Part shown: piece by piece, positions 1-44,657 of the stretch
Position numbering within the stretch: the first letter of the stretch is position 1
How the letters are laid out: each line of letters begins with the position of its first letter
Origin: a virus
Strand: one strand, 5' to 3'
DNA length: 44,657 nucleotides
Virus record (IMG/VR): IMGVR_UViG_3300042924_003382
Location: 1-44,657 of that record
Made by a program: the position numbers and the translations under genes
The notes under the pieces: model-generated
What the model saw: only the letters and a program-made list of their open reading frames with translations
Databases searched by the model: none
Told to the model about the DNA's origin: nothing

Positions 1-115
1 ACGACGAGTCAAAGAGTTCTTTGGACTCCTCAAGAATTATCTTCCGGCACTGCGTGAGAGTGAACGGCCCGTGAAGAGCATCCTCCTTGCCTGCTCGAAA
101 GTAGTATCGGCTCAC
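1..115 (-). CDS. Small coupled-cassette protein, partial copy (truncated by window start)
   Basis: This is the first 38 codons of the same gene that is complete at 41624-41860; the DNA is identical. The start is a GTG at 115, overlapping the TGA of the gene at 112-414 as GTGA, with a ribosome binding site GGAGG seven bases upstream. The protein begins MSRYYFRAGKEDALHGPFT, which loosely recalls GYF-type domains, but I would not assign one. If the genome closes as a 41,745-bp circle, this fragment and the 41624 gene are one and the same gene. Confidence 0.75.
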   Translation of the reverse strand, partial: MSRYYFRAGKEDALHGPFTLTQCRKIILEESKELFDSS

Positions 116-127
116 GGCTGCACCTCC
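1..127. repeat. 127-bp exact repeat, copy 1 (contig start)
   Basis: These 127 bases match 41746-41872 exactly; base 128 is t and the equivalent base 41873 is c, so the match ends there. The left side is limited only by the start of the window. The match stops just after a cacctcc motif, which on the minus strand is the ribosome binding site inside the end of the neighbouring gene. A match of exactly 127 bases to the contig end is also what an assembler working with 127-mers would leave at a graph branch. Confidence 0.97.
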
Positions 128-414
128 TCCCACTTGCCTACCGTGCGCAGGAACGCCTCTGCGCGGTGACGAGCAGTGGCGTGTAGCTGATCGAATCCTT
201 CATCAGTTAGGTCTTTCAAGTAGTCCCAGTAATGCCCCTGCTCGATAATATTCAGCACTTTCTCCGCATGGTGCATCGCATTGAGATCATTTGCCCAGTC
301 CCATAGCTCGTAGTAGGTGCAGTCAATCCCATTGGCAGTCCACACCCACACACCATCCTCCATGCTCCATCCGCATGCCTCTGCGATGGCGGCGTTGATT
401 TGCTCGTTGGTCAC
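112..414 (-). CDS. Small paralog-family protein (ACGW/NDLNAMHEAE family)
   Basis: A 100-aa protein of unknown function and a member of the family repeated at the right end of the window (41292, 41857, 42246, 42790, 43158). Shared landmarks are an N-terminal INAAIAEACGW helix, a central NDLNAMHHAEKVL segment, and a C-terminal ATARHRAEAFLRTVGKWEE. The pattern of small alpha/beta phage proteins resembles those annotated as ABA-sandwich domain proteins, but that is a guess. The GTG start at 414 overlaps the stop of the 411-701 gene as GTGA. Its last codons (W-E-E-V-Q-P) contain the ribosome binding site for the next gene. Confidence 0.85.
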   Translation of the reverse strand: MTNEQINAAIAEACGWSMEDGVWVWTANGIDCTYYELWDWANDLNAMHHAEKVLNIIEQGHYWDYLKDLTDEGFDQLHATARHRAEAFLRTVGKWEEVQP

Positions 415-701
415 GCCTGCACCTCCTTCCGAAGCTTGGCAATCAACTTGTCAGCGTACCAGACAGCTTCCTGTACAACCGTTGGGCCGCTTTCATTGGG
501 ATTTGCCAGCAACCCCTGCATCGCCGCACGCGCCATCGCAATGCGCTCTCTCTCCCAATCAATCGGCATCTGCGCCTGCATTTCGTTGGCAGCGGCTTGT
601 ATGATTGCCTGCACAAAGCCCTCCATTTTACCCGACCGATAAGCACCATGAAGCTCCTCGTGAGCCATTTCAAACAGCTCGATTGCTCTTGGTATACTCA
701 T
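411..701 (-). CDS. Hypothetical protein with PIDWERxRIA motif
   Basis: A 96-aa, mostly helical protein of unknown function. The ATG at 701 is preferred over upstream starts because AAGGAGGA lies seven bases before it. Its second half, PIDWERERIAMARAAMQGLL and then YADKLIAKLRKE, is clearly related to the protein at 43684-43950 (PIDWERVRIDAAIAAMQGML, YADALLAELKKE). Together with the zinc-ribbon pair (1104 and 43947) this makes the two ends of the window look like two versions of one locus. It is translationally coupled to the gene at 112-414 through GTGA. Confidence 0.85.
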   Translation of the reverse strand: MSIPRAIELFEMAHEELHGAYRSGKMEGFVQAIIQAAANEMQAQMPIDWERERIAMARAAMQGLLANPNESGPTVVQEAVWYADKLIAKLRKEVQA

Positions 702-729
702 GCTTGCTCCTCCTTCTTCAGTTGTTCCA

Positions 730-1107
730 TTACCAATCGCGTTCATCTTGCTTTAATGTCTCCCTGCTAAGTCGTTCAATCATTAATGCTTGCGCACTAT
801 TCTCTATCCGCAAATCGCGGATTGTCTGCGCCTGCGCTTCGTGCAACTGCTTGTCCTTTTTCTTTGCTGCAATCCTGTCCTTATCGGCTAGGCAATAGCG
901 TTGCAAAAACTCGTCTACGACATCCGTGTTGCCGTTGTAGTAATGCAAAGCCAAGAACTCCAGGTTGAGATACAACTGCCACCTATCCTCCTTGTCGGCC
1001 TTGGTGTTTGTCTTACTCGCAAGAATACTCTTTGCGGAATCACGCCGTCCTTTGTGATCGGGCGCAAAAACAGGGGAACTCATACTTGCATATAGTTCGG
1101 TTTTCAT
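730..1107 (-). CDS. Hypothetical coiled-coil protein
   Basis: A 125-aa protein of unknown function. The ATG at 1107 has a strong GAAGGAGG upstream and overlaps the stop of the zinc-ribbon gene as ATGA; longer ORF forms lack this. The C-terminal third is a probable coiled coil with the segment IRDLRIENSAQALMIERLSRE. A similar segment (LRMENSAQAALIEQLKKEM) ends the protein at 41113-41295, so the two share a C-terminal module. A 28-bp gap separates it from the next gene, one of the few gaps in this operon. Confidence 0.8.
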   Translation of the reverse strand: MKTELYASMSSPVFAPDHKGRRDSAKSILASKTNTKADKEDRWQLYLNLEFLALHYYNGNTDVVDEFLQRYCLADKDRIAAKKKDKQLHEAQAQTIRDLRIENSAQALMIERLSRETLKQDERDW

Positions 1108-1256
1108 GCCTGCTCCTCCTTCTCGCACTCAGGGCACACATAGCCCTCTAGCTTCTCATTCCACTCCATGATGCAGCTACAGCCGCACTCGGGTGCTTCG
1201 GGTTGTTCCGGCTCGTTGGTGAGCCAACTATCGTACCATGATGGCAAGTTGCTCAT
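1104..1256 (-). CDS. Small zinc-ribbon protein
   Basis: A 50-aa protein. It opens MSNLPSWYDSWLTNE and carries two cysteine clusters (CGCSC and CPEC) that would form a zinc ribbon, with an acidic tail. It is a paralog of the 53-aa protein at 43947-44108, and the DNA over the first 40 bases is also very similar. It overlaps the upstream gene by ATGA at 1256-1253 and the downstream gene by ATGA at 1107-1104. Function unknown; a nucleic-acid or protein-binding role is inferred from the ribbon only. Confidence 0.8.
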   Translation of the reverse strand: MSNLPSWYDSWLTNEPEQPEAPECGCSCIMEWNEKLEGYVCPECEKEEQA

Positions 1257-1633
1257 AATGCTGTTTTTTTAACCAGTGCTTTCATTGTCCTTTCGACATC
1301 CTCTTCCACTTCCAACTCAATTTGCGAGTGCGCTTCCTTCTGATTGCGAATACGACGCTCAACATCAGCGTCATACGAACTGTCTCCAAACGGGTTTTCC
1401 GACATTCGATAAATCAACTCGTGAATGGTTTTCTCAACCATCGGCAAGTCCTCTTGGAAATCCCATGTGTTGAGCAGCGACCTAGCATGGCATGTAAACT
1501 GATGGATCCTGCGCTGCTGTGCTCTCTCTTGCGGTTCGGCAGCAAGCCTGCAAAGCATTCTATCCAGCTTTTCATTGGCACTCAAAAGACCGCCAATAAT
1601 CAAACGTAAGGTTGCTACAGTAGTGTCTCTCAT
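1253..1633 (-). CDS. Hypothetical helical protein
   Basis: A 126-aa protein of unknown function, starting MRDTTVATLRLIIGGLL. The ATG at 1633 overlaps the stop of the 48-aa gene upstream as ATGA, so I prefer it to the longer open frame reaching 1807. The sequence is charged and helical with no recognisable catalytic motif. The C-terminus is rich in E and K. Its position downstream of the helicase block suggests an early gene, but nothing in it shows a role. Confidence 0.75.
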   Translation of the reverse strand: MRDTTVATLRLIIGGLLSANEKLDRMLCRLAAEPQERAQQRRIHQFTCHARSLLNTWDFQEDLPMVEKTIHELIYRMSENPFGDSSYDADVERRIRNQKEAHSQIELEVEEDVERTMKALVKKTAL

Positions 1634-1776
1634 TTGGCGTTCTTGATAGCCTCCAGTTCTTTTTGAAAGAGAGTTTTCAGCTCCTCGATTTCGTGCTCTT
1701 GCAGATAGAACTGCGTGCTCTCCCAGATGTTCCACGCAATGTCCGCAAGCTGCTTTATTGTTAGCTTCTTCGCCAT
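1630..1776 (-). CDS. Small hypothetical protein (48 aa)
   Basis: A short gene in another frame of the longer ORF at 1253-1807. It reads MAKKLTIKQLADIAWNIWES and continues as a single amphipathic, E/K-rich helix, ending LEAIKNAK. The start at 1776 lies just after the stop of the HTH gene (1780), and its TGA overlaps the next ATG as ATGA, which is the junction style used throughout this genome. Function unknown. Confidence 0.7.
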   Translation of the reverse strand: MAKKLTIKQLADIAWNIWESTQFYLQEHEIEELKTLFQKELEAIKNAK

Positions 1777-1779
1777 AAC

Positions 1780-2130
1780 TCAGAACCCGATAAGTCTGTC
1801 CAGCCACGTCTTGCTCTTCTCCTTGTTGAATAGCTCCTGCAACTCATCCAGTTGCCGCACGAGGTCAGCATTCCGCTGCTCATTGGCCTGCACTTCCCGC
1901 ACAAGCCGCTCGATGGTCTGCTTCAGGGTGCCAATGATGCGCTTGCTTGCATCGCGCTGAATCTTGCCTTCTGGAACAATTCCAGCCTTCTTGCACACCA
2001 CATACACTGTCTGTGGGTGGATGCCGTACTTGCGTGCAATGTATGTGTAGGTTTCACCCGCCTTACGGTGGGAAATGATGCTGTCTTTGATGGCTTGTGA
2101 AAGCCCTGGTCTGCCTTGTTTCTTTTTCAT
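1780..2130 (-). CDS. HTH DNA-binding protein with C-terminal coiled coil
   Basis: A 116-aa protein. Residues about 9-50 form a helix-turn-helix of the resolvase/Hin type: GLSQAIKDSIISHRKAGETY followed by TYIARKYGIHPQTVYVVCKK. Residues about 60-105 are a coiled coil, so it probably acts as a dimer. The N-terminus is very basic (MKKKQGRPG). The role could be transcriptional regulation or origin binding; the position just after the helicase and nuclease genes fits either. The start at 2130 overlaps the previous stop as ATGA. Confidence 0.8.
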   Translation of the reverse strand: MKKKQGRPGLSQAIKDSIISHRKAGETYTYIARKYGIHPQTVYVVCKKAGIVPEGKIQRDASKRIIGTLKQTIERLVREVQANEQRNADLVRQLDELQELFNKEKSKTWLDRLIGF

Positions 2131-2345
2131 TTTTGTTTGTCTATTAGTGCTGATGTGATGACTGTTAGGTCATGGATCCTCTGCCTCATTTCCTCAAAGA
2201 GCATCGCTGCTTCCTCTGGAGTTTGGCAGTGGGTTGCTTTTCTCCACTTTTTAATCGTGGTGAAAACTTGCTGTTTTTCCGCTGAAGCGGAGTGATGTGC
2301 TGACCCCACAGGGGCCATTTCTCTGGATTGGAATTGAGATTTCAC
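2127..2345 (-). CDS. Hypothetical protein, start uncertain
   Basis: An open frame of up to 72 aa; a GTG at 2345 gives the full length and an in-frame ATG lies at 2318. Either way the start lies inside the helicase C-terminal gene (2251-2865). The part outside the overlap, with PEEAAMLFEEMRQRIHDL, looks like ordinary helical coding sequence and ends in ATGA overlap with the HTH gene. Function unknown. The gene could be shorter than given. Confidence 0.55.
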   Translation of the reverse strand: MKSQFQSREMAPVGSAHHSASAEKQQVFTTIKKWRKATHCQTPEEAAMLFEEMRQRIHDLTVITSALIDKQK

Positions 2346-2865
2346 GGTATTCTTCGTCTTCGACTTTCACCACCAACACCGCAGTTGCATCCTGCTGAAT
2401 CGCTCGCGACTCACGGGCTTTGCCAGCCTCGTTAAGCTGCGTGATTGCAAATAGGACGCACTTGAGTTCCATGGCCAATAAACGGAGTCCACGAGAAACC
2501 TCGGCTACCTCCCGCTCACGAGTGCCATCTTTGCCAAGATCGAAACGCACAAGCTGGATATAATCGACAACGATTGCCTCCAAGCCTCCGCTCTTTGCCA
2601 TAGCCCGTGCTGTGGCGCAGATGCTAGCAAGGTCATACAAGTCGTCCCGTACAACCAACCCAGTGCGTGCAAGGCTTGAGATAGCTGTGGCTACGCGCCG
2701 GAAATCTCCCTCGTTCTTCACGCCCTCTGCTAGCGTCCTAAGCGACACATTCGCTTGCTTAGCCACGAGACGGTCAAGGATTTGAGATGCTGGCATCTCC
2801 AGCGAGATGACGAGAATCTTACCTTTGCCCGTTGCCTGGCCTTGCGCTGGTTGTGTTGCGTCCAT
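2251..2865 (-). CDS. Split DnaB-type replicative helicase, C-terminal half (Walker B part)
   Basis: A 204-aa protein that begins exactly where a DnaB RecA-like core would continue after the Walker A helix. KILVISLEMP (16-25) is the conserved strand and glutamate after motif H1, EAIVVDYIQL (96-105) is Walker B, FAITQLN (139-145) is motif H3, and IPIQRNGPCG (178-187) carries the arginine that contacts the neighbouring subunit's ATP. There is no Walker A here; it is in the gene at 4138-4875. An in-frame stop at 2884-2886 rules out an upstream extension. The ribosome binding site is weak, and the start overlaps the preceding gene by 47 bp. Combined with the N-half the length is 449 aa, normal for DnaB. 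Confidence 0.88.
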   Translation of the reverse strand: MDATQPAQGQATGKGKILVISLEMPASQILDRLVAKQANVSLRTLAEGVKNEGDFRRVATAISSLARTGLVVRDDLYDLASICATARAMAKSGGLEAIVVDYIQLVRFDLGKDGTREREVAEVSRGLRLLAMELKCVLFAITQLNEAGKARESRAIQQDATAVLVVKVEDEEYREISIPIQRNGPCGVSTSLRFSGKTASFHHD

Positions 2866-3067
2866 TCTTGGTGATGGTGAAGTCTACCTTTATGTCATCG
2901 GTGGATTTGTCCACGGGCTTTAGGTCTTTTTTGAATTCTTTCAAAAAATCTTCGCAAGCATCGTAAGTGCCTGTGAACAAGACTGTCCGCACAATCTTCG
3001 GCCTAGGCAGCTTGAGCTTTTTGACCACCGTGCTGACACGAACCACCGTCCAATTAGTCGCGGCCAT
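2819..3067 (-). CDS. Small basic hypothetical protein between helicase halves
   Basis: An 82-aa protein, MAATNWTVVRVSTVVKKLKL onwards, rich in lysine. I chose the ATG at 3067 because GGAGG lies seven bases upstream; the start overlaps the nuclease stop by 14 bp. It has a likely beta strand VRTVLFTGTYDACEDFLKEF. No family is recognised. It is the last of three genes lying between the two helicase halves and overlaps the C-terminal half by 47 bp. Confidence 0.7.
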   Translation of the reverse strand: MAATNWTVVRVSTVVKKLKLPRPKIVRTVLFTGTYDACEDFLKEFKKDLKPVDKSTDDIKVDFTITKNGRNTTSARPGNGQR

Positions 3068-3836
3068 GGATAATCCTCCGTTTGGGAAGCCCAGGCCATG
3101 TGTCAGTCTTGACACAGCCAGCAAAGCGTTCCAGTTCAGCATCTATCGAGTCCTGCGCTTCTTGAATAAGCGGCGTAGCTGGAATCACAACCTGCGCTAA
3201 GTGAGGCTCTTCTGTGTCCACCACAGCAAAGTAGAACTCCACTTCATCCAGCGGCACATTGAGCGTCTTGTGCAGTCCGTACATGTACCATGCAGCCTGC
3301 CAGTGGTACTTGAGCGAGAAGAAGTTGCGGTCGAACGCCGCAATGCCGGAGGTGGTCTTTAAGTCAACCAAGATGAACCTGCCTCCCTGCTGCACGATGA
3401 GGTCGGGCCTGCCCTTGCATTGAACTCCTCCACGCTCCCAGAACATGGATGCCTCGGCCACCTTGCGCTTACATCCTTCAGTGATTTCGTCCAGCATTGG
3501 CGTTGCAGCCTGCTGCACCCCCAGCACCATCCGCTCTTCCTCGGCGGTTATGATGTACTTGCCAGTGTTGTCCTCGCAGAACGCTTGGTACGCCTCCTTT
3601 CCAGCCTTGGTTCGCCTGTCCGTGTCCGCAGGGAGCACTGCGTATTCGACTCGGTTCTCTAGCACCAGAGAGTGGATGACTGTCCCCATCTCCATGGCTT
3701 TGCTTGTTTTTTTATGCTCGTGCCGATGCTTGTAGAGAACTGGCGCAAAACAGAATGCGTCAAACTCGTGCTTACTCAGGCCGTGTGCAGCCCTGTAGTC
3801 CAGGGCTTCCATATCTGTATGTATCTTCGTTATCAT
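3054..3836 (-). CDS. PD-(D/E)XK nuclease, RecE/exonuclease VIII-like
   Basis: A 260-aa protein with the layout of the RecE/Exo8-like PD-(D/E)XK family (DUF3799-like). GTVIHSLVLE (51-60) supplies the family histidine; RPDLI (143-147) and VDLKTT (157-162) supply the acidic residues and lysine of the active site; the QAAWYMYGL segment (about 180-188) matches the conserved QxxxY motif. Such enzymes resect DNA ends for single-strand annealing, here probably with the OB-fold protein at 5687-6370. It overlaps its neighbours (ATGA at 3836). It sits between the two halves of the replicative helicase. Confidence 0.85.
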   Translation of the reverse strand: MITKIHTDMEALDYRAAHGLSKHEFDAFCFAPVLYKHRHEHKKTSKAMEMGTVIHSLVLENRVEYAVLPADTDRRTKAGKEAYQAFCEDNTGKYIITAEEERMVLGVQQAATPMLDEITEGCKRKVAEASMFWERGGVQCKGRPDLIVQQGGRFILVDLKTTSGIAAFDRNFFSLKYHWQAAWYMYGLHKTLNVPLDEVEFYFAVVDTEEPHLAQVVIPATPLIQEAQDSIDAELERFAGCVKTDTWPGLPKRRIIHGRD

Positions 3837-4141
3837 GGGTTCTTTTCAAATGCGCCACAGCCGACAACCCTGCCATTGCTGTCCCTGTGCAGCTTCGCTG
3901 GAGAGATGAGATCACTGCGCTCTGGCAATGCTTGCCGGACGTATTGGCTCACGATGTAAACAACGCCATCCTTCTTGGGCGGACAGTTCTGCACTGCGCC
4001 AGAATCGCACACCATCAACGGAATTCCGTCGATGTCCCCTACTTTTCGGAGCGTTGTTGCCACACGGGCAACGTGTCCAGATGGAGGATATTTGTTCCCG
4101 CATGCGTCTACTTCATGCGCCATGTAATTCACTACTTTCAT
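3833..4141 (-). CDS. Conserved hypothetical phage protein
   Basis: A 102-aa protein. I recognise a pattern seen in small phage proteins: PPSGHVARV near the N-terminus, GIPLMVC, GVVYIVSQYVRQALPERSDL and then RDSNGRVVGCGAF at the end. No function is known to me. The ATG at 4141 overlaps the stop of the helicase N-half as ATGA, and the stop overlaps the nuclease start as ATGA, so all three are tightly coupled. Confidence 0.75.
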   Translation of the reverse strand: MKVVNYMAHEVDACGNKYPPSGHVARVATTLRKVGDIDGIPLMVCDSGAVQNCPPKKDGVVYIVSQYVRQALPERSDLISPAKLHRDSNGRVVGCGAFEKNP

Positions 4142-4875
4142 TGTTTGTTCAGTAAGTTGCTGATGATATTGAGCGCAAGCATCGTCTTGCCGCTCTTGGT
4201 TTCCCCGCCGATGACCACATAGTCACCGTACCGAATGGGGCACATGTCGTCCAATTTCTTAAAGCCCGTGGAGATACGCATGCTAGAGTCATCCCCCTCT
4301 TGGTATCGTTTAGCTGCATCAACGAGCAGGCTCTTTGTGTCCATCGCTTTCGGCGGCACTGTCTCCCGCATGAGCGCATCCACTTTCATCGAGAGCGCAG
4401 CGATCAAGTCCGAAGTGGGCTGCTCGTTTGTCTGAGCGTCTTGAACGGCTTGGTAAGCCAGCATCATCAAAGCCCTCCGCTTGCTCGCGCCACGCACCAG
4501 ATTGATGAACTCCGGCATCGCCTGCACGACTCCGCACAGGTGATATAAGTCGGAGACTTCATGGAGCTGGATCGCCGGATTCTTTTCCCGTAGCTTTTCG
4601 TAAACTATACGTAAATCGCACGAGGCATTACGTGTTGTCTGCTCAAGCACCACCTCTATGGTCATCTTGCACAACGGGTTGCTAAAGTCCGATGGACTGA
4701 GCCTAGCCTCCATGGAGGCGTGAAGGAACTCGTTCGGATGGTTTAACGCAATCGAGGCTAGCCCACGCTCTGCTTCGTCGCAGGACGGTACGGTCAGGGT
4801 GACAGAATCACCAGCTTGTTGCTGTGCTTTGCGGAGCATTGGTGAGGGAAGGTTTGGCAGTTGGAGCTTGTGCAT
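4138..4875 (-). CDS. Split DnaB-type replicative helicase, N-terminal half (Walker A part)
   Basis: A 245-aa protein with a DnaB-like N-terminal helical domain (about 30-130), a linker, and the beginning of the RecA core: STGFKKLDDM, YGDYVVIGG, then Walker A GGETKSGKT (223-231) and the helix MLALNIISNLLNKQ, where it stops. In ordinary DnaB the chain continues directly into the strand that begins the gene at 2251-2865. No intein-like cysteine or serine junction is seen at the end. It overlaps the 4808-5263 gene by 68 bp and couples to the next gene by ATGA. The two proteins presumably assemble into one hexameric helicase; alternatively one half is not functional. Confidence 0.88.
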   Translation of the reverse strand: MHKLQLPNLPSPMLRKAQQQAGDSVTLTVPSCDEAERGLASIALNHPNEFLHASMEARLSPSDFSNPLCKMTIEVVLEQTTRNASCDLRIVYEKLREKNPAIQLHEVSDLYHLCGVVQAMPEFINLVRGASKRRALMMLAYQAVQDAQTNEQPTSDLIAALSMKVDALMRETVPPKAMDTKSLLVDAAKRYQEGDDSSMRISTGFKKLDDMCPIRYGDYVVIGGETKSGKTMLALNIISNLLNKQ

Positions 4876-5263
4876 AGGCCCGTGAGAGCCACGAGTTGAT
4901 AAATCGCATCATCCCGCGCAGCGACTTTCTTTTTGAGAAGTTCGCATTACTCCACATCAGAATCACCTTCAACTCCTTCTCAACCAACTCCCGACCATAC
5001 GAGCGTGTGAAGTCCCGATAGTCCTGCTCCTTGAGCCTGTACCATGCTCTGTCTCGGCTTGGGAAGTACCATGGCCATGTGTCGTCCGGCCTAGCAGGAA
5101 GCTCGTCTGGCTTCTCTGGAGCCTCGATAAGCTCAGGGTGTGTCTCGGCGATTGCCTCGCGATCTTCCTCAACCAACAAGGATTCCTTGTCGATTGAGAT
5201 TCCTTCAGCATCGAACTTAATCGTGATGCTGTGCCCGTCCTTCGTTTGTATGTGTATTTGCAT
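4808..5263 (-). CDS. Putative helicase-loader-like or replication accessory protein
   Basis: A 151-aa protein. I use the ATG at 5263 (MQIHIQTKDG); a TTG at 5281 would add six residues. The N-terminus looks like a small beta domain, the middle is acidic and proline-rich, and the C-terminus has FSKRKSLRGMMRFINSWLSR. A K-R-K...G..RFI..WL segment of this kind is common at the C-terminus of phage replication proteins that recruit the helicase. Being directly upstream of the helicase supports that inference, but it is not proven by sequence. Confidence 0.65.
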   Translation of the reverse strand: MQIHIQTKDGHSITIKFDAEGISIDKESLLVEEDREAIAETHPELIEAPEKPDELPARPDDTWPWYFPSRDRAWYRLKEQDYRDFTRSYGRELVEKELKVILMWSNANFSKRKSLRGMMRFINSWLSRAYAQAPTAKPSLTNAPQSTATSW

Positions 5264-5693
5264 GTATGTATGAGGATGCAATCAACAGTGCATCGGCTGT
5301 TTCTAGCGTCACCTTGACTTCGGGAAAGCGCATCCGCGCAATGTCGCGCAGCTTCGACTTCCACTTGCTGTGTGTCAGTCCGTCTCGTCCACCCACGCCG
5401 CATGCCTTTTGCCACTCCTTGGGCTTGACCATAATGACAGGCAGGTTGAGCGCAGCGCAAACCCCTAGCACCACGCCCACGGACTGGAACAGGACTGCCA
5501 CCATCGACCCTGGGATGTTTTTCCCTGTGAACTTGGGAACATCTTCGACATAAACCCCAGATAAAGGAAACTGGCGAAGCTGTTGCGCTAGCTCAACGGG
5601 AGAGGATGGCATGCCCCATGCACTGACTTTGCCCTCAATGCAGATGGCGATTCCGCCCTTAACACCTGGGTCGATGGCAGCGAAGTTTACCAC
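5217..5693 (-). CDS. RuvC-like Holliday junction resolvase
   Basis: A 158-aa RNase H-fold nuclease. The acidic residues fit: D8 in AAIDPGVKGG, E50 in VYVEDVP, and D134 in ETADALLIAS. Phage RuvC-like enzymes resolve branched DNA before packaging. The start is a GTG at 5693 located inside the last codons of the ssDNA-binding gene. The C-terminal tail (HANTHTNEGRAQHHD) overlaps the next gene by 47 bp and is probably unstructured. Confidence 0.85.
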   Translation of the reverse strand: MVNFAAIDPGVKGGIAICIEGKVSAWGMPSSPVELAQQLRQFPLSGVYVEDVPKFTGKNIPGSMVAVLFQSVGVVLGVCAALNLPVIMVKPKEWQKACGVGGRDGLTHSKWKSKLRDIARMRFPEVKVTLETADALLIASSYIHANTHTNEGRAQHHD

Positions 5694-6370
5694 TTCACGT
5701 CATCCTCGGTTAAGTCTTCCTCTGCAAACAGAGGCTCTTTCTTGGGAGCAGGTGCCTTAGCTGGAGCTTGGTCAAGCGGATGCGTTGGCATCGCGTTCTC
5801 TAGGCTACTCTTGTTCAAAGCAATGAAGAGGGTAGCAGTAGCAGCAGGGAGATCCACTTCGGGGTTCTCATCCTTAACCCACTTAGCAGCACGATGTGCG
5901 AGCAGATAGAGGTTCGCCAACTGCATGGCCCTCTTCCGTACACCATCCACGTCGGTGGCGACAATCGGCTGGGGCGAAGCTGACGCTGAAGCTTTGGAGC
6001 TAGAGGGAGCAGTCCCTGCGTTTGGCCCATCGAACCGTACTTTGTCGGTGATGGATAATTCGTTTTCGCCCTTCTGATCATTGAGTTTTACTTTGATGCC
6101 TTCCAAGCCACGCTTACCTGCCTGCGACTGCAAGCACACTTCCTTGCCCTTCAAATCTGACACGTCGATTCCCCAGAAGGATGCACGCACTTCCGTGCCG
6201 TTCTGTGTGAGGATAGCGTTCTGAACACGCCATTCGCCGTGTTTGCCTTGTCCTGTGCGTGGCGGGAACACTGCCTTCACCACTGCTTTTACTGCTGGAA
6301 CAATCTCTCCGTCGGATAAGCCAGCAACGTCACTGAGTTCTACTAATCGCATATCGTATATTCCTGTCAT
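5687..6370 (-). CDS. OB-fold single-stranded DNA-binding protein (putative)
   Basis: A 227-aa protein. Residues 30-115 look like an OB fold (GEWRVQNAILTQNGTEVRAS, then strand-rich stretches and KGKEVCLQS). It continues with an S/A/P-rich linker, a helical region and a very acidic tail, EEDLTEDDVKW, of the type that recruits partner proteins in SSBs. It heads the recombination/replication operon with the resolvase and the RecE-like nuclease. The ATG at 6370 overlaps the end of an upstream reading frame as ATGA (see the 6446-6595 gene). Confidence 0.7.
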   Translation of the reverse strand: MTGIYDMRLVELSDVAGLSDGEIVPAVKAVVKAVFPPRTGQGKHGEWRVQNAILTQNGTEVRASFWGIDVSDLKGKEVCLQSQAGKRGLEGIKVKLNDQKGENELSITDKVRFDGPNAGTAPSSSKASASASPQPIVATDVDGVRKRAMQLANLYLLAHRAAKWVKDENPEVDLPAATATLFIALNKSSLENAMPTHPLDQAPAKAPAPKKEPLFAEEDLTEDDVKW

Positions 6371-6445
6371 GCCAAGTTGCCCTTGGCGAGCATCCGCTGC
6401 TTCGTGCAGCAGATACTCAACAACTGCCAGCGTTCGCGTAAACGG

Positions 6446-6595
6446 TCAACAGGATTTTTTTGAATCCCTGTAAGTGTGTGCCGTGTTGGGCTTTGAGCCT
6501 TTCTGCGTGCCTAGCTCTTGGTGCAGAACTTTGGCAGAACGCTTGTCGGTCTGGTCTATGGACTTGATGTGCTTGAACGAGATTTCCTTTTTCAT
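6446..6595 (-). CDS. Small hypothetical protein, possibly frameshifted at an A7 run
   Basis: A 49-aa frame starting MKKEISFKHIKSIDQTDKRS and overlapping the stop of the large virion protein as ATGA at 6595. It stops at 6446 soon after a run of seven A (T at 6455-6461). If the run were six A, the frame would continue as NPVDRLRERWQLLSICCTKQ and end at 6367 in an ATGA overlap with the ssDNA-binding gene, giving 75 aa. That continuation looks like real protein and restores the usual gene coupling. Either the run is miscounted or slippage occurs. Function unknown. Confidence 0.6.
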   Translation of the reverse strand: MKKEISFKHIKSIDQTDKRSAKVLHQELGTQKGSKPNTAHTYRDSKKSC

Positions 6596-9500
6596 TTCTT
6601 TGCTTTCTTGATTGCGTCTTCTCTATTCCGAAACACCCCGATAAGTCCAGCAGTTGCTCCGTAGAGGCGGTATTTTCCGTTGAGTTTGAGGATGATGCGG
6701 TCTTTGCGAATCGGCTCTTGCTCTGCTGTCACAACTTCTTCTGCCTTAGCAATCTCTGCCTCAATCTTCTTGAACCGCTGCGCCATCTCCTCGCTCAACG
6801 CTGCTGCCGCTTGTGTGGCCGATTCCTCGACTTGTGCTAGCTTTGCTTCGCGTTCTGCTGCGATTTGTGCGGCTTCTGCTTCGCCTCTTGCACGCACGTC
6901 CTGTAATGCGCCTTCGGTTACTTCACGAACGCCCCTGCGCAGTCCTTGAAGCTCGCGCATGGATGGCACTCCAAAGTCTTGTGGAAGAACAGTCTGCAAT
7001 GAGCGGCGAACATCCTCAACTCCAGCTTCCTGCTTTGTTGGTGGACGCTCCGCTGCGCGTTGTTGCGCTTCAAACATCCGCTCGATTGCCGTCCGCATCG
7101 CCGGATCCGCTGCTTCACGAGCGACTTCCATTGCCAGCTTTGCTTGCGGCAAATCAGAGGACAGGGCCAGTCTGAGGATTGCGTCCTTTTGGCGCGAAGT
7201 CATCTTCATCGCTTCGTTGCGATATGCTTTGCCGACAGGCTCTTCCCCAGTGAGTTTGGTGTATGCGTCCTCAAAGTTGAGGAGTGCTCTCACATACGTC
7301 TCGGCAATGCCTGCATCGCGGATAGCGGCAATCTGCTCATCGGACAACGCCACTTTCTTTGGCTTGGCAAAGAGCGCAGCTTCTTGCGCCATTGCCTCTT
7401 GCGCGGCCAAGCGTTCAGCGGAAGTGCCAGTGCCTTCTCGTGTGATGCGCTCGCGGACTTGCGCTACGTCAGCTTGTTTAGCTGCACGGATGCCAGCTTC
7501 AATCTGCTGCCCCATGGCAAATGGGGTCTTTGGAAGCGTCTCTTTCTTGCGCTTTGGCTGGAACCTTACTTGGCCTTCTTCTTCTTGACGTGCTCCGGCA
7601 GCTTCTTGCCCTTGGGTGTCTCCTTGGCGAACCGCTTCGCGATTGCTGGCTCGTTGGCGTACAGATACTTCCTTTGCGCGTTGCTCTTGAATGGCATACT
7701 GAATCTCCTTTACGGTGGTTAAATCCTTCTGGGCCTGCGCTGTAGCTGCCTCTGCTGCTTTCTCTAGCGTGCTGAACACGCCGATGCGGTTGCCGATTGG
7801 ATCGAACAAGCGATAGCCGGAAGTGTCCGTCTTGACGATGCGAGCACCATCTGCATCCTGCGCTATCATGCCCTTTGGCATCTGCTCAACCTTCGTGCGC
7901 TGCGGCTGAAAGCGTAGCTGTATAGCCTCGACACCCTTGTTGCTAATCGGTGTAACAACGCCAGTTTGCGTCAAGTTGCCAGTGATGCGCCTTGGTAAGA
8001 TGAACTCGATCCCGCTAACACGGTTGATGCCTCCACGCTGAATGTTGATGTCAGGCCGATAGGGAACTTTGTCTTGTGGCGTAACGAAGTTCAGAGCCTC
8101 ATGCAGCGTCTTGTGTGCGGTCTTGCCCATGGGCTTGCCGTCCACCTCAATCTCCCAGCCTTTCTTGGCTGCATCGAAGTTGTTTTCAGAGTCAGCGACA
8201 TGCCGCAGATATTGGTTGAGTGCCTTGTTTGCTTGAGCAATCGAGTCAAAGCCAGATGCGTTTCCCTTGCTGCGAACGTCTGCTGCTAGCTTGTTGAGCG
8301 CAGAGCCAATGTCTACGGCAAGGATTTGCACCCCATTGTCCTTGTTCCAAAGGACATCAACAACAGCCAATCGCTTGTCGATAGGGTTGCCGCTGCGAGC
8401 TGTTCCAGACTCAGCTTGTCCTTCTTTGAGGAAAGCCATGTAGTTGTTCCCCTGCAATAGCTCGCCAGTCTGCATGGCCCGAATAGCCATCTTGGTGTAA
8501 GCGGCTTCTTGTGCAGATAGGATTGGCCCACTGCTCTTGAGCGGAGTCTCAATGTTCGTGCGAGCAAGCCCGTCGATGACATCATCGCCAACCCCACGCA
8601 AGCTGAGGTTGTTCTTTTCAAAACGAGCGTTAAGTGGTTTGGACGCTCCTCCTTGAGCTAAGATTGGCTCAACCTTTGCCCACACGGGATTCCAGTGCTG
8701 CCTGGCATTCGCATCGCTCTTTTTGTAGAGCGACATGAACTTGCCCTTCTTGTCAGAGAAGTCCTGAGCAAGCACTCGCGGGTCAAGCGGCACTCCAACT
8801 CTGTCCGGCACTCCACTCTCCTTGGGGCTGAAGATGCGCTTGAGCGTTGGGTCAAGAACAGGGTTGCCTGTCTCTCTACCAAACAGCTTGTCCAGCTTGC
8901 CTCGCGCCACATTGACAGCTTCGCTCCAAATCGTGGGCATTGCCCCCGTGAGGAAGTTGCGCGGGTTCTGCTTGGTCACCCATTGCTCTGCGTAGCGAGC
9001 TGAAATCTCGTGCGTGATGTCGCGCAGCCTGCTGACCTGCTCAGAGATTGGCGTTGCTGGGTCGAATGCAGCATCGAGCCTCTCACGCAAGCGTTGCCCT
9101 TCGGTTGTGCCATCCGGCCTTGTGATGTTGTCAGCGTCCTTGAGATAGCCTTCGATAAGTCCGGCGATTGCGCCATCTGGTGCAGTCTGCTGGAGCCTGC
9201 CTTCTGCGTCCTTAGCGAAGAGCCTGCCTGTGAGTTCGTCGGCCAGAACGTCCGTCAGGAAAGCGTGAACCGTCTCGTGCGGAAGCGTTGTCGCATCTGC
9301 TCCACTGCGGTTGATGTAGATGGTCTTGTCGTTCGGATCGTAATAAGCGTTCCAGCCTGTCTCTCCACCTGGGCCTTTGACAACTTCGCCATCGACCACC
9401 TTGACCTTGCCTCCACGCTGGTTGATTAAGTCCTCCATCACGAGGAACGTGCCAAGATTGTTGCCCCTGCGGTCAGATTCACCCAGCTTGCTAAACAGGT

Positions 9501-10782
9501 CTGCACGGAAACCTAGGTCAGCTTCGCTCTCTCCAGCGGCAGCGGCTTTTGCAATGTTCCGTGCTGCATCGTTGAGCACACGCTCCTTGGCAACCCTGCC
9601 GCTAGCAACGTCGTACAGCTTGAGTCCGCCACCAATGATGGTTCCAGCAGCAAGTCCTCCGCCGATGGCTTCACCAATCTCCTCCTCGCTCCTGCTCTGC
9701 AAGTAGCCTAGTCCGCCACCAATGGCTGCACCAATAAGCCCAGCTTCAGCAGCCTGCGAAGCCACGAGCGCAGCGTCCCGTGGGATAAGCCTTGCGGTGA
9801 CATTGAGGATTGCTCTCGCCCCAGTGCTGAGATTGGGGTTCATAGCAGCTTTCTCAACGGAACTGAGCATCCCTGCTCCACCTACTGCTTCCCCTGCTGC
9901 TGCGGCTACAGCTTCTCCTGCTGCGGCAACTCCGCGCCCTGCTGCTTGGGTTGCTGCAATCTCCATGGCCCCTGGGACGAGGCCTGTTGCAACATCCACA
10001 ACTGCCGCTTTGGTCGCCAAGTCTTGCGCGGTACGCTCTGCCACGTTTGCAGGGACTCCGGCGAGTGTCTCTGCTGCTTTAGCAAATAGACGCTCTGGAT
10101 ACGTTGCCGCACGAACTGCTGCTTTGCCTGCGCGTTCAGCAAGCTTTCCTGCTGCGCCTACAGCCTTAGTTGCCACAGCTCCGGCTTTGCCTCCCATTCC
10201 CACCACGGGAACAAGGTTCATTGGGTCAGCGACAATCTCTGCCGCTGCGACCTGCTGCGGGTTCACTGGCATTCCGGCAATAGCGGCGTTGCTCGTCTCG
10301 TGCAGGGAGCGTGCAGCGTTGATGGAGTCGCGCCAAGTGGAGTATGCCGTTGCGCTGTCCCCGTTCATTAGTTCAAAGAGCGGAGAGCCTGGGCTTGTGC
10401 CACCTTGTGCCAGCATGGAGTAGTTCTCGATGTTGTTGGCCAATCCACGCACCAGCGAACCAGGGACTGAAGCTGGATCGGACGCAACTGCTGGGATGGC
10501 TCCAAGCAGGTTCCTTCCCATTTGTACAGCCCCATTGAAAATGCTGCCAACCACCTCTGCGGTGTCGATGTCCTTACTTTTGTTATAGCTCCTTAGCTTC
10601 TCAAAATCGTCGTAGGTCGGGTTCCAGCTTGGGTCGAGCAAACGGTTCTTGAGGTCGTATGCCACGTCCTCCCCTGTGCGAGGGAAGTTCTGGTCGATGT
10701 ACTCGCCAATCTCTTGCTCAGTAAAGTCGTCCGCAAAAGTGAGCGTCTTGTTCTTGGACGGGATAAAGACTTCTTGCGGCAT
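6592..10782 (-). CDS. Large internal virion protein with HExxH zincin motif
   Basis: 1396 aa, the largest protein. Residues about 170-420 are very rich in alanine and glycine, with a likely membrane-active segment (GLIGAAIGGGLGY). A zinc-metallopeptidase motif HETVH lies at 502-506. Middle and C-terminal parts are helical and R/K/E-rich, with two RFQP-type linkers and a short repeat (GYRLFDPIGNRIGVF and KYRLYGATAGLIGVF). It resembles the large polyvalent proteins that podoviruses eject into the cell with their DNA. The start at 10782 follows the 442-aa virion gene by 3 bp. Confidence 0.75.
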   Translation of the reverse strand: MPQEVFIPSKNKTLTFADDFTEQEIGEYIDQNFPRTGEDVAYDLKNRLLDPSWNPTYDDFEKLRSYNKSKDIDTAEVVGSIFNGAVQMGRNLLGAIPAVASDPASVPGSLVRGLANNIENYSMLAQGGTSPGSPLFELMNGDSATAYSTWRDSINAARSLHETSNAAIAGMPVNPQQVAAAEIVADPMNLVPVVGMGGKAGAVATKAVGAAGKLAERAGKAAVRAATYPERLFAKAAETLAGVPANVAERTAQDLATKAAVVDVATGLVPGAMEIAATQAAGRGVAAAGEAVAAAAGEAVGGAGMLSSVEKAAMNPNLSTGARAILNVTARLIPRDAALVASQAAEAGLIGAAIGGGLGYLQSRSEEEIGEAIGGGLAAGTIIGGGLKLYDVASGRVAKERVLNDAARNIAKAAAAGESEADLGFRADLFSKLGESDRRGNNLGTFLVMEDLINQRGGKVKVVDGEVVKGPGGETGWNAYYDPNDKTIYINRSGADATTLPHETVHAFLTDVLADELTGRLFAKDAEGRLQQTAPDGAIAGLIEGYLKDADNITRPDGTTEGQRLRERLDAAFDPATPISEQVSRLRDITHEISARYAEQWVTKQNPRNFLTGAMPTIWSEAVNVARGKLDKLFGRETGNPVLDPTLKRIFSPKESGVPDRVGVPLDPRVLAQDFSDKKGKFMSLYKKSDANARQHWNPVWAKVEPILAQGGASKPLNARFEKNNLSLRGVGDDVIDGLARTNIETPLKSSGPILSAQEAAYTKMAIRAMQTGELLQGNNYMAFLKEGQAESGTARSGNPIDKRLAVVDVLWNKDNGVQILAVDIGSALNKLAADVRSKGNASGFDSIAQANKALNQYLRHVADSENNFDAAKKGWEIEVDGKPMGKTAHKTLHEALNFVTPQDKVPYRPDINIQRGGINRVSGIEFILPRRITGNLTQTGVVTPISNKGVEAIQLRFQPQRTKVEQMPKGMIAQDADGARIVKTDTSGYRLFDPIGNRIGVFSTLEKAAEAATAQAQKDLTTVKEIQYAIQEQRAKEVSVRQRASNREAVRQGDTQGQEAAGARQEEEGQVRFQPKRKKETLPKTPFAMGQQIEAGIRAAKQADVAQVRERITREGTGTSAERLAAQEAMAQEAALFAKPKKVALSDEQIAAIRDAGIAETYVRALLNFEDAYTKLTGEEPVGKAYRNEAMKMTSRQKDAILRLALSSDLPQAKLAMEVAREAADPAMRTAIERMFEAQQRAAERPPTKQEAGVEDVRRSLQTVLPQDFGVPSMRELQGLRRGVREVTEGALQDVRARGEAEAAQIAAEREAKLAQVEESATQAAAALSEEMAQRFKKIEAEIAKAEEVVTAEQEPIRKDRIILKLNGKYRLYGATAGLIGVFRNREDAIKKAKK

Positions 10783-10785
10783 ATT

Positions 10786-12114
10786 TTACTTCTTTCTGAT
10801 TTCAAATCCCGTCCCGCTTTTTGTGACAATTGGCTGACTCGATTGCTGTGCCGCTGGCTGGCCTTTTTTGATGACTTGCCCTTGGTCGTATCCCTTTGTG
10901 ATTTGGCTGTAGTATGAAGGCTTTTCTGGAACCAAATCTTTCAGTACAGGAAATTTTTTAGCCAGCTTCTCGGCTTGATTGAAAGCCGACACCATGCGGT
11001 TTCCTGTCATGTTTCGCAGCACTTCAACAGACTTTGCAAATCCGCCAGGGTTTGTGGTGAAGAAGTTTGCCATTGAATCCGGCTGCATAGCCGTGATGAA
11101 GTTCCACGCCTGAAGCGACCCGCCTAGACGCAAGTACTCGTTTTGAGATAGAGCGTCCGATGTCCCACTAATTGCCGTGTTGATAGACTTCAGAGAAGCC
11201 TTTAGAGCTTCAATCCTAGCCGCTCTATCTTGCCCTTTCGCTGTAGACGCTTCCTCTGCTGCTTTGCGAAGAGCTTCGATTTGGTCAATGTTCTCAATGT
11301 TCTTTCGGATTCTTTGCGTGATGTCGTTGAACGGCTCTTTTACAAGTTGAATATTGTCACGAACCATCTCCCGTTTATTTGGGGCCGTCACGGAATACAC
11401 AATGCCGTCAATCTCTTCAATTTCCGGCTTCCACTCAGAATCAAGCTGCGCCATGGCATTCTTCAATCCTGCCTCAACGGACATTCTATCCACGTTAGGC
11501 ATGCCTAAGAACTGTTGCGCTTGCTTTAGGTAACCCTGCTTAATTGCCTCGTATCTCTGCCTCTGTGCTGAAACCGCTTGCCGTGGAGCCTCTTCGATTG
11601 CAGGCCGTGCTTGCACTTGTTGCGGTGCTTGGCCTTCTTGCGCTGGTGCTTCTTGTGGAAGCTGCACTTCAAATACCGTTGACTCAATAGGCTTGTTTGC
11701 TTCAGCCAACCCAGCCTCTGCTGTCTTAAGTTTCTCCTTGGCTTTTGCAATGGCTAGATTCTGTTGCGCTGCTTCTTTTGCGCTCAAAGGAGGACGTTCA
11801 AATCTGCCACTAGTGGTCGGAACATACTTCTGCTTTCCAACTGCATCCAACTCCTTTAGAGCCGATTGCACTGCTTGCGTTTGCGCTGCAACTCGCTGCC
11901 CTTGACCTTCAATATCAGCCAAGTATGTCAGTGCCGTTTGGTTTAGCTGAACGGGGTCGTATGCCTTTTGATACGTCTGCCGCGCAGCCTCGACGTGAGC
12001 TGGGTTGTTCGGGTCAAATCCCTCTGGAACACGAATCTTGATTGGAGGCGTTGGCAACTCCCACCCTTCTGGGAACACGCCCTCCTCGTAGGATGCTTTA
12101 GGTGCTGCGTCCAT
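10786..12114 (-). CDS. Putative internal virion protein
   Basis: A 442-aa, mostly alpha-helical protein with a Q/A/P-rich central stretch (PAQEGQAPQQVQARP) and coiled-coil segments. No enzymatic motif. Its place between a 159-aa glycine/alanine-rich protein and the 1396-aa protein, and its composition, fit the internal or ejection proteins of podoviruses. The ATG at 12114 follows the previous stop by one base. Could also be a tail-associated protein; the family is not recognised. Confidence 0.65.
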   Translation of the reverse strand: MDAAPKASYEEGVFPEGWELPTPPIKIRVPEGFDPNNPAHVEAARQTYQKAYDPVQLNQTALTYLADIEGQGQRVAAQTQAVQSALKELDAVGKQKYVPTTSGRFERPPLSAKEAAQQNLAIAKAKEKLKTAEAGLAEANKPIESTVFEVQLPQEAPAQEGQAPQQVQARPAIEEAPRQAVSAQRQRYEAIKQGYLKQAQQFLGMPNVDRMSVEAGLKNAMAQLDSEWKPEIEEIDGIVYSVTAPNKREMVRDNIQLVKEPFNDITQRIRKNIENIDQIEALRKAAEEASTAKGQDRAARIEALKASLKSINTAISGTSDALSQNEYLRLGGSLQAWNFITAMQPDSMANFFTTNPGGFAKSVEVLRNMTGNRMVSAFNQAEKLAKKFPVLKDLVPEKPSYYSQITKGYDQGQVIKKGQPAAQQSSQPIVTKSGTGFEIRKK

Positions 12115-12115
12115 G

Positions 12116-12595
12116 TTATGGATTTAACGATTCCGTTTTGAACATAATCGGCGTTCCACTCCCGCTTCCGCTTCCTCCTGCCCTCATCCCTGCCACATCC
12201 AATCTGCCCTTGTTCATCTCGCGGATGCGGTTTAGCTCAAACATGTTCTTGAGATAATCGCTCACAGCAGACGTTCCAAACTTTGCAATCTGCGCGTTGG
12301 ATAATTCTGGGTCGTTTAAGAACTGGTTAAGCATGTACCCCGTTGAGCCTTCCGTCTTAACGTCGGGCATCGTTGCAGCGAACTTCTTAACAGCAGCAGC
12401 AGTCTTGTTTACATCCTGCGCGTTGGCATATGCGCCAGCAGCAGACTGAATCCCTGCGCCAATCTGTTCGCCAAAAGACTGCAATCCCTTGCCGTATAGC
12501 TCACCAGCTTTCGCCATCCCTTCAGCTACACCCTGCCCCATCATGGACATTGCCGCTGGTGGCTGATACCCGAATAACATTTGTGGTTTTGCCAT
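12116..12595 (-). CDS. Putative internal virion protein, small
   Basis: A 159-aa protein, MAKPQMLFGYQPPAAMSMMG, with A/G/M-rich helices and a C-terminal GSGSGSG linker. AGGAGA seven bases before the ATG at 12595 fixes the start, even though that start lies inside the end of the YkgJ-like gene. This kind of small alanine-rich protein ahead of ejection proteins is typical of podovirus virion operons. Function inferred from position only. Confidence 0.65.
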   Translation of the reverse strand: MAKPQMLFGYQPPAAMSMMGQGVAEGMAKAGELYGKGLQSFGEQIGAGIQSAAGAYANAQDVNKTAAAVKKFAATMPDVKTEGSTGYMLNQFLNDPELSNAQIAKFGTSAVSDYLKNMFELNRIREMNKGRLDVAGMRAGGSGSGSGTPIMFKTESLNP

Positions 12596-12932
12596 ATCGT
12601 TCTCTCCTAGCTTCTAAACAAAGTTGACTGCCTTTAATGAAGTTTCTGCAAGCCTGCGGTCTGTTGTTGTATATTGAGCAAGATGTTTGTACTCCAACTA
12701 TGCCTTGCAAAGCAACGCATCTATTGTTTGAAGTCTTTAGGAGAGGATAGTCCTCCCGTTGCATTTCCTTGGGGATTCCACTCGCATCCGACCGATCCCG
12801 CTTGAGAATCGGCCATGACCACTTGTGGCTGCAACACGCTCCGCACGTCTGGCAATCCAGCTCTGACGTTGCAATAGTCGAGTCGGGGCTGTTCGTGCAA
12901 AACGAACTCTGAGATGTTTTCAATGTCTGCAT
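12522..12932 (-). CDS. YkgJ-type cysteine-cluster protein
   Basis: About 136 aa. It has the YkgJ family pattern: CQTCGACC near the N-terminus, CVALQG, TSCSIYNNRPQACRNF and a final CLEAR. The eight cysteines should bind zinc or an iron-sulfur cluster. It lies in a different frame from, and overlaps by about 210 bp, the 3' end of the PAPS-reductase-like gene; it also overlaps the next gene by 74 bp. The ATG at 12932 is my choice; no clear ribosome binding site precedes it. A partner role with the sulfur-type enzyme upstream is an inference. Confidence 0.75.
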   Translation of the reverse strand: MQTLKTSQSSFCTNSPDSTIATSELDCQTCGACCSHKWSWPILKRDRSDASGIPKEMQREDYPLLKTSNNRCVALQGIVGVQTSCSIYNNRPQACRNFIKGSQLCLEARRERYGKTTNVIRVSATSGNVHDGAGCS

Positions 12933-13632
12933 GTAATTTGGGGCATCTGACAAACTGCCCTTCCCTCTTGTCCACGCACCGCATGCACGCATGCACATAG
13001 TCCGAGTTGAAGTGCTTGTCAGGTCTGCTGACCACCTTCTCGTCGTAGCGGTACTTGTCGTAAGGGATGTTGTTTGCCAGAATGTATTCAGCTACGTCTT
13101 CGTCCGTCCACTCCCTCAAGGGAAACCACATCTCAGTCAACGCGCCGAGACGCTTCATGTCAATGTTCAGTGGCACAACACCCGTGAGCGGGTCGATGTC
13201 CACAGACTTGTGACCGCACAAAAGCACATCGAAGTTCGAGAACGTCTTTGAAGTTGGACGATTGAGCCAGTCTAGTCCGCACACCCAGGGTCTACGCTCA
13301 TCGAAAGGTTCCGTACCGCGCATGACGCTCAGTGTACCAGAGCCGATGTTGTAGGTTTCGCACACGTCGATACGATCGTTCCCGTGGGTTAGCGCAACTC
13401 GCTCCGGAAGCCAGTCGTGGACGGTCAGTCCCGTCTGCTCCTGCACATCGTGATGGTGGCGATACTTATTCGGCAAGAACGGGAGCTTGAAGTGAATCAC
13501 CTCGATGTCCGGCTTGATTTGCCGAGCGATGTCCAAAAGGACAGTTGAGTCTTTCCCGCCGCTCCAAAGAACTGCGGGCCTCTTTGCCTTTGAGAAGGCT
13601 TTGCGTATTGTATGTTCCGTGTTGTGTTTCAT
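12721..13632 (-). CDS. PAPS reductase/PP-loop family protein
   Basis: 303 aa. The PP-loop SGGKDS at 24-29 in VLWSGGKDSTVLLDIA marks an ATP-pyrophosphatase of the PAPS reductase family; WTDEDVAEYI and cysteines in CMRCVDK and RCPKL fit the C-terminal half. Enzymes of this family use sulfur chemistry on nucleotides, sulfate or tRNA; which substrate this one uses cannot be told. It sits among virion genes, not metabolic ones. The last 50 residues overlap the YkgJ-like gene in another frame. The start overlaps the previous stop as TAATG. Confidence 0.85.
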   Translation of the reverse strand: MKHNTEHTIRKAFSKAKRPAVLWSGGKDSTVLLDIARQIKPDIEVIHFKLPFLPNKYRHHHDVQEQTGLTVHDWLPERVALTHGNDRIDVCETYNIGSGTLSVMRGTEPFDERRPWVCGLDWLNRPTSKTFSNFDVLLCGHKSVDIDPLTGVVPLNIDMKRLGALTEMWFPLREWTDEDVAEYILANNIPYDKYRYDEKVVSRPDKHFNSDYVHACMRCVDKREGQFVRCPKLHADIENISEFVLHEQPRLDYCNVRAGLPDVRSVLQPQVVMADSQAGSVGCEWNPQGNATGGLSSPKDFKQ

Positions 13633-14501
13633 TAGAAAGCAATCCCAGCCCCAACAAGCAGTCCGCCGCCAATACCTCCAGCCATGCCCATTCTCCCAGC
13701 ACCTGCCGCTGCGCTTGCTTGAGCTTGTCCGATGCCTCCCTGCACAAGTGCGTTGTGTCCCCCGTAGATAGCCCCCATGCCTGTTGGTGACTCTGCATTG
13801 AAGTATTGCGCTCCAGCCTGCCCTTGTCCCATGAGTGCGCTCTGGATGGTGTTTCCGGCGAAGTTGCCTGCATACAAGCTTGGGCCAAAGAACGTGCCCA
13901 TTGCAGGAGCTGCCTGTTGCTGGAGCGTTTGAGCAATACCTGTGGCTAGCTGGAGCCTGTTTGCTCTCAAGCCCTCTTCCTCCATCTTCCGCGCACGCAT
14001 GAACTGGTTGCGGTTTAGAACTTCCGTCAAAGCTGCTTGGTCACCCAATGCAATCCCACGGGCTGCATATGCTGCACGAGCCTGCTGCTCGACTGCACGC
14101 TGCTCTTCTGGAGTCATGGTGTAGTCTGGACGCTGCGAGGAAAGCTCTTCTCCTACTTGCTGTAGATTCTGCGCAATCCCAGCCGTTCCTGCTGCGTCCA
14201 AGAAGCCTTGCACCATGGGCTTCGCCCTTTGCTGGACTGCCTCGAGGTTCAACTCTTGCGTTCCTCTGGTTACTTGCCGCTCAAGCTCCGTGAGCTTTGG
14301 AGCAAGTTCCAGTGCTAAATCGGCTTGCGCTTGAGCTTCATCGCGCATCATGCGCTGCTGCAACTGTGCGTAGAGTGGCTGGTACTGCTGTTCCGCTGCA
14401 AAGATTTCTGGAGCGTACTTGAGCTGCGAACGCAGAATCTCCTCCATCGACCCCGAGTATGACGGCGGGGTTGGCATGTTGATTTTAGGACTACCTCCCA
14501 T
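13632..14501 (-). CDS. Putative virion/tail-associated protein
   Basis: 289 aa: a helical, Q/A/E-rich body (about 20-200) and a glycine/alanine-rich C-terminal tail ending GGIGGGLLVGAGIAF, which is probably membrane-inserting. I recognise the general style of phage tail or internal virion proteins (opening PTPPSYSGSMEE), but no named family. It lies between a 129-aa hypothetical protein and the PAPS-reductase-like gene. Confidence 0.65.
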   Translation of the reverse strand: MGGSPKINMPTPPSYSGSMEEILRSQLKYAPEIFAAEQQYQPLYAQLQQRMMRDEAQAQADLALELAPKLTELERQVTRGTQELNLEAVQQRAKPMVQGFLDAAGTAGIAQNLQQVGEELSSQRPDYTMTPEEQRAVEQQARAAYAARGIALGDQAALTEVLNRNQFMRARKMEEEGLRANRLQLATGIAQTLQQQAAPAMGTFFGPSLYAGNFAGNTIQSALMGQGQAGAQYFNAESPTGMGAIYGGHNALVQGGIGQAQASAAAGAGRMGMAGGIGGGLLVGAGIAF

Positions 14502-14880
14502 AAAATAATCGTGTGAGTTTCTGCGCTGTTACTTCCCTGATGATTCCGTTTCTAATGGCGTAAATCAAGTCAGGTTTCTTGTCTTGGATTGCACGTCCGA
14601 CCATGTCTTCAAATGCCGCCCTGTTCTTTGCCCAGAGCGTGTAGATTGTCCAGTCGTTCGTGAGTTCATCCCACTCCCAGTCCGGCAGCTTGCAGCCAGG
14701 GTGCGCTAGCATCACAGCTTCAATCTCGTCCTCTTGGTTTATGGAGTAGAATAGCCCTCCATGCAGTCCGTAATATATCAGTATGTTCCGTATCTCCGCT
14801 TCGCTTGTGCCATCCCAGAGCTTGGGATGACGCTTTGCTGCGGCTAGTTCTGCTTCAAGGATTTTGTCCCATACGGTCAT
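14491..14880 (-). CDS. Hypothetical protein in tail module
   Basis: A 129-aa protein, MTVWDKILEAELAAAKRHPK, ending LTRLFYGR. It is tryptophan-rich with no recognised motif. The ATG at 14880 overlaps the stop of the upstream fibre-like gene as ATGA; an earlier in-frame start at 14901 is less likely. The last 10 bp overlap the next gene. Possibly a chaperone or tail assembly factor because it directly follows a fibre gene; that is inference only. Confidence 0.65.
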   Translation of the reverse strand: MTVWDKILEAELAAAKRHPKLWDGTSEAEIRNILIYYGLHGGLFYSINQEDEIEAVMLAHPGCKLPDWEWDELTNDWTIYTLWAKNRAAFEDMVGRAIQDKKPDLIYAIRNGIIREVTAQKLTRLFYGR

Positions 14881-16196
14881 CTGAAGATAACTACGTTGCA
14901 ATCATGCAGCCATTGCTGCGGACATCCTGTATTGGTGTCTGCAAAGAATCCTACATGAATACCTTTTGATGTGACTCCGAATCCAGTTGGTGATGTAGAC
15001 GTGTAAGGCAGGTTTAGCGTTGCTGCTGCGTTCTGTAGTTGCCTCATTTGCAAGCATGACAAGAACTGGCAAGCTGTTGCGTTGTTTCCCGTTACGGCAT
15101 CCCCCCTGACACTTGTTGAATACAGCGTTGACTGCGTTGATGGAGTCACAACGGCATCTGTCATTGACCCTGTTTCCGTGTCGTACCAGTAGTTTATATA
15201 TTGCTTGTTTGAAGCAGCACACAAATACACGCTCTTAATGTTCTTGTTGCCGTTTACATCCAGCATAGATGGTAATGCTGGAGGCGTTAGGTTCGCATAC
15301 ATGACAGTCAGGTTTGTGCTGCCAGTTTTTGCTGTGGTATCTGTGTGTGTAACGGTGAACGTGTTGTTTGCCGTGTTTACTGTTTCAATCTTGTATAGCC
15401 GTGCTGCAAACGTGCCGATAGCTGATGAAGTTCCAATGTATTGTCCTGCCACAAAGAACGGCTGTGCTGCGTTGAACAACGCTGGATTCGACACGGTAAA
15501 TGTTACCGTATTTGATCCTGCCGTCTGGGAGACGCTCGATGAAATGTAGTTTGTCGTGATTAGCGTGTTTGTTGTCCCTGGCGCAGTGGTCGTCCGCATC
15601 CGCAGCGATGCCACTTCTTTTGTGTTCCAGTTCTCCACGTACTGCTTCGTTGCAGCTTGAAGCGGTTGTAGTGGGTCTGCCGATAGCGTCAGGATGGACG
15701 ATGTGCCAATCATCGAGATTGAGCCGCTTACAAGTCCGCCAGTTGCTTTGGACAAAAATCCGTTGTCCACATACTGCTTCGGCACCGCTTGGAAGGCAGA
15801 TATTGGGTCTTGTCCCAAAGTAAGGATGGCTCCAGAGGAGAGCGTCATCGACGATCCAGACGCAAGGGTGATTTGCGCTCCTGACGCTAGAGCCATGATG
15901 CTGCCGGACGCCAGTGCGATGTCTGCTCCGCTTGCGAATGACACGTTCTGCCCTAGCGTTTGTGGCTGGCTCTTGTCGAAAAGGTTGAGCGGAGTAATTA
16001 GCGATGCAAGCGTTGCCTTGCTAAGACTGCTGCCATCTGAAATGAGCACTGAGTTCGTTGACGCTACAGACTGAGCAGTTGGCTGCTCATTGATACATCC
16101 TGGCAATAGCACAGCAGCGTCTACATGATAGTTGAGATTTGCCGCAGTAACAGCCATCCCCTGCAAGTACTCTGTTCCTTTTTGAATCTGTGCCAT
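14877..16196 (-). CDS. Tail fibre/head fibre protein with KQYVD repeats
   Basis: 439 aa. The N-terminal part has repeated LASGA/TLSSG-type strands, followed by two copies of a familiar fibre repeat, ISAFQAVPKQYVDN and LQPLQAATKQYVEN. The C-terminal half is rich in T, S and N and strand-like, as in receptor-binding fibres. Phage fibres of this kind form trimers. It is one of three fibre-like proteins (with 19504 and 22619) and is coupled by ATGA to a possible accessory gene. Confidence 0.75.
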   Translation of the reverse strand: MAQIQKGTEYLQGMAVTAANLNYHVDAAVLLPGCINEQPTAQSVASTNSVLISDGSSLSKATLASLITPLNLFDKSQPQTLGQNVSFASGADIALASGSIMALASGAQITLASGSSMTLSSGAILTLGQDPISAFQAVPKQYVDNGFLSKATGGLVSGSISMIGTSSILTLSADPLQPLQAATKQYVENWNTKEVASLRMRTTTAPGTTNTLITTNYISSSVSQTAGSNTVTFTVSNPALFNAAQPFFVAGQYIGTSSAIGTFAARLYKIETVNTANNTFTVTHTDTTAKTGSTNLTVMYANLTPPALPSMLDVNGNKNIKSVYLCAASNKQYINYWYDTETGSMTDAVVTPSTQSTLYSTSVRGDAVTGNNATACQFLSCLQMRQLQNAAATLNLPYTSTSPTGFGVTSKGIHVGFFADTNTGCPQQWLHDCNVVIFR

Positions 16197-16198
16197 AA

Positions 16199-18214
16199 CT
16201 ATTGCTGTGAAATCATTGGTCGAGAAGCAACGCTGCCAGTAAATGTTACTGTCCGAATCTCAGGCTGCCCCTTCTGGAGCGAGAATGTCGCATCTACAGC
16301 GTACCCTCGCAAGCCAATCCTATCTCGATACGTCTTGTCAGAAGCGTCTGCAAACGTGATGACTCCGTTGTTTTGCGAGATGTCTTGGTTGCTAGTGTTG
16401 ATTTGCACTGCAATCTGTGCGGACGTGGAGGCTGATCGCGCTACAGCTTGAACCACCGAGTAGTATTTTTCCTGCAATGTTCCGAGCGTGTATTGACGAG
16501 TTCTGAAGCTGGCAAGGATGCTTGCCGGAGCCAACGTGTTCTCTGTAAGCGTTGCTGGCAGGATAAAGGTGAGCGTTGGAGATGCGTTGGTCGTCGTCCT
16601 GATGTAGTCCCCGTCCACCTTCTGCTCGTTGACATACACGCCGCCATTCTCTGAAGTGATGACTCCCGACTGGTCAAACCTACGGATGACGAATAGCTCC
16701 TTGGCGTTTTTGTATTGGAGCACTTGAAACTCGTCCGGCCCCATAATCGCATCTGGGTCAACGGCTTGATAGCTATCAACGCTCTCCCATGCGTCGTTGA
16801 GCATATTCCAAATCAGAATATGGCTATTGCTGGAAGCTGTGTCGATTGGCAGTGCCATCCACAAGCGGTTGTTGAAATAGGCTCCGTATGCCTTGTTGAC
16901 GAAGTTGTAGTTGATGCGTTGAATCCAGTCGTCGATGTTATTGGAGAGCGTCTTGGTGTCACCGATGAGCTTGAGGTCAAGCTGCGGCGTGAGCATGTTG
17001 ATGCCACGTTGCGAGAGGAAGAACACAAACTGTCCGGCAGACACAACGGACTTTCGAGCAAGGCAACCGAGTTCGGTTGTCACCACTGTAATCGATGAGT
17101 TGACCCCTGGTGCTGACCCTACCACATAGTTGCTCGTCTCGATGTAGCAGATGTAAATGCTCTTCTGCATGAACACCAAGAACTGGTCCTGCACCCATGG
17201 CAACACCCCGACAAGCGTGTCGTTGAGTCCCGTGTTGATGGTGAAGTTGTTCAGCGTGAGATCGAACGTGCGGTAATCGAGAATGTCCGAGACAGCCAGC
17301 TTGTTGCGCTTGTAGGCAACGATGAGCCTGTTCTGGAACTGTAGCGCAAAGTCACCAGGGGGCGTTGAGCAAGCTCCTGACGTGAACCCTGCCTCGCCAA
17401 CCATGAACGCTGGCTTCGTTTGCGGAACGATGTCGATTACGTTTGAAACGCCATCCCAGAACAGGGGCGGTTTTCCACGTTGGACGAAGCATGCGGTCGT
17501 GCTGTGCTGTGTTGTCGATGCGGTCGTTACAAATGTGAAAGTCGTTGGGGATGGAGTTGTCGCTACAACGTAGTTGTTGTTGATTGGCTCCGCATTGTTG
17601 TCGAAGGAGTAGAAGCTAACTTCCTCTCCCACGGAGTATCCATGAACAGTGGACGTTGTTACCGTTACAGTCACGTTTGCTCCGTTTGGTTTTGAGAACG
17701 TCCCCGTGAGCTTTGCTTCATCCGTTCGTCCACGGAATATGAGGATGTGGTCTTGGCCGTTGTACGGGAATGGGCCTTGAACATCGAACGCGATTCCGGC
17801 GGGATTACCCTCAATGAGTCGCTCAAGGTTCTCTGTCGTGATGTTGTCTCCGCTTTCTGTGGCAAGCAGGAACGTGGTTGCCATTCTCCGCCCAGTGGCA
17901 AAGTTGATGCGGGACGATAGCGATGAAGGTTGGCCCAGCTGCTCTGGAGTGTAAATGTACACGCCATCTAAGCAGACAAGCATCAGCCTGTCTGTGTTGG
18001 TGATGTCCGTGTATGCAAACGAAGTGACCAGCGTATCGCTCGCCAGCAATTGTCCTGTCAGTTTCTCAAGACCTTTTCGTGCAGATACAACGCCACGCTC
18101 AAGTCGGCAGTTCTGGGCAAGCTGCAACATTCCAGGCTCCAGAGCAATGGGGTTGAGTCGGGATGCAAATCCCTTGAATCCCATGTCCCCATCAGTCTGT
18201 TGCTGGTATGCCAT
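16199..18214 (-). CDS. Podovirus tail protein (tail tubular protein B-like)
   Basis: 671 aa, strand-rich. The opening GFASRLNPIALEPGMLQLAQ, then RKGLEKLTG, resembles the start of phage tail-tube/nozzle proteins in which a G..SR..P..L..G....A.N......G....RKG pattern recurs. Its size and location next to fibre genes fit the nozzle protein of a podovirus tail. The family assignment is by pattern memory and needs a profile search. TAATG overlap at 18214 with the acidic small protein. Confidence 0.6.
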   Translation of the reverse strand: MAYQQQTDGDMGFKGFASRLNPIALEPGMLQLAQNCRLERGVVSARKGLEKLTGQLLASDTLVTSFAYTDITNTDRLMLVCLDGVYIYTPEQLGQPSSLSSRINFATGRRMATTFLLATESGDNITTENLERLIEGNPAGIAFDVQGPFPYNGQDHILIFRGRTDEAKLTGTFSKPNGANVTVTVTTSTVHGYSVGEEVSFYSFDNNAEPINNNYVVATTPSPTTFTFVTTASTTQHSTTACFVQRGKPPLFWDGVSNVIDIVPQTKPAFMVGEAGFTSGACSTPPGDFALQFQNRLIVAYKRNKLAVSDILDYRTFDLTLNNFTINTGLNDTLVGVLPWVQDQFLVFMQKSIYICYIETSNYVVGSAPGVNSSITVVTTELGCLARKSVVSAGQFVFFLSQRGINMLTPQLDLKLIGDTKTLSNNIDDWIQRINYNFVNKAYGAYFNNRLWMALPIDTASSNSHILIWNMLNDAWESVDSYQAVDPDAIMGPDEFQVLQYKNAKELFVIRRFDQSGVITSENGGVYVNEQKVDGDYIRTTTNASPTLTFILPATLTENTLAPASILASFRTRQYTLGTLQEKYYSVVQAVARSASTSAQIAVQINTSNQDISQNNGVITFADASDKTYRDRIGLRGYAVDATFSLQKGQPEIRTVTFTGSVASRPMISQQ

Positions 18215-18450
18215 TAGCGTTTGCTCTTTTGAACCACGAACGTCGTTGCCACGGGCATTGCCTTGCCCTCTTCCTCGTCATCATCTTCTTCGTATTCCTC
18301 ACCTTCCTCGCAGCACTCTCCGATAAGCTCCGTGGCTTTCTTCATCAGCTTGTAAGCCTTCTTCATCTTCATCATGTGCTCGCCATGGCCCTCATCCTCG
18401 CTCTCGCCGCCGCCAACAAGCGCATTCATCAGTTCTTCAAGTTTGCTCAT
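18214..18450 (-). CDS. Acidic small protein
   Basis: 78 aa, starting MSKLEELMNALVGGGES, with a methionine/lysine-rich helix and an acidic run (EEGEEYEEDDDEEEG). No domain recognised. It follows the endolysin by ATGA overlap and precedes the tail nozzle gene. It could be a tail assembly chaperone or a DNA mimic, but the sequence does not decide. Confidence 0.7.
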   Translation of the reverse strand: MSKLEELMNALVGGGESEDEGHGEHMMKMKKAYKLMKKATELIGECCEEGEEYEEDDDEEEGKAMPVATTFVVQKSKR

Positions 18451-18911
18451 AGGATGTCTTGGCCTTTGTTGTGTTTGTCCAGCAGTGTGAGAATCGGAAG
18501 CCCCTTGCTCAACTCGAAATGCGGCTCATCCACCATGCTCTTGAATGTACCGCCCCATGTGAGTCCGTAACTGTCGGCTAAAGCTCCGGCTTTTTTGTGG
18601 AAAGCACTAGCTGTCTTAGGCTCATCGCTATCAAGATACTTCCCGCCACGAAAGACGCCGCAATCAATTGCCAGTCCGTAGTTGTGATAGCTCGTGCCAG
18701 GCTTTGCGTTGGAGACGATTCGGCCAGGTTTCGTTCGGCCTTGGGCGTAAATAGCGGCTTGTTCATCGAAGGTGCGTAATCCAGAGATTGCACGGTATTC
18801 AAGCCCCTCCATGGCTGCAAGCCTTTGCGCGTCCTCCATGAACGCACGGAACTTCGGCTGCACCTTCTCATGCAGCGTGCCTAGCGTCTTTTCTGTGCGA
18901 GGATCAAGCAT
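18447..18911 (-). CDS. Endolysin, M15 (VanY-type) peptidase
   Basis: 154 aa. Zinc-binding residues of the M15 L-alanyl-D-glutamate/D-Ala-D-Ala peptidase family are visible: H76 and D83 in SYHNYGLAIDCG, and H131 in EPHFELSKG; the family arginine lies in ISGLRTFDEQAAIYAQGRT. It would cut peptidoglycan cross-links or stem peptides at the end of infection. Length is normal for the single-domain phage enzymes. The two small membrane proteins upstream make up the rest of the lysis cassette. Confidence 0.9.
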   Translation of the reverse strand: MLDPRTEKTLGTLHEKVQPKFRAFMEDAQRLAAMEGLEYRAISGLRTFDEQAAIYAQGRTKPGRIVSNAKPGTSYHNYGLAIDCGVFRGGKYLDSDEPKTASAFHKKAGALADSYGLTWGGTFKSMVDEPHFELSKGLPILTLLDKHNKGQDIL

Positions 18912-19068
18912 TGTCGTGTCGGCTGGCGAGTTCGCTTACTTTGTCCCAGAGTTTCTGGCGGTCTATCTCGCAGTCCTTAATCTTGCTGGCTAGCCACCAA
19001 ATGGCGACTGCCATCGCTGCGGCAAGTGGGCCTTGAGCAACAAGCTGCTCCATCGCTTTTTCCATCAT
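18904..19068 (-). CDS. Small membrane protein, holin or spanin candidate
   Basis: 54 aa with one hydrophobic segment (GPLAAAMAVAIWWLASKI, about 13-30) and a charged C-terminus (DCEIDRQKLWDKVSEL). AAGGAG lies upstream of the ATG at 19068. The stop is 8 bp inside the endolysin gene. A single-TM protein directly ahead of an endolysin is usually part of the lysis set: a holin or an i-spanin-like protein. Confidence 0.75.
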   Translation of the reverse strand: MMEKAMEQLVAQGPLAAAMAVAIWWLASKIKDCEIDRQKLWDKVSELASRHDNA

Positions 19069-19232
19069 TTGCGCTCCTTTCGGAGAATGTTGATAGCCGA
19101 ATAGACACTGACTCCTGCGGTCATAACTGCTTCAGCTTGGTCTGGCGCAATCTTTAATCCCAGCAGCGTTGCTAGCGAAACTAGCCCTCTCCATGTGGAA
19201 GGCTCAAATAGGCGGTCAAAGATGTACTTCAT
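19065..19232 (-). CDS. Small membrane protein, putative holin
   Basis: 55 aa: MKYIFDRLFEPSTWRGLVSL, then a hydrophobic stretch with a short polar break (KIAPDQAEAV) and a second one, ending NILRKERK. This EPSTWRGL...P.Q...... layout is one I associate with small phage holin-like proteins. The stop overlaps the next start (AAATGATG). It opens the lysis cassette in front of the 54-aa protein and the M15 endolysin. Confidence 0.7.
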   Translation of the reverse strand: MKYIFDRLFEPSTWRGLVSLATLLGLKIAPDQAEAVMTAGVSVYSAINILRKERK

Positions 19233-19241
19233 AATTGTGTT

Positions 19242-19502
19242 CTAGCTGCATTTCCATCTGCGAAGACTTGCCTTGGCTCGCTCTGCTGGCCCCTTAGCTT
19301 TGGCGACAACACCCTTCATCCTAGCGCAGAAGGAGGCTTTCCGGCCTGCGTCTGCCTTGGTCTTTGGGTTGGGGGCTGGAGGCTTGAGCTTGGAGCCAGT
19401 AGCTGCGTTGTACTTTGCACGGCCTTTGGCTGTTAGGCCAGCCCCCTTGGATACAGGGAGCTTTTCGCCGCGACCGACCGAGAGTGAAACTTTCTTGGCC
19501 AT
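19242..19502 (-). CDS. Basic conserved phage protein (DUF6321-like)
   Basis: 86 aa and strongly basic. SVGRGEKLPVSKGAGLTAKG, then RAKYNAATGS, SFCARMKGV and the final LRRWKC match a widespread small phage protein family I recall as DUF6321. The conserved cysteines in FCARM and RWKC suggest metal or nucleic-acid contact. Function unknown; it usually lies near structural or packaging genes, and here it separates fibre and lysis genes. Confidence 0.8.
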   Translation of the reverse strand: MAKKVSLSVGRGEKLPVSKGAGLTAKGRAKYNAATGSKLKPPAPNPKTKADAGRKASFCARMKGVVAKAKGPAERAKASLRRWKCS

Positions 19503-19503
19503 G

Positions 19504-22398
19504 TTACTTGTAGAGGTACATCAAAAGGAACCCTGCTCCACCATTTCCTCCATTTCCTCCAGCATAACTACCTGGCCCTGCGCCAAGGTCGTCATACATG
19601 CAGCCTCCACCTCCTCCTCCACACCCAGGCTGGCCATTAGCTCCATTGCCTGCTCTGTAAAATGTCCCGTTGTATATTGCCGTTGAGGTGTTGGCCGCTG
19701 CCCCTCCTGCGCCACCGAAATGAATTGGCGAAATCGACATGGGCGAAGTTGCGTCAATTGACGTAGAAGAGCCAGCAGTTCCTTTGTACTGAATTGCAGA
19801 TCCAGACGAATATAGTATGTAATTTCTATCGTTTATATTTCCGCCATCATACAGCGTAAGAGACGCATCCACGCCTCCGCCACCTGCGCCAGCACTTACA
19901 TATACATTTGAAGAGTATGCAGTGTTGTTTGTTGGTGGTTGCCCAGGCCCACCTGCAAGTCCGCCTCCTCCAGTTTGAGCGTCTTGAACCCAAATATCAA
20001 AGAAACTTAACGACCCTCCGCCAGAGCTTGATGTGCTTCCGCCTTGTCCTCCAGTAGCGGTTTGCTGGTTTATGTAAAACCCACAGTCAAGTATAGGAAA
20101 TTGAGGGCCGCCAGCTTGCAGTAGAACAAGCGTGCCTTGCCCTGCTAAACCATTGGTTGCGTTTCCGTTTACATCCATGTATCCACCTGCTCCACCAGCC
20201 CCTATGTCGTAGGTGATGAATGCGTTTTCAACATACACCTTTTCTCTTCGTCCAAAAACCCCGCAAGCTCCTCCTCCTCCACCGGAAACTGCAAATGGCC
20301 CGTTGATGTACGCGCCAGCTCCACCTCCTCCTCCGCCTCCGGCAGCGTAAATGTCTGCGTATTTGTAGCCAGAAGGCACATTGTATGTGCCCGATGTTGG
20401 CCCAGTGAATAAAATCTTGAGAATGTCATACGACACAGAGCCTCCAGCCGATGTTGGCTCCCATTGAGATCCATTCCATCCTAGAACTTGCCCTGTTGTT
20501 GGTGCTGTTGATGCAACAGACCTACCTCTTAAGGCTATTATTGTGGAACTTACGCTGCCGCTTCCAGATGCAGATACATCGCCAGTTAATGCAGTGATTC
20601 CACCCGCTCCTGCTGTCCCCCATGACACAACGCTTCCATTGGTCGTGAGCACCTTGCCGCTCTGACCGGATTGCGCTGGAACAAGCGCATTGATTGCATT
20701 CGCTGCTGTAGTTTGCCCAGTGCCTCCATTGGCTATGGCCACCGTGCCAGTCACGTTCGATGCTGTACCTGTGGTATTCTGGTTGAGCGTTGGAACGTCT
20801 GCGGCTTGAATGGCCGAAAGCGTCACGTTTGCACCAGTTCCACGAAGGTACTGGCCCGATGTTACCGCCCCTGCTAGTGCGTTGAGTGCAGCTTGCTGAG
20901 TGGTCTGTCCAGTTCCACCGTTTGCAATGGCTAGCGTCCCTGCAAGTGTAACGGCTCCCGTTGTGCTTGTTGCTGGTGTGAGTCCTGTGGTTCCTGCCGA
21001 GAATGAAGATACTCCACCTGCTCCGCCAGCAGTAGTCTGAATTGTGCCGTCACCGAACTTAATGCCCGTTGTGTCAACGGACAATGCAACTGCTGCGTCG
21101 GGAGCAACGCCAACTCCAACTCGACCACTTGCGCTAACGGTAAACGGAGTTGGATCAACCGATGCTTGGTCTTCCACTACCAATGACGCTCCAGTTCCTT
21201 GGTTTGTAATGCGAACGGCTGTTGCTGTTGAAGACGTGTTATTAAGGTCTACGGTGATGCCGGAACCAGTTCCTGTTGCGTTTTGTGTTACTGAAATTGC
21301 CGTCCCAGCTCCAGTTGTTTGCGTAACTCCAAGCACTGCTCCCGCTGTACTCGCTGATATTCCTTGCGCTGCCGTAAACGAGTTGATTGCAACCGTTGAT
21401 GCCGCTGGATACGTCGCCCCATTGTTTCCTCTCCACGTCAATTGATTGCTTGCATTCAACCATACGTCCCCGTTTGCTACAGGCGTTGGATTTACGTTTG
21501 CGCCAAGATTTACGGGAGCAGTAGACGCTACATTGCCAAGGTTCAGCTTGCCTGTCATCGTGTCTCCAGCCTTCAGCACCGTCGTTCCCCCTTCAGTCAC
21601 TTTTCCGGTGGTCGTACCAAAGTCTGCCGCTACGGTTCCAGAAGTGGTGATTGTGCCTCCAGTTAGCCCTGTGCCTGCCGTGATGCTGGTGACTGTTCCG
21701 CTGCCTCCGCTAGCAGCAGTTGTTTGGGTGGTTCCGTCGCCAAACTTGATCCCTGTGGAGTCTACCGCCAATGCAACTGATGCGTCTGGGGCTACGCCAA
21801 TCCCTACACGCCCGTTGTTTGCCACGGCAAACCGAGTGCTGTCTGGGGTCGTCTCGTCGTTGACAACCAGGCTATTCCCAGAGCCGAGGTTTGTGATAAC
21901 AACCGCATCGCTCGTTGCTGTGGCTGTGTTTGAGATTGTGACAACCTCTCGTGTTCCGCTATTTGACACCGAAAGCACAGCTCCAGCGTTTGCCGTGCTG
22001 CCTATCGTTTGGGGCTGATTGAATGTGTTGGGCAGGGTGGTTGCTGCAAGTGCTCTTGAGGTTGGCCCTGATGAGTCGCGGTATGTAAGAGCACCCTGGT
22101 TGGAAACCCAAATATCACCCGCTGCAATTGTGGATGGAGCACCTGTCGTTAATCGCGAGCCTACGTTTAGCTTTGCCTCTGTATCACTAGCAGCCGCAGT
22201 CAGCTTGCCTGTCATCGTTCCGCCCGATGTCTGCACCGCTCCAGTAATGCGCGAGTCATCCCCTGCTGCCACCGTGCCTGCGGTCGTTCCCGTGTTCTTT
22301 GTGGCTGCATCTCCAAGCCCTAGGTTGGTTCTAGCAGCAGCATTGGTCGTAGACCTTAGCAGCGTGTCAATGTTGTTTGTAACTGTGTAGTTCGGCAT
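19504..22398 (-). CDS. Large tail fibre with glycine-rich tip
   Basis: 964 aa. The shaft consists of IANGGTGQTT-type repeats and two long copies of GRVGIGVAPDASVALAVDST-like modules followed by GIKFGDGTTQTT. The last 250 residues are glycine-rich loops (GGGGGGGAGAYINGPF, GGGGGGCMYDDLGAG), similar in style to the polyglycine adhesin tips of some T4-like phages, ending GFLLMYLYK. It is the best candidate for the receptor-binding fibre. It shares a module with the 22619 fibre. Confidence 0.8.
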   Translation of the reverse strand: MPNYTVTNNIDTLLRSTTNAAARTNLGLGDAATKNTGTTAGTVAAGDDSRITGAVQTSGGTMTGKLTAAASDTEAKLNVGSRLTTGAPSTIAAGDIWVSNQGALTYRDSSGPTSRALAATTLPNTFNQPQTIGSTANAGAVLSVSNSGTREVVTISNTATATSDAVVITNLGSGNSLVVNDETTPDSTRFAVANNGRVGIGVAPDASVALAVDSTGIKFGDGTTQTTAASGGSGTVTSITAGTGLTGGTITTSGTVAADFGTTTGKVTEGGTTVLKAGDTMTGKLNLGNVASTAPVNLGANVNPTPVANGDVWLNASNQLTWRGNNGATYPAASTVAINSFTAAQGISASTAGAVLGVTQTTGAGTAISVTQNATGTGSGITVDLNNTSSTATAVRITNQGTGASLVVEDQASVDPTPFTVSASGRVGVGVAPDAAVALSVDTTGIKFGDGTIQTTAGGAGGVSSFSAGTTGLTPATSTTGAVTLAGTLAIANGGTGQTTQQAALNALAGAVTSGQYLRGTGANVTLSAIQAADVPTLNQNTTGTASNVTGTVAIANGGTGQTTAANAINALVPAQSGQSGKVLTTNGSVVSWGTAGAGGITALTGDVSASGSGSVSSTIIALRGRSVASTAPTTGQVLGWNGSQWEPTSAGGSVSYDILKILFTGPTSGTYNVPSGYKYADIYAAGGGGGGGAGAYINGPFAVSGGGGGACGVFGRREKVYVENAFITYDIGAGGAGGYMDVNGNATNGLAGQGTLVLLQAGGPQFPILDCGFYINQQTATGGQGGSTSSSGGGSLSFFDIWVQDAQTGGGGLAGGPGQPPTNNTAYSSNVYVSAGAGGGGVDASLTLYDGGNINDRNYILYSSGSAIQYKGTAGSSTSIDATSPMSISPIHFGGAGGAAANTSTAIYNGTFYRAGNGANGQPGCGGGGGGCMYDDLGAGPGSYAGGNGGNGGAGFLLMYLYK

Positions 22399-22400
22399 GG

Positions 22401-22619
22401 CTACGGTTGGATGTATTGTGACTGCCCGTCTGGTTGGAAGTAGTTGCTACCGTCTGGCTGTAGGTATGTAAATCCGCTAGGAGGAGGTGCTGCTGCTGCT
22501 GTCTTTTGGAAGCGGAAAGTCAGACTGCTACCAGCGACCTGTACTCTTGCAAAGGTCTTGTTCTGCGTCAATGCTGGATTTGCGTTCCGCTTGCGAATGA
22601 ACTTTGTGATTTTGCCCAT
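22401..22619 (-). CDS. Small hypothetical protein between fibres
   Basis: 72 aa: a basic N-terminus (MGKITKFIRKRNANPALTQN), a strand region, and a C-terminus with short repeats around QPDG (YLQPDGSNYFQPDGQSQYIQ). Not recognised. It is linked to the fibre on one side by TAATG and to the other by a 2-bp gap, so it may help fibre assembly or attachment. Confidence 0.65.
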   Translation of the reverse strand: MGKITKFIRKRNANPALTQNKTFARVQVAGSSLTFRFQKTAAAAPPPSGFTYLQPDGSNYFQPDGQSQYIQP

Positions 22620-24583
22620 TAGTACAAGACGGTTGCAAACACTGTTCCTGTAAACCCTATTGTCGCTCCAGATTCGTTTCTGATTACAACGGTAACCGTT
22701 CCAGCAGACGAGCAGTATGCTGATATTATCAATGCCAACCCAGGGGACGGGCTTGCGCTAAGTGAAGCAAACGCTGGCACTCCAAATCCTGCATTTGCAA
22801 CTGAAACTGTAATAGCTGTCTGTGTGTTGTTTGCTAGAGAAAAGCTAACAGATGGGTTTGATCCTGTAGCCGCTCTGAATGCACCTGTTTGGTTTACACC
22901 TCCAATGGTCAGTGATCCTGCTGTGATTCTGCCAGTGGCAATGATTGAGTCTGTTCCGCCAGGGTTATTGATGTATTGATACCCTGATACCCGAAGAGTT
23001 GGACTCTTGTAGTCTGATGCCGTGTTCGTGTTCTTGAACTCGACAATTGGTATCATCGAGCTTATCGCTGGAGGGGGATTTTGTCCACCAAAGCTAGCTT
23101 CAGTATATAAATAGCTGTTTAGCGTAGTTAAGGGGCTTACGTTTACTCCGAGTCTTCCGTTGTTGTCCGCAACGATTGCTGTTGTTGGAGAGGCTATATC
23201 TATGATTTGAAGCGCATTACCAGAGCCGCTAGAAGTTACAGTCAATGTGCTCTTCTGCTTGCTGTCTGGAGATGCTCCAACAACAAGTGCTCCGCCAGTA
23301 GTGTTGTTTAGAATGTTTACGGCGAAATCTGTTGCAGCCACATCAATTGTGCTTTGTGCTGTGGTGGAAACGTAAGCTGCGCCAAGGTTGATTGGAGTGT
23401 TGCTGGCTGATGTCACTCTTCCTTTTGCATCTACCGTCACGGTTCCGACTTGCGTTGCAGAGCCGTATGTTCCAGCCGCTACGCCAGATGCAGCTAGTGT
23501 TGTTGCCGTTGATCCTGCCGTGCAAGTTACATCCCCAGTGAGTGCTGGATGTGATGTTGCTGGAGCAACACCAGTTAAATCTGCTGCTTGAAGCGCAGAC
23601 ATCACCACGTCTGCTCCATTTCCGCGCAGATACTGAGCGTTGGTGGTTGCTCCGGCTAGAGCGTCCATTGCGGCTTGGCGTGTCGTTTGACCTGTCCCAC
23701 CCTTGTCGAATCCTAGCGTCCCTGTAATATCTGCTACTGGAACTCCAGTCTGCGAGGTGATTGCGCTCGTGCCGTTACCCTTGAGATAACCGCTTGCTGC
23801 TAGCGTGGTTGCCCCTGTGCCTCCGTTTGCCACAGGTAATGTGCCAGCAACTTCGCTGCCTAGCGCAACGGTAGTTGATGCGGTCATGGCGTTTGTGCCG
23901 CTTGCCTTTACGAATCCAGTCAACGTTGCTGCTCCTGTTCCTCCATTTGCCACAGGCAATGTCCCAGCCACTTCACTGCCTAGAGCAACGGTAGCTGATG
24001 CAGTCATGGCATTCGTGCCACTTGCCTTTACGAACCCAGTCAGTGTTGTTGCTCCTGTGCCTCCGTTCGCCACGGGCAATGTCCCAGCCACTTCGCTGGC
24101 TAAGTTTACTGTTGCCGAGGAGGTTAGTTGCGCTGCTCCCCCTGGGCTTTTCACGAAGCCTGCTGTTGGAAACGATGAGCGTCCTGTTCCTCCTTGCCCA
24201 ACTGCAACCTGTCCTGTTATGTCTGCGGCAGGAACCCCTGCCTGTGAGACAATTGCCCCAGTCCCGTTGCCTTTGAGATATGCCGCAGCAGTGTGTGTTA
24301 CCGCACCAGTGCCTCCGCGAGCAACTGGTAGTGTGCCCGTGGAGATGTTTGAGGCGTTGATGGCGACATTAGCTGCTGTTGTCACCCTGCCTCTTGCGTC
24401 AACCGTGAATGTGCCTACTTGCGAGTCTGTGCCAAATGACCCAACGGTCGCGTTGACCACAGGTGAAATCACTGAGTATGGAGCCTTCTTGGTTACAGCC
24501 GGAGTCCCTTGGTTGATGACAACGAAGTCCGTGTCAGCAATGCCGCTAGCTGTTGGTAAGTTGGAAATCTTTACGTCTGGCAT
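22619..24583 (-). CDS. Tail fibre with NGGTGATT repeats
   Basis: 654 aa. The N-terminus PDVKISNLPTASGIADTDFV is typical of virion-attachment ends of phage fibres. Then come tandem LPVANGGTGATTLTGFVKAS repeats (three near-identical 40-aa units), a QYLRGNGADVVMSALQAADL module shared with the 19504 fibre, and a strand-rich C-terminal domain. Fibres built from NGGTG repeats form elongated trimers. It lies just after the tail adaptor gene in transcription order. Confidence 0.8.
   Translation of the reverse strand: MPDVKISNLPTASGIADTDFVVINQGTPAVTKKAPYSVISPVVNATVGSFGTDSQVGTFTVDARGRVTTAANVAINASNISTGTLPVARGGTGAVTHTAAAYLKGNGTGAIVSQAGVPAADITGQVAVGQGGTGRSSFPTAGFVKSPGGAAQLTSSATVNLASEVAGTLPVANGGTGATTLTGFVKASGTNAMTASATVALGSEVAGTLPVANGGTGAATLTGFVKASGTNAMTASTTVALGSEVAGTLPVANGGTGATTLAASGYLKGNGTSAITSQTGVPVADITGTLGFDKGGTGQTTRQAAMDALAGATTNAQYLRGNGADVVMSALQAADLTGVAPATSHPALTGDVTCTAGSTATTLAASGVAAGTYGSATQVGTVTVDAKGRVTSASNTPINLGAAYVSTTAQSTIDVAATDFAVNILNNTTGGALVVGASPDSKQKSTLTVTSSGSGNALQIIDIASPTTAIVADNNGRLGVNVSPLTTLNSYLYTEASFGGQNPPPAISSMIPIVEFKNTNTASDYKSPTLRVSGYQYINNPGGTDSIIATGRITAGSLTIGGVNQTGAFRAATGSNPSVSFSLANNTQTAITVSVANAGFGVPAFASLSASPSPGLALIISAYCSSAGTVTVVIRNESGATIGFTGTVFATVLY
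23811..24170 (-). repeat. 120-bp tandem repeats in fibre gene
   Basis: Three direct repeats of 120 bp begin at 23811, 23931 and 24051 (the third is incomplete), seen as recurrences of a ctcctgtgcctccgtttgcc-type block. They encode the 40-aa fibre repeat. They are similar but not identical, so they are old enough to have diverged. Tandem units like this can change in number by recombination and thereby lengthen or shorten the fibre. Confidence 0.85.
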
Positions 24584-24584
24584 A

Positions 24585-25766
24585 CTAGTAGGTGTATTGC
24601 ATGTTCATGCGTTGCACTTGCCCCTCTTGGCGAAGCACTTTGTCGATAGCGTCCTGCAAGCCTTTCTCTGCAAGCTGGTCAGCAGCCATTGCCACTTCAA
24701 ACTGTCCTTCTGACTTGAGCCAATCGGAGTGCATTCCGTTAATGAGGAAGTCCTTGAACAAGTCTGGGATGGGGATGAGCTTGTAGCTTTGCGGGTGCGT
24801 GTATGGAGATTGTCCACTTAGCGTTGCCGTGATTGGCGAGTAGAAGTCGCCGCGCATCTGCCGATCGTTCGGCGGATTTAAGTGGTCAACGGATGGTTCG
24901 TGAAAGCGGAAGTAGAAGAACTGTGCTCCAGGGAGGTAGCTCGTTGTTGAGTTATACACGTCTCCCCATACAACTGGATTCTCGATGGAGTACTCGATGC
25001 ACACGCTATCCGTGTTCTGCGTGACGAGGAACTTCTGTTCGGAAGCTGCGACATAGCCTGATGCCACGCCGCTATCTTCTAGGATGAACGCCACCTCTTG
25101 CGTGCGGGTCGTTGTGCGTGGATCGCGTGAGTATACGCCTTGAACCGTGTCTGCGTCCTCTGGCAGCTTGATGCGGTTAATGGGCAGGATTTGCGCTCCG
25201 TCAGTGCCGTTCTTGGTGTGTAAGCAAGAGCCGATGTAGTTGTTGTACGGATACCGCTGAAACTGGCTTGCTGTGATAACGACCGTCTCCGTTGCTGCGG
25301 ATGCCGAGTTGATAAGCTCGTTAGTTTGCGCCACAATCTGGATGCACGTCATCCCGTTGGACGTCACTGTTGTTGGCCCTGCTGTGATGGTGCAGGCTTG
25401 GTTTACATCGGCATCGTTTGGCGTGAGCGTGAGCACTCCCTTGGGGATTTGCACTGTGACAGAGCCGCCGACGCTGTAGCTGCTAAATGTGGTGTCCTCG
25501 TAATACGGGCTACTCTCGTCGCTAGAGAAGCGCAGGGTCAGCGTCCCTGTGGCTGGAGCATAGTCCAGCGAGTACATCTGGAGCCCTGGAAAACGTGTGA
25601 TGTACTGGACGAAATCCGGCCAGCGTTCTCTATTCCACGCTTCTGCAATCCGCTTGCTAAAGAAGTCCCGAAAGGTTGCGAACGTCTTGTTGCTCAGGCT
25701 TACCCTATCAACACCAGCAAGTTGCAGGGTTGCGTTCAAGATGTCGCTATACGGGACAGTTTTCAT
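24585..25766 (-). CDS. Putative tail adaptor/tail tubular protein A
   Basis: 393 aa. The start MKTVPYSDILNATLQLAGVD with RIAEAWNRERWPDFV looks like head-to-tail adaptor/tail tubular A proteins of podoviruses; the middle is strand-rich. The C-terminus has helices (LIPIPDLFKDFLINGMHSDW). It is located between the capsid and fibre genes, where this connector is expected. Family named by pattern memory only. TAATG overlap with the 103-aa gene. Confidence 0.6.
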   Translation of the reverse strand: MKTVPYSDILNATLQLAGVDRVSLSNKTFATFRDFFSKRIAEAWNRERWPDFVQYITRFPGLQMYSLDYAPATGTLTLRFSSDESSPYYEDTTFSSYSVGGSVTVQIPKGVLTLTPNDADVNQACTITAGPTTVTSNGMTCIQIVAQTNELINSASAATETVVITASQFQRYPYNNYIGSCLHTKNGTDGAQILPINRIKLPEDADTVQGVYSRDPRTTTRTQEVAFILEDSGVASGYVAASEQKFLVTQNTDSVCIEYSIENPVVWGDVYNSTTSYLPGAQFFYFRFHEPSVDHLNPPNDRQMRGDFYSPITATLSGQSPYTHPQSYKLIPIPDLFKDFLINGMHSDWLKSEGQFEVAMAADQLAEKGLQDAIDKVLRQEGQVQRMNMQYTY

Positions 25767-26077
25767 TAGTTTCCGAATCCTACCTGCAACTTCGTCCCTT
25801 TACTATTCACTCTGCATTCGGGATTGTCGCGCAAAAACTCTCGCAAAAATTCTTGGTCTTTCCAGCAATCGTAGCCCAGCTTTTGTCCCCAGAAATGGAA
25901 AGCAACCCCAGGGATACGGGCTGTGAGTTCGCCAATGCCGTCAATGGACTTGTGCTCCTGTGAGTTGAGCTTGCCGAGTTCTTCAGCAGCTTTCTTGGCG
26001 TCGATACGGGACTGCTGCCACTTGGCATCCATCATGCCATGCGCTCGCTCACGGAACTCTTCTGGAATGTGTATCAT
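25766..26077 (-). CDS. Hypothetical protein after major capsid protein
   Basis: 103 aa, helical at the start (IPEEFRERAHGMMDAKWQQS) with a compact C-terminal part containing FHFWGQKLGYDCW. Not recognised. The ATG at 26077 lies about 10 bp after a short hairpin (26088-26103). In the minus-strand order it comes between the capsid and the tail adaptor, the usual slot for head completion proteins, so that is a fair inference. Confidence 0.65.
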   Translation of the reverse strand: MIHIPEEFRERAHGMMDAKWQQSRIDAKKAAEELGKLNSQEHKSIDGIGELTARIPGVAFHFWGQKLGYDCWKDQEFLREFLRDNPECRVNSKGTKLQVGFGN

Positions 26078-26087
26078 AATAAAACGT

Positions 26088-26103
26088 GCTCGTCTCTCCG
26101 AGC
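26088..26103 (-). terminator. Short hairpin after the capsid gene
   Basis: Minus strand: GCTCG, loop of six, CGAGC, then ACGTTTTATT. The five-pair stem and short T stretch make a weak intrinsic terminator or an attenuator that would lower transcription beyond the capsid gene. It could equally be an RNA-end stabiliser. The 82-bp gap between 26078 and 26160 holds nothing else that I can see. Confidence 0.35.
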
Positions 26104-26160
26104 TGTCGCACCACTTTTAGCTCAACCTTAGTCGAGCCACGCAGGTGTCGCGGAAGGCAA

Positions 26161-27240
26161 TTAAGCCGCAGTGTAGGTGAACTTGCCGAGTCCGAGCGGG
26201 TTGCCAACCACAAGGCCAGCAACTGCTTCAACAAGGCGAGCAGGGCCACCACCGTAGTCAGGCAATGCCGTGACATTGGCGACGTTCCCGCCGTAGCGGA
26301 CTTCGATCAAGTCCATGTCGAGAACCAAGCCATATGCCGTGCGAGCGGTGTACGTCGTGGTATTCGACCCGCTGCTGGTCACAGTCCCCATGAACGTCGT
26401 GGGGTGCAAGCGCACCGTCCCGAAGTCCCCTTGGAACACGTCAACGCTCTGGATGAACGTGTCAGCAGCAGCATCACGCTGGAAGGTCTGCACCTTCGTT
26501 GCGCCAGAGCCAGTCACACCAGCGGTGGTCGTGGTCGTGAGCGCAGTCGTGCCGAGCAAGCTCGTGAATGCACGCTTGAGGTCAGTTCCAACGATTGCGT
26601 CGAAGGACTTGTATCTGCCCGTCTGGTCGTAAATCGACTTGAGCAAGCCTTGCACCGTTGCGTCCGTCAAAGCGGAAGCGTTTGCGCCGGAAACAATCGA
26701 GTTTGCCGGAGTGATGAACGAAGGCGAGGTCGTGCCGGAGCCGATGTTCAGCCCAGTGCCGATGTTATCGCCGCCAATCCATGCTTGGATCCCTGCCGTG
26801 AGGTAAGGAACCGTGCCGTTGTCGGCCTGACCAAGCTGGTCGGACGTGAACGTCGCTTCCATCGAACGCTTGATGGCGATGATGGCCTTGGCGATGTTGT
26901 CGCTCAACTCGTCGCGAATCCCTGCAACGTCTGCGATGTCCTGCGTGAGCTTGGACACACGAACGGTTTGCCGGAACACTTGAGCGTAGTTGGCGAGTTC
27001 CTTGCGGTAGCCAACAACGTAGTTGCTGTAGGAGCTAACGTCAGTCCCGTCAACAACGCCGCCGATGGTTGGGCCAGGGTTCTGGTCAGCTTGCCAGCGG
27101 AAGTACATGTTGCCAGGCTTGGAGCCTTTACGCGCCATTGAAGTAAATGGCGTGTCCTTGGCATCCACCAAGGCAATCATGTCCATGAGGTCTTCGCGTT
27201 TACCGCGACCGGAGAGGTTGGGTTCAGTTAATAGAGGCAT
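26161..27240 (-). CDS. Major capsid protein, SU10-like
   Basis: 359 aa. DTPFTSMARKGSKPGNMYF, followed by NYVVGYRKELANYAQVFRQT and VRVSKLTQDIADVAG with DELSDNIAKAIIAIKRSMEA, is the pattern of the SU10-type (HK97-fold) major capsid proteins. Length is normal. It directly follows the scaffold gene in transcription order. No N-terminal prosegment is obvious. A clear AGGAGG is absent upstream of the ATG at 27240. Confidence 0.85.
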   Translation of the reverse strand: MPLLTEPNLSGRGKREDLMDMIALVDAKDTPFTSMARKGSKPGNMYFRWQADQNPGPTIGGVVDGTDVSSYSNYVVGYRKELANYAQVFRQTVRVSKLTQDIADVAGIRDELSDNIAKAIIAIKRSMEATFTSDQLGQADNGTVPYLTAGIQAWIGGDNIGTGLNIGSGTTSPSFITPANSIVSGANASALTDATVQGLLKSIYDQTGRYKSFDAIVGTDLKRAFTSLLGTTALTTTTTAGVTGSGATKVQTFQRDAAADTFIQSVDVFQGDFGTVRLHPTTFMGTVTSSGSNTTTYTARTAYGLVLDMDLIEVRYGGNVANVTALPDYGGGPARLVEAVAGLVVGNPLGLGKFTYTAA

Positions 27241-27252
27241 AGTATTGAGTTG

Positions 27253-28251
27253 TTAATCTACGAAACCTTTGGCTTTGAGCAGGTCAGAAAACAGCTTTGA
27301 GTCCCCGTTGTTTCTAGCGAAGCTATCAAACACCTTTTTGCCATTGTCCTTAACCACAGGCGCGGCCTTGATTGCGGGTTGGCTTGGTGCTCGCTTGATA
27401 GGCTTGGGTGCTGCTGCCTGTTTCCCTTGCATGTTTTGATATGCTTGGATTCCCAGAACAACAATCCCCGCGATGTGTTTGTAGTCTGCTCTTTTGGCCC
27501 GAATCTCTGGGAAGTCCCTCAACACCTGCTGGGCGGTCTGATACTCTTTCGTAGAAGGGTCTTTCCACCATGGGAACTCCTTCACCGTCTGAGCTTCAGC
27601 TTCTCGCTCAACTAGCAGATATTGTCTTCGTGCTGGCAACTCCAGTTCCCTGCGCCGGAGCGCAAGTTTCTTCATTTGCCGCACTTGGGATTCATCCACA
27701 TCAGCTTCTTCGCCATTAGGCATCTGAATCACGCCGCCATCTGGATTCTCCTCGCACCACATCAGCACCTCAGTAGCTTTTCTCCACTCTGCATCCACCT
27801 GCTCAACGCTCGTGAGCTTGGCAACTGCATCAGAGATATTCTCCTGCTTTGCGACCTGGGCTGGAGTCTCATTGAGCTTGCTCTCAAGCTCCGTGAGTTT
27901 CTCCTTGTAGGCTTGCGCTTCAGCAAGGGCAGCTTTCTTAGCGGCAACTAACTTGTTGATTCGCTTTTGAACGCCCTTGGACACATCGTCGCTGGATTCT
28001 TCGGATTCTTCTTCCGATTCTTCCTGCGTTTCAGATTCGGATTCTTCAGCTTCGGCTTCTTCAGCCTGCGGCTCTTCCTCCTCCTCTGCCGATTGCTCCT
28101 CTTGAGCGGGAGCTTGTGCTTGTCCCTCGTCGGATAGGAACGTGTCTTTGATCATCGCACTAAGCGAATACTCATCGAGCAAACCGACTTGTTCCGCAGA
28201 ACTTTCTTCCCCCTGCGACTGCGACACAGGTTGTGTTTCATCTTGTGGCAT
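27253..28251 (-). CDS. Capsid scaffold/assembly protein
   Basis: 332 aa. The N-terminal third is extremely acidic (EEEEEPQAEEAEAEESESE), the middle is a lysine-rich coiled coil (NKLVAAKKAALAEAQAYKEK), and the C-terminus is basic (PKPIKRAPSQPAIKAAP). This charge layout and the place directly before the capsid gene identify a scaffolding protein. The basic C-terminus probably binds the capsid protein, as in other scaffolds. Confidence 0.8.
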   Translation of the reverse strand: MPQDETQPVSQSQGEESSAEQVGLLDEYSLSAMIKDTFLSDEGQAQAPAQEEQSAEEEEEPQAEEAEAEESESETQEESEEESEESSDDVSKGVQKRINKLVAAKKAALAEAQAYKEKLTELESKLNETPAQVAKQENISDAVAKLTSVEQVDAEWRKATEVLMWCEENPDGGVIQMPNGEEADVDESQVRQMKKLALRRRELELPARRQYLLVEREAEAQTVKEFPWWKDPSTKEYQTAQQVLRDFPEIRAKRADYKHIAGIVVLGIQAYQNMQGKQAAAPKPIKRAPSQPAIKAAPVVKDNGKKVFDSFARNNGDSKLFSDLLKAKGFVD

Positions 28252-28332
28252 GCTGTTTTATTGCGGTGCAAGAACCGCTATCATTAACCAAGTCTGTTTG
28301 TTGTTGCCCAGACTAGCAGGCAATTAACCGCA

Positions 28333-28584
28333 CTATGCGGTCAAATCTGTATCTGTCAACCCTCTTTTTTTAAGGGCTTCTTCTCTAAACCATAGCAAAG
28401 TTTCCTTGAGACCATTAGCCCCGTCCGCTCGTCCAGCAGCGTGTGTTCTGGCTTCTCCGGTAGTGTTTCTGTCGATTGCAGAGAAAACTTCACGCTCAAT
28501 GTACGAGTCAACTACAGCCAAAATATTGTCCCATAGCTTGTTCTCGCCAGTGAAGCTAAACGCTAGTGCTTGTTCTTCGGTCAT
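28333..28584 (-). CDS. Hypothetical head-module protein
   Basis: 83 aa, MTEEQALAFSFTGENKLWDN, helical and acidic, with ARTHAAGRADGANGLKETLL. I have seen similar small proteins next to scaffold genes, but I know no function. It couples to the HExxH protein by ATGA. The 81-bp gap to the scaffold gene (28252-28332) contains a GCGGT/ACCGC hairpin near 28264-28280 that is not followed by T's in either direction. Confidence 0.65.
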   Translation of the reverse strand: MTEEQALAFSFTGENKLWDNILAVVDSYIEREVFSAIDRNTTGEARTHAAGRADGANGLKETLLWFREEALKKRGLTDTDLTA

Positions 28585-29639
28585 GCTGTTGTGTTTCTGT
28601 TTGAGCCTGTGCTAACTAGCGCAGGGATAAGGTTTGCGCTTTGGTTGAGGAAGAGCATGTTTCGTGTTGGCACTGACAGCTTGCTAGGCGAGCGGTACGG
28701 TCTGCCCTGTAGGAACTGCTTCCATTTAGGGAGTTGCTCGTACTCCTTTAGCTTGCTGTTGTACTCCTCCAGGTTCTGCTTGTACTTCAGAATAGGCTTG
28801 GCGTTCTTGATTTGTGTTCTGAGTGCCCTTTTTGCCTCTGTGGAATACTCGCTCATCGCTTCCTCTGGATTCTCCATGCTCGCGAGGTTCATCACTAGGT
28901 CGTTGAACTTCTGCGGGTCTAGCCGCTCGCCCATGTTTTTGTAGTACTCTCTTTGAATCTTCGTAAGCCCCAAGGCAAGGTGTCCCTCATCTCCCATGTA
29001 GCCTGCGTCCTTGGAGGAGATTTTGCCTGTCTCCATTTTGAACGGAGCAACGGAGTGCATTACTTCGTGTTCAATCGTCCCTGCATATCTCTCTGGCAGG
29101 TTCTCCACAATTGAACGCATGTTCATTTCTTGGTCAATTAGGTCGTTGACTCTTGCGTGCTCTTCTCTTTCTGATTCTTGCAGGTATCCTCCGCTTTGCT
29201 GTTTGATGTAATCCGTTGGCACTGGTATCGCCGCGACATTGGTTTCTGGATCGTAGTGTGCAACTGTGCCTAATCTTGCAAAGCGAACTGGCACTTGCTG
29301 TGACATCGCGTCGTAGTATGCCTGTGGAACAACGAACGGATAATCCTCTGGGCTTGTCTCGTGTTTCTGCTGCGCCTCCAGTGCATACTGCCGTGCTGCT
29401 GCCATCTGCTCTTCTAGGGCGGAGCCGTAGTATCTCTGAGCAAGTTCCAGCGGCGAAATGGAACCTCCGCTCCTGATTTCTGGCGGCAGTCCATACGGGT
29501 CTTCTGCCGTCGTTTTGTTCTCTAGGTACGCTTGCCGTGTCCGCTCTACTGCCTGTGTAACCCTGCTTAAGAAGTCTTCCTTTGGGACAGGAGCAGGCTC
29601 CGTATTGCTTTTCTCAGGCTTGCGAGCAGGCTTGGGCAT
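28581..29639 (-). CDS. HExxH metalloprotease-like protein in head module
   Basis: 352 aa. A zinc-protease motif HEVMH at 191-195 lies in TIEHEVMHSVAPF, with the downstream GDEGHLALGL possibly providing the third metal ligand. The N-terminus is proline/lysine-rich, and the C-terminal third is helical. It sits between portal and scaffold, where prohead proteases are often encoded, but those are usually serine or ClpP-like enzymes. A role in scaffold or capsid processing is an inference; it could instead be packaged and injected. Confidence 0.7.
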   Translation of the reverse strand: MPKPARKPEKSNTEPAPVPKEDFLSRVTQAVERTRQAYLENKTTAEDPYGLPPEIRSGGSISPLELAQRYYGSALEEQMAAARQYALEAQQKHETSPEDYPFVVPQAYYDAMSQQVPVRFARLGTVAHYDPETNVAAIPVPTDYIKQQSGGYLQESEREEHARVNDLIDQEMNMRSIVENLPERYAGTIEHEVMHSVAPFKMETGKISSKDAGYMGDEGHLALGLTKIQREYYKNMGERLDPQKFNDLVMNLASMENPEEAMSEYSTEAKRALRTQIKNAKPILKYKQNLEEYNSKLKEYEQLPKWKQFLQGRPYRSPSKLSVPTRNMLFLNQSANLIPALVSTGSNRNTTA

Positions 29640-31747
29640 TACGCAGGGCGGTTAACTTGGTTCACTCCCAATCTCCCAATCTGAGCGTTCTGCTGTTGCA
29701 TGAGGCTCATCTGGATGTTCTTCACATAGTTCTCAAACAGAGCCTTGAAGTTCTCGTCCTGCTGCAATGCCGCTTGCGCTTTCGGGTTCTTCGACATGAT
29801 GTCCTGCACGAACTGCATCTTGGTCTGTGCGGCTGGATCGTTCTCAGAGTAAATGGCTTCGTTGCCTAGCAGCATGTTGGCAATGTCGCTCTGCACGTCC
29901 TTGTACATCTGCTGACTTGCTTGCGCTTGGTTCACGATAAGCTGGTTCGCCACCTCTGGAGCCACAGCTTGCAGCATCATGCGGGTTAAGGCGTTCTTAT
30001 CAATGGCCCCGCCAGCATCCATCTGGCTAATGACTTGCAAGAACTGGATCTTCTTGTCGATGTAGTCAGGGTTCATGTCCTTGACATCAAAGCGGATGTT
30101 GATGTCAAACTCGTTGTGGATAGCCGACAGGTTCTGCGGAATCTGGAAGCCTCCAGTAATCGCTGCAATCTCTTCTGGCGATAGGAACTGAGCGCACAGA
30201 GCAAACACTTGCCGGAACACGCCTCTCCAGCTCATAAGCCAGTTGTTCACGAGCAACTGCTGGAGCGTTTGCGTTCTCACCGGATTCACAAGCTCGTGCG
30301 AGACTCCGAAGTACGCGCAGTGCCGCATCTCCACGGACTTGATGAGGTTGAACGCTGTGCTTGGCTCCCGTGCCGGAGGCTCCATCCATGTGTAATCGTC
30401 CCGCTGCGTCACTGGTAGTTGCACCCCTGGGCCAACCTTGTTGATGGCTCCGATGCGCTTGACCACCTTGATGGGGGGCAGTGTTGCGAACGCCGTGTAA
30501 TCGCGGATAGAGTCGTGCTGCGCCTTAATCTCGTCCTGATCGGTCATCGCCAACTCAGGAATCCCGCGACTATCTGCAATCGCTCTGCGGAGCTGTTCTC
30601 TGCGGAACTCCACGAACGGATACTCGCCATGTGCGTAGTCCAGCTTCTCGTAGATAGCCCAGCTTGCGTCATCCTCGCGCCTGTTGCTTGCAGCCTGCGG
30701 ACAGAACACGGTGTAGTAAATGCAGGGAGCCTTGCCGTCCAAGCTCTTCTGGTACGCATACACCACCTCAACCATGTTGTTGTAGTTGACCCCGTTGTAG
30801 ACGAGCATCGTCGTCGTGGGGAGCAGGTTGATGTTGTAGAGCGTGCTGCTCTTGCCAATCTGCTGGAGTGCTCTCTCAACCCAGTCTGGATCCCAGCCGT
30901 CTGTGGTGATTTTCTCGCGTAGCTCCACTTCGCTCATCCACGTTCTGCGGAAGATAACCCTGCTCCTCTGCAAGTCTGCTGTCTCAGGCGGGAAGATGAT
31001 TTCGTCCCAAGGCTTGAGAGCTTGCACCGTTGGCAAGTTGCGAGAGACGTACTCTTCATCGTATGAAGTTTCACCCGTCTCGGCTAGCTCCTTGACCATG
31101 CGCTTGCATTCGGAGAGGTCAATCCCCAAGGCAGCTTGCACAATGGACGCTGCTACGTCGGGTTGTTCCACAATCAGCATGGGAAGCTGCGCTAGTTGCT
31201 CGCTGCCTGCTTGCTGCGCTAGGCCCATGATTTGTTCCATGGAAATGGACTGCGGACGCTTGCTGATGTGCTGCTCCCAGCCAACGTAGAATGCTGTCCA
31301 GCCGTACTGAAGAGCGTACTGCGCTGCTAGCTCTGCTTCTTTACGAAGCTCGTTGGCCATCTTGTTGTCGCGAACCCAGTTCATTAGGCTGTTCGCAATC
31401 GTCGATAGCGGGAGGTCTTGCAGGTTTGCAGCTTGCGTGTTGATGTCAGCTCTCTGGTAGGCTGTAACTAGCAATGCGGACAACTCGTTGCAGGTGCTGT
31501 CCACAAGCCGGAGCCTAACGTCGCTTGCGCCCTCGAAAGGCCACGCTGGATTGCCTTCTTCACGCCATTTGCTCCATTTCTTGCCGTCGTCTGTCTGTCC
31601 AGACCACCTGCAAAAGCGGATGTTATCGAACTTGGTCGCCAAGTTGCCTTGGCTTGAGTTCACCATGGAGCGGTTATACTCGTCCAGAAGGTCGCCAATA
31701 TCGGGCGTTGCTCCTGCAATCGCTAGTGGATCTTTGTCGTAAGTCAT
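29639..31747 (-). CDS. Portal protein
   Basis: 702 aa, a normal length for a podovirus portal. It has WREEGNPAWPFEGASDVRLR near residue 60-80, helical wing regions, and a long Q-rich helical C-terminus (barrel). Its location directly after the large terminase and before the head genes, with TAATG overlap on both sides, supports the call. Portals form the 12-mer ring through which DNA enters. Confidence 0.8.
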   Translation of the reverse strand: MTYDKDPLAIAGATPDIGDLLDEYNRSMVNSSQGNLATKFDNIRFCRWSGQTDDGKKWSKWREEGNPAWPFEGASDVRLRLVDSTCNELSALLVTAYQRADINTQAANLQDLPLSTIANSLMNWVRDNKMANELRKEAELAAQYALQYGWTAFYVGWEQHISKRPQSISMEQIMGLAQQAGSEQLAQLPMLIVEQPDVAASIVQAALGIDLSECKRMVKELAETGETSYDEEYVSRNLPTVQALKPWDEIIFPPETADLQRSRVIFRRTWMSEVELREKITTDGWDPDWVERALQQIGKSSTLYNINLLPTTTMLVYNGVNYNNMVEVVYAYQKSLDGKAPCIYYTVFCPQAASNRREDDASWAIYEKLDYAHGEYPFVEFRREQLRRAIADSRGIPELAMTDQDEIKAQHDSIRDYTAFATLPPIKVVKRIGAINKVGPGVQLPVTQRDDYTWMEPPAREPSTAFNLIKSVEMRHCAYFGVSHELVNPVRTQTLQQLLVNNWLMSWRGVFRQVFALCAQFLSPEEIAAITGGFQIPQNLSAIHNEFDINIRFDVKDMNPDYIDKKIQFLQVISQMDAGGAIDKNALTRMMLQAVAPEVANQLIVNQAQASQQMYKDVQSDIANMLLGNEAIYSENDPAAQTKMQFVQDIMSKNPKAQAALQQDENFKALFENYVKNIQMSLMQQQNAQIGRLGVNQVNRPA

Positions 31748-33465
31748 TAGTACGCTCCTGCAAATTTTTGTCCCGCCTTCATAAGCTCATCCGTCGCATC
31801 CGAATGCTGCGGATTCATCATTACCAAATATCCTAGTGCGTCAATAGGGTCTTTACTAGCTCCTTTTTGCCCGTCTGCGCCTGTCCACTCCCGAAGCGAG
31901 TAAATCAGGTTCTGACACGTCTCATGCACCATGAGCCTTGGATGGTTCACCCCTTCTTCTAGGGGTTTTTCCCTATCGTAGCACAGCAGGTCGTTGATGA
32001 TGAGCACGCGCTCGTCCACATTGGCTGAAGCTGCGGGGATGAAGTATGTCGGTATCTCAGCGTCTGCGAGCATATCAAGCAGCGTAACACCGCCTTCCTT
32101 CGTCATAGCGGCTGTTCCAGCACTTCTTGGGTCGATGTATCGCTCTGCTATCTCTTCCTTGTCCTTGTCGTTAATCTCCAGCGTCTGGATAAGCAGACTG
32201 TACTCGTCCACGCCTCTGCCTGCTGAACTACGCTGTGCTGGCCCAGGTTTCCCGTCTGGCTTCTCGCACGGCAGTGCCCACTCGCCATAGCTTTGGTCAG
32301 GCCACTCTCTGTACACCCAGAGCACTCCGTTCTTGTCCACTCTCACCCAGAGCATGAACCAGTTTCGTGCGCCTGCTGGGTCAACCACCATGTAGTTCGT
32401 GCCTTCAATCTCCCTTGGATCCTTGCTAAAGATGTTGTGGTCGTTGAACAGAGGGAACTGGCTTCCTGCTGTTGCTTCAGCCCAGCCGTATGCGCGAATC
32501 TTAATCTCGTTCGTTGTCTTCCCTCGGAGCGTCTCCTTCATCCGGCTCCAGTTGTTGTAGGGGTTGTCCCTCGAATGATACCAAATGCAGGCGTGTTTCC
32601 CGAACACGTTCTTGGCCATGTACGGCATGTGTCCCGCTGGAACGCCGATGACGTTGCTATTCGGCAGCAAGTCGGACTCTTTCCAGTGCGTAATCTTGGC
32701 TGAGTTGACGTACTCCTTCACAACGGACGTATAGCCCTCGACAGGGGTGAACGTGATGAGCATCTTGCCGTTCCTTGTCACCAAACGGTATCTTAGCGTC
32801 TCCAGCCAATCCTGCGGCACAAGCTCGTCGCACCAGATAAAGTCCACTTCGCCCCCTTCAATCACCTTGATGTCCTGGAAGTAGTTCATAAACCACACCT
32901 GGTTTCCCATGTACACCGCCGTGTTGTCTGTGAACCCGTTCTTCTGGCTGTAGCCAATCTGGGTGTGGACGCTCTTCTTGAGGTTCTTTAGCTCCTTGGG
33001 CAAATACTTGTAGAAGACGTTTTGCTGCGCTGACACGGAAGTGAAGTGGCTCGTGTGGAGCATCCATATCCTTAGATTGCGCTTCTCGATACGTTCCTTG
33101 ATCCAATCGGGCATTCCGCCCAAGTCTGCGCCAACGAACATCTGCGCTGCTCTCTTTGCAGCATACTCCGTCTTGCCTGCCCTGTTCCCCCCCAAGATGA
33201 CCATCTCGTTGTATTCGGAGAGCAGCTTGTCTGAGTCTGCCCATGAATCGAACTCTGTGCCGTAGCGTATCGGGTCAGACTGTTCTGCGCGGATTCTGTT
33301 CTCTCGCAGCTCCAGCAACTCGATTGTCCGAAACGCGCCCACATTCGCAATCATCCGCTTGCGCTCGTCCACGCTCAACATGGGGATAATCGGATGCGGC
33401 TCTTGCTTGAGCCGGAGTATCTGCTCCACCAACTTTTCCTCTTGCTCTTTGTCTATCTCTTGCAT
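31747..33465 (-). CDS. terL: Terminase large subunit
   Basis: 572 aa with the ATG at 33465; a TTG at 33483 would add six residues. Walker A GGNRAGKT (92-99), Walker B DFIWCDEL, and the nuclease domain with MVVDPAGARN and a late KDPIDALGYLV aspartate are all visible. It drives packaging by ATP hydrolysis and cuts the concatemer. No strong ribosome binding site is seen. About 615 bp of untranslated, hairpin-rich sequence lies upstream, which could hold the late promoter and the packaging start site. Confidence 0.92.
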   Translation of the reverse strand: MQEIDKEQEEKLVEQILRLKQEPHPIIPMLSVDERKRMIANVGAFRTIELLELRENRIRAEQSDPIRYGTEFDSWADSDKLLSEYNEMVILGGNRAGKTEYAAKRAAQMFVGADLGGMPDWIKERIEKRNLRIWMLHTSHFTSVSAQQNVFYKYLPKELKNLKKSVHTQIGYSQKNGFTDNTAVYMGNQVWFMNYFQDIKVIEGGEVDFIWCDELVPQDWLETLRYRLVTRNGKMLITFTPVEGYTSVVKEYVNSAKITHWKESDLLPNSNVIGVPAGHMPYMAKNVFGKHACIWYHSRDNPYNNWSRMKETLRGKTTNEIKIRAYGWAEATAGSQFPLFNDHNIFSKDPREIEGTNYMVVDPAGARNWFMLWVRVDKNGVLWVYREWPDQSYGEWALPCEKPDGKPGPAQRSSAGRGVDEYSLLIQTLEINDKDKEEIAERYIDPRSAGTAAMTKEGGVTLLDMLADAEIPTYFIPAASANVDERVLIINDLLCYDREKPLEEGVNHPRLMVHETCQNLIYSLREWTGADGQKGASKDPIDALGYLVMMNPQHSDATDELMKAGQKFAGAY

Positions 33466-33483
33466 ATCTTGGCTTCGGTTCAA

Positions 33484-34080
33484 ATAGAACCAGCGTAACC
33501 GTCATGCTACGAGTAAAATCGTCATACCGGCTAAGGGAGGGAGAGTGGGTTTGCCCCACACTCTTAATAGAAGTGCCTCATAAGCACTGCTTTCCGTGGA
33601 GTCCGCTAGAGTAGACTAGAGTACATTGATGGGTAAACCCTCGCTCGTGCCACGGCAAAAATGCGAAACGATTCGATACGCGACCGCGACGGATGTCGTT
33701 GTTTCCAAGCATGATAAAGCTCCTTCTTTATGGGAAGGGGCTTATTCTGCTCACTCATCTCCATCGCTCACGCTCTGGATGTGGTTGCTTCGCAAGAGAA
33801 TAGCTACACTAGCAAGTAGCTTGGTTATGCTCGAAGCCCGAATGGGCGGAGGCATAAGCAAGATACGCGCAGCGGAGTGCGGGTGAGCGAAGCGAGCAGC
33901 GTCCGCGAAGTTCACCTCTCCCACTTCCCACTTCCCACCTTCATCACCTCCATGCTGCGTCTGCTTCTTGCTTATCGCAAGAACCCGACTTCGCCCTTTA
34001 AGCTCACTTCATCTCCGTAGGATGAAGTAAGCCACATACAAAGCACATAGCAAAGGGATAGCTATGTCCTTATCCATCCT
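33484..34080. other. Non-coding structured region upstream of terminase
   Basis: No convincing gene in about 600 bp; open frames here are short and look random. It holds perfect hairpins at 33545-33559 (5 bp), 33717-33743 (10 pairs including one G-U), 33965-33983 (7 bp), 34006-34028 (8 bp) and 34045-34067 (7 bp). The last three have centres about 40 bp apart. On the minus strand the 33717-33743 hairpin is followed by TATCATGC, so it is at best a weak terminator. A packaging signal, late promoter or small RNA are all possible. Confidence 0.6.
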
Positions 34081-34386
34081 CTAGCTCCACTTCTTCTCTT
34101 CAAGCAGCACTCCAATGAGCGCATAGCCAGCCATGTCCTTGAACGAGTCCATATACGCCTCACATGCCGCTTGCTTATCCTTCCGAAGCAGATTCTTGAT
34201 GCGCTCCATCTTGTCGTTCATTCGCACCACAACGCCCAATATCCCGAACTCGTCAATGTTCCGTGGGCCATAATCCTGCTGCTTCTTGTCCATCAACTGC
34301 ACAAGCTCCACGGCTGCGTACAATAGCTCTCGCCCCTGCTTCGTCTTTAGGCCCAGCTTCTCGGCCATATCGCCCACAGCGTTCAT
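34081..34386 (-). CDS. Nmad1/DUF1599-like protein
   Basis: 101 aa. The core KKQQDYGPRNIDEFGILGVV and VRMNDKMERIKNLL with a final DMAGYALIGVLL match the DUF1599 family (nucleotide modification associated domain 1), which is often found in phages near nucleotide or base-modification genes. The catalytic role is not established. This genome also has ThyX and two DNA methyltransferases. The ATG at 34386 overlaps the previous stop as ATGA. Confidence 0.8.
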   Translation of the reverse strand: MNAVGDMAEKLGLKTKQGRELLYAAVELVQLMDKKQQDYGPRNIDEFGILGVVVRMNDKMERIKNLLRKDKQAACEAYMDSFKDMAGYALIGVLLEEKKWS

Positions 34387-34829
34387 CGCACCACCTCCTT
34401 GGTGTCAAACTGCCCACGCGCATTCTTCTTCGCCAATAGCAGCATACCCACCTTCACCCTAGCACTGTCCTGCACACGCACCACCTCGCCCTTCGTCCCA
34501 ATCACAAAACGGTAGTTCATCGCCTTCTTGGCAATCTTCACCTCCACATAATCACCAGGCGTGTCAGCCACCTCGTCTGCTTCAGCCTGATCCATCATCG
34601 GCAACGCAAGGATTTCCGCAGCCACCTCGGCCAACTCCACAGGCTTCGCTGCCACCACTGGATCCGCTGGCTTCGCCATTGCCACGGCACGCACTGCCTC
34701 CTCGTCGTACCACTTCTCCATGCCTGTGCCCTTCTTGCGCTCCTGCACCTGCTCGCTCGTCCACTTGTGCTTGCGGACATCCACGCCAAACTGCTGCATC
34801 GCTTGCTTCCGATTGATGTATGTAGCCAT
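34383..34829 (-). CDS. Hypothetical protein
   Basis: 148 aa: MATYINRKQAMQQFGVDVRK at the N-terminus looks like a small DNA- or cofactor-binding helix pair, then an A/E/V-rich linker, then a strand-rich C-terminal part (NYRFVIGTKGEVVRVQDS). Not recognised. It is the first gene after a 437-bp gap and is probably transcribed from a promoter in that gap. No clear ribosome binding site precedes its ATG. Confidence 0.65.
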   Translation of the reverse strand: MATYINRKQAMQQFGVDVRKHKWTSEQVQERKKGTGMEKWYDEEAVRAVAMAKPADPVVAAKPVELAEVAAEILALPMMDQAEADEVADTPGDYVEVKIAKKAMNYRFVIGTKGEVVRVQDSARVKVGMLLLAKKNARGQFDTKEVVR

Positions 34830-35167
34830 ATATGCGCCACGCTAGCACATGGGGGCAAATGAAAGCAACCTTGCTATGTCAGCACCCTATTGAAAGGAAA
34901 TGACAGTTTCCTTTCGATGTGCTGAACGGAGCAGGGGCTCGCGTTTGGGGGAAATTTTGTGTGGGTGGGGATGCGTCGCAGCTCTCTCGGCTGGCTTGGA
35001 CTCGACCCCCTCCCCCCCCTATCTGGATTCGGGATTGCTGCATTGCTTCGTTGCTGGTGCTTCGTTGCTGCACATGCTGCCATGTATACATGATGCGACA
35101 TTGTATTGCGTCAGGAATTGGACACGTCCCTGCTGGTTTGATGCAGAAACTGGTCAAATGACGACGC
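34830..35167. other. Non-coding region with a large hairpin and C-tract
   Basis: No gene supported in about 340 bp. It contains the large hairpin at 34879-34925, a run of eight C near 35011-35020, and a doubled tgcttcgttgctg motif around 35045-35075. In transcription order it lies after a terminator and before a gene, so a minus-strand promoter should be here; I could not identify clear -35/-10 boxes. Confidence 0.55.
34879..34925. promoter_or_regulatory. Large bulged hairpin
   Basis: Inner stem of 12 pairs (attgaaaggaaa with tttcctttcgat, one G-U), loop tgacag, outer stem of seven pairs (tcagcac with gtgctga), separated by a 3-base bulge on one side. In total 19 pairs within 47 bases. It lies 50 bp before the start of the 34383-34829 gene and lacks a T-run, so it is more likely an operator, an RNA control element or an origin feature than a terminator. 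Confidence 0.6.
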
Positions 35168-35197
35168 AAAAAAACCCCTAGGGGATATCCCTAGGGG
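35168..35197 (-). terminator. Rho-independent terminator
   Basis: On the minus strand: CCCCTAGGG, loop ATATC, CCCTAGGGG, followed directly by seven T. A nine-pair GC-rich stem plus T-run is a strong intrinsic terminator. It ends the operon that finishes with the 36-aa membrane protein (35267-35377). Confidence 0.9.
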
Positions 35198-35266
35198 CTC
35201 ACGCACCTTCAGTCTCTGCTTCCGCGCTCTAACGCATCACCTAACAATCTTAGCCTAGCCTATACC

Positions 35267-35377
35267 TTACCCCATACTCGCAACCTTCACGCATCCTCTC
35301 ACCAGCATCACCGCACCAATCGCCAGCACGGCGAGCACCGTCCCCAGCAAATCGCCCTGGTCATCATTCCTGCTCAT
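35267..35377 (-). CDS. Small membrane protein (36 aa)
   Basis: MSRNDDQGDLLGTVLAVLAI, then GAVMLVRGC and a short tail. One transmembrane helix (about 9-26). The ATG at 35377 overlaps the stop of the upstream gene as ATGA, and a strong terminator follows 70 bp later, so it reads as the last gene of the operon. Function unknown. Confidence 0.65.
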   Translation of the reverse strand: MSRNDDQGDLLGTVLAVLAIGAVMLVRGCVKVASMG

Positions 35378-36063
35378 TTGACACAACCAGTTAACCGCTC
35401 TATTTCCGCCGCATTGTTGCCATGCGCCCAGAAACCCACCACTACGCTCCGATTAGCTACCGCACACAGCCCACACGTTGCGCATGACACATCGTCCCTT
35501 CTCTGCGCAGGACAGCCCACTATCTTCCGCCCTTCCGGTGTGTAGCTCGTGGCTGGGTGGCCACGGGGTATGATTGTCACCACAGGTGCAATCCCTAGCT
35601 TTGCCAGTGCGTCAACCTCGTTCGGATTGTTTGCCGAAAGGTTCACCACGAACCCTTCTTTGTTGGCTCGTTCAACCGCTGCTCTGTTCCCCTTTGCATG
35701 CTTCCCCTTTGTGACTGGCTTGTGAGTATAGGTATACCCTTTCTTCCCCTTGTTTGCCTTGCTTAGTCTTGCCAATGCCTTGCCATCAATATGGTCACCT
35801 TCCCCTGGCAAATCCCCTGCTTGGTTATGTCGCCAGAGCTGCCCTTCCGGTAACCTTGCAATCTTATCGCAAAAAGCTTCCCAAGCTTCCCCTTTTTCCC
35901 CGCTGCTCACCTTGTCCCAATGTAGCCGCAACCGAAAGCCGCTCTCAGCATAGCAGCGCGAAATCATAGGACATGATGGCGGACATGATGACCTAGGGGA
36001 AGTGGACACAGGTATCGGGCCTGTTTTCTCGTTACTGCTTTTCAGCGTTAGGTGAGCGTTCAC
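35374..36063 (-). CDS. Cysteine-containing conserved phage protein (DUF7227-like)
   Basis: 229 aa. KTGPIPVSTSPRSSCPPSCP, LPEGQLWRHNQAGDLPGEGD, GYTYTHKPVTKG, VNLSANNPNEVDALAKLGIA and CPAQRRDDVSCATCGLCAVA match a conserved protein seen in many phages and plasmids, which I recall as DUF7227. Conserved cysteines at both ends (SCPPSCP and CATCGLC) suggest a bound metal. Biochemical role unknown. It couples to neighbours by ATGA on both sides. Confidence 0.75.
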   Translation of the reverse strand: MNAHLTLKSSNEKTGPIPVSTSPRSSCPPSCPMISRCYAESGFRLRLHWDKVSSGEKGEAWEAFCDKIARLPEGQLWRHNQAGDLPGEGDHIDGKALARLSKANKGKKGYTYTHKPVTKGKHAKGNRAAVERANKEGFVVNLSANNPNEVDALAKLGIAPVVTIIPRGHPATSYTPEGRKIVGCPAQRRDDVSCATCGLCAVANRSVVVGFWAHGNNAAEIERLTGCVK

Positions 36064-36326
36064 AGTGTGCCTCCTTCTTCTTCTTCTTCAGTCACACGAA
36101 CCAAATCCATCATCAACAGTTCTTGCATGCCATAAACGCCGTTCTCTCCACAGCATTCGCATTCGTATTTTCTAGCATCCGGTTCAACGCCACCCACCGT
36201 TAACTCACCGCACCTAATGCACAGCCCGCAATTGTCTTCGTCTAATCCTGTGAATTCCTCAAAAGGCATTGCAAAGGCAAAGAAGGGTTTCCCCGTTTTT
36301 TGTCCTATTAGTTTGATGTGTCTCAT
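36060..36326 (-). CDS. Zinc-ribbon-like hypothetical protein
   Basis: 88 aa with two cysteine pairs (CGLCIRCG and CECCG) and the phrase GVEPDARKYECECC, then VYGMQELLMM, as in small phage proteins of unknown function. The tail is acidic (EEEEEGG). The 22-bp spacer before its ATG consists of tetranucleotide repeats rather than a ribosome binding site. Confidence 0.7.
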   Translation of the reverse strand: MRHIKLIGQKTGKPFFAFAMPFEEFTGLDEDNCGLCIRCGELTVGGVEPDARKYECECCGENGVYGMQELLMMDLVRVTEEEEEGGTL

Positions 36327-36348
36327 GTATGTATGTTTGTTTGTTTGC
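36327..36348 (-). repeat. Tetranucleotide repeat leader
   Basis: The full spacer between the stop of the 36349 gene and the ATG at 36326 is made of (GTAT)2 (GTTT)3 GC on the plus strand. There is no ribosome binding site in it. Repeat-number changes would alter the spacing between coupled genes. Confidence 0.8.
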
Positions 36349-36507
36349 TTACTCTGCTAGTCCCGCGAAAAGTCCCAGCCCGTAGCTAATGGCACCCAAT
36401 GCGCCAAAAGCTACCGCCTCCCAAAGTGAGAGGTGGAACTGAGATAGTGCGATGGCATCCCCCAGTGAGAGGAGGATGCATCCGGTTGAGATGGTGTTTT
36501 TACCCAT
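36349..36507 (-). CDS. Small membrane protein (52 aa)
   Basis: MGKNTISTGCILLSLGDAIA, then WEAVAFGALGAISYGLGLFA: two hydrophobic segments typical of a small two-helix membrane protein. I start at ATG 36507 rather than an upstream in-frame start because the added part (LKRGAARADLQS) is unlike the rest. Function unknown; it could be an additional holin-like or superinfection protein. Confidence 0.6.
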   Translation of the reverse strand: MGKNTISTGCILLSLGDAIALSQFHLSLWEAVAFGALGAISYGLGLFAGLAE

Positions 36508-36668
36508 GCTCTGTAAATCGGCACGAGCTGCCCCGCGCTTTAGCAAAAAAAGCAAAAAAGTTTCCCCTCACTTCCCCCTTGCAATCCACGTTCACTCCGT
36601 ATAAACGCGCCGCCCCATCGCCAGGGGGCATGGCTACGCCACAACGCCACAAGCTACACACACCACCA

Positions 36669-36702
36669 CCACGGGGGAGGCTCCGTGGCCTCCCAACCGT
36701 GG
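36669..36702. promoter_or_regulatory. GC-rich hairpin
   Basis: ccacgg + gggaggc, loop tccgtg, gcctccc + aa + ccgtgg: 13 pairs with one 2-base bulge. There is no T-run on either side, so it is not a standard intrinsic terminator. Possible structured RNA or protein-binding site. Confidence 0.55.
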
Positions 36703-36767
36703 AGCAGTGGGATCATCTGCCCGTGCAGTGGGCGGGTGCGCGTGAGCGCGGGGCGTGTATGCGTGAG

Positions 36768-36820
36768 CTTTTTGAATTTTTGAATCTGCGTTTTTGAATT
36801 TCGAATTTCGAATTTTGAAA
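36768..36820. repeat. TTTGAATTT repeat cluster 1
   Basis: Several copies of ttgaattt/tcgaattt in tandem, just 3' of the stop codon (36822) of the 30-aa gene in minus-strand reading. A similar cluster lies at 37746-37793, and a single unit at 38574-38584; in all three cases the element follows a stop codon directly. Confidence 0.7.
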
Positions 36821-36821
36821 A

Positions 36822-36914
36822 CTAGCCATGCATCATCGAGACACTCAGTCGGATTGCTAAGAACAGAGCCAACAGAAGCCAGAAGGCTGGGGCGGCGTAA
36901 GGGTCGTCACTCAT
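36822..36914 (-). CDS. Micro-protein with one TM helix (30 aa)
   Basis: MSDDPYAAPAFWLLLALFLA, then IRLSVSMMHG. One transmembrane helix (about 10-23). ATG 36914 overlaps the stop of the 23-aa frame as ATGA. It is the last in a chain of three tiny coupled frames. Such short genes are uncertain, but the coupling and hydrophobic pattern support it. Confidence 0.5.
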   Translation of the reverse strand: MSDDPYAAPAFWLLLALFLAIRLSVSMMHG

Positions 36915-36982
36915 GCCTCTTGCAACATCTCGTTATATTCACGCTGAATCTCGTAATACTCATCTGCTAGCTCTTCTTTCAT
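36911..36982 (-). CDS. Micro-protein (23 aa)
   Basis: MKEELADEYYEIQREYNEML, then QEA: a single charged helix. It starts and ends in ATGA overlaps with the 56-aa and 30-aa frames. It may be a real peptide or simply a coupling frame. Confidence 0.4.
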   Translation of the reverse strand: MKEELADEYYEIQREYNEMLQEA

Positions 36983-37149
36983 ACAGCAAAAAATCCCTCC
37001 TTATAGTGGATAGCCAGTGAGCAGTCGCCAGTGGTGCTGCATTTGACCATTGCTCTGCCTAATTTGTCTATGATTAGCCTATACGCTAGGCTCATCCAGT
37101 ACACTTCGCGCCCATTGGCTAGGGTTTGCATTGCCTGTTCCAGTGTCAT
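36979..37149 (-). CDS. Small hypothetical protein (56 aa)
   Basis: MTLEQAMQTLANGREVYWMS, then LAYRLIIDKLGRAM and CSTTGDCSLAIHYKEGFF. It looks like a compact alpha/beta protein. ATG 37149 overlaps the stop of the 107-aa gene as ATGA. Function unknown. Confidence 0.65.
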   Translation of the reverse strand: MTLEQAMQTLANGREVYWMSLAYRLIIDKLGRAMVKCSTTGDCSLAIHYKEGFFAV

Positions 37150-37469
37150 TTGATTAGCCCTTTCAGCATCGTTACCCTATCCTCATTCGGCTCCGGCGCA
37201 TCCAACTCGTCATCGAGCGACTCCCTCAGCCATGTCTGTAGGTTGTCATCACAGTACTCTGCTAGTCCCTCCACTATGTCAGCAGGTTCGGCATCACCTG
37301 CCATGGCGTATAGCCCCTCTCGGTCTGAGATGATGACATACTCGTCTCTGTATTGCTCCGCCCAGTCGCTATAGACCGCTATCCAGCCCTCGTCACAATA
37401 GCAGAGGGACTCGTTGGGATTGTTGAGGACAGCGCGGATGGCGCCAGTCAGTTGGTCGTTTGTGCTCAT
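37146..37469 (-). CDS. Acidic hypothetical protein
   Basis: 107 aa: MSTNDQLTGAIRAVLNNPNE, then CYCDEGWIAVYSDWAEQYRD and a strongly acidic C-terminal half (DDELDAPEPNEDR). I take the ATG at 37469; the longer open frame to 37646 runs through a terminator. Size and acidity recall DNA-mimic anti-restriction proteins, but no specific family is seen. Confidence 0.7.
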   Translation of the reverse strand: MSTNDQLTGAIRAVLNNPNESLCYCDEGWIAVYSDWAEQYRDEYVIISDREGLYAMAGDAEPADIVEGLAEYCDDNLQTWLRESLDDELDAPEPNEDRVTMLKGLIK

Positions 37470-37483
37470 AGTATCTGTATGTG

Positions 37484-37503
37484 AGCGAGGGGTTGTCCTC
37501 GCT
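37484..37503 (-). promoter_or_regulatory. Leader hairpin before the acidic gene
   Basis: Seven-pair stem agcgagg/cctcgct with a 6-base loop, 15 bp upstream of the ATG at 37469. It lies in the untranslated leader downstream of the MT-A70 operon terminator, so it may protect the mRNA 5' end or control translation. Confidence 0.45.
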
Positions 37504-37649
37504 GAGTGGATAATCGGCACGAATCCGCACGGCCTTAAATCTTTTTTTCGTCTTTTTTTTCGCCCCCACAAAAGCGGTTGACTCGGCAGGTCAGTGCGAA
37601 TACTTGCGCGTGCGCGTGTGCGCCAGGGTGGGCAGGCTAATGCCAAGGC

Positions 37650-37685
37650 AAAAAGAAACCCCCAACCGCCACTCGGCGGAGGGGG
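37650..37685 (-). terminator. Rho-independent terminator
   Basis: Minus strand: CCCCC T CCGCC, loop GAGT, GGCGG TT GGGGG, then TTTCTTTTT. Ten GC pairs with one internal mismatch plus a T-rich tail. It ends the methyltransferase operon after the MT-A70-like gene. The rest of 37470-37793 holds no supported gene but two T-runs and an AT-rich repeat. Confidence 0.85.
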
Positions 37686-37745
37686 AAGTTCCTTTCACTC
37701 GTCAGGGATTAGCCTAGCTGGGTTTGGTGTGAAGATTCAATACGC

Positions 37746-37793
37746 TTTTTTGAATTTTGAATTTTGAATTCCAGATTTTTTGAATTTTGAAAA
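37746..37793. repeat. TTTGAATTT repeat cluster 2
   Basis: Tandem ttgaatttt units, interrupted by ccagat, directly 3' of the MT-A70-like stop codon at 37794 (minus reading). It closely resembles cluster 1 at 36768-36820 and the single unit at 38574-38584. Confidence 0.75.
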
Positions 37794-38333
37794 TCAAGCC
37801 TGCCAGTTTCCCAGTTCATTGCCGAAGCATTCCCAGCCTGCTCGATGTCTGCGTGCAAAGTACTCAGCCTTACTGGCCGTTGGATACATCAGCTCAAGTC
37901 TATCCTGCATTGCCTCTGGCTTTGCTGAATGCTCTTGCCGTGGGGCCAAGATTGTCTGGCAAATACTCTCGCTTGCAAGCGGCAATGGCCTTCCCTTTGC
38001 GATTGCTGACGCAGCTAGCACAAGCTCAGTGGTTGGCTTGACGATGGACGGCCTCACTCCCTGCGCTCCGATTGGCTGTCCTGCCTTATTGGTCTTAACC
38101 CACACGAAGGCTACACCACGGAAGTGCAGTCCATGCGCTTGTATTGCCTGCATTGCAACGTGCAGCTTCGGGCTTGTTGCCCACATGAACAGAATGCCTC
38201 GCTTCGCGAGCGGATACCGGACAGCGCAAACAGCCTCATCAGACATCAGCGAATAGAACTTCGCTGCGTCGCCCATACCATCTGTGCTGCCGTAGTACGA
38301 CCAAGGAGGATCGGCTACAACAACATCGTACAT
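37794..38333 (-). CDS. MT-A70-like adenine methyltransferase
   Basis: 179 aa. DPPW at 8-11 in VVVADPPWSYYG is the catalytic motif of MT-A70 (N6-adenine) methyltransferases; GILFMWATSPKLHVAMQAI and GVAFVWVKTNKAG, and the end of the domain with RLELMYPTASKAEYFARR, also fit. It would methylate phage DNA against host restriction, or RNA. ATG 38333 shares a base with the previous stop (TGATG). It ends the operon, just ahead of the AT-rich repeat and terminator. Confidence 0.88.
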   Translation of the reverse strand: MYDVVVADPPWSYYGSTDGMGDAAKFYSLMSDEAVCAVRYPLAKRGILFMWATSPKLHVAMQAIQAHGLHFRGVAFVWVKTNKAGQPIGAQGVRPSIVKPTTELVLAASAIAKGRPLPLASESICQTILAPRQEHSAKPEAMQDRLELMYPTASKAEYFARRHRAGWECFGNELGNWQA

Positions 38334-38572
38334 CAAGCCCAGGCAATGAAGTTCAGCCCAGCCCCGTTGATTGAAGGCAATAGCCCACGCTCATCGTAAA
38401 TCCCTGCCCCCTTGGGGATGATGCTCTCCTGCAACATGGTTGGCCCATTGATTTCGATTGGCCCTGAGGCAGCACCTTTGGACGGCTTTGATAGCACAGC
38501 AAGCCCAGCAGGGGCATCCATGCCTGTGTATTGCTTGAGCAACTCTCTGAATGACACTCCTTCGACTTCCAT
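38333..38572 (-). CDS. Hypothetical protein
   Basis: 79 aa, MEVEGVSFRELLKQYTGMDA, with a proline/glycine-rich middle and an end GLLPSINGAGLNFIAWA. Not recognised. It lies between an HTH protein and the MT-A70-like enzyme; the spacer before it is an AT-rich AATTCAAAA unit. Confidence 0.65.
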   Translation of the reverse strand: MEVEGVSFRELLKQYTGMDAPAGLAVLSKPSKGAASGPIEINGPTMLQESIIPKGAGIYDERGLLPSINGAGLNFIAWA

Positions 38573-38583
38573 ATTTTTTGAAT

Positions 38584-39123
38584 TTACGATTTTGGCCCTA
38601 GTGCTTCACGAAACATTTTTGAAATGTCCTGCGCCCCATGAATGTGCACATGCTGGTGCATGATGTCCGGCGTGCTACGCTCCATGGCTAACAGCTTGTC
38701 CATGGTTATGCCAGCGGCAATCGCAGCATCTCGTCCGCCCATTGTGGGCATGAGGTCAGTGAGCCTGTCCAGCGAAGCATCCGCAACCCGTTGCAGCTTG
38801 GCCTTGAGGTTGTGCCGATAGTACGCCTCCCGAAACTGCGAGTCCGTATCCAAAGCATGCGTCTTAATCGCCGACACCACATCTTCGCCTAGCCCTGTTG
38901 CAGCGACGATCGCAGAGGTGGCGTTGCCTTGCTGATACATGTCGATGACCCGCTTGCGTACCTCGTCGCTTGCGATGGCAAGGGCACCTCTGCCGTTGAT
39001 TTTCTCAACATCCACGTTTACATGGTCTTTGACACGCACACCGGATAGTCCAGCAAGCTGGTTTGCCCTTGCCGTTTCGCTCTTGTAGCTAGCAGGTCGT
39101 CGTTGGCGTTCCTTCTCTTTCAT
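38584..39123 (-). CDS. HTH protein, possible small terminase
   Basis: 179 aa. The N-terminus is basic (MKEKERQRRPASYKSETARA), followed by a helix-turn-helix-like stretch (VRKRVIDMYQQGNATSAIVA and TGLGEDVVSAIKTH) and C-terminal helices with KMFREALG. Small terminases have this HTH-plus-oligomerisation layout and size, but it lies 5 kb upstream of terL and among modification genes, so a regulator is equally possible. Confidence 0.6.
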   Translation of the reverse strand: MKEKERQRRPASYKSETARANQLAGLSGVRVKDHVNVDVEKINGRGALAIASDEVRKRVIDMYQQGNATSAIVAATGLGEDVVSAIKTHALDTDSQFREAYYRHNLKAKLQRVADASLDRLTDLMPTMGGRDAAIAAGITMDKLLAMERSTPDIMHQHVHIHGAQDISKMFREALGPKS

Positions 39124-39307
39124 GTTTGATGAGCCTCGGCATGGTTATCTCTTTGTACACTGCGGACTTTAACATGTCGCACTCTAATAGCACAGACCTA
39201 TCTCCAGGGCGTGTATCCATGTCGTTGGTAATGCGAGTGCGAATACGCTGCTCCATCGATTCGATCAGGCACATGGCCCTATCTAATAGTTGCTCTGTTC
39301 TGTTCAT
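39089..39307 (-). CDS. Hypothetical protein
   Basis: 72 aa, MNRTEQLLDRAMCLIESMEQ, helical. Not recognised. It overlaps the methyltransferase gene (39279) by 29 bp and the HTH gene by 35 bp, so its ends are coded twice. Function unknown. Confidence 0.6.
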   Translation of the reverse strand: MNRTEQLLDRAMCLIESMEQRIRTRITNDMDTRPGDRSVLLECDMLKSAVYKEITMPRLIKHEREGTPTTTC

Positions 39308-40481
39308 GGTGATTGTTAAGCTCTTCCATCAGTGTCAAAAAAGCTCTGGCTGCGGTTGCGGGGACGACTCCGTTTCCAAGCATTCGCAACTCGTCGGTTC
39401 GATTGTCACTGGCGTAGCACAACTCTGCATAGTCCATCCAATCGGCAGGCCCATCAGCGTCTCCACCCACCTCGGGTTCAGTTTGCCGTTGCTCGGCGTT
39501 GCCCACTGCGGGTTCTGCACCGATGCTGCCAGATTCGGACTCCTGCCGCTCCCCTGCTTCGTCTTCCCCTCGGCAACCGCCATCTTGACCTGCGCTCTGC
39601 GCTCCATCATCGACGCATGGAACTTCTCCCACGGCGTCCCGTCGTTGGCGTTGGTTGCGTCCGGTGTCGGCCACAACTCTTGGCGGCTCCCACCAGAACT
39701 GCTGCTCGCCGGGGCGGGAGGGCCATGCACAGCTTCCCGCAACTGCGTTCCCTTGGCCCTGTTCAATCTCTTCTCGGTCAAACAGGCTCCCATTGAGTCT
39801 GTCACCTGCGCTGTCGGCCAGTTTGCCGGGACGGGTTTGCCATGCATCTCTGCCACTATCGCCCCCACCAACCTGTCCCTGCGGTTGCGGTGCGTGCCGT
39901 CGGGATTCACTGCATCGAGCGAGCAACCCGTCGTGTCTTTCCAGTCCCTCGCCTTTGCGGTAGGCCATGATGAACACCCGCTTGCGTTGGTGAGGTGCGC
40001 CAACTTCAGCCGCGCTGAATATTCCCCACGCCGTGCGGTAACCAAGTCCTTCCAGCTCTTCAATGACTTCTCGCAGCCCAAGGCTGATATGTCCCTCGAC
40101 GTTCTCGAAGAAACAGATTCGGGGTCGCAGAATCCGAATGCCATCTGCGATGGCTGGCCACAAGTGTCGCTCATCTTCGGCTCCAAGTCGCTTGCCTGCT
40201 GCGCTAAATGGCTGGCAGGGGTAGCCGCCAGAGAGGATGTCCACTCGGTCAGAAAACGCTGCCCACGGGAAGGTTCGTAAATCAGTCCAGATTGGAGCCG
40301 CGTCAAGTTGCCCGCCTTCCATGCGCGATAGAAGGAGTTCGACTGCGGCTGCTTCCCTCTCACAGTAAGCGATTGTGCACAGGTTGCTGACAACTCGCGC
40401 AAGTCCAAGGTCGATGCCTCCGTATCCGGTGCAAAGGCTGAGATGAGTGATTGAGGTAGTATCCACATGGTCTTTCGTCAT
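39279..40481 (-). CDS. C5-cytosine DNA methyltransferase
   Basis: 400 aa. Motif I (LCTGYGGIDLGL), motif IV with catalytic C89 (SGGYPCQPFSAAGK), motif VI (ENVEG, 126-130), motif VIII (GAPHQRKRVFI) and motif X (RMLGNGVVPATAAR) are all present. The region between VIII and IX is long and low in structure (LADSAGDR, VADTGRNQRQ). It would methylate phage DNA for protection. A second long frame (39335-40468) runs through almost the whole gene on the same strand. ATGA overlap with ThyX. Confidence 0.92.
   Translation of the reverse strand: MTKDHVDTTSITHLSLCTGYGGIDLGLARVVSNLCTIAYCEREAAAVELLLSRMEGGQLDAAPIWTDLRTFPWAAFSDRVDILSGGYPCQPFSAAGKRLGAEDERHLWPAIADGIRILRPRICFFENVEGHISLGLREVIEELEGLGYRTAWGIFSAAEVGAPHQRKRVFIMAYRKGEGLERHDGLLARCSESRRHAPQPQGQVGGGDSGRDAWQTRPGKLADSAGDRLNGSLFDREEIEQGQGNAVAGSCAWPSRPGEQQFWWEPPRVVADTGRNQRQRRDAVGEVPCVDDGAQSAGQDGGCRGEDEAGERQESESGSIGAEPAVGNAEQRQTEPEVGGDADGPADWMDYAELCYASDNRTDELRMLGNGVVPATAARAFLTLMEELNNHHEQNRATIR
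39335..40468 (-). CDS. Overlapping frame inside the methyltransferase gene (WPTP-repeat protein)
   Basis: 377 codons, in another frame of the methyltransferase gene but on the same strand. It reads like a real protein: MWILPQSLISAFAPDTEAST, then CAQSLTVRGKQPQSNSFYRAWK, SARLKLAHLTNASGCSSWPT, a central ELWPTPDATNANDGTP and finally LNPRWVETLMGLPIGWT. I recall phage proteins with this same architecture annotated next to or in place of cytosine methyltransferases. The ATG at 40468 lies 13 bp inside the other gene. WPTP/WATP motifs fall exactly where the other frame has VADT-type motifs. Whether it is translated is not shown. Confidence 0.55.
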   Translation of the reverse strand: MWILPQSLISAFAPDTEASTLDLRELSATCAQSLTVRGKQPQSNSFYRAWKAGNLTRLQSGLIYEPSRGQRFLTEWTSSLAATPASHLAQQASDLEPKMSDTCGQPSQMAFGFCDPESVSSRTSRDISALGCEKSLKSWKDLVTARRGEYSARLKLAHLTNASGCSSWPTAKARDWKDTTGCSLDAVNPDGTHRNRRDRLVGAIVAEMHGKPVPANWPTAQVTDSMGACLTEKRLNRAKGTQLREAVHGPPAPASSSSGGSRQELWPTPDATNANDGTPWEKFHASMMERRAQVKMAVAEGKTKQGSGRSPNLAASVQNPQWATPSNGKLNPRWVETLMGLPIGWTMQSCATPVTIEPTSCECLETESSPQPQPELF

Positions 40482-41116
40482 ATTAGCTCATTGATTGTCG
40501 GGAACACGAAGGCAAACCACTTCCGTACCTCCTGCGCCACCTCTCTGTGCTCCTTCTGCGTGTGCTCCGATAGCCGCTGCTGCAAGTAGTGTATCCACGA
40601 GCGGCATGTGCCGCTCATGTACAGGGTAGTTGAGGTAGCTAGCGGCAGCACCATCCTCGCGCATTCACGGGCAACTCCGGCGTTGAGCAACTCACGGTAG
40701 AACGAAGCCGCCTCTCTGTTGAATAGCTGCACCCGTGTTTCCAGCCCAGCCTCCTCAACTGGCTCTGCGCTTGATTGCCGATTCTTCTCAGCTTGCTTGC
40801 GTAGCTCCACAGGCTCAATGCCAATAGCCTCAGAGTAGCGTTGGCTAAACTCCTGGAATGAAAAGGAGCGATGGCGCAGCAACTGCGCTGCGATTGCGCG
40901 GGAGGTCTGAATCTCCACGGTCATCGACGCCTGCTCAAACACGCTCCAGTGTCCGTGCTCCATGCAGTAGCGAAGCAGCTTGTGCCCTGTCTCCACGTTG
41001 GTCTGGTTGCTAGGGTTGCTCACCCTAGCGCAGTAAACCATGAGGTCTTCGGGCGTGCGAATCTCCGGCGTCTCCATCATCATGGGGACGGTGTAAGATA
41101 CGAGCTTCACGTTCAT
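40478..41116 (-). CDS. thyX: Flavin-dependent thymidylate synthase
   Basis: 212 aa. The ThyX motif RHRSFSFQEFSQRY (81-94) is clear, and HWSVFEQASMTVEI fits the family's substrate-binding region. It makes dTMP from dUMP with methylene-THF and FADH2 to supply phage DNA synthesis. Length is normal for phage ThyX. ATG at 41116; the stop couples to the methyltransferase by ATGA, and the start couples to the coiled-coil protein by ATGA. Confidence 0.93.
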   Translation of the reverse strand: MNVKLVSYTVPMMMETPEIRTPEDLMVYCARVSNPSNQTNVETGHKLLRYCMEHGHWSVFEQASMTVEIQTSRAIAAQLLRHRSFSFQEFSQRYSEAIGIEPVELRKQAEKNRQSSAEPVEEAGLETRVQLFNREAASFYRELLNAGVARECARMVLPLATSTTLYMSGTCRSWIHYLQQRLSEHTQKEHREVAQEVRKWFAFVFPTINELI

Positions 41117-41295
41117 TTAGACATCTCCTTCTTCAGTTGTTCAATTAGTGCTGCCTGTGCGCTATTTTCCATGCGCAAATCGGCAATAATACTCAGCAGT
41201 TCTCTTTGCATTCGTTTAGCTTCTTTTTGGATTTCATCACAATCAGATGAATCCCATCCAGTTCCTCCGCAGCATTTACATGTTCTCAAACTCAC
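41113..41295 (-). CDS. Small zinc-knuckle plus coiled-coil protein
   Basis: 60 aa. The GTG at 41295 is preferred because AGGAGG lies seven bases upstream and the GTGA overlap matches the neighbouring junctions. It opens MSLRTCKCCGGTGW (cysteine knuckle as in DnaJ-like repeats) and ends in a coiled coil LRMENSAQAALIEQLKKEM related to the end of the 730-1107 protein. Function unknown. Confidence 0.75.
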   Translation of the reverse strand: MSLRTCKCCGGTGWDSSDCDEIQKEAKRMQRELLSIIADLRMENSAQAALIEQLKKEMSK

Positions 41296-41627
41296 GGCTG
41301 CACCTCCTCCCACTTGCCTACCGTGCGCAGAAACGCCTCGGCACGTTGACGGGCGGGGGCGTAAATGACGTTGAATGGGCTTTGCCAAGCACCAAGGTTT
41401 CTAGGGTAAAACACCTCACGCTGGTCGTCAGTCAGCACCTCCTCCGCTTCGTGCATCGCGTTGAGGTCGTTGCAGTAGTCTGGCATATACTTATATGCGT
41501 TGCCGCCTTGTCCTGGGAGTTCTGGCGGATAGCCCCACAGCTTGTGATTGTGCCAAGGCCCACTGTCATGGATGTCAGTCCATCCACACGCTTCGGCAAT
41601 CGCCACATTCATTTGCTGGTTGGTCAT
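41292..41627 (-). CDS. Small paralog-family protein (ACGW/NDLNAMHEAE family)
   Basis: 111 aa. It has MTNQQMNVAIAEACGW, DYCNDLNAMHEAEEVLTDDQ, PARQRAEAFLRTVGKWEEVQ. The last codons again hold GGAGGTGCAGCC, the ribosome binding site of the next gene (GTGA at 41295). ATG 41627 overlaps the previous stop. The middle loop (PPELPGQGGNAYKYM) is unique to this copy. Function unknown. Confidence 0.85.
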   Translation of the reverse strand: MTNQQMNVAIAEACGWTDIHDSGPWHNHKLWGYPPELPGQGGNAYKYMPDYCNDLNAMHEAEEVLTDDQREVFYPRNLGAWQSPFNVIYAPARQRAEAFLRTVGKWEEVQP

Positions 41628-41860
41628 GGCTGCACCTCCTCAAGTTTGATTTCAGACTTCACGACTGGCTTCAGCGTTGCGACAAGCTCGAAGATTTGCA
41701 CGGTCTCGAACCAGTTCACATCGGGGTCTCTCTTTAGGCAGTTGCACGACGAGTCAAAGAGTTCTTTGGACTCCTCAAGAATTATCTTCCGGCACTGCGT
41801 GAGAGTGAACGGCCCGTGAAGAGCATCCTCCTTGCCTGCTCGAAAGTAGTATCGGCTCAC
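41624..41860 (-). CDS. Small coupled-cassette protein (GYF-like N-terminus)
   Basis: 78 aa: MSRYYFRAGKEDALHGPFTL, a cysteine-containing middle (SSCNCLKRDPDVNWFETVQI) and the usual end EEVQP. GTG start at 41860, GTGA overlap. The first 38 codons are identical in DNA to 1-115. A GYF-like fold is only a suggestion from YYF....GPFT. In the presumed 41,745-bp circle the gene preceding it is the 112-414 gene; in the tail version it is the 41857-42249 gene. Confidence 0.8.
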   Translation of the reverse strand: MSRYYFRAGKEDALHGPFTLTQCRKIILEESKELFDSSCNCLKRDPDVNWFETVQIFELVATLKPVVKSEIKLEEVQP

Positions 41861-41872
41861 GGCTGCACCTCC
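41746..41872. repeat. 127-bp exact repeat, copy 2 (branch point)
   Basis: Identical to bases 1-127. To its right the sequence continues ccgacc (41873 on), whereas copy 1 continues tcccac (128 on). Both continuations encode a paralog of the same family ending in the same EVQP codons, so the divergence coincides with a gene-cassette boundary. Confidence 0.97.
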
Positions 41873-42249
41873 CCGACCATTTTCGTGACGTCACGTAAAA
41901 GGTCTGCTTCAGTTGTAAAGCATTCCTTTACTACTGGTTCCCACTTCTCCAGCGTCCGCAGAAACGCCTCTGCACGTTGCCGTGCGGTGGCGTGGATGTT
42001 CAAGAACTGGTCATCCAGATCTAACACTTGCGCCAGAGTGAAAGGGTATAATCTAACTTGCTTCTCTGTAAGCACCTTCTCCGCTTCGTGCATTGCGTTG
42101 AGGTCGTCGCAGTAGTCTGGAATTCCAGGTGACGGATCCCCATTTGGCTCTTTTGCGTAAGCGGCAAATCCGAATCCGCTTAATGGTTTTTTTAGAATCG
42201 TCCACCCGCATGCCTGTGCAATCGTCACGTTGATTTGTTCGTTGGTCAT
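41857..42249 (-). CDS. Small paralog-family protein with C-terminal extension
   Basis: 130 aa. MTNEQINVTIAQACGW, DYCDDLNAMHEAEKVLTEKQ, ATARQRAEAFLRTLEKWEP. The extra C-terminal VVKECFTTEADLLRDVTKMV before EVQP is shared only with the 42790-43161 copy (VVKHPFTTDGDHLGDVNKMV), and the DNA there is also very similar, pointing to recent duplication or exchange. ATG 42249 with GGAGGTGGCG upstream. Confidence 0.85.
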   Translation of the reverse strand: MTNEQINVTIAQACGWTILKKPLSGFGFAAYAKEPNGDPSPGIPDYCDDLNAMHEAEKVLTEKQVRLYPFTLAQVLDLDDQFLNIHATARQRAEAFLRTLEKWEPVVKECFTTEADLLRDVTKMVGEVQP

Positions 42250-42485
42250 TTCGCCACCTCCTCCCATTTGCCCATCACCCGCAGAAACGCTTCGGCGCGT
42301 TGCCGTGCGGTGGCGCGAATGCCAAATAAAGACCCCTCTACGGCACCCAAGATGTTAGCGTAAACCATGTATTGGTTTCCACTGAGTTCGTCCTCTGCCT
42401 CGTGCATGGCGTTGAGGTCGTTGCAGTAATTTGCGGACCACCCGTATAGCTGCGAGATGGCGGCGTTGATTTGGTCGTCGCTCAC
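42246..42485 (-). CDS. Small paralog-family protein, shortest copy
   Basis: 79 aa: MSDDQINAAISQLYGW, SANYCNDLNAMHEAEDELSG, ATARQRAEAFLRVMGKWEE. It lacks most of the variable loop between the first two blocks, so the loop is dispensable. It ends VAK rather than VQP because the next gene has a different junction (ATGA with GGAGGTGGCG). GTG start at 42485. Confidence 0.85.
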   Translation of the reverse strand: MSDDQINAAISQLYGWSANYCNDLNAMHEAEDELSGNQYMVYANILGAVEGSLFGIRATARQRAEAFLRVMGKWEEVAK

Positions 42486-42793
42486 GGCTGCACCTCCTCA
42501 TTCACTTTGTTCATCAGCTTCGTCAACAAGTCTCCCGCTTGGATACAGGCGTTATCTCCAAAGTCACCCCGAAGAGCTTGCGCGTGAGATATCGCTTCGT
42601 CGCGTTGAGCAAGCAAAAGTGCATTTTTGCGGATTAGTGGCCCACAAATCTCAGCAAGTTTAGCACAGGTGATATCTTGCCCGAACCCACCCTCAGCGGT
42701 CATAAACGAATTGCAGGTGTAGTTTGCGTGTCCATTGCGAATAGGCACCCACAACCCAGAACCGCACTTCGGACATTTATCTGGAGCGCTCAC
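42482..42793 (-). CDS. Zinc-ribbon cassette protein
   Basis: 103 aa, not in the ACGW family. CPKCGSGLW and later YTCNSFMTAEGG, CAKLAEICG suggest a zinc ribbon. The C-terminal half is helical (KNALLLAQRDEAISHAQALR) and the end is again EEVQP with the embedded ribosome binding site. GTG at 42793 in GTGA overlap. Unrelated proteins using the same junction show that the junction, not the protein family, is what is conserved. Confidence 0.8.
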   Translation of the reverse strand: MSAPDKCPKCGSGLWVPIRNGHANYTCNSFMTAEGGFGQDITCAKLAEICGPLIRKNALLLAQRDEAISHAQALRGDFGDNACIQAGDLLTKLMNKVNEEVQP

Positions 42794-43161
42794 GGCTGCA
42801 CCTCCCCGACCATTTTGTTGACGTCACCCAAATGGTCTCCGTCAGTTGTAAAGGGATGCTTTACTACTGGTTCCCATTTGCCCAGCGTGCGCAAAAACGC
42901 CTCTGCGCGTTGACGGGCCGTCGCACAAAAGAACACTCTATCATCGGATTGCTCTGCTTTTGTGACACGCGCCAGTTGGTTGAAGTAACACTGCCAAAGG
43001 TCATTTGAGATAGACTTTTCGGCTTCGTGCATCGCGTTGAGGTCGTTGAGGTAGTCGGGGACTTGCTCGGTGAACTGCGACAGAGTGTATCCGCGCTTGG
43101 CGTCCGCTTTGCTCCACCCACATACCTCTGCAATGGCGATGCGCTGCTTCTCGGGGCTCAC
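42790..43161 (-). CDS. Small paralog-family protein with C-terminal extension
   Basis: 123 aa starting at GTG 43161 (SPEKQRIAIAEVCGW), with DYLNDLNAMHEAEKSISNDL and ATARQRAEAFLRTLGKWEP plus the VVKHPFTTDGDHLGDVNKMV extension shared with the 41857 copy. The longer open frame to 43242 is rejected because GGAGG and GTGA mark the start at 43161. Confidence 0.85.
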   Translation of the reverse strand: MSPEKQRIAIAEVCGWSKADAKRGYTLSQFTEQVPDYLNDLNAMHEAEKSISNDLWQCYFNQLARVTKAEQSDDRVFFCATARQRAEAFLRTLGKWEPVVKHPFTTDGDHLGDVNKMVGEVQP

Positions 43162-43481
43162 GGTTGCACCTCCTCCCATTTGCCAATTGCCCTCAAGAAC
43201 GCCTCTGCGCGGCGGCTGGCTGGCGCACACAGTAAAGACCAATACCTTGTATTCGGCATCAGCTTCTCAAGCCAATGCGTGTACCATTTGAACTGGTCTT
43301 CCGTCAGCACATTCTCCGCTTCGTGCATGGCGTTCAGATCGTTGCAGTAGTTTGGGATGTGCTTTTTGTGCGCGGAATACCAAGGCGGGTTACCTCTGGT
43401 TTTGAATCCACAGGTGCATTCTTCAATGTCCATCCACCCACACGCCTGTGCAATCGCGGCGTTGATTTGATCGTTGGTCAT
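43158..43481 (-). CDS. Small paralog-family protein (ACGW/NDLNAMHEAE family)
   Basis: 107 aa: MTNDQINAAIAQACGW, a loop with CTCGFKTRGNPPWYSAHKKH, NYCNDLNAMHEAENVLTEDQ and RRAEAFLRAIGKWEEVQP. ATG 43481, AAGGAGGTGCAACC upstream. The cysteines in its loop are not found in other copies. Function unknown. Confidence 0.85.
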   Translation of the reverse strand: MTNDQINAAIAQACGWMDIEECTCGFKTRGNPPWYSAHKKHIPNYCNDLNAMHEAENVLTEDQFKWYTHWLEKLMPNTRYWSLLCAPASRRAEAFLRAIGKWEEVQP

Positions 43482-43687
43482 GGTTGCACCTCCTTCTCGC
43501 TGATTAGCCCGTCCATCACTTTCCCTGCCGCCGACATCAGGAATGACCGCCACTCTTTGCCGTTGGCGACAATGTGGTTCTCCCCTGCTTCATCGCGTAC
43601 CAGCAGCACCACTATAGGTGAGCCTGTCTGCTTCTGAACGAGGGTCGGTATCGGCCCGATGACCTGTTCTATTTGGTCGCTGCTCAT
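43478..43687 (-). CDS. Small cassette protein
   Basis: 69 aa: MSSDQIEQVIGPIPTLVQKQ, then VVLLVRDEAGENHIVANGKE and MSAAGKVMDGLISEKEVQP. It is not obviously in the ACGW family but ends with the same EVQP codons containing the next ribosome binding site. ATG 43687 in ATGA overlap. Function unknown. Confidence 0.75.
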   Translation of the reverse strand: MSSDQIEQVIGPIPTLVQKQTGSPIVVLLVRDEAGENHIVANGKEWRSFLMSAAGKVMDGLISEKEVQP

Positions 43688-43950
43688 TTCGTCTCCTCCT
43701 TCTTCAGTTCGGCGAGGAGTGCATCGGCGTATTGCACCGCCACGTTTGCCAACCGCTCTGAATCCCATCCACCGCACGCAAGCATCCCCTGCATCGCCGC
43801 AATCGCGGCATCGATACGCACTCTCTCCCAATCAATCGGCAACTGAATAAACCCATGCACTGGAGGATAAACATTGACGGGGATTGTTGTCGGGCAATGC
43901 GGTTCATGGAATGCTCCGCACGTCCCACAGCAGGCTGTTCTTCCGCTCAT
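43684..43950 (-). CDS. PIDWER-motif protein, paralog of 411-701
   Basis: 88 aa. The N-terminus has cysteines (ACCGTCGAFHEPHCP), unlike its paralog; then PIDWERVRIDAAIAAMQGML and VQYADALLAELKKEE match the 411-701 protein closely. It is followed in the operon by the small-gene set and preceded by a zinc-ribbon gene, in the same order as at the left end. Function unknown. Confidence 0.8.
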   Translation of the reverse strand: MSGRTACCGTCGAFHEPHCPTTIPVNVYPPVHGFIQLPIDWERVRIDAAIAAMQGMLACGGWDSERLANVAVQYADALLAELKKEETK

Positions 43951-44108
43951 TTCGCCTCCTCCTCGTTTGGCACATTGTCGCAGTCAGGGCAGAACCACAT
44001 CTCGCTACGCACGCTCCACTCCATGACATTGCCGCAACGGCATTGTTTCTCGGCTTCGCTCTCGTCGTTGGTGAGCCAACCATCGTACCAACTTGGCAGA
44101 CCGCTCAT
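43947..44108 (-). CDS. Small zinc-ribbon protein, paralog of 1104-1256
   Basis: 53 aa: MSGLPSWYDGWLTNDESEAE, then CRCGNVMEWS and WFCPDCDNVPNEEE. Two cysteine pairs form a likely zinc ribbon. Its start region is close in DNA to that of the 1104-1256 gene. ATG 44108 overlaps the stop of the 48-aa gene by ATGA. Confidence 0.8.
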   Translation of the reverse strand: MSGLPSWYDGWLTNDESEAEKQCRCGNVMEWSVRSEMWFCPDCDNVPNEEEAK

Positions 44109-44251
44109 TTGCTCTCCTTTCTGAGGCGCATGATTTCGGCCTCGATACGCTTGAATGTCGCCTCGAACGCACGCCGGTTTGGGTGCGATTGAAGCAGTGT
44201 CTCCGTCAGTGTCAGAAGCTCGGTGGCTTCTTGTTCTAGTCTGTTTTTCAT
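44105..44251 (-). CDS. Small helical protein (48 aa)
   Basis: MKNRLEQEATELLTLTETLL, then RRAFEATFKRIEAEIMRLRK: one or two amphipathic helices. ATG 44251 overlaps the previous stop as ATGA; the longer open frame (to 44296) runs into an AAC-repeat stretch. Function unknown. Confidence 0.65.
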   Translation of the reverse strand: MKNRLEQEATELLTLTETLLQSHPNRRAFEATFKRIEAEIMRLRKESK

Positions 44252-44400
44252 TTTGTTGTTGTTGTTGCAGTTGAAATTTCGCATTGAATATGCCATGCAG
44301 CATTGTTTAGTTCTTTGATTTTATCAGCTTCAATTTCGCTTTTGTGAGCTCTCCATAAATAAAGAATTGCAAGTGACTTACTGCATGGCTTTTCAATCAT
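44248..44400 (-). CDS. AT-rich small hypothetical protein
   Basis: 50 aa: MIEKPCSKSLAILYLWRAHK, then EIEADKIKELNNAAWHIQCE, ending in TATTTTK. The DNA is clearly more AT-rich than its neighbours, as is the HNH gene it overlaps (TAATG at 44400). The pair probably entered together as a mobile unit. Function unknown. Confidence 0.6.
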   Translation of the reverse strand: MIEKPCSKSLAILYLWRAHKSEIEADKIKELNNAAWHIQCEISTATTTTK

Positions 44401-44657
44401 TAAATATTTTGATATTGCCACGATATCATACTTAAGATTCTGTATATTGTTGCTCTGGATACGGAGAATAATTTCGCTAATTTCGTTTGGGATACCCCAT
44501 TCATTGCAAGATTTCTGATCTCTTGAACTTGAGCATCCGAAAGTTTTGCCATCGGATTTTGTCGCCCATGATAAGATGTTCCGTGAACCCATTTCCTGCG
44601 ACAGTTCTCCAGATGAGTTTCCCACTTCAGATTCTCCAACCGGTTGTCTTCTCGATT
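44400..44657 (-). CDS. HNH homing endonuclease, partial (truncated by window end)
   Basis: The visible 85 codons give the C-terminal part: NREDNRLENLKWETHLENC is the end of the HNH motif (N..NN..ENL.W.T...N), followed by KLSDAQVQEIRNLAMNGVSQ and TKLAKLFSVSRATIYRIL, a helix-turn-helix for DNA recognition. The N-terminal half lies beyond the window. Such free-standing endonucleases insert between phage genes. The DNA is AT-rich compared with the rest of the phage. Confidence 0.85.
   Translation of the reverse strand, partial: NREDNRLENLKWETHLENCRRKWVHGTSYHGRQNPMAKLSDAQVQEIRNLAMNGVSQTKLAKLFSVSRATIYRILSMISWQYQNI

Follow-up and report, generated by a model that had tools for sequence, protein, structure and literature searches.

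Hexameric helicases are assumed to need one continuous RecA-type core in each subunit. The locus described here raises the question of whether a phage can build that core from two polypeptides. The window (the whole stretch of DNA that was analysed, an IMG/VR viral contig of 44,657 bases) encodes the two parts of a DnaB-like protein in separate genes, with the Walker A motif on one polypeptide and the catalytic Glu, Walker B, H3 and Arg finger on the other. Our best reading, which we consider likely (with a probability of about 0.82), is that the two products constitute a two-chain DnaB-type replicative helicase; binding of the chains to each other, ring formation, and ATPase and helicase activity are inferred.

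Organization of the split locus

The two helicase genes, referred to here as the N-half and the C-half, belong to a run of overlapping minus-strand genes, listed below in reading order.

5687-6370, minus strand: 227-aa gene, the first of the overlapping run
5217-5693, minus strand: RuvC-like Holliday junction resolvase, in the same operon as the N-half (PHROG 1770, E = 9.9e-19)
4808-5281, minus strand: 157-aa open reading frame (ORF) directly upstream of the N-half and overlapping its start; no family match
4138-4875, minus strand: DnaB N-half, 245 aa (PF00772, E = 2.2e-5; DnaB_C positions 2-45; PHROG 19 positions 154-378)
3833-4141, minus strand: gene 4, 102 aa (PHROG 30542, E = 1.9e-20, and PHROG 21731, E = 6.3e-17, both without known function)
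3054-3836, minus strand: exonuclease VIII/RecE-type PD-(D/E)XK nuclease (Exo), 260 aa (PHROG 412, E = 1.3e-51; PF12684, E = 1.1e-20)
2819-3067, minus strand: gene 5, 82 aa, function unassigned (from sequence; all 80 loci have a homologue at this position)
2251-2865, minus strand: DnaB C-half, 204 aa (DnaB_C positions 47-254, E = 2.5e-32; PHROG 19 positions 380-571)

Homologues of the 157-aa ORF are present in most of the split loci. The start of gene 4 overlaps the stop of the N-half by 4 nt (ATGA), Exo overlaps gene 4 by 4 nt, and gene 5 overlaps Exo by 14 nt and runs 47 nt into the C-half; small genes follow the C-half. Gene 5 is taken from the ATG at 3067, where the homologous part begins, the listed 107-aa ORF having its start further upstream. 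Exo also matches the NCBIfam exodeoxyribonuclease VIII profile across its nuclease part (E = 3.3e-28), under the curated cut-off.

Position of the break

The N-half comprises the DnaB N-terminal domain, the linker, strand 1, Walker A (GGETKSGKT) and the helix that follows, and it terminates right after that helix (LNIISNLLNKQ, then stop). The C-half carries strand 2 with the catalytic Glu (SLEM), Walker B (VDYIQL), H3 (ITQLNE) and the Arg-finger motif (QRNGP). The whole length of the DnaB profiles (PF00772 and PF03796) is covered by both chains jointly and by neither alone, and the halves tile DnaB without gap or overlap, at positions 7-222 and 223-431 of TIGR00665. On Geobacillus stearothermophilus DnaB (2r6a), the N-half profile corresponds to residues 11-228 and the C-half to residues 232-439, so that the cut falls in the loop that joins the Walker A helix to strand 2. 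When the C-half was modelled with AF2 (pLDDT 69.5, with the core above 80), the model matched DnaB chains with Z of approximately 10.5, and in the G. stearothermophilus protein the match began at residue 230/231; the N-half alone gave a poor model (pLDDT 51). The homology of the two genes to DnaB and the exact position of the break are shown by these comparisons.

An earlier note, made from the sequence alone, had given the coordinates, frames and sequences of both halves, had placed the end of one gene after the Walker A helix and the resumption of the other at the next strand, had summed the halves to a full DnaB of 449 aa (245 + 204), had described three intact, coupled genes including a RecE-type nuclease between them, and had seen no intein signature. 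All of these claims held, the second of them by both profile and structure mapping. One correction is needed: the C-half of the window carries about 12 extra N-terminal residues that are missing from most relatives. The window's own small lineage has its C-half start extended by 8-12 residues.

The C-half departs from DnaB in two respects, lacking part of the segment after H3 (a short deletion) and having Ile in place of the DnaB Lys in the K-x-R finger motif; its chemistry may therefore be altered.

Conservation of the split arrangement

Scans of IMG/VR with either half gathered more than 100 contigs. All 80 distinct N-half and C-half pairs have the gene order N-4-Exo-5-C, with distances of 1.23 to 3.65 kb between the halves, and none is fused. 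All aligned members are cut at the same loop: N-halves end with LN[IV][IV]xx[LVI][LIM] and a further 0-17 residues, and most C-halves start with M-x-[KRQPT]-G-I-L-[IV]-[IV]-SLEM, the ATG being fixed 8 residues ahead of SLEM in nearly all relatives. This ATG often overlaps the stop of the preceding gene, whether that gene is gene 5, a methyltransferase or a Mom-like acyltransferase. Conservation of the break is thus shown directly.

The motifs are likewise retained. Walker A is kept in 88 of 89 unique N-halves (the exception is a fragment), and among 66 full C-halves SLEM, ITQLNE and QR[NS]GP are present in every one and VDY[IL]QL in 65. Divergence reaches 67% of residues among N-halves (lowest identity 33%) and 55% among C-halves, which argues that the split state is old. 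Both halves are under purifying selection, with Nei-Gojobori dN/dS values of 0.04-0.09 (N-half) and 0.03-0.09 (C-half), similar to those of Exo.

No other DnaB_C copy accompanies the halves. A search of the window record for DnaB_C and for primase-helicase (PHROG 239) found only the two halves, and in 28 larger related records, without exception, DnaB_C matched the two halves and nothing else. The absence of a third copy is strong evidence but not absolute, since the completeness of the 28 records is not given.

Among the named phages of INPHARED, the N-half query found no match at 1e-5 and the C-half query found only ordinary DnaB proteins, at about 32-34%; scans of bacterial genomes revealed no relative. 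An apparent separate C-terminal gene in Dolichospermum phage Dfl-JY45 was rejected, as it is one 1.4-kb gene. The split is fixed across a group of freshwater bacterial viruses and is ancient.

The gap between the halves is a variable cargo site in the relatives, lying beside the invariant genes 4, Exo and 5. The cargo, with identities assigned from sequence motifs, includes C5-methyltransferase, HNH, Mom-like acyltransferase and dNMP kinase genes (L018, L040, L024, L034, L042, L052, L082, L099 and L104).

The window and one relative, L002, share 92% identity in the N-half, 99% in the C-half and 100% in the nuclease. This contrast points to recombination inside the operon, with mixed halves tolerated at that distance.

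An unsplit relative and the direction of change

Unsplit forms were sought with a pattern requiring Walker A and LEMP within 60-90 nt, which would miss members with LEMS. Nine contigs were recovered, of which eight encode ordinary or distant helicases; the ninth, L242, encodes the following gene.

319-1584 of IMGVR_UViG_3300034012_002308 (14.5 kb): L242 one-piece helicase, 421 aa (N profile, 4e-44; C profile, 6e-70)

The L242 helicase matches the phage DnaB family TIGR03600 / PHROG 19 (E = 9.6e-50). Identities between L242 and the window are 69% for the portal, 65% for the terminase, and 34% and 51% for the N and C parts of the helicase, and L242 belongs to the phage family of the window and its helicase to the same subfamily. 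The segment after H3 is also short in the L242 helicase; the deletion is therefore not a result of the split. Gene 4, Exo and gene 5 are absent from the 14.5 kb examined, and the helicase gene is preceded by a methyltransferase-like ORF.

In a tree of the joined halves, L242 and the split proteins group together, well separated from ordinary DnaB (100/100), and a single split clade excluding L242 is not resolved (40/57). The terminase tree joins L242 with the window (96/86), and its position in the portal tree is unresolved. Fission is the simplest direction of change because all more distant DnaB proteins are in one piece, and it is the most likely one given an unsplit close homologue in the same phage family. 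Because L242 is placed beside the split lineages or within them, however, retention of the ancestral form, re-fusion and gene exchange cannot be distinguished in L242.

Two observations concern L242 alone. Its terminase gene (10023-12644) has an apparent intein inserted at Walker A (GGNR/CLAAETL...VIHHN/SAKSS, with slashes at the borders), and an HNH-like ORF (10522-11109) lies on the strand opposite to this gene.

The earlier note had named two results that would refute it, and neither was obtained: no separate full-length helicase was found in the record or in the 28 others, and neither half is decayed in relatives. It had also proposed a search for the unsplit gene with identical flanks; the unsplit gene was found in L242, but its neighbours differ. 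Its claim that a three-gene insertion caused the break is plausible and not shown, and on that footing we regard acquisition of 4-Exo-5 at the loop as the likely cause. Its view that a helicase would have to assemble from two chains is supported, with assembly and activity remaining inferences.

A probable two-chain helicase

In the model that we favor, the dnaB product is made as two polypeptides, the N-half supplying the collar domain, linker, first strand and P-loop, and the C-half supplying the remainder of the RecA-type core. In the RecA fold, strand 1 with the P-loop is a central strand of the core sheet, and the N-half would therefore have to insert a strand and a helix into the sheet of the C-half. 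This non-covalent assembly, with the N-half's strand 1 and P-loop helix completing the C-half sheet, is predicted to give six N:C pairs and hence a six-fold ring of 12 chains. ATP would be bound by Walker A of the N-half and hydrolysed with the catalytic Glu, Walker B and H3 of the C-half, the Arg finger being contributed by a neighbouring C-half. The arrangement would have originated by fission of an ordinary one-piece dnaB, probably through the gain of 4-Exo-5 in the loop region.

That the halves bind each other is inferred because the motifs are kept, both halves are always present and their distances co-vary; that they share an active site is inferred because neither half alone would need its share of one site. 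The correlation of N-half with C-half distances is 0.82 (rho), and the partial correlation given the three intervening genes is 0.54-0.61 at all thinning levels. Correlations of the N-half with the intervening genes are 0.64-0.69, and the N-C value is higher in 96% of bootstraps. Within the largest clade alone the N-C value is 0.61 and that of the N-half with gene 4 is 0.66, and as the former does not exceed the latter we treat the co-variation as supporting rather than decisive. The co-variation of the halves with one another is at least as close as their co-variation with the intervening genes.

A bolder reading, that the fission is useful and not merely tolerated, seems to us unlikely. Under it, with the nuclease operon between the halves, the helicase could be assembled only once the recombination operon had been translated at both its ends, the ring would form around DNA from two chains without a ring-opening loader, and activation could be timed through supply of the C-half.

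Alternative explanations

The alternative that survives best, although it is unlikely, is that the halves do not form a joint helicase and that one or both have a role of their own, such as joining or poisoning the host DnaB ring, loading or regulation, with the host helicase being used for replication. There are no activity data; the N-half has the collar and linker, which touch neighbouring subunits in DnaB; and DnaB proteins consisting of a single RecA-core domain are known in mycobacteriophages (PMC4523182). No DNA polymerase A domain was detected in the window, and no primase or RNA polymerase among the ORFs inspected; the lack of the polymerase domain means that part of the replication machinery, at least, must come from the host. 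Against this alternative, Walker A on one chain and the Glu, Walker B, H3 and Arg finger on the other are kept down to 33% N-half identity, a conservation that would be purposeless unless the motifs form one joint site. Moreover, the known single-domain forms have Walker A in the same chain, and here both halves invariably co-occur.

A second alternative, that a single chain is rebuilt by intron splicing, a split intein, ribosome bypass or DNA excision of 4-Exo-5, is very unlikely. In its favor, Dassa et al. 2009 reportedly describes fractured phage genes with split inteins (cited in PMC10343443), an unsplit form exists in L242, and an apparent intein sits in the L242 terminase. Several observations weigh against it. 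The inner ends have no intein residues and no room for a split intein, N-halves running only 0-17 residues past the Walker A helix and C-halves opening about 4 residues ahead of strand 2; an Rfam search over window positions 1500-6500 gave no intron match at E up to 1; the gap is packed with overlapping genes and varies in length and cargo; and translation of the C-half starts at a fixed ATG of its own. The motif-pattern scan (which would miss LEMS members) gave no fused form of the split lineages, L242 being the only unsplit one. Excision of a mobile element was considered and rejected: the sole exact direct repeat, of 12 nt (2953-2964 / 4174-4185), does not coincide with the two break points. 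Two separately translated chains are the only reading that fits the intein and intron negatives, the filled gap and the fixed C-half start.

The remaining alternative, a pseudogene or assembly artefact in which a helicase was recently broken by insertion, has in its favor only a frameshifted N-half in one contig (L074/L195), likely a sequencing error, and is all but excluded by 80 independent pairs with intact frames and dN/dS below 0.1, the identical arrangement in 80 of 80 distinct loci ruling out chance or artefact.

Other features of the window

Further features of the window were recorded.

39279-40481, minus strand: C5 DNA methyltransferase (PHROG 363)
39335-40468, minus strand: 377-aa ORF in another frame (MWILPKSL...WPTAKARDWKD...NPRWVETLMGLPIGWT), overlapping almost all of the methyltransferase gene; no Pfam match
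35374-36063, minus strand: DUF7227 protein (PF23872, E = 1.8e-88)
34081-34386: DUF1599 'nucleotide modification associated' gene
112-414, 41292-41627, 41857-42267, 42790-43242 and 43158-43553, minus strand: copies of a repeated small-protein family (MTNEQIN.AIAEACGW...ARQRAEAFLRTLGKWEEVQP)

The long overlapping pair of frames recurs beside methyltransferases in five relatives (L018, L040, L076, L031 and L065), which suggests a conserved overprinted gene. The DUF7227 gene lies near the DUF1599 gene, a thymidylate synthase gene and methyltransferase genes, and this cluster could be a DNA modification set, an assignment that we regard as tentative. The small-protein family has several tandem copies and occurs at both ends of the record; the copy at 41292-41627 has no Pfam match, and members are also found as cargo in L053, L050 and L096.

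Comparison with known systems

Phage genes in pieces are already known. What is new here is a replicative helicase that is cut inside its ATPase core, without an intein, and fixed across a phage group; no earlier report of a split DnaB without an intein was found in the open-access literature searched. If the halves assemble, two chains can between them form the ATP site of a ring motor, and the split offers ready-made cut points for conditional helicases and a route to studying how rings are loaded onto DNA. Annotation pipelines will call the helicase of such phages broken or missing.

The closest parallels are NrdA of Aeh1 (interrupted by mobE), the T4 topoisomerase gp39/gp60 (mobA) and the Aeromonas phage polymerase 43A/43B (reviewed in PMC2988022), of which the NrdA and 43A/43B parts have been shown to work together (PMC2988022). 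As in these cases, the coding sequence of a central enzyme of replication or nucleotide metabolism is divided into two genes that are separated by other DNA, and a related phage (L242) has an unsplit homologue. The split DnaB differs in that the enzyme is a hexameric helicase whose break separates Walker A from Walker B within a single ATP site, and in that many related phages share the split as a fixed trait, whereas the genes in pieces are known from single phages. NrdA and gp60 were broken by homing endonucleases; the invariant intervening genes here are 4, Exo and 5, none of them of homing type, and an HNH gene is present only as extra cargo (for example in L018), although a lost endonuclease is not excluded.

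Fractured genes with split inteins, reported to include gp41-type DnaB helicases (Dassa et al. 2009, cited in PMC10343443), are similar in that a phage DnaB-like helicase gene is in two with other genes between, but their halves are rejoined by intein pieces, of which the split DnaB has none. The joined halves align along nearly the whole of the TIGR03600 / PHROG 19 family profile, yet they differ from its one-gene members in being two genes and in their shortened segment after H3. The mycobacteriophage DnaB proteins with a RecA core only (PMC4523182) likewise have fewer DnaB domains per chain; they retain a complete ATPase core with Walker A, whereas here it is the core itself that is cut.
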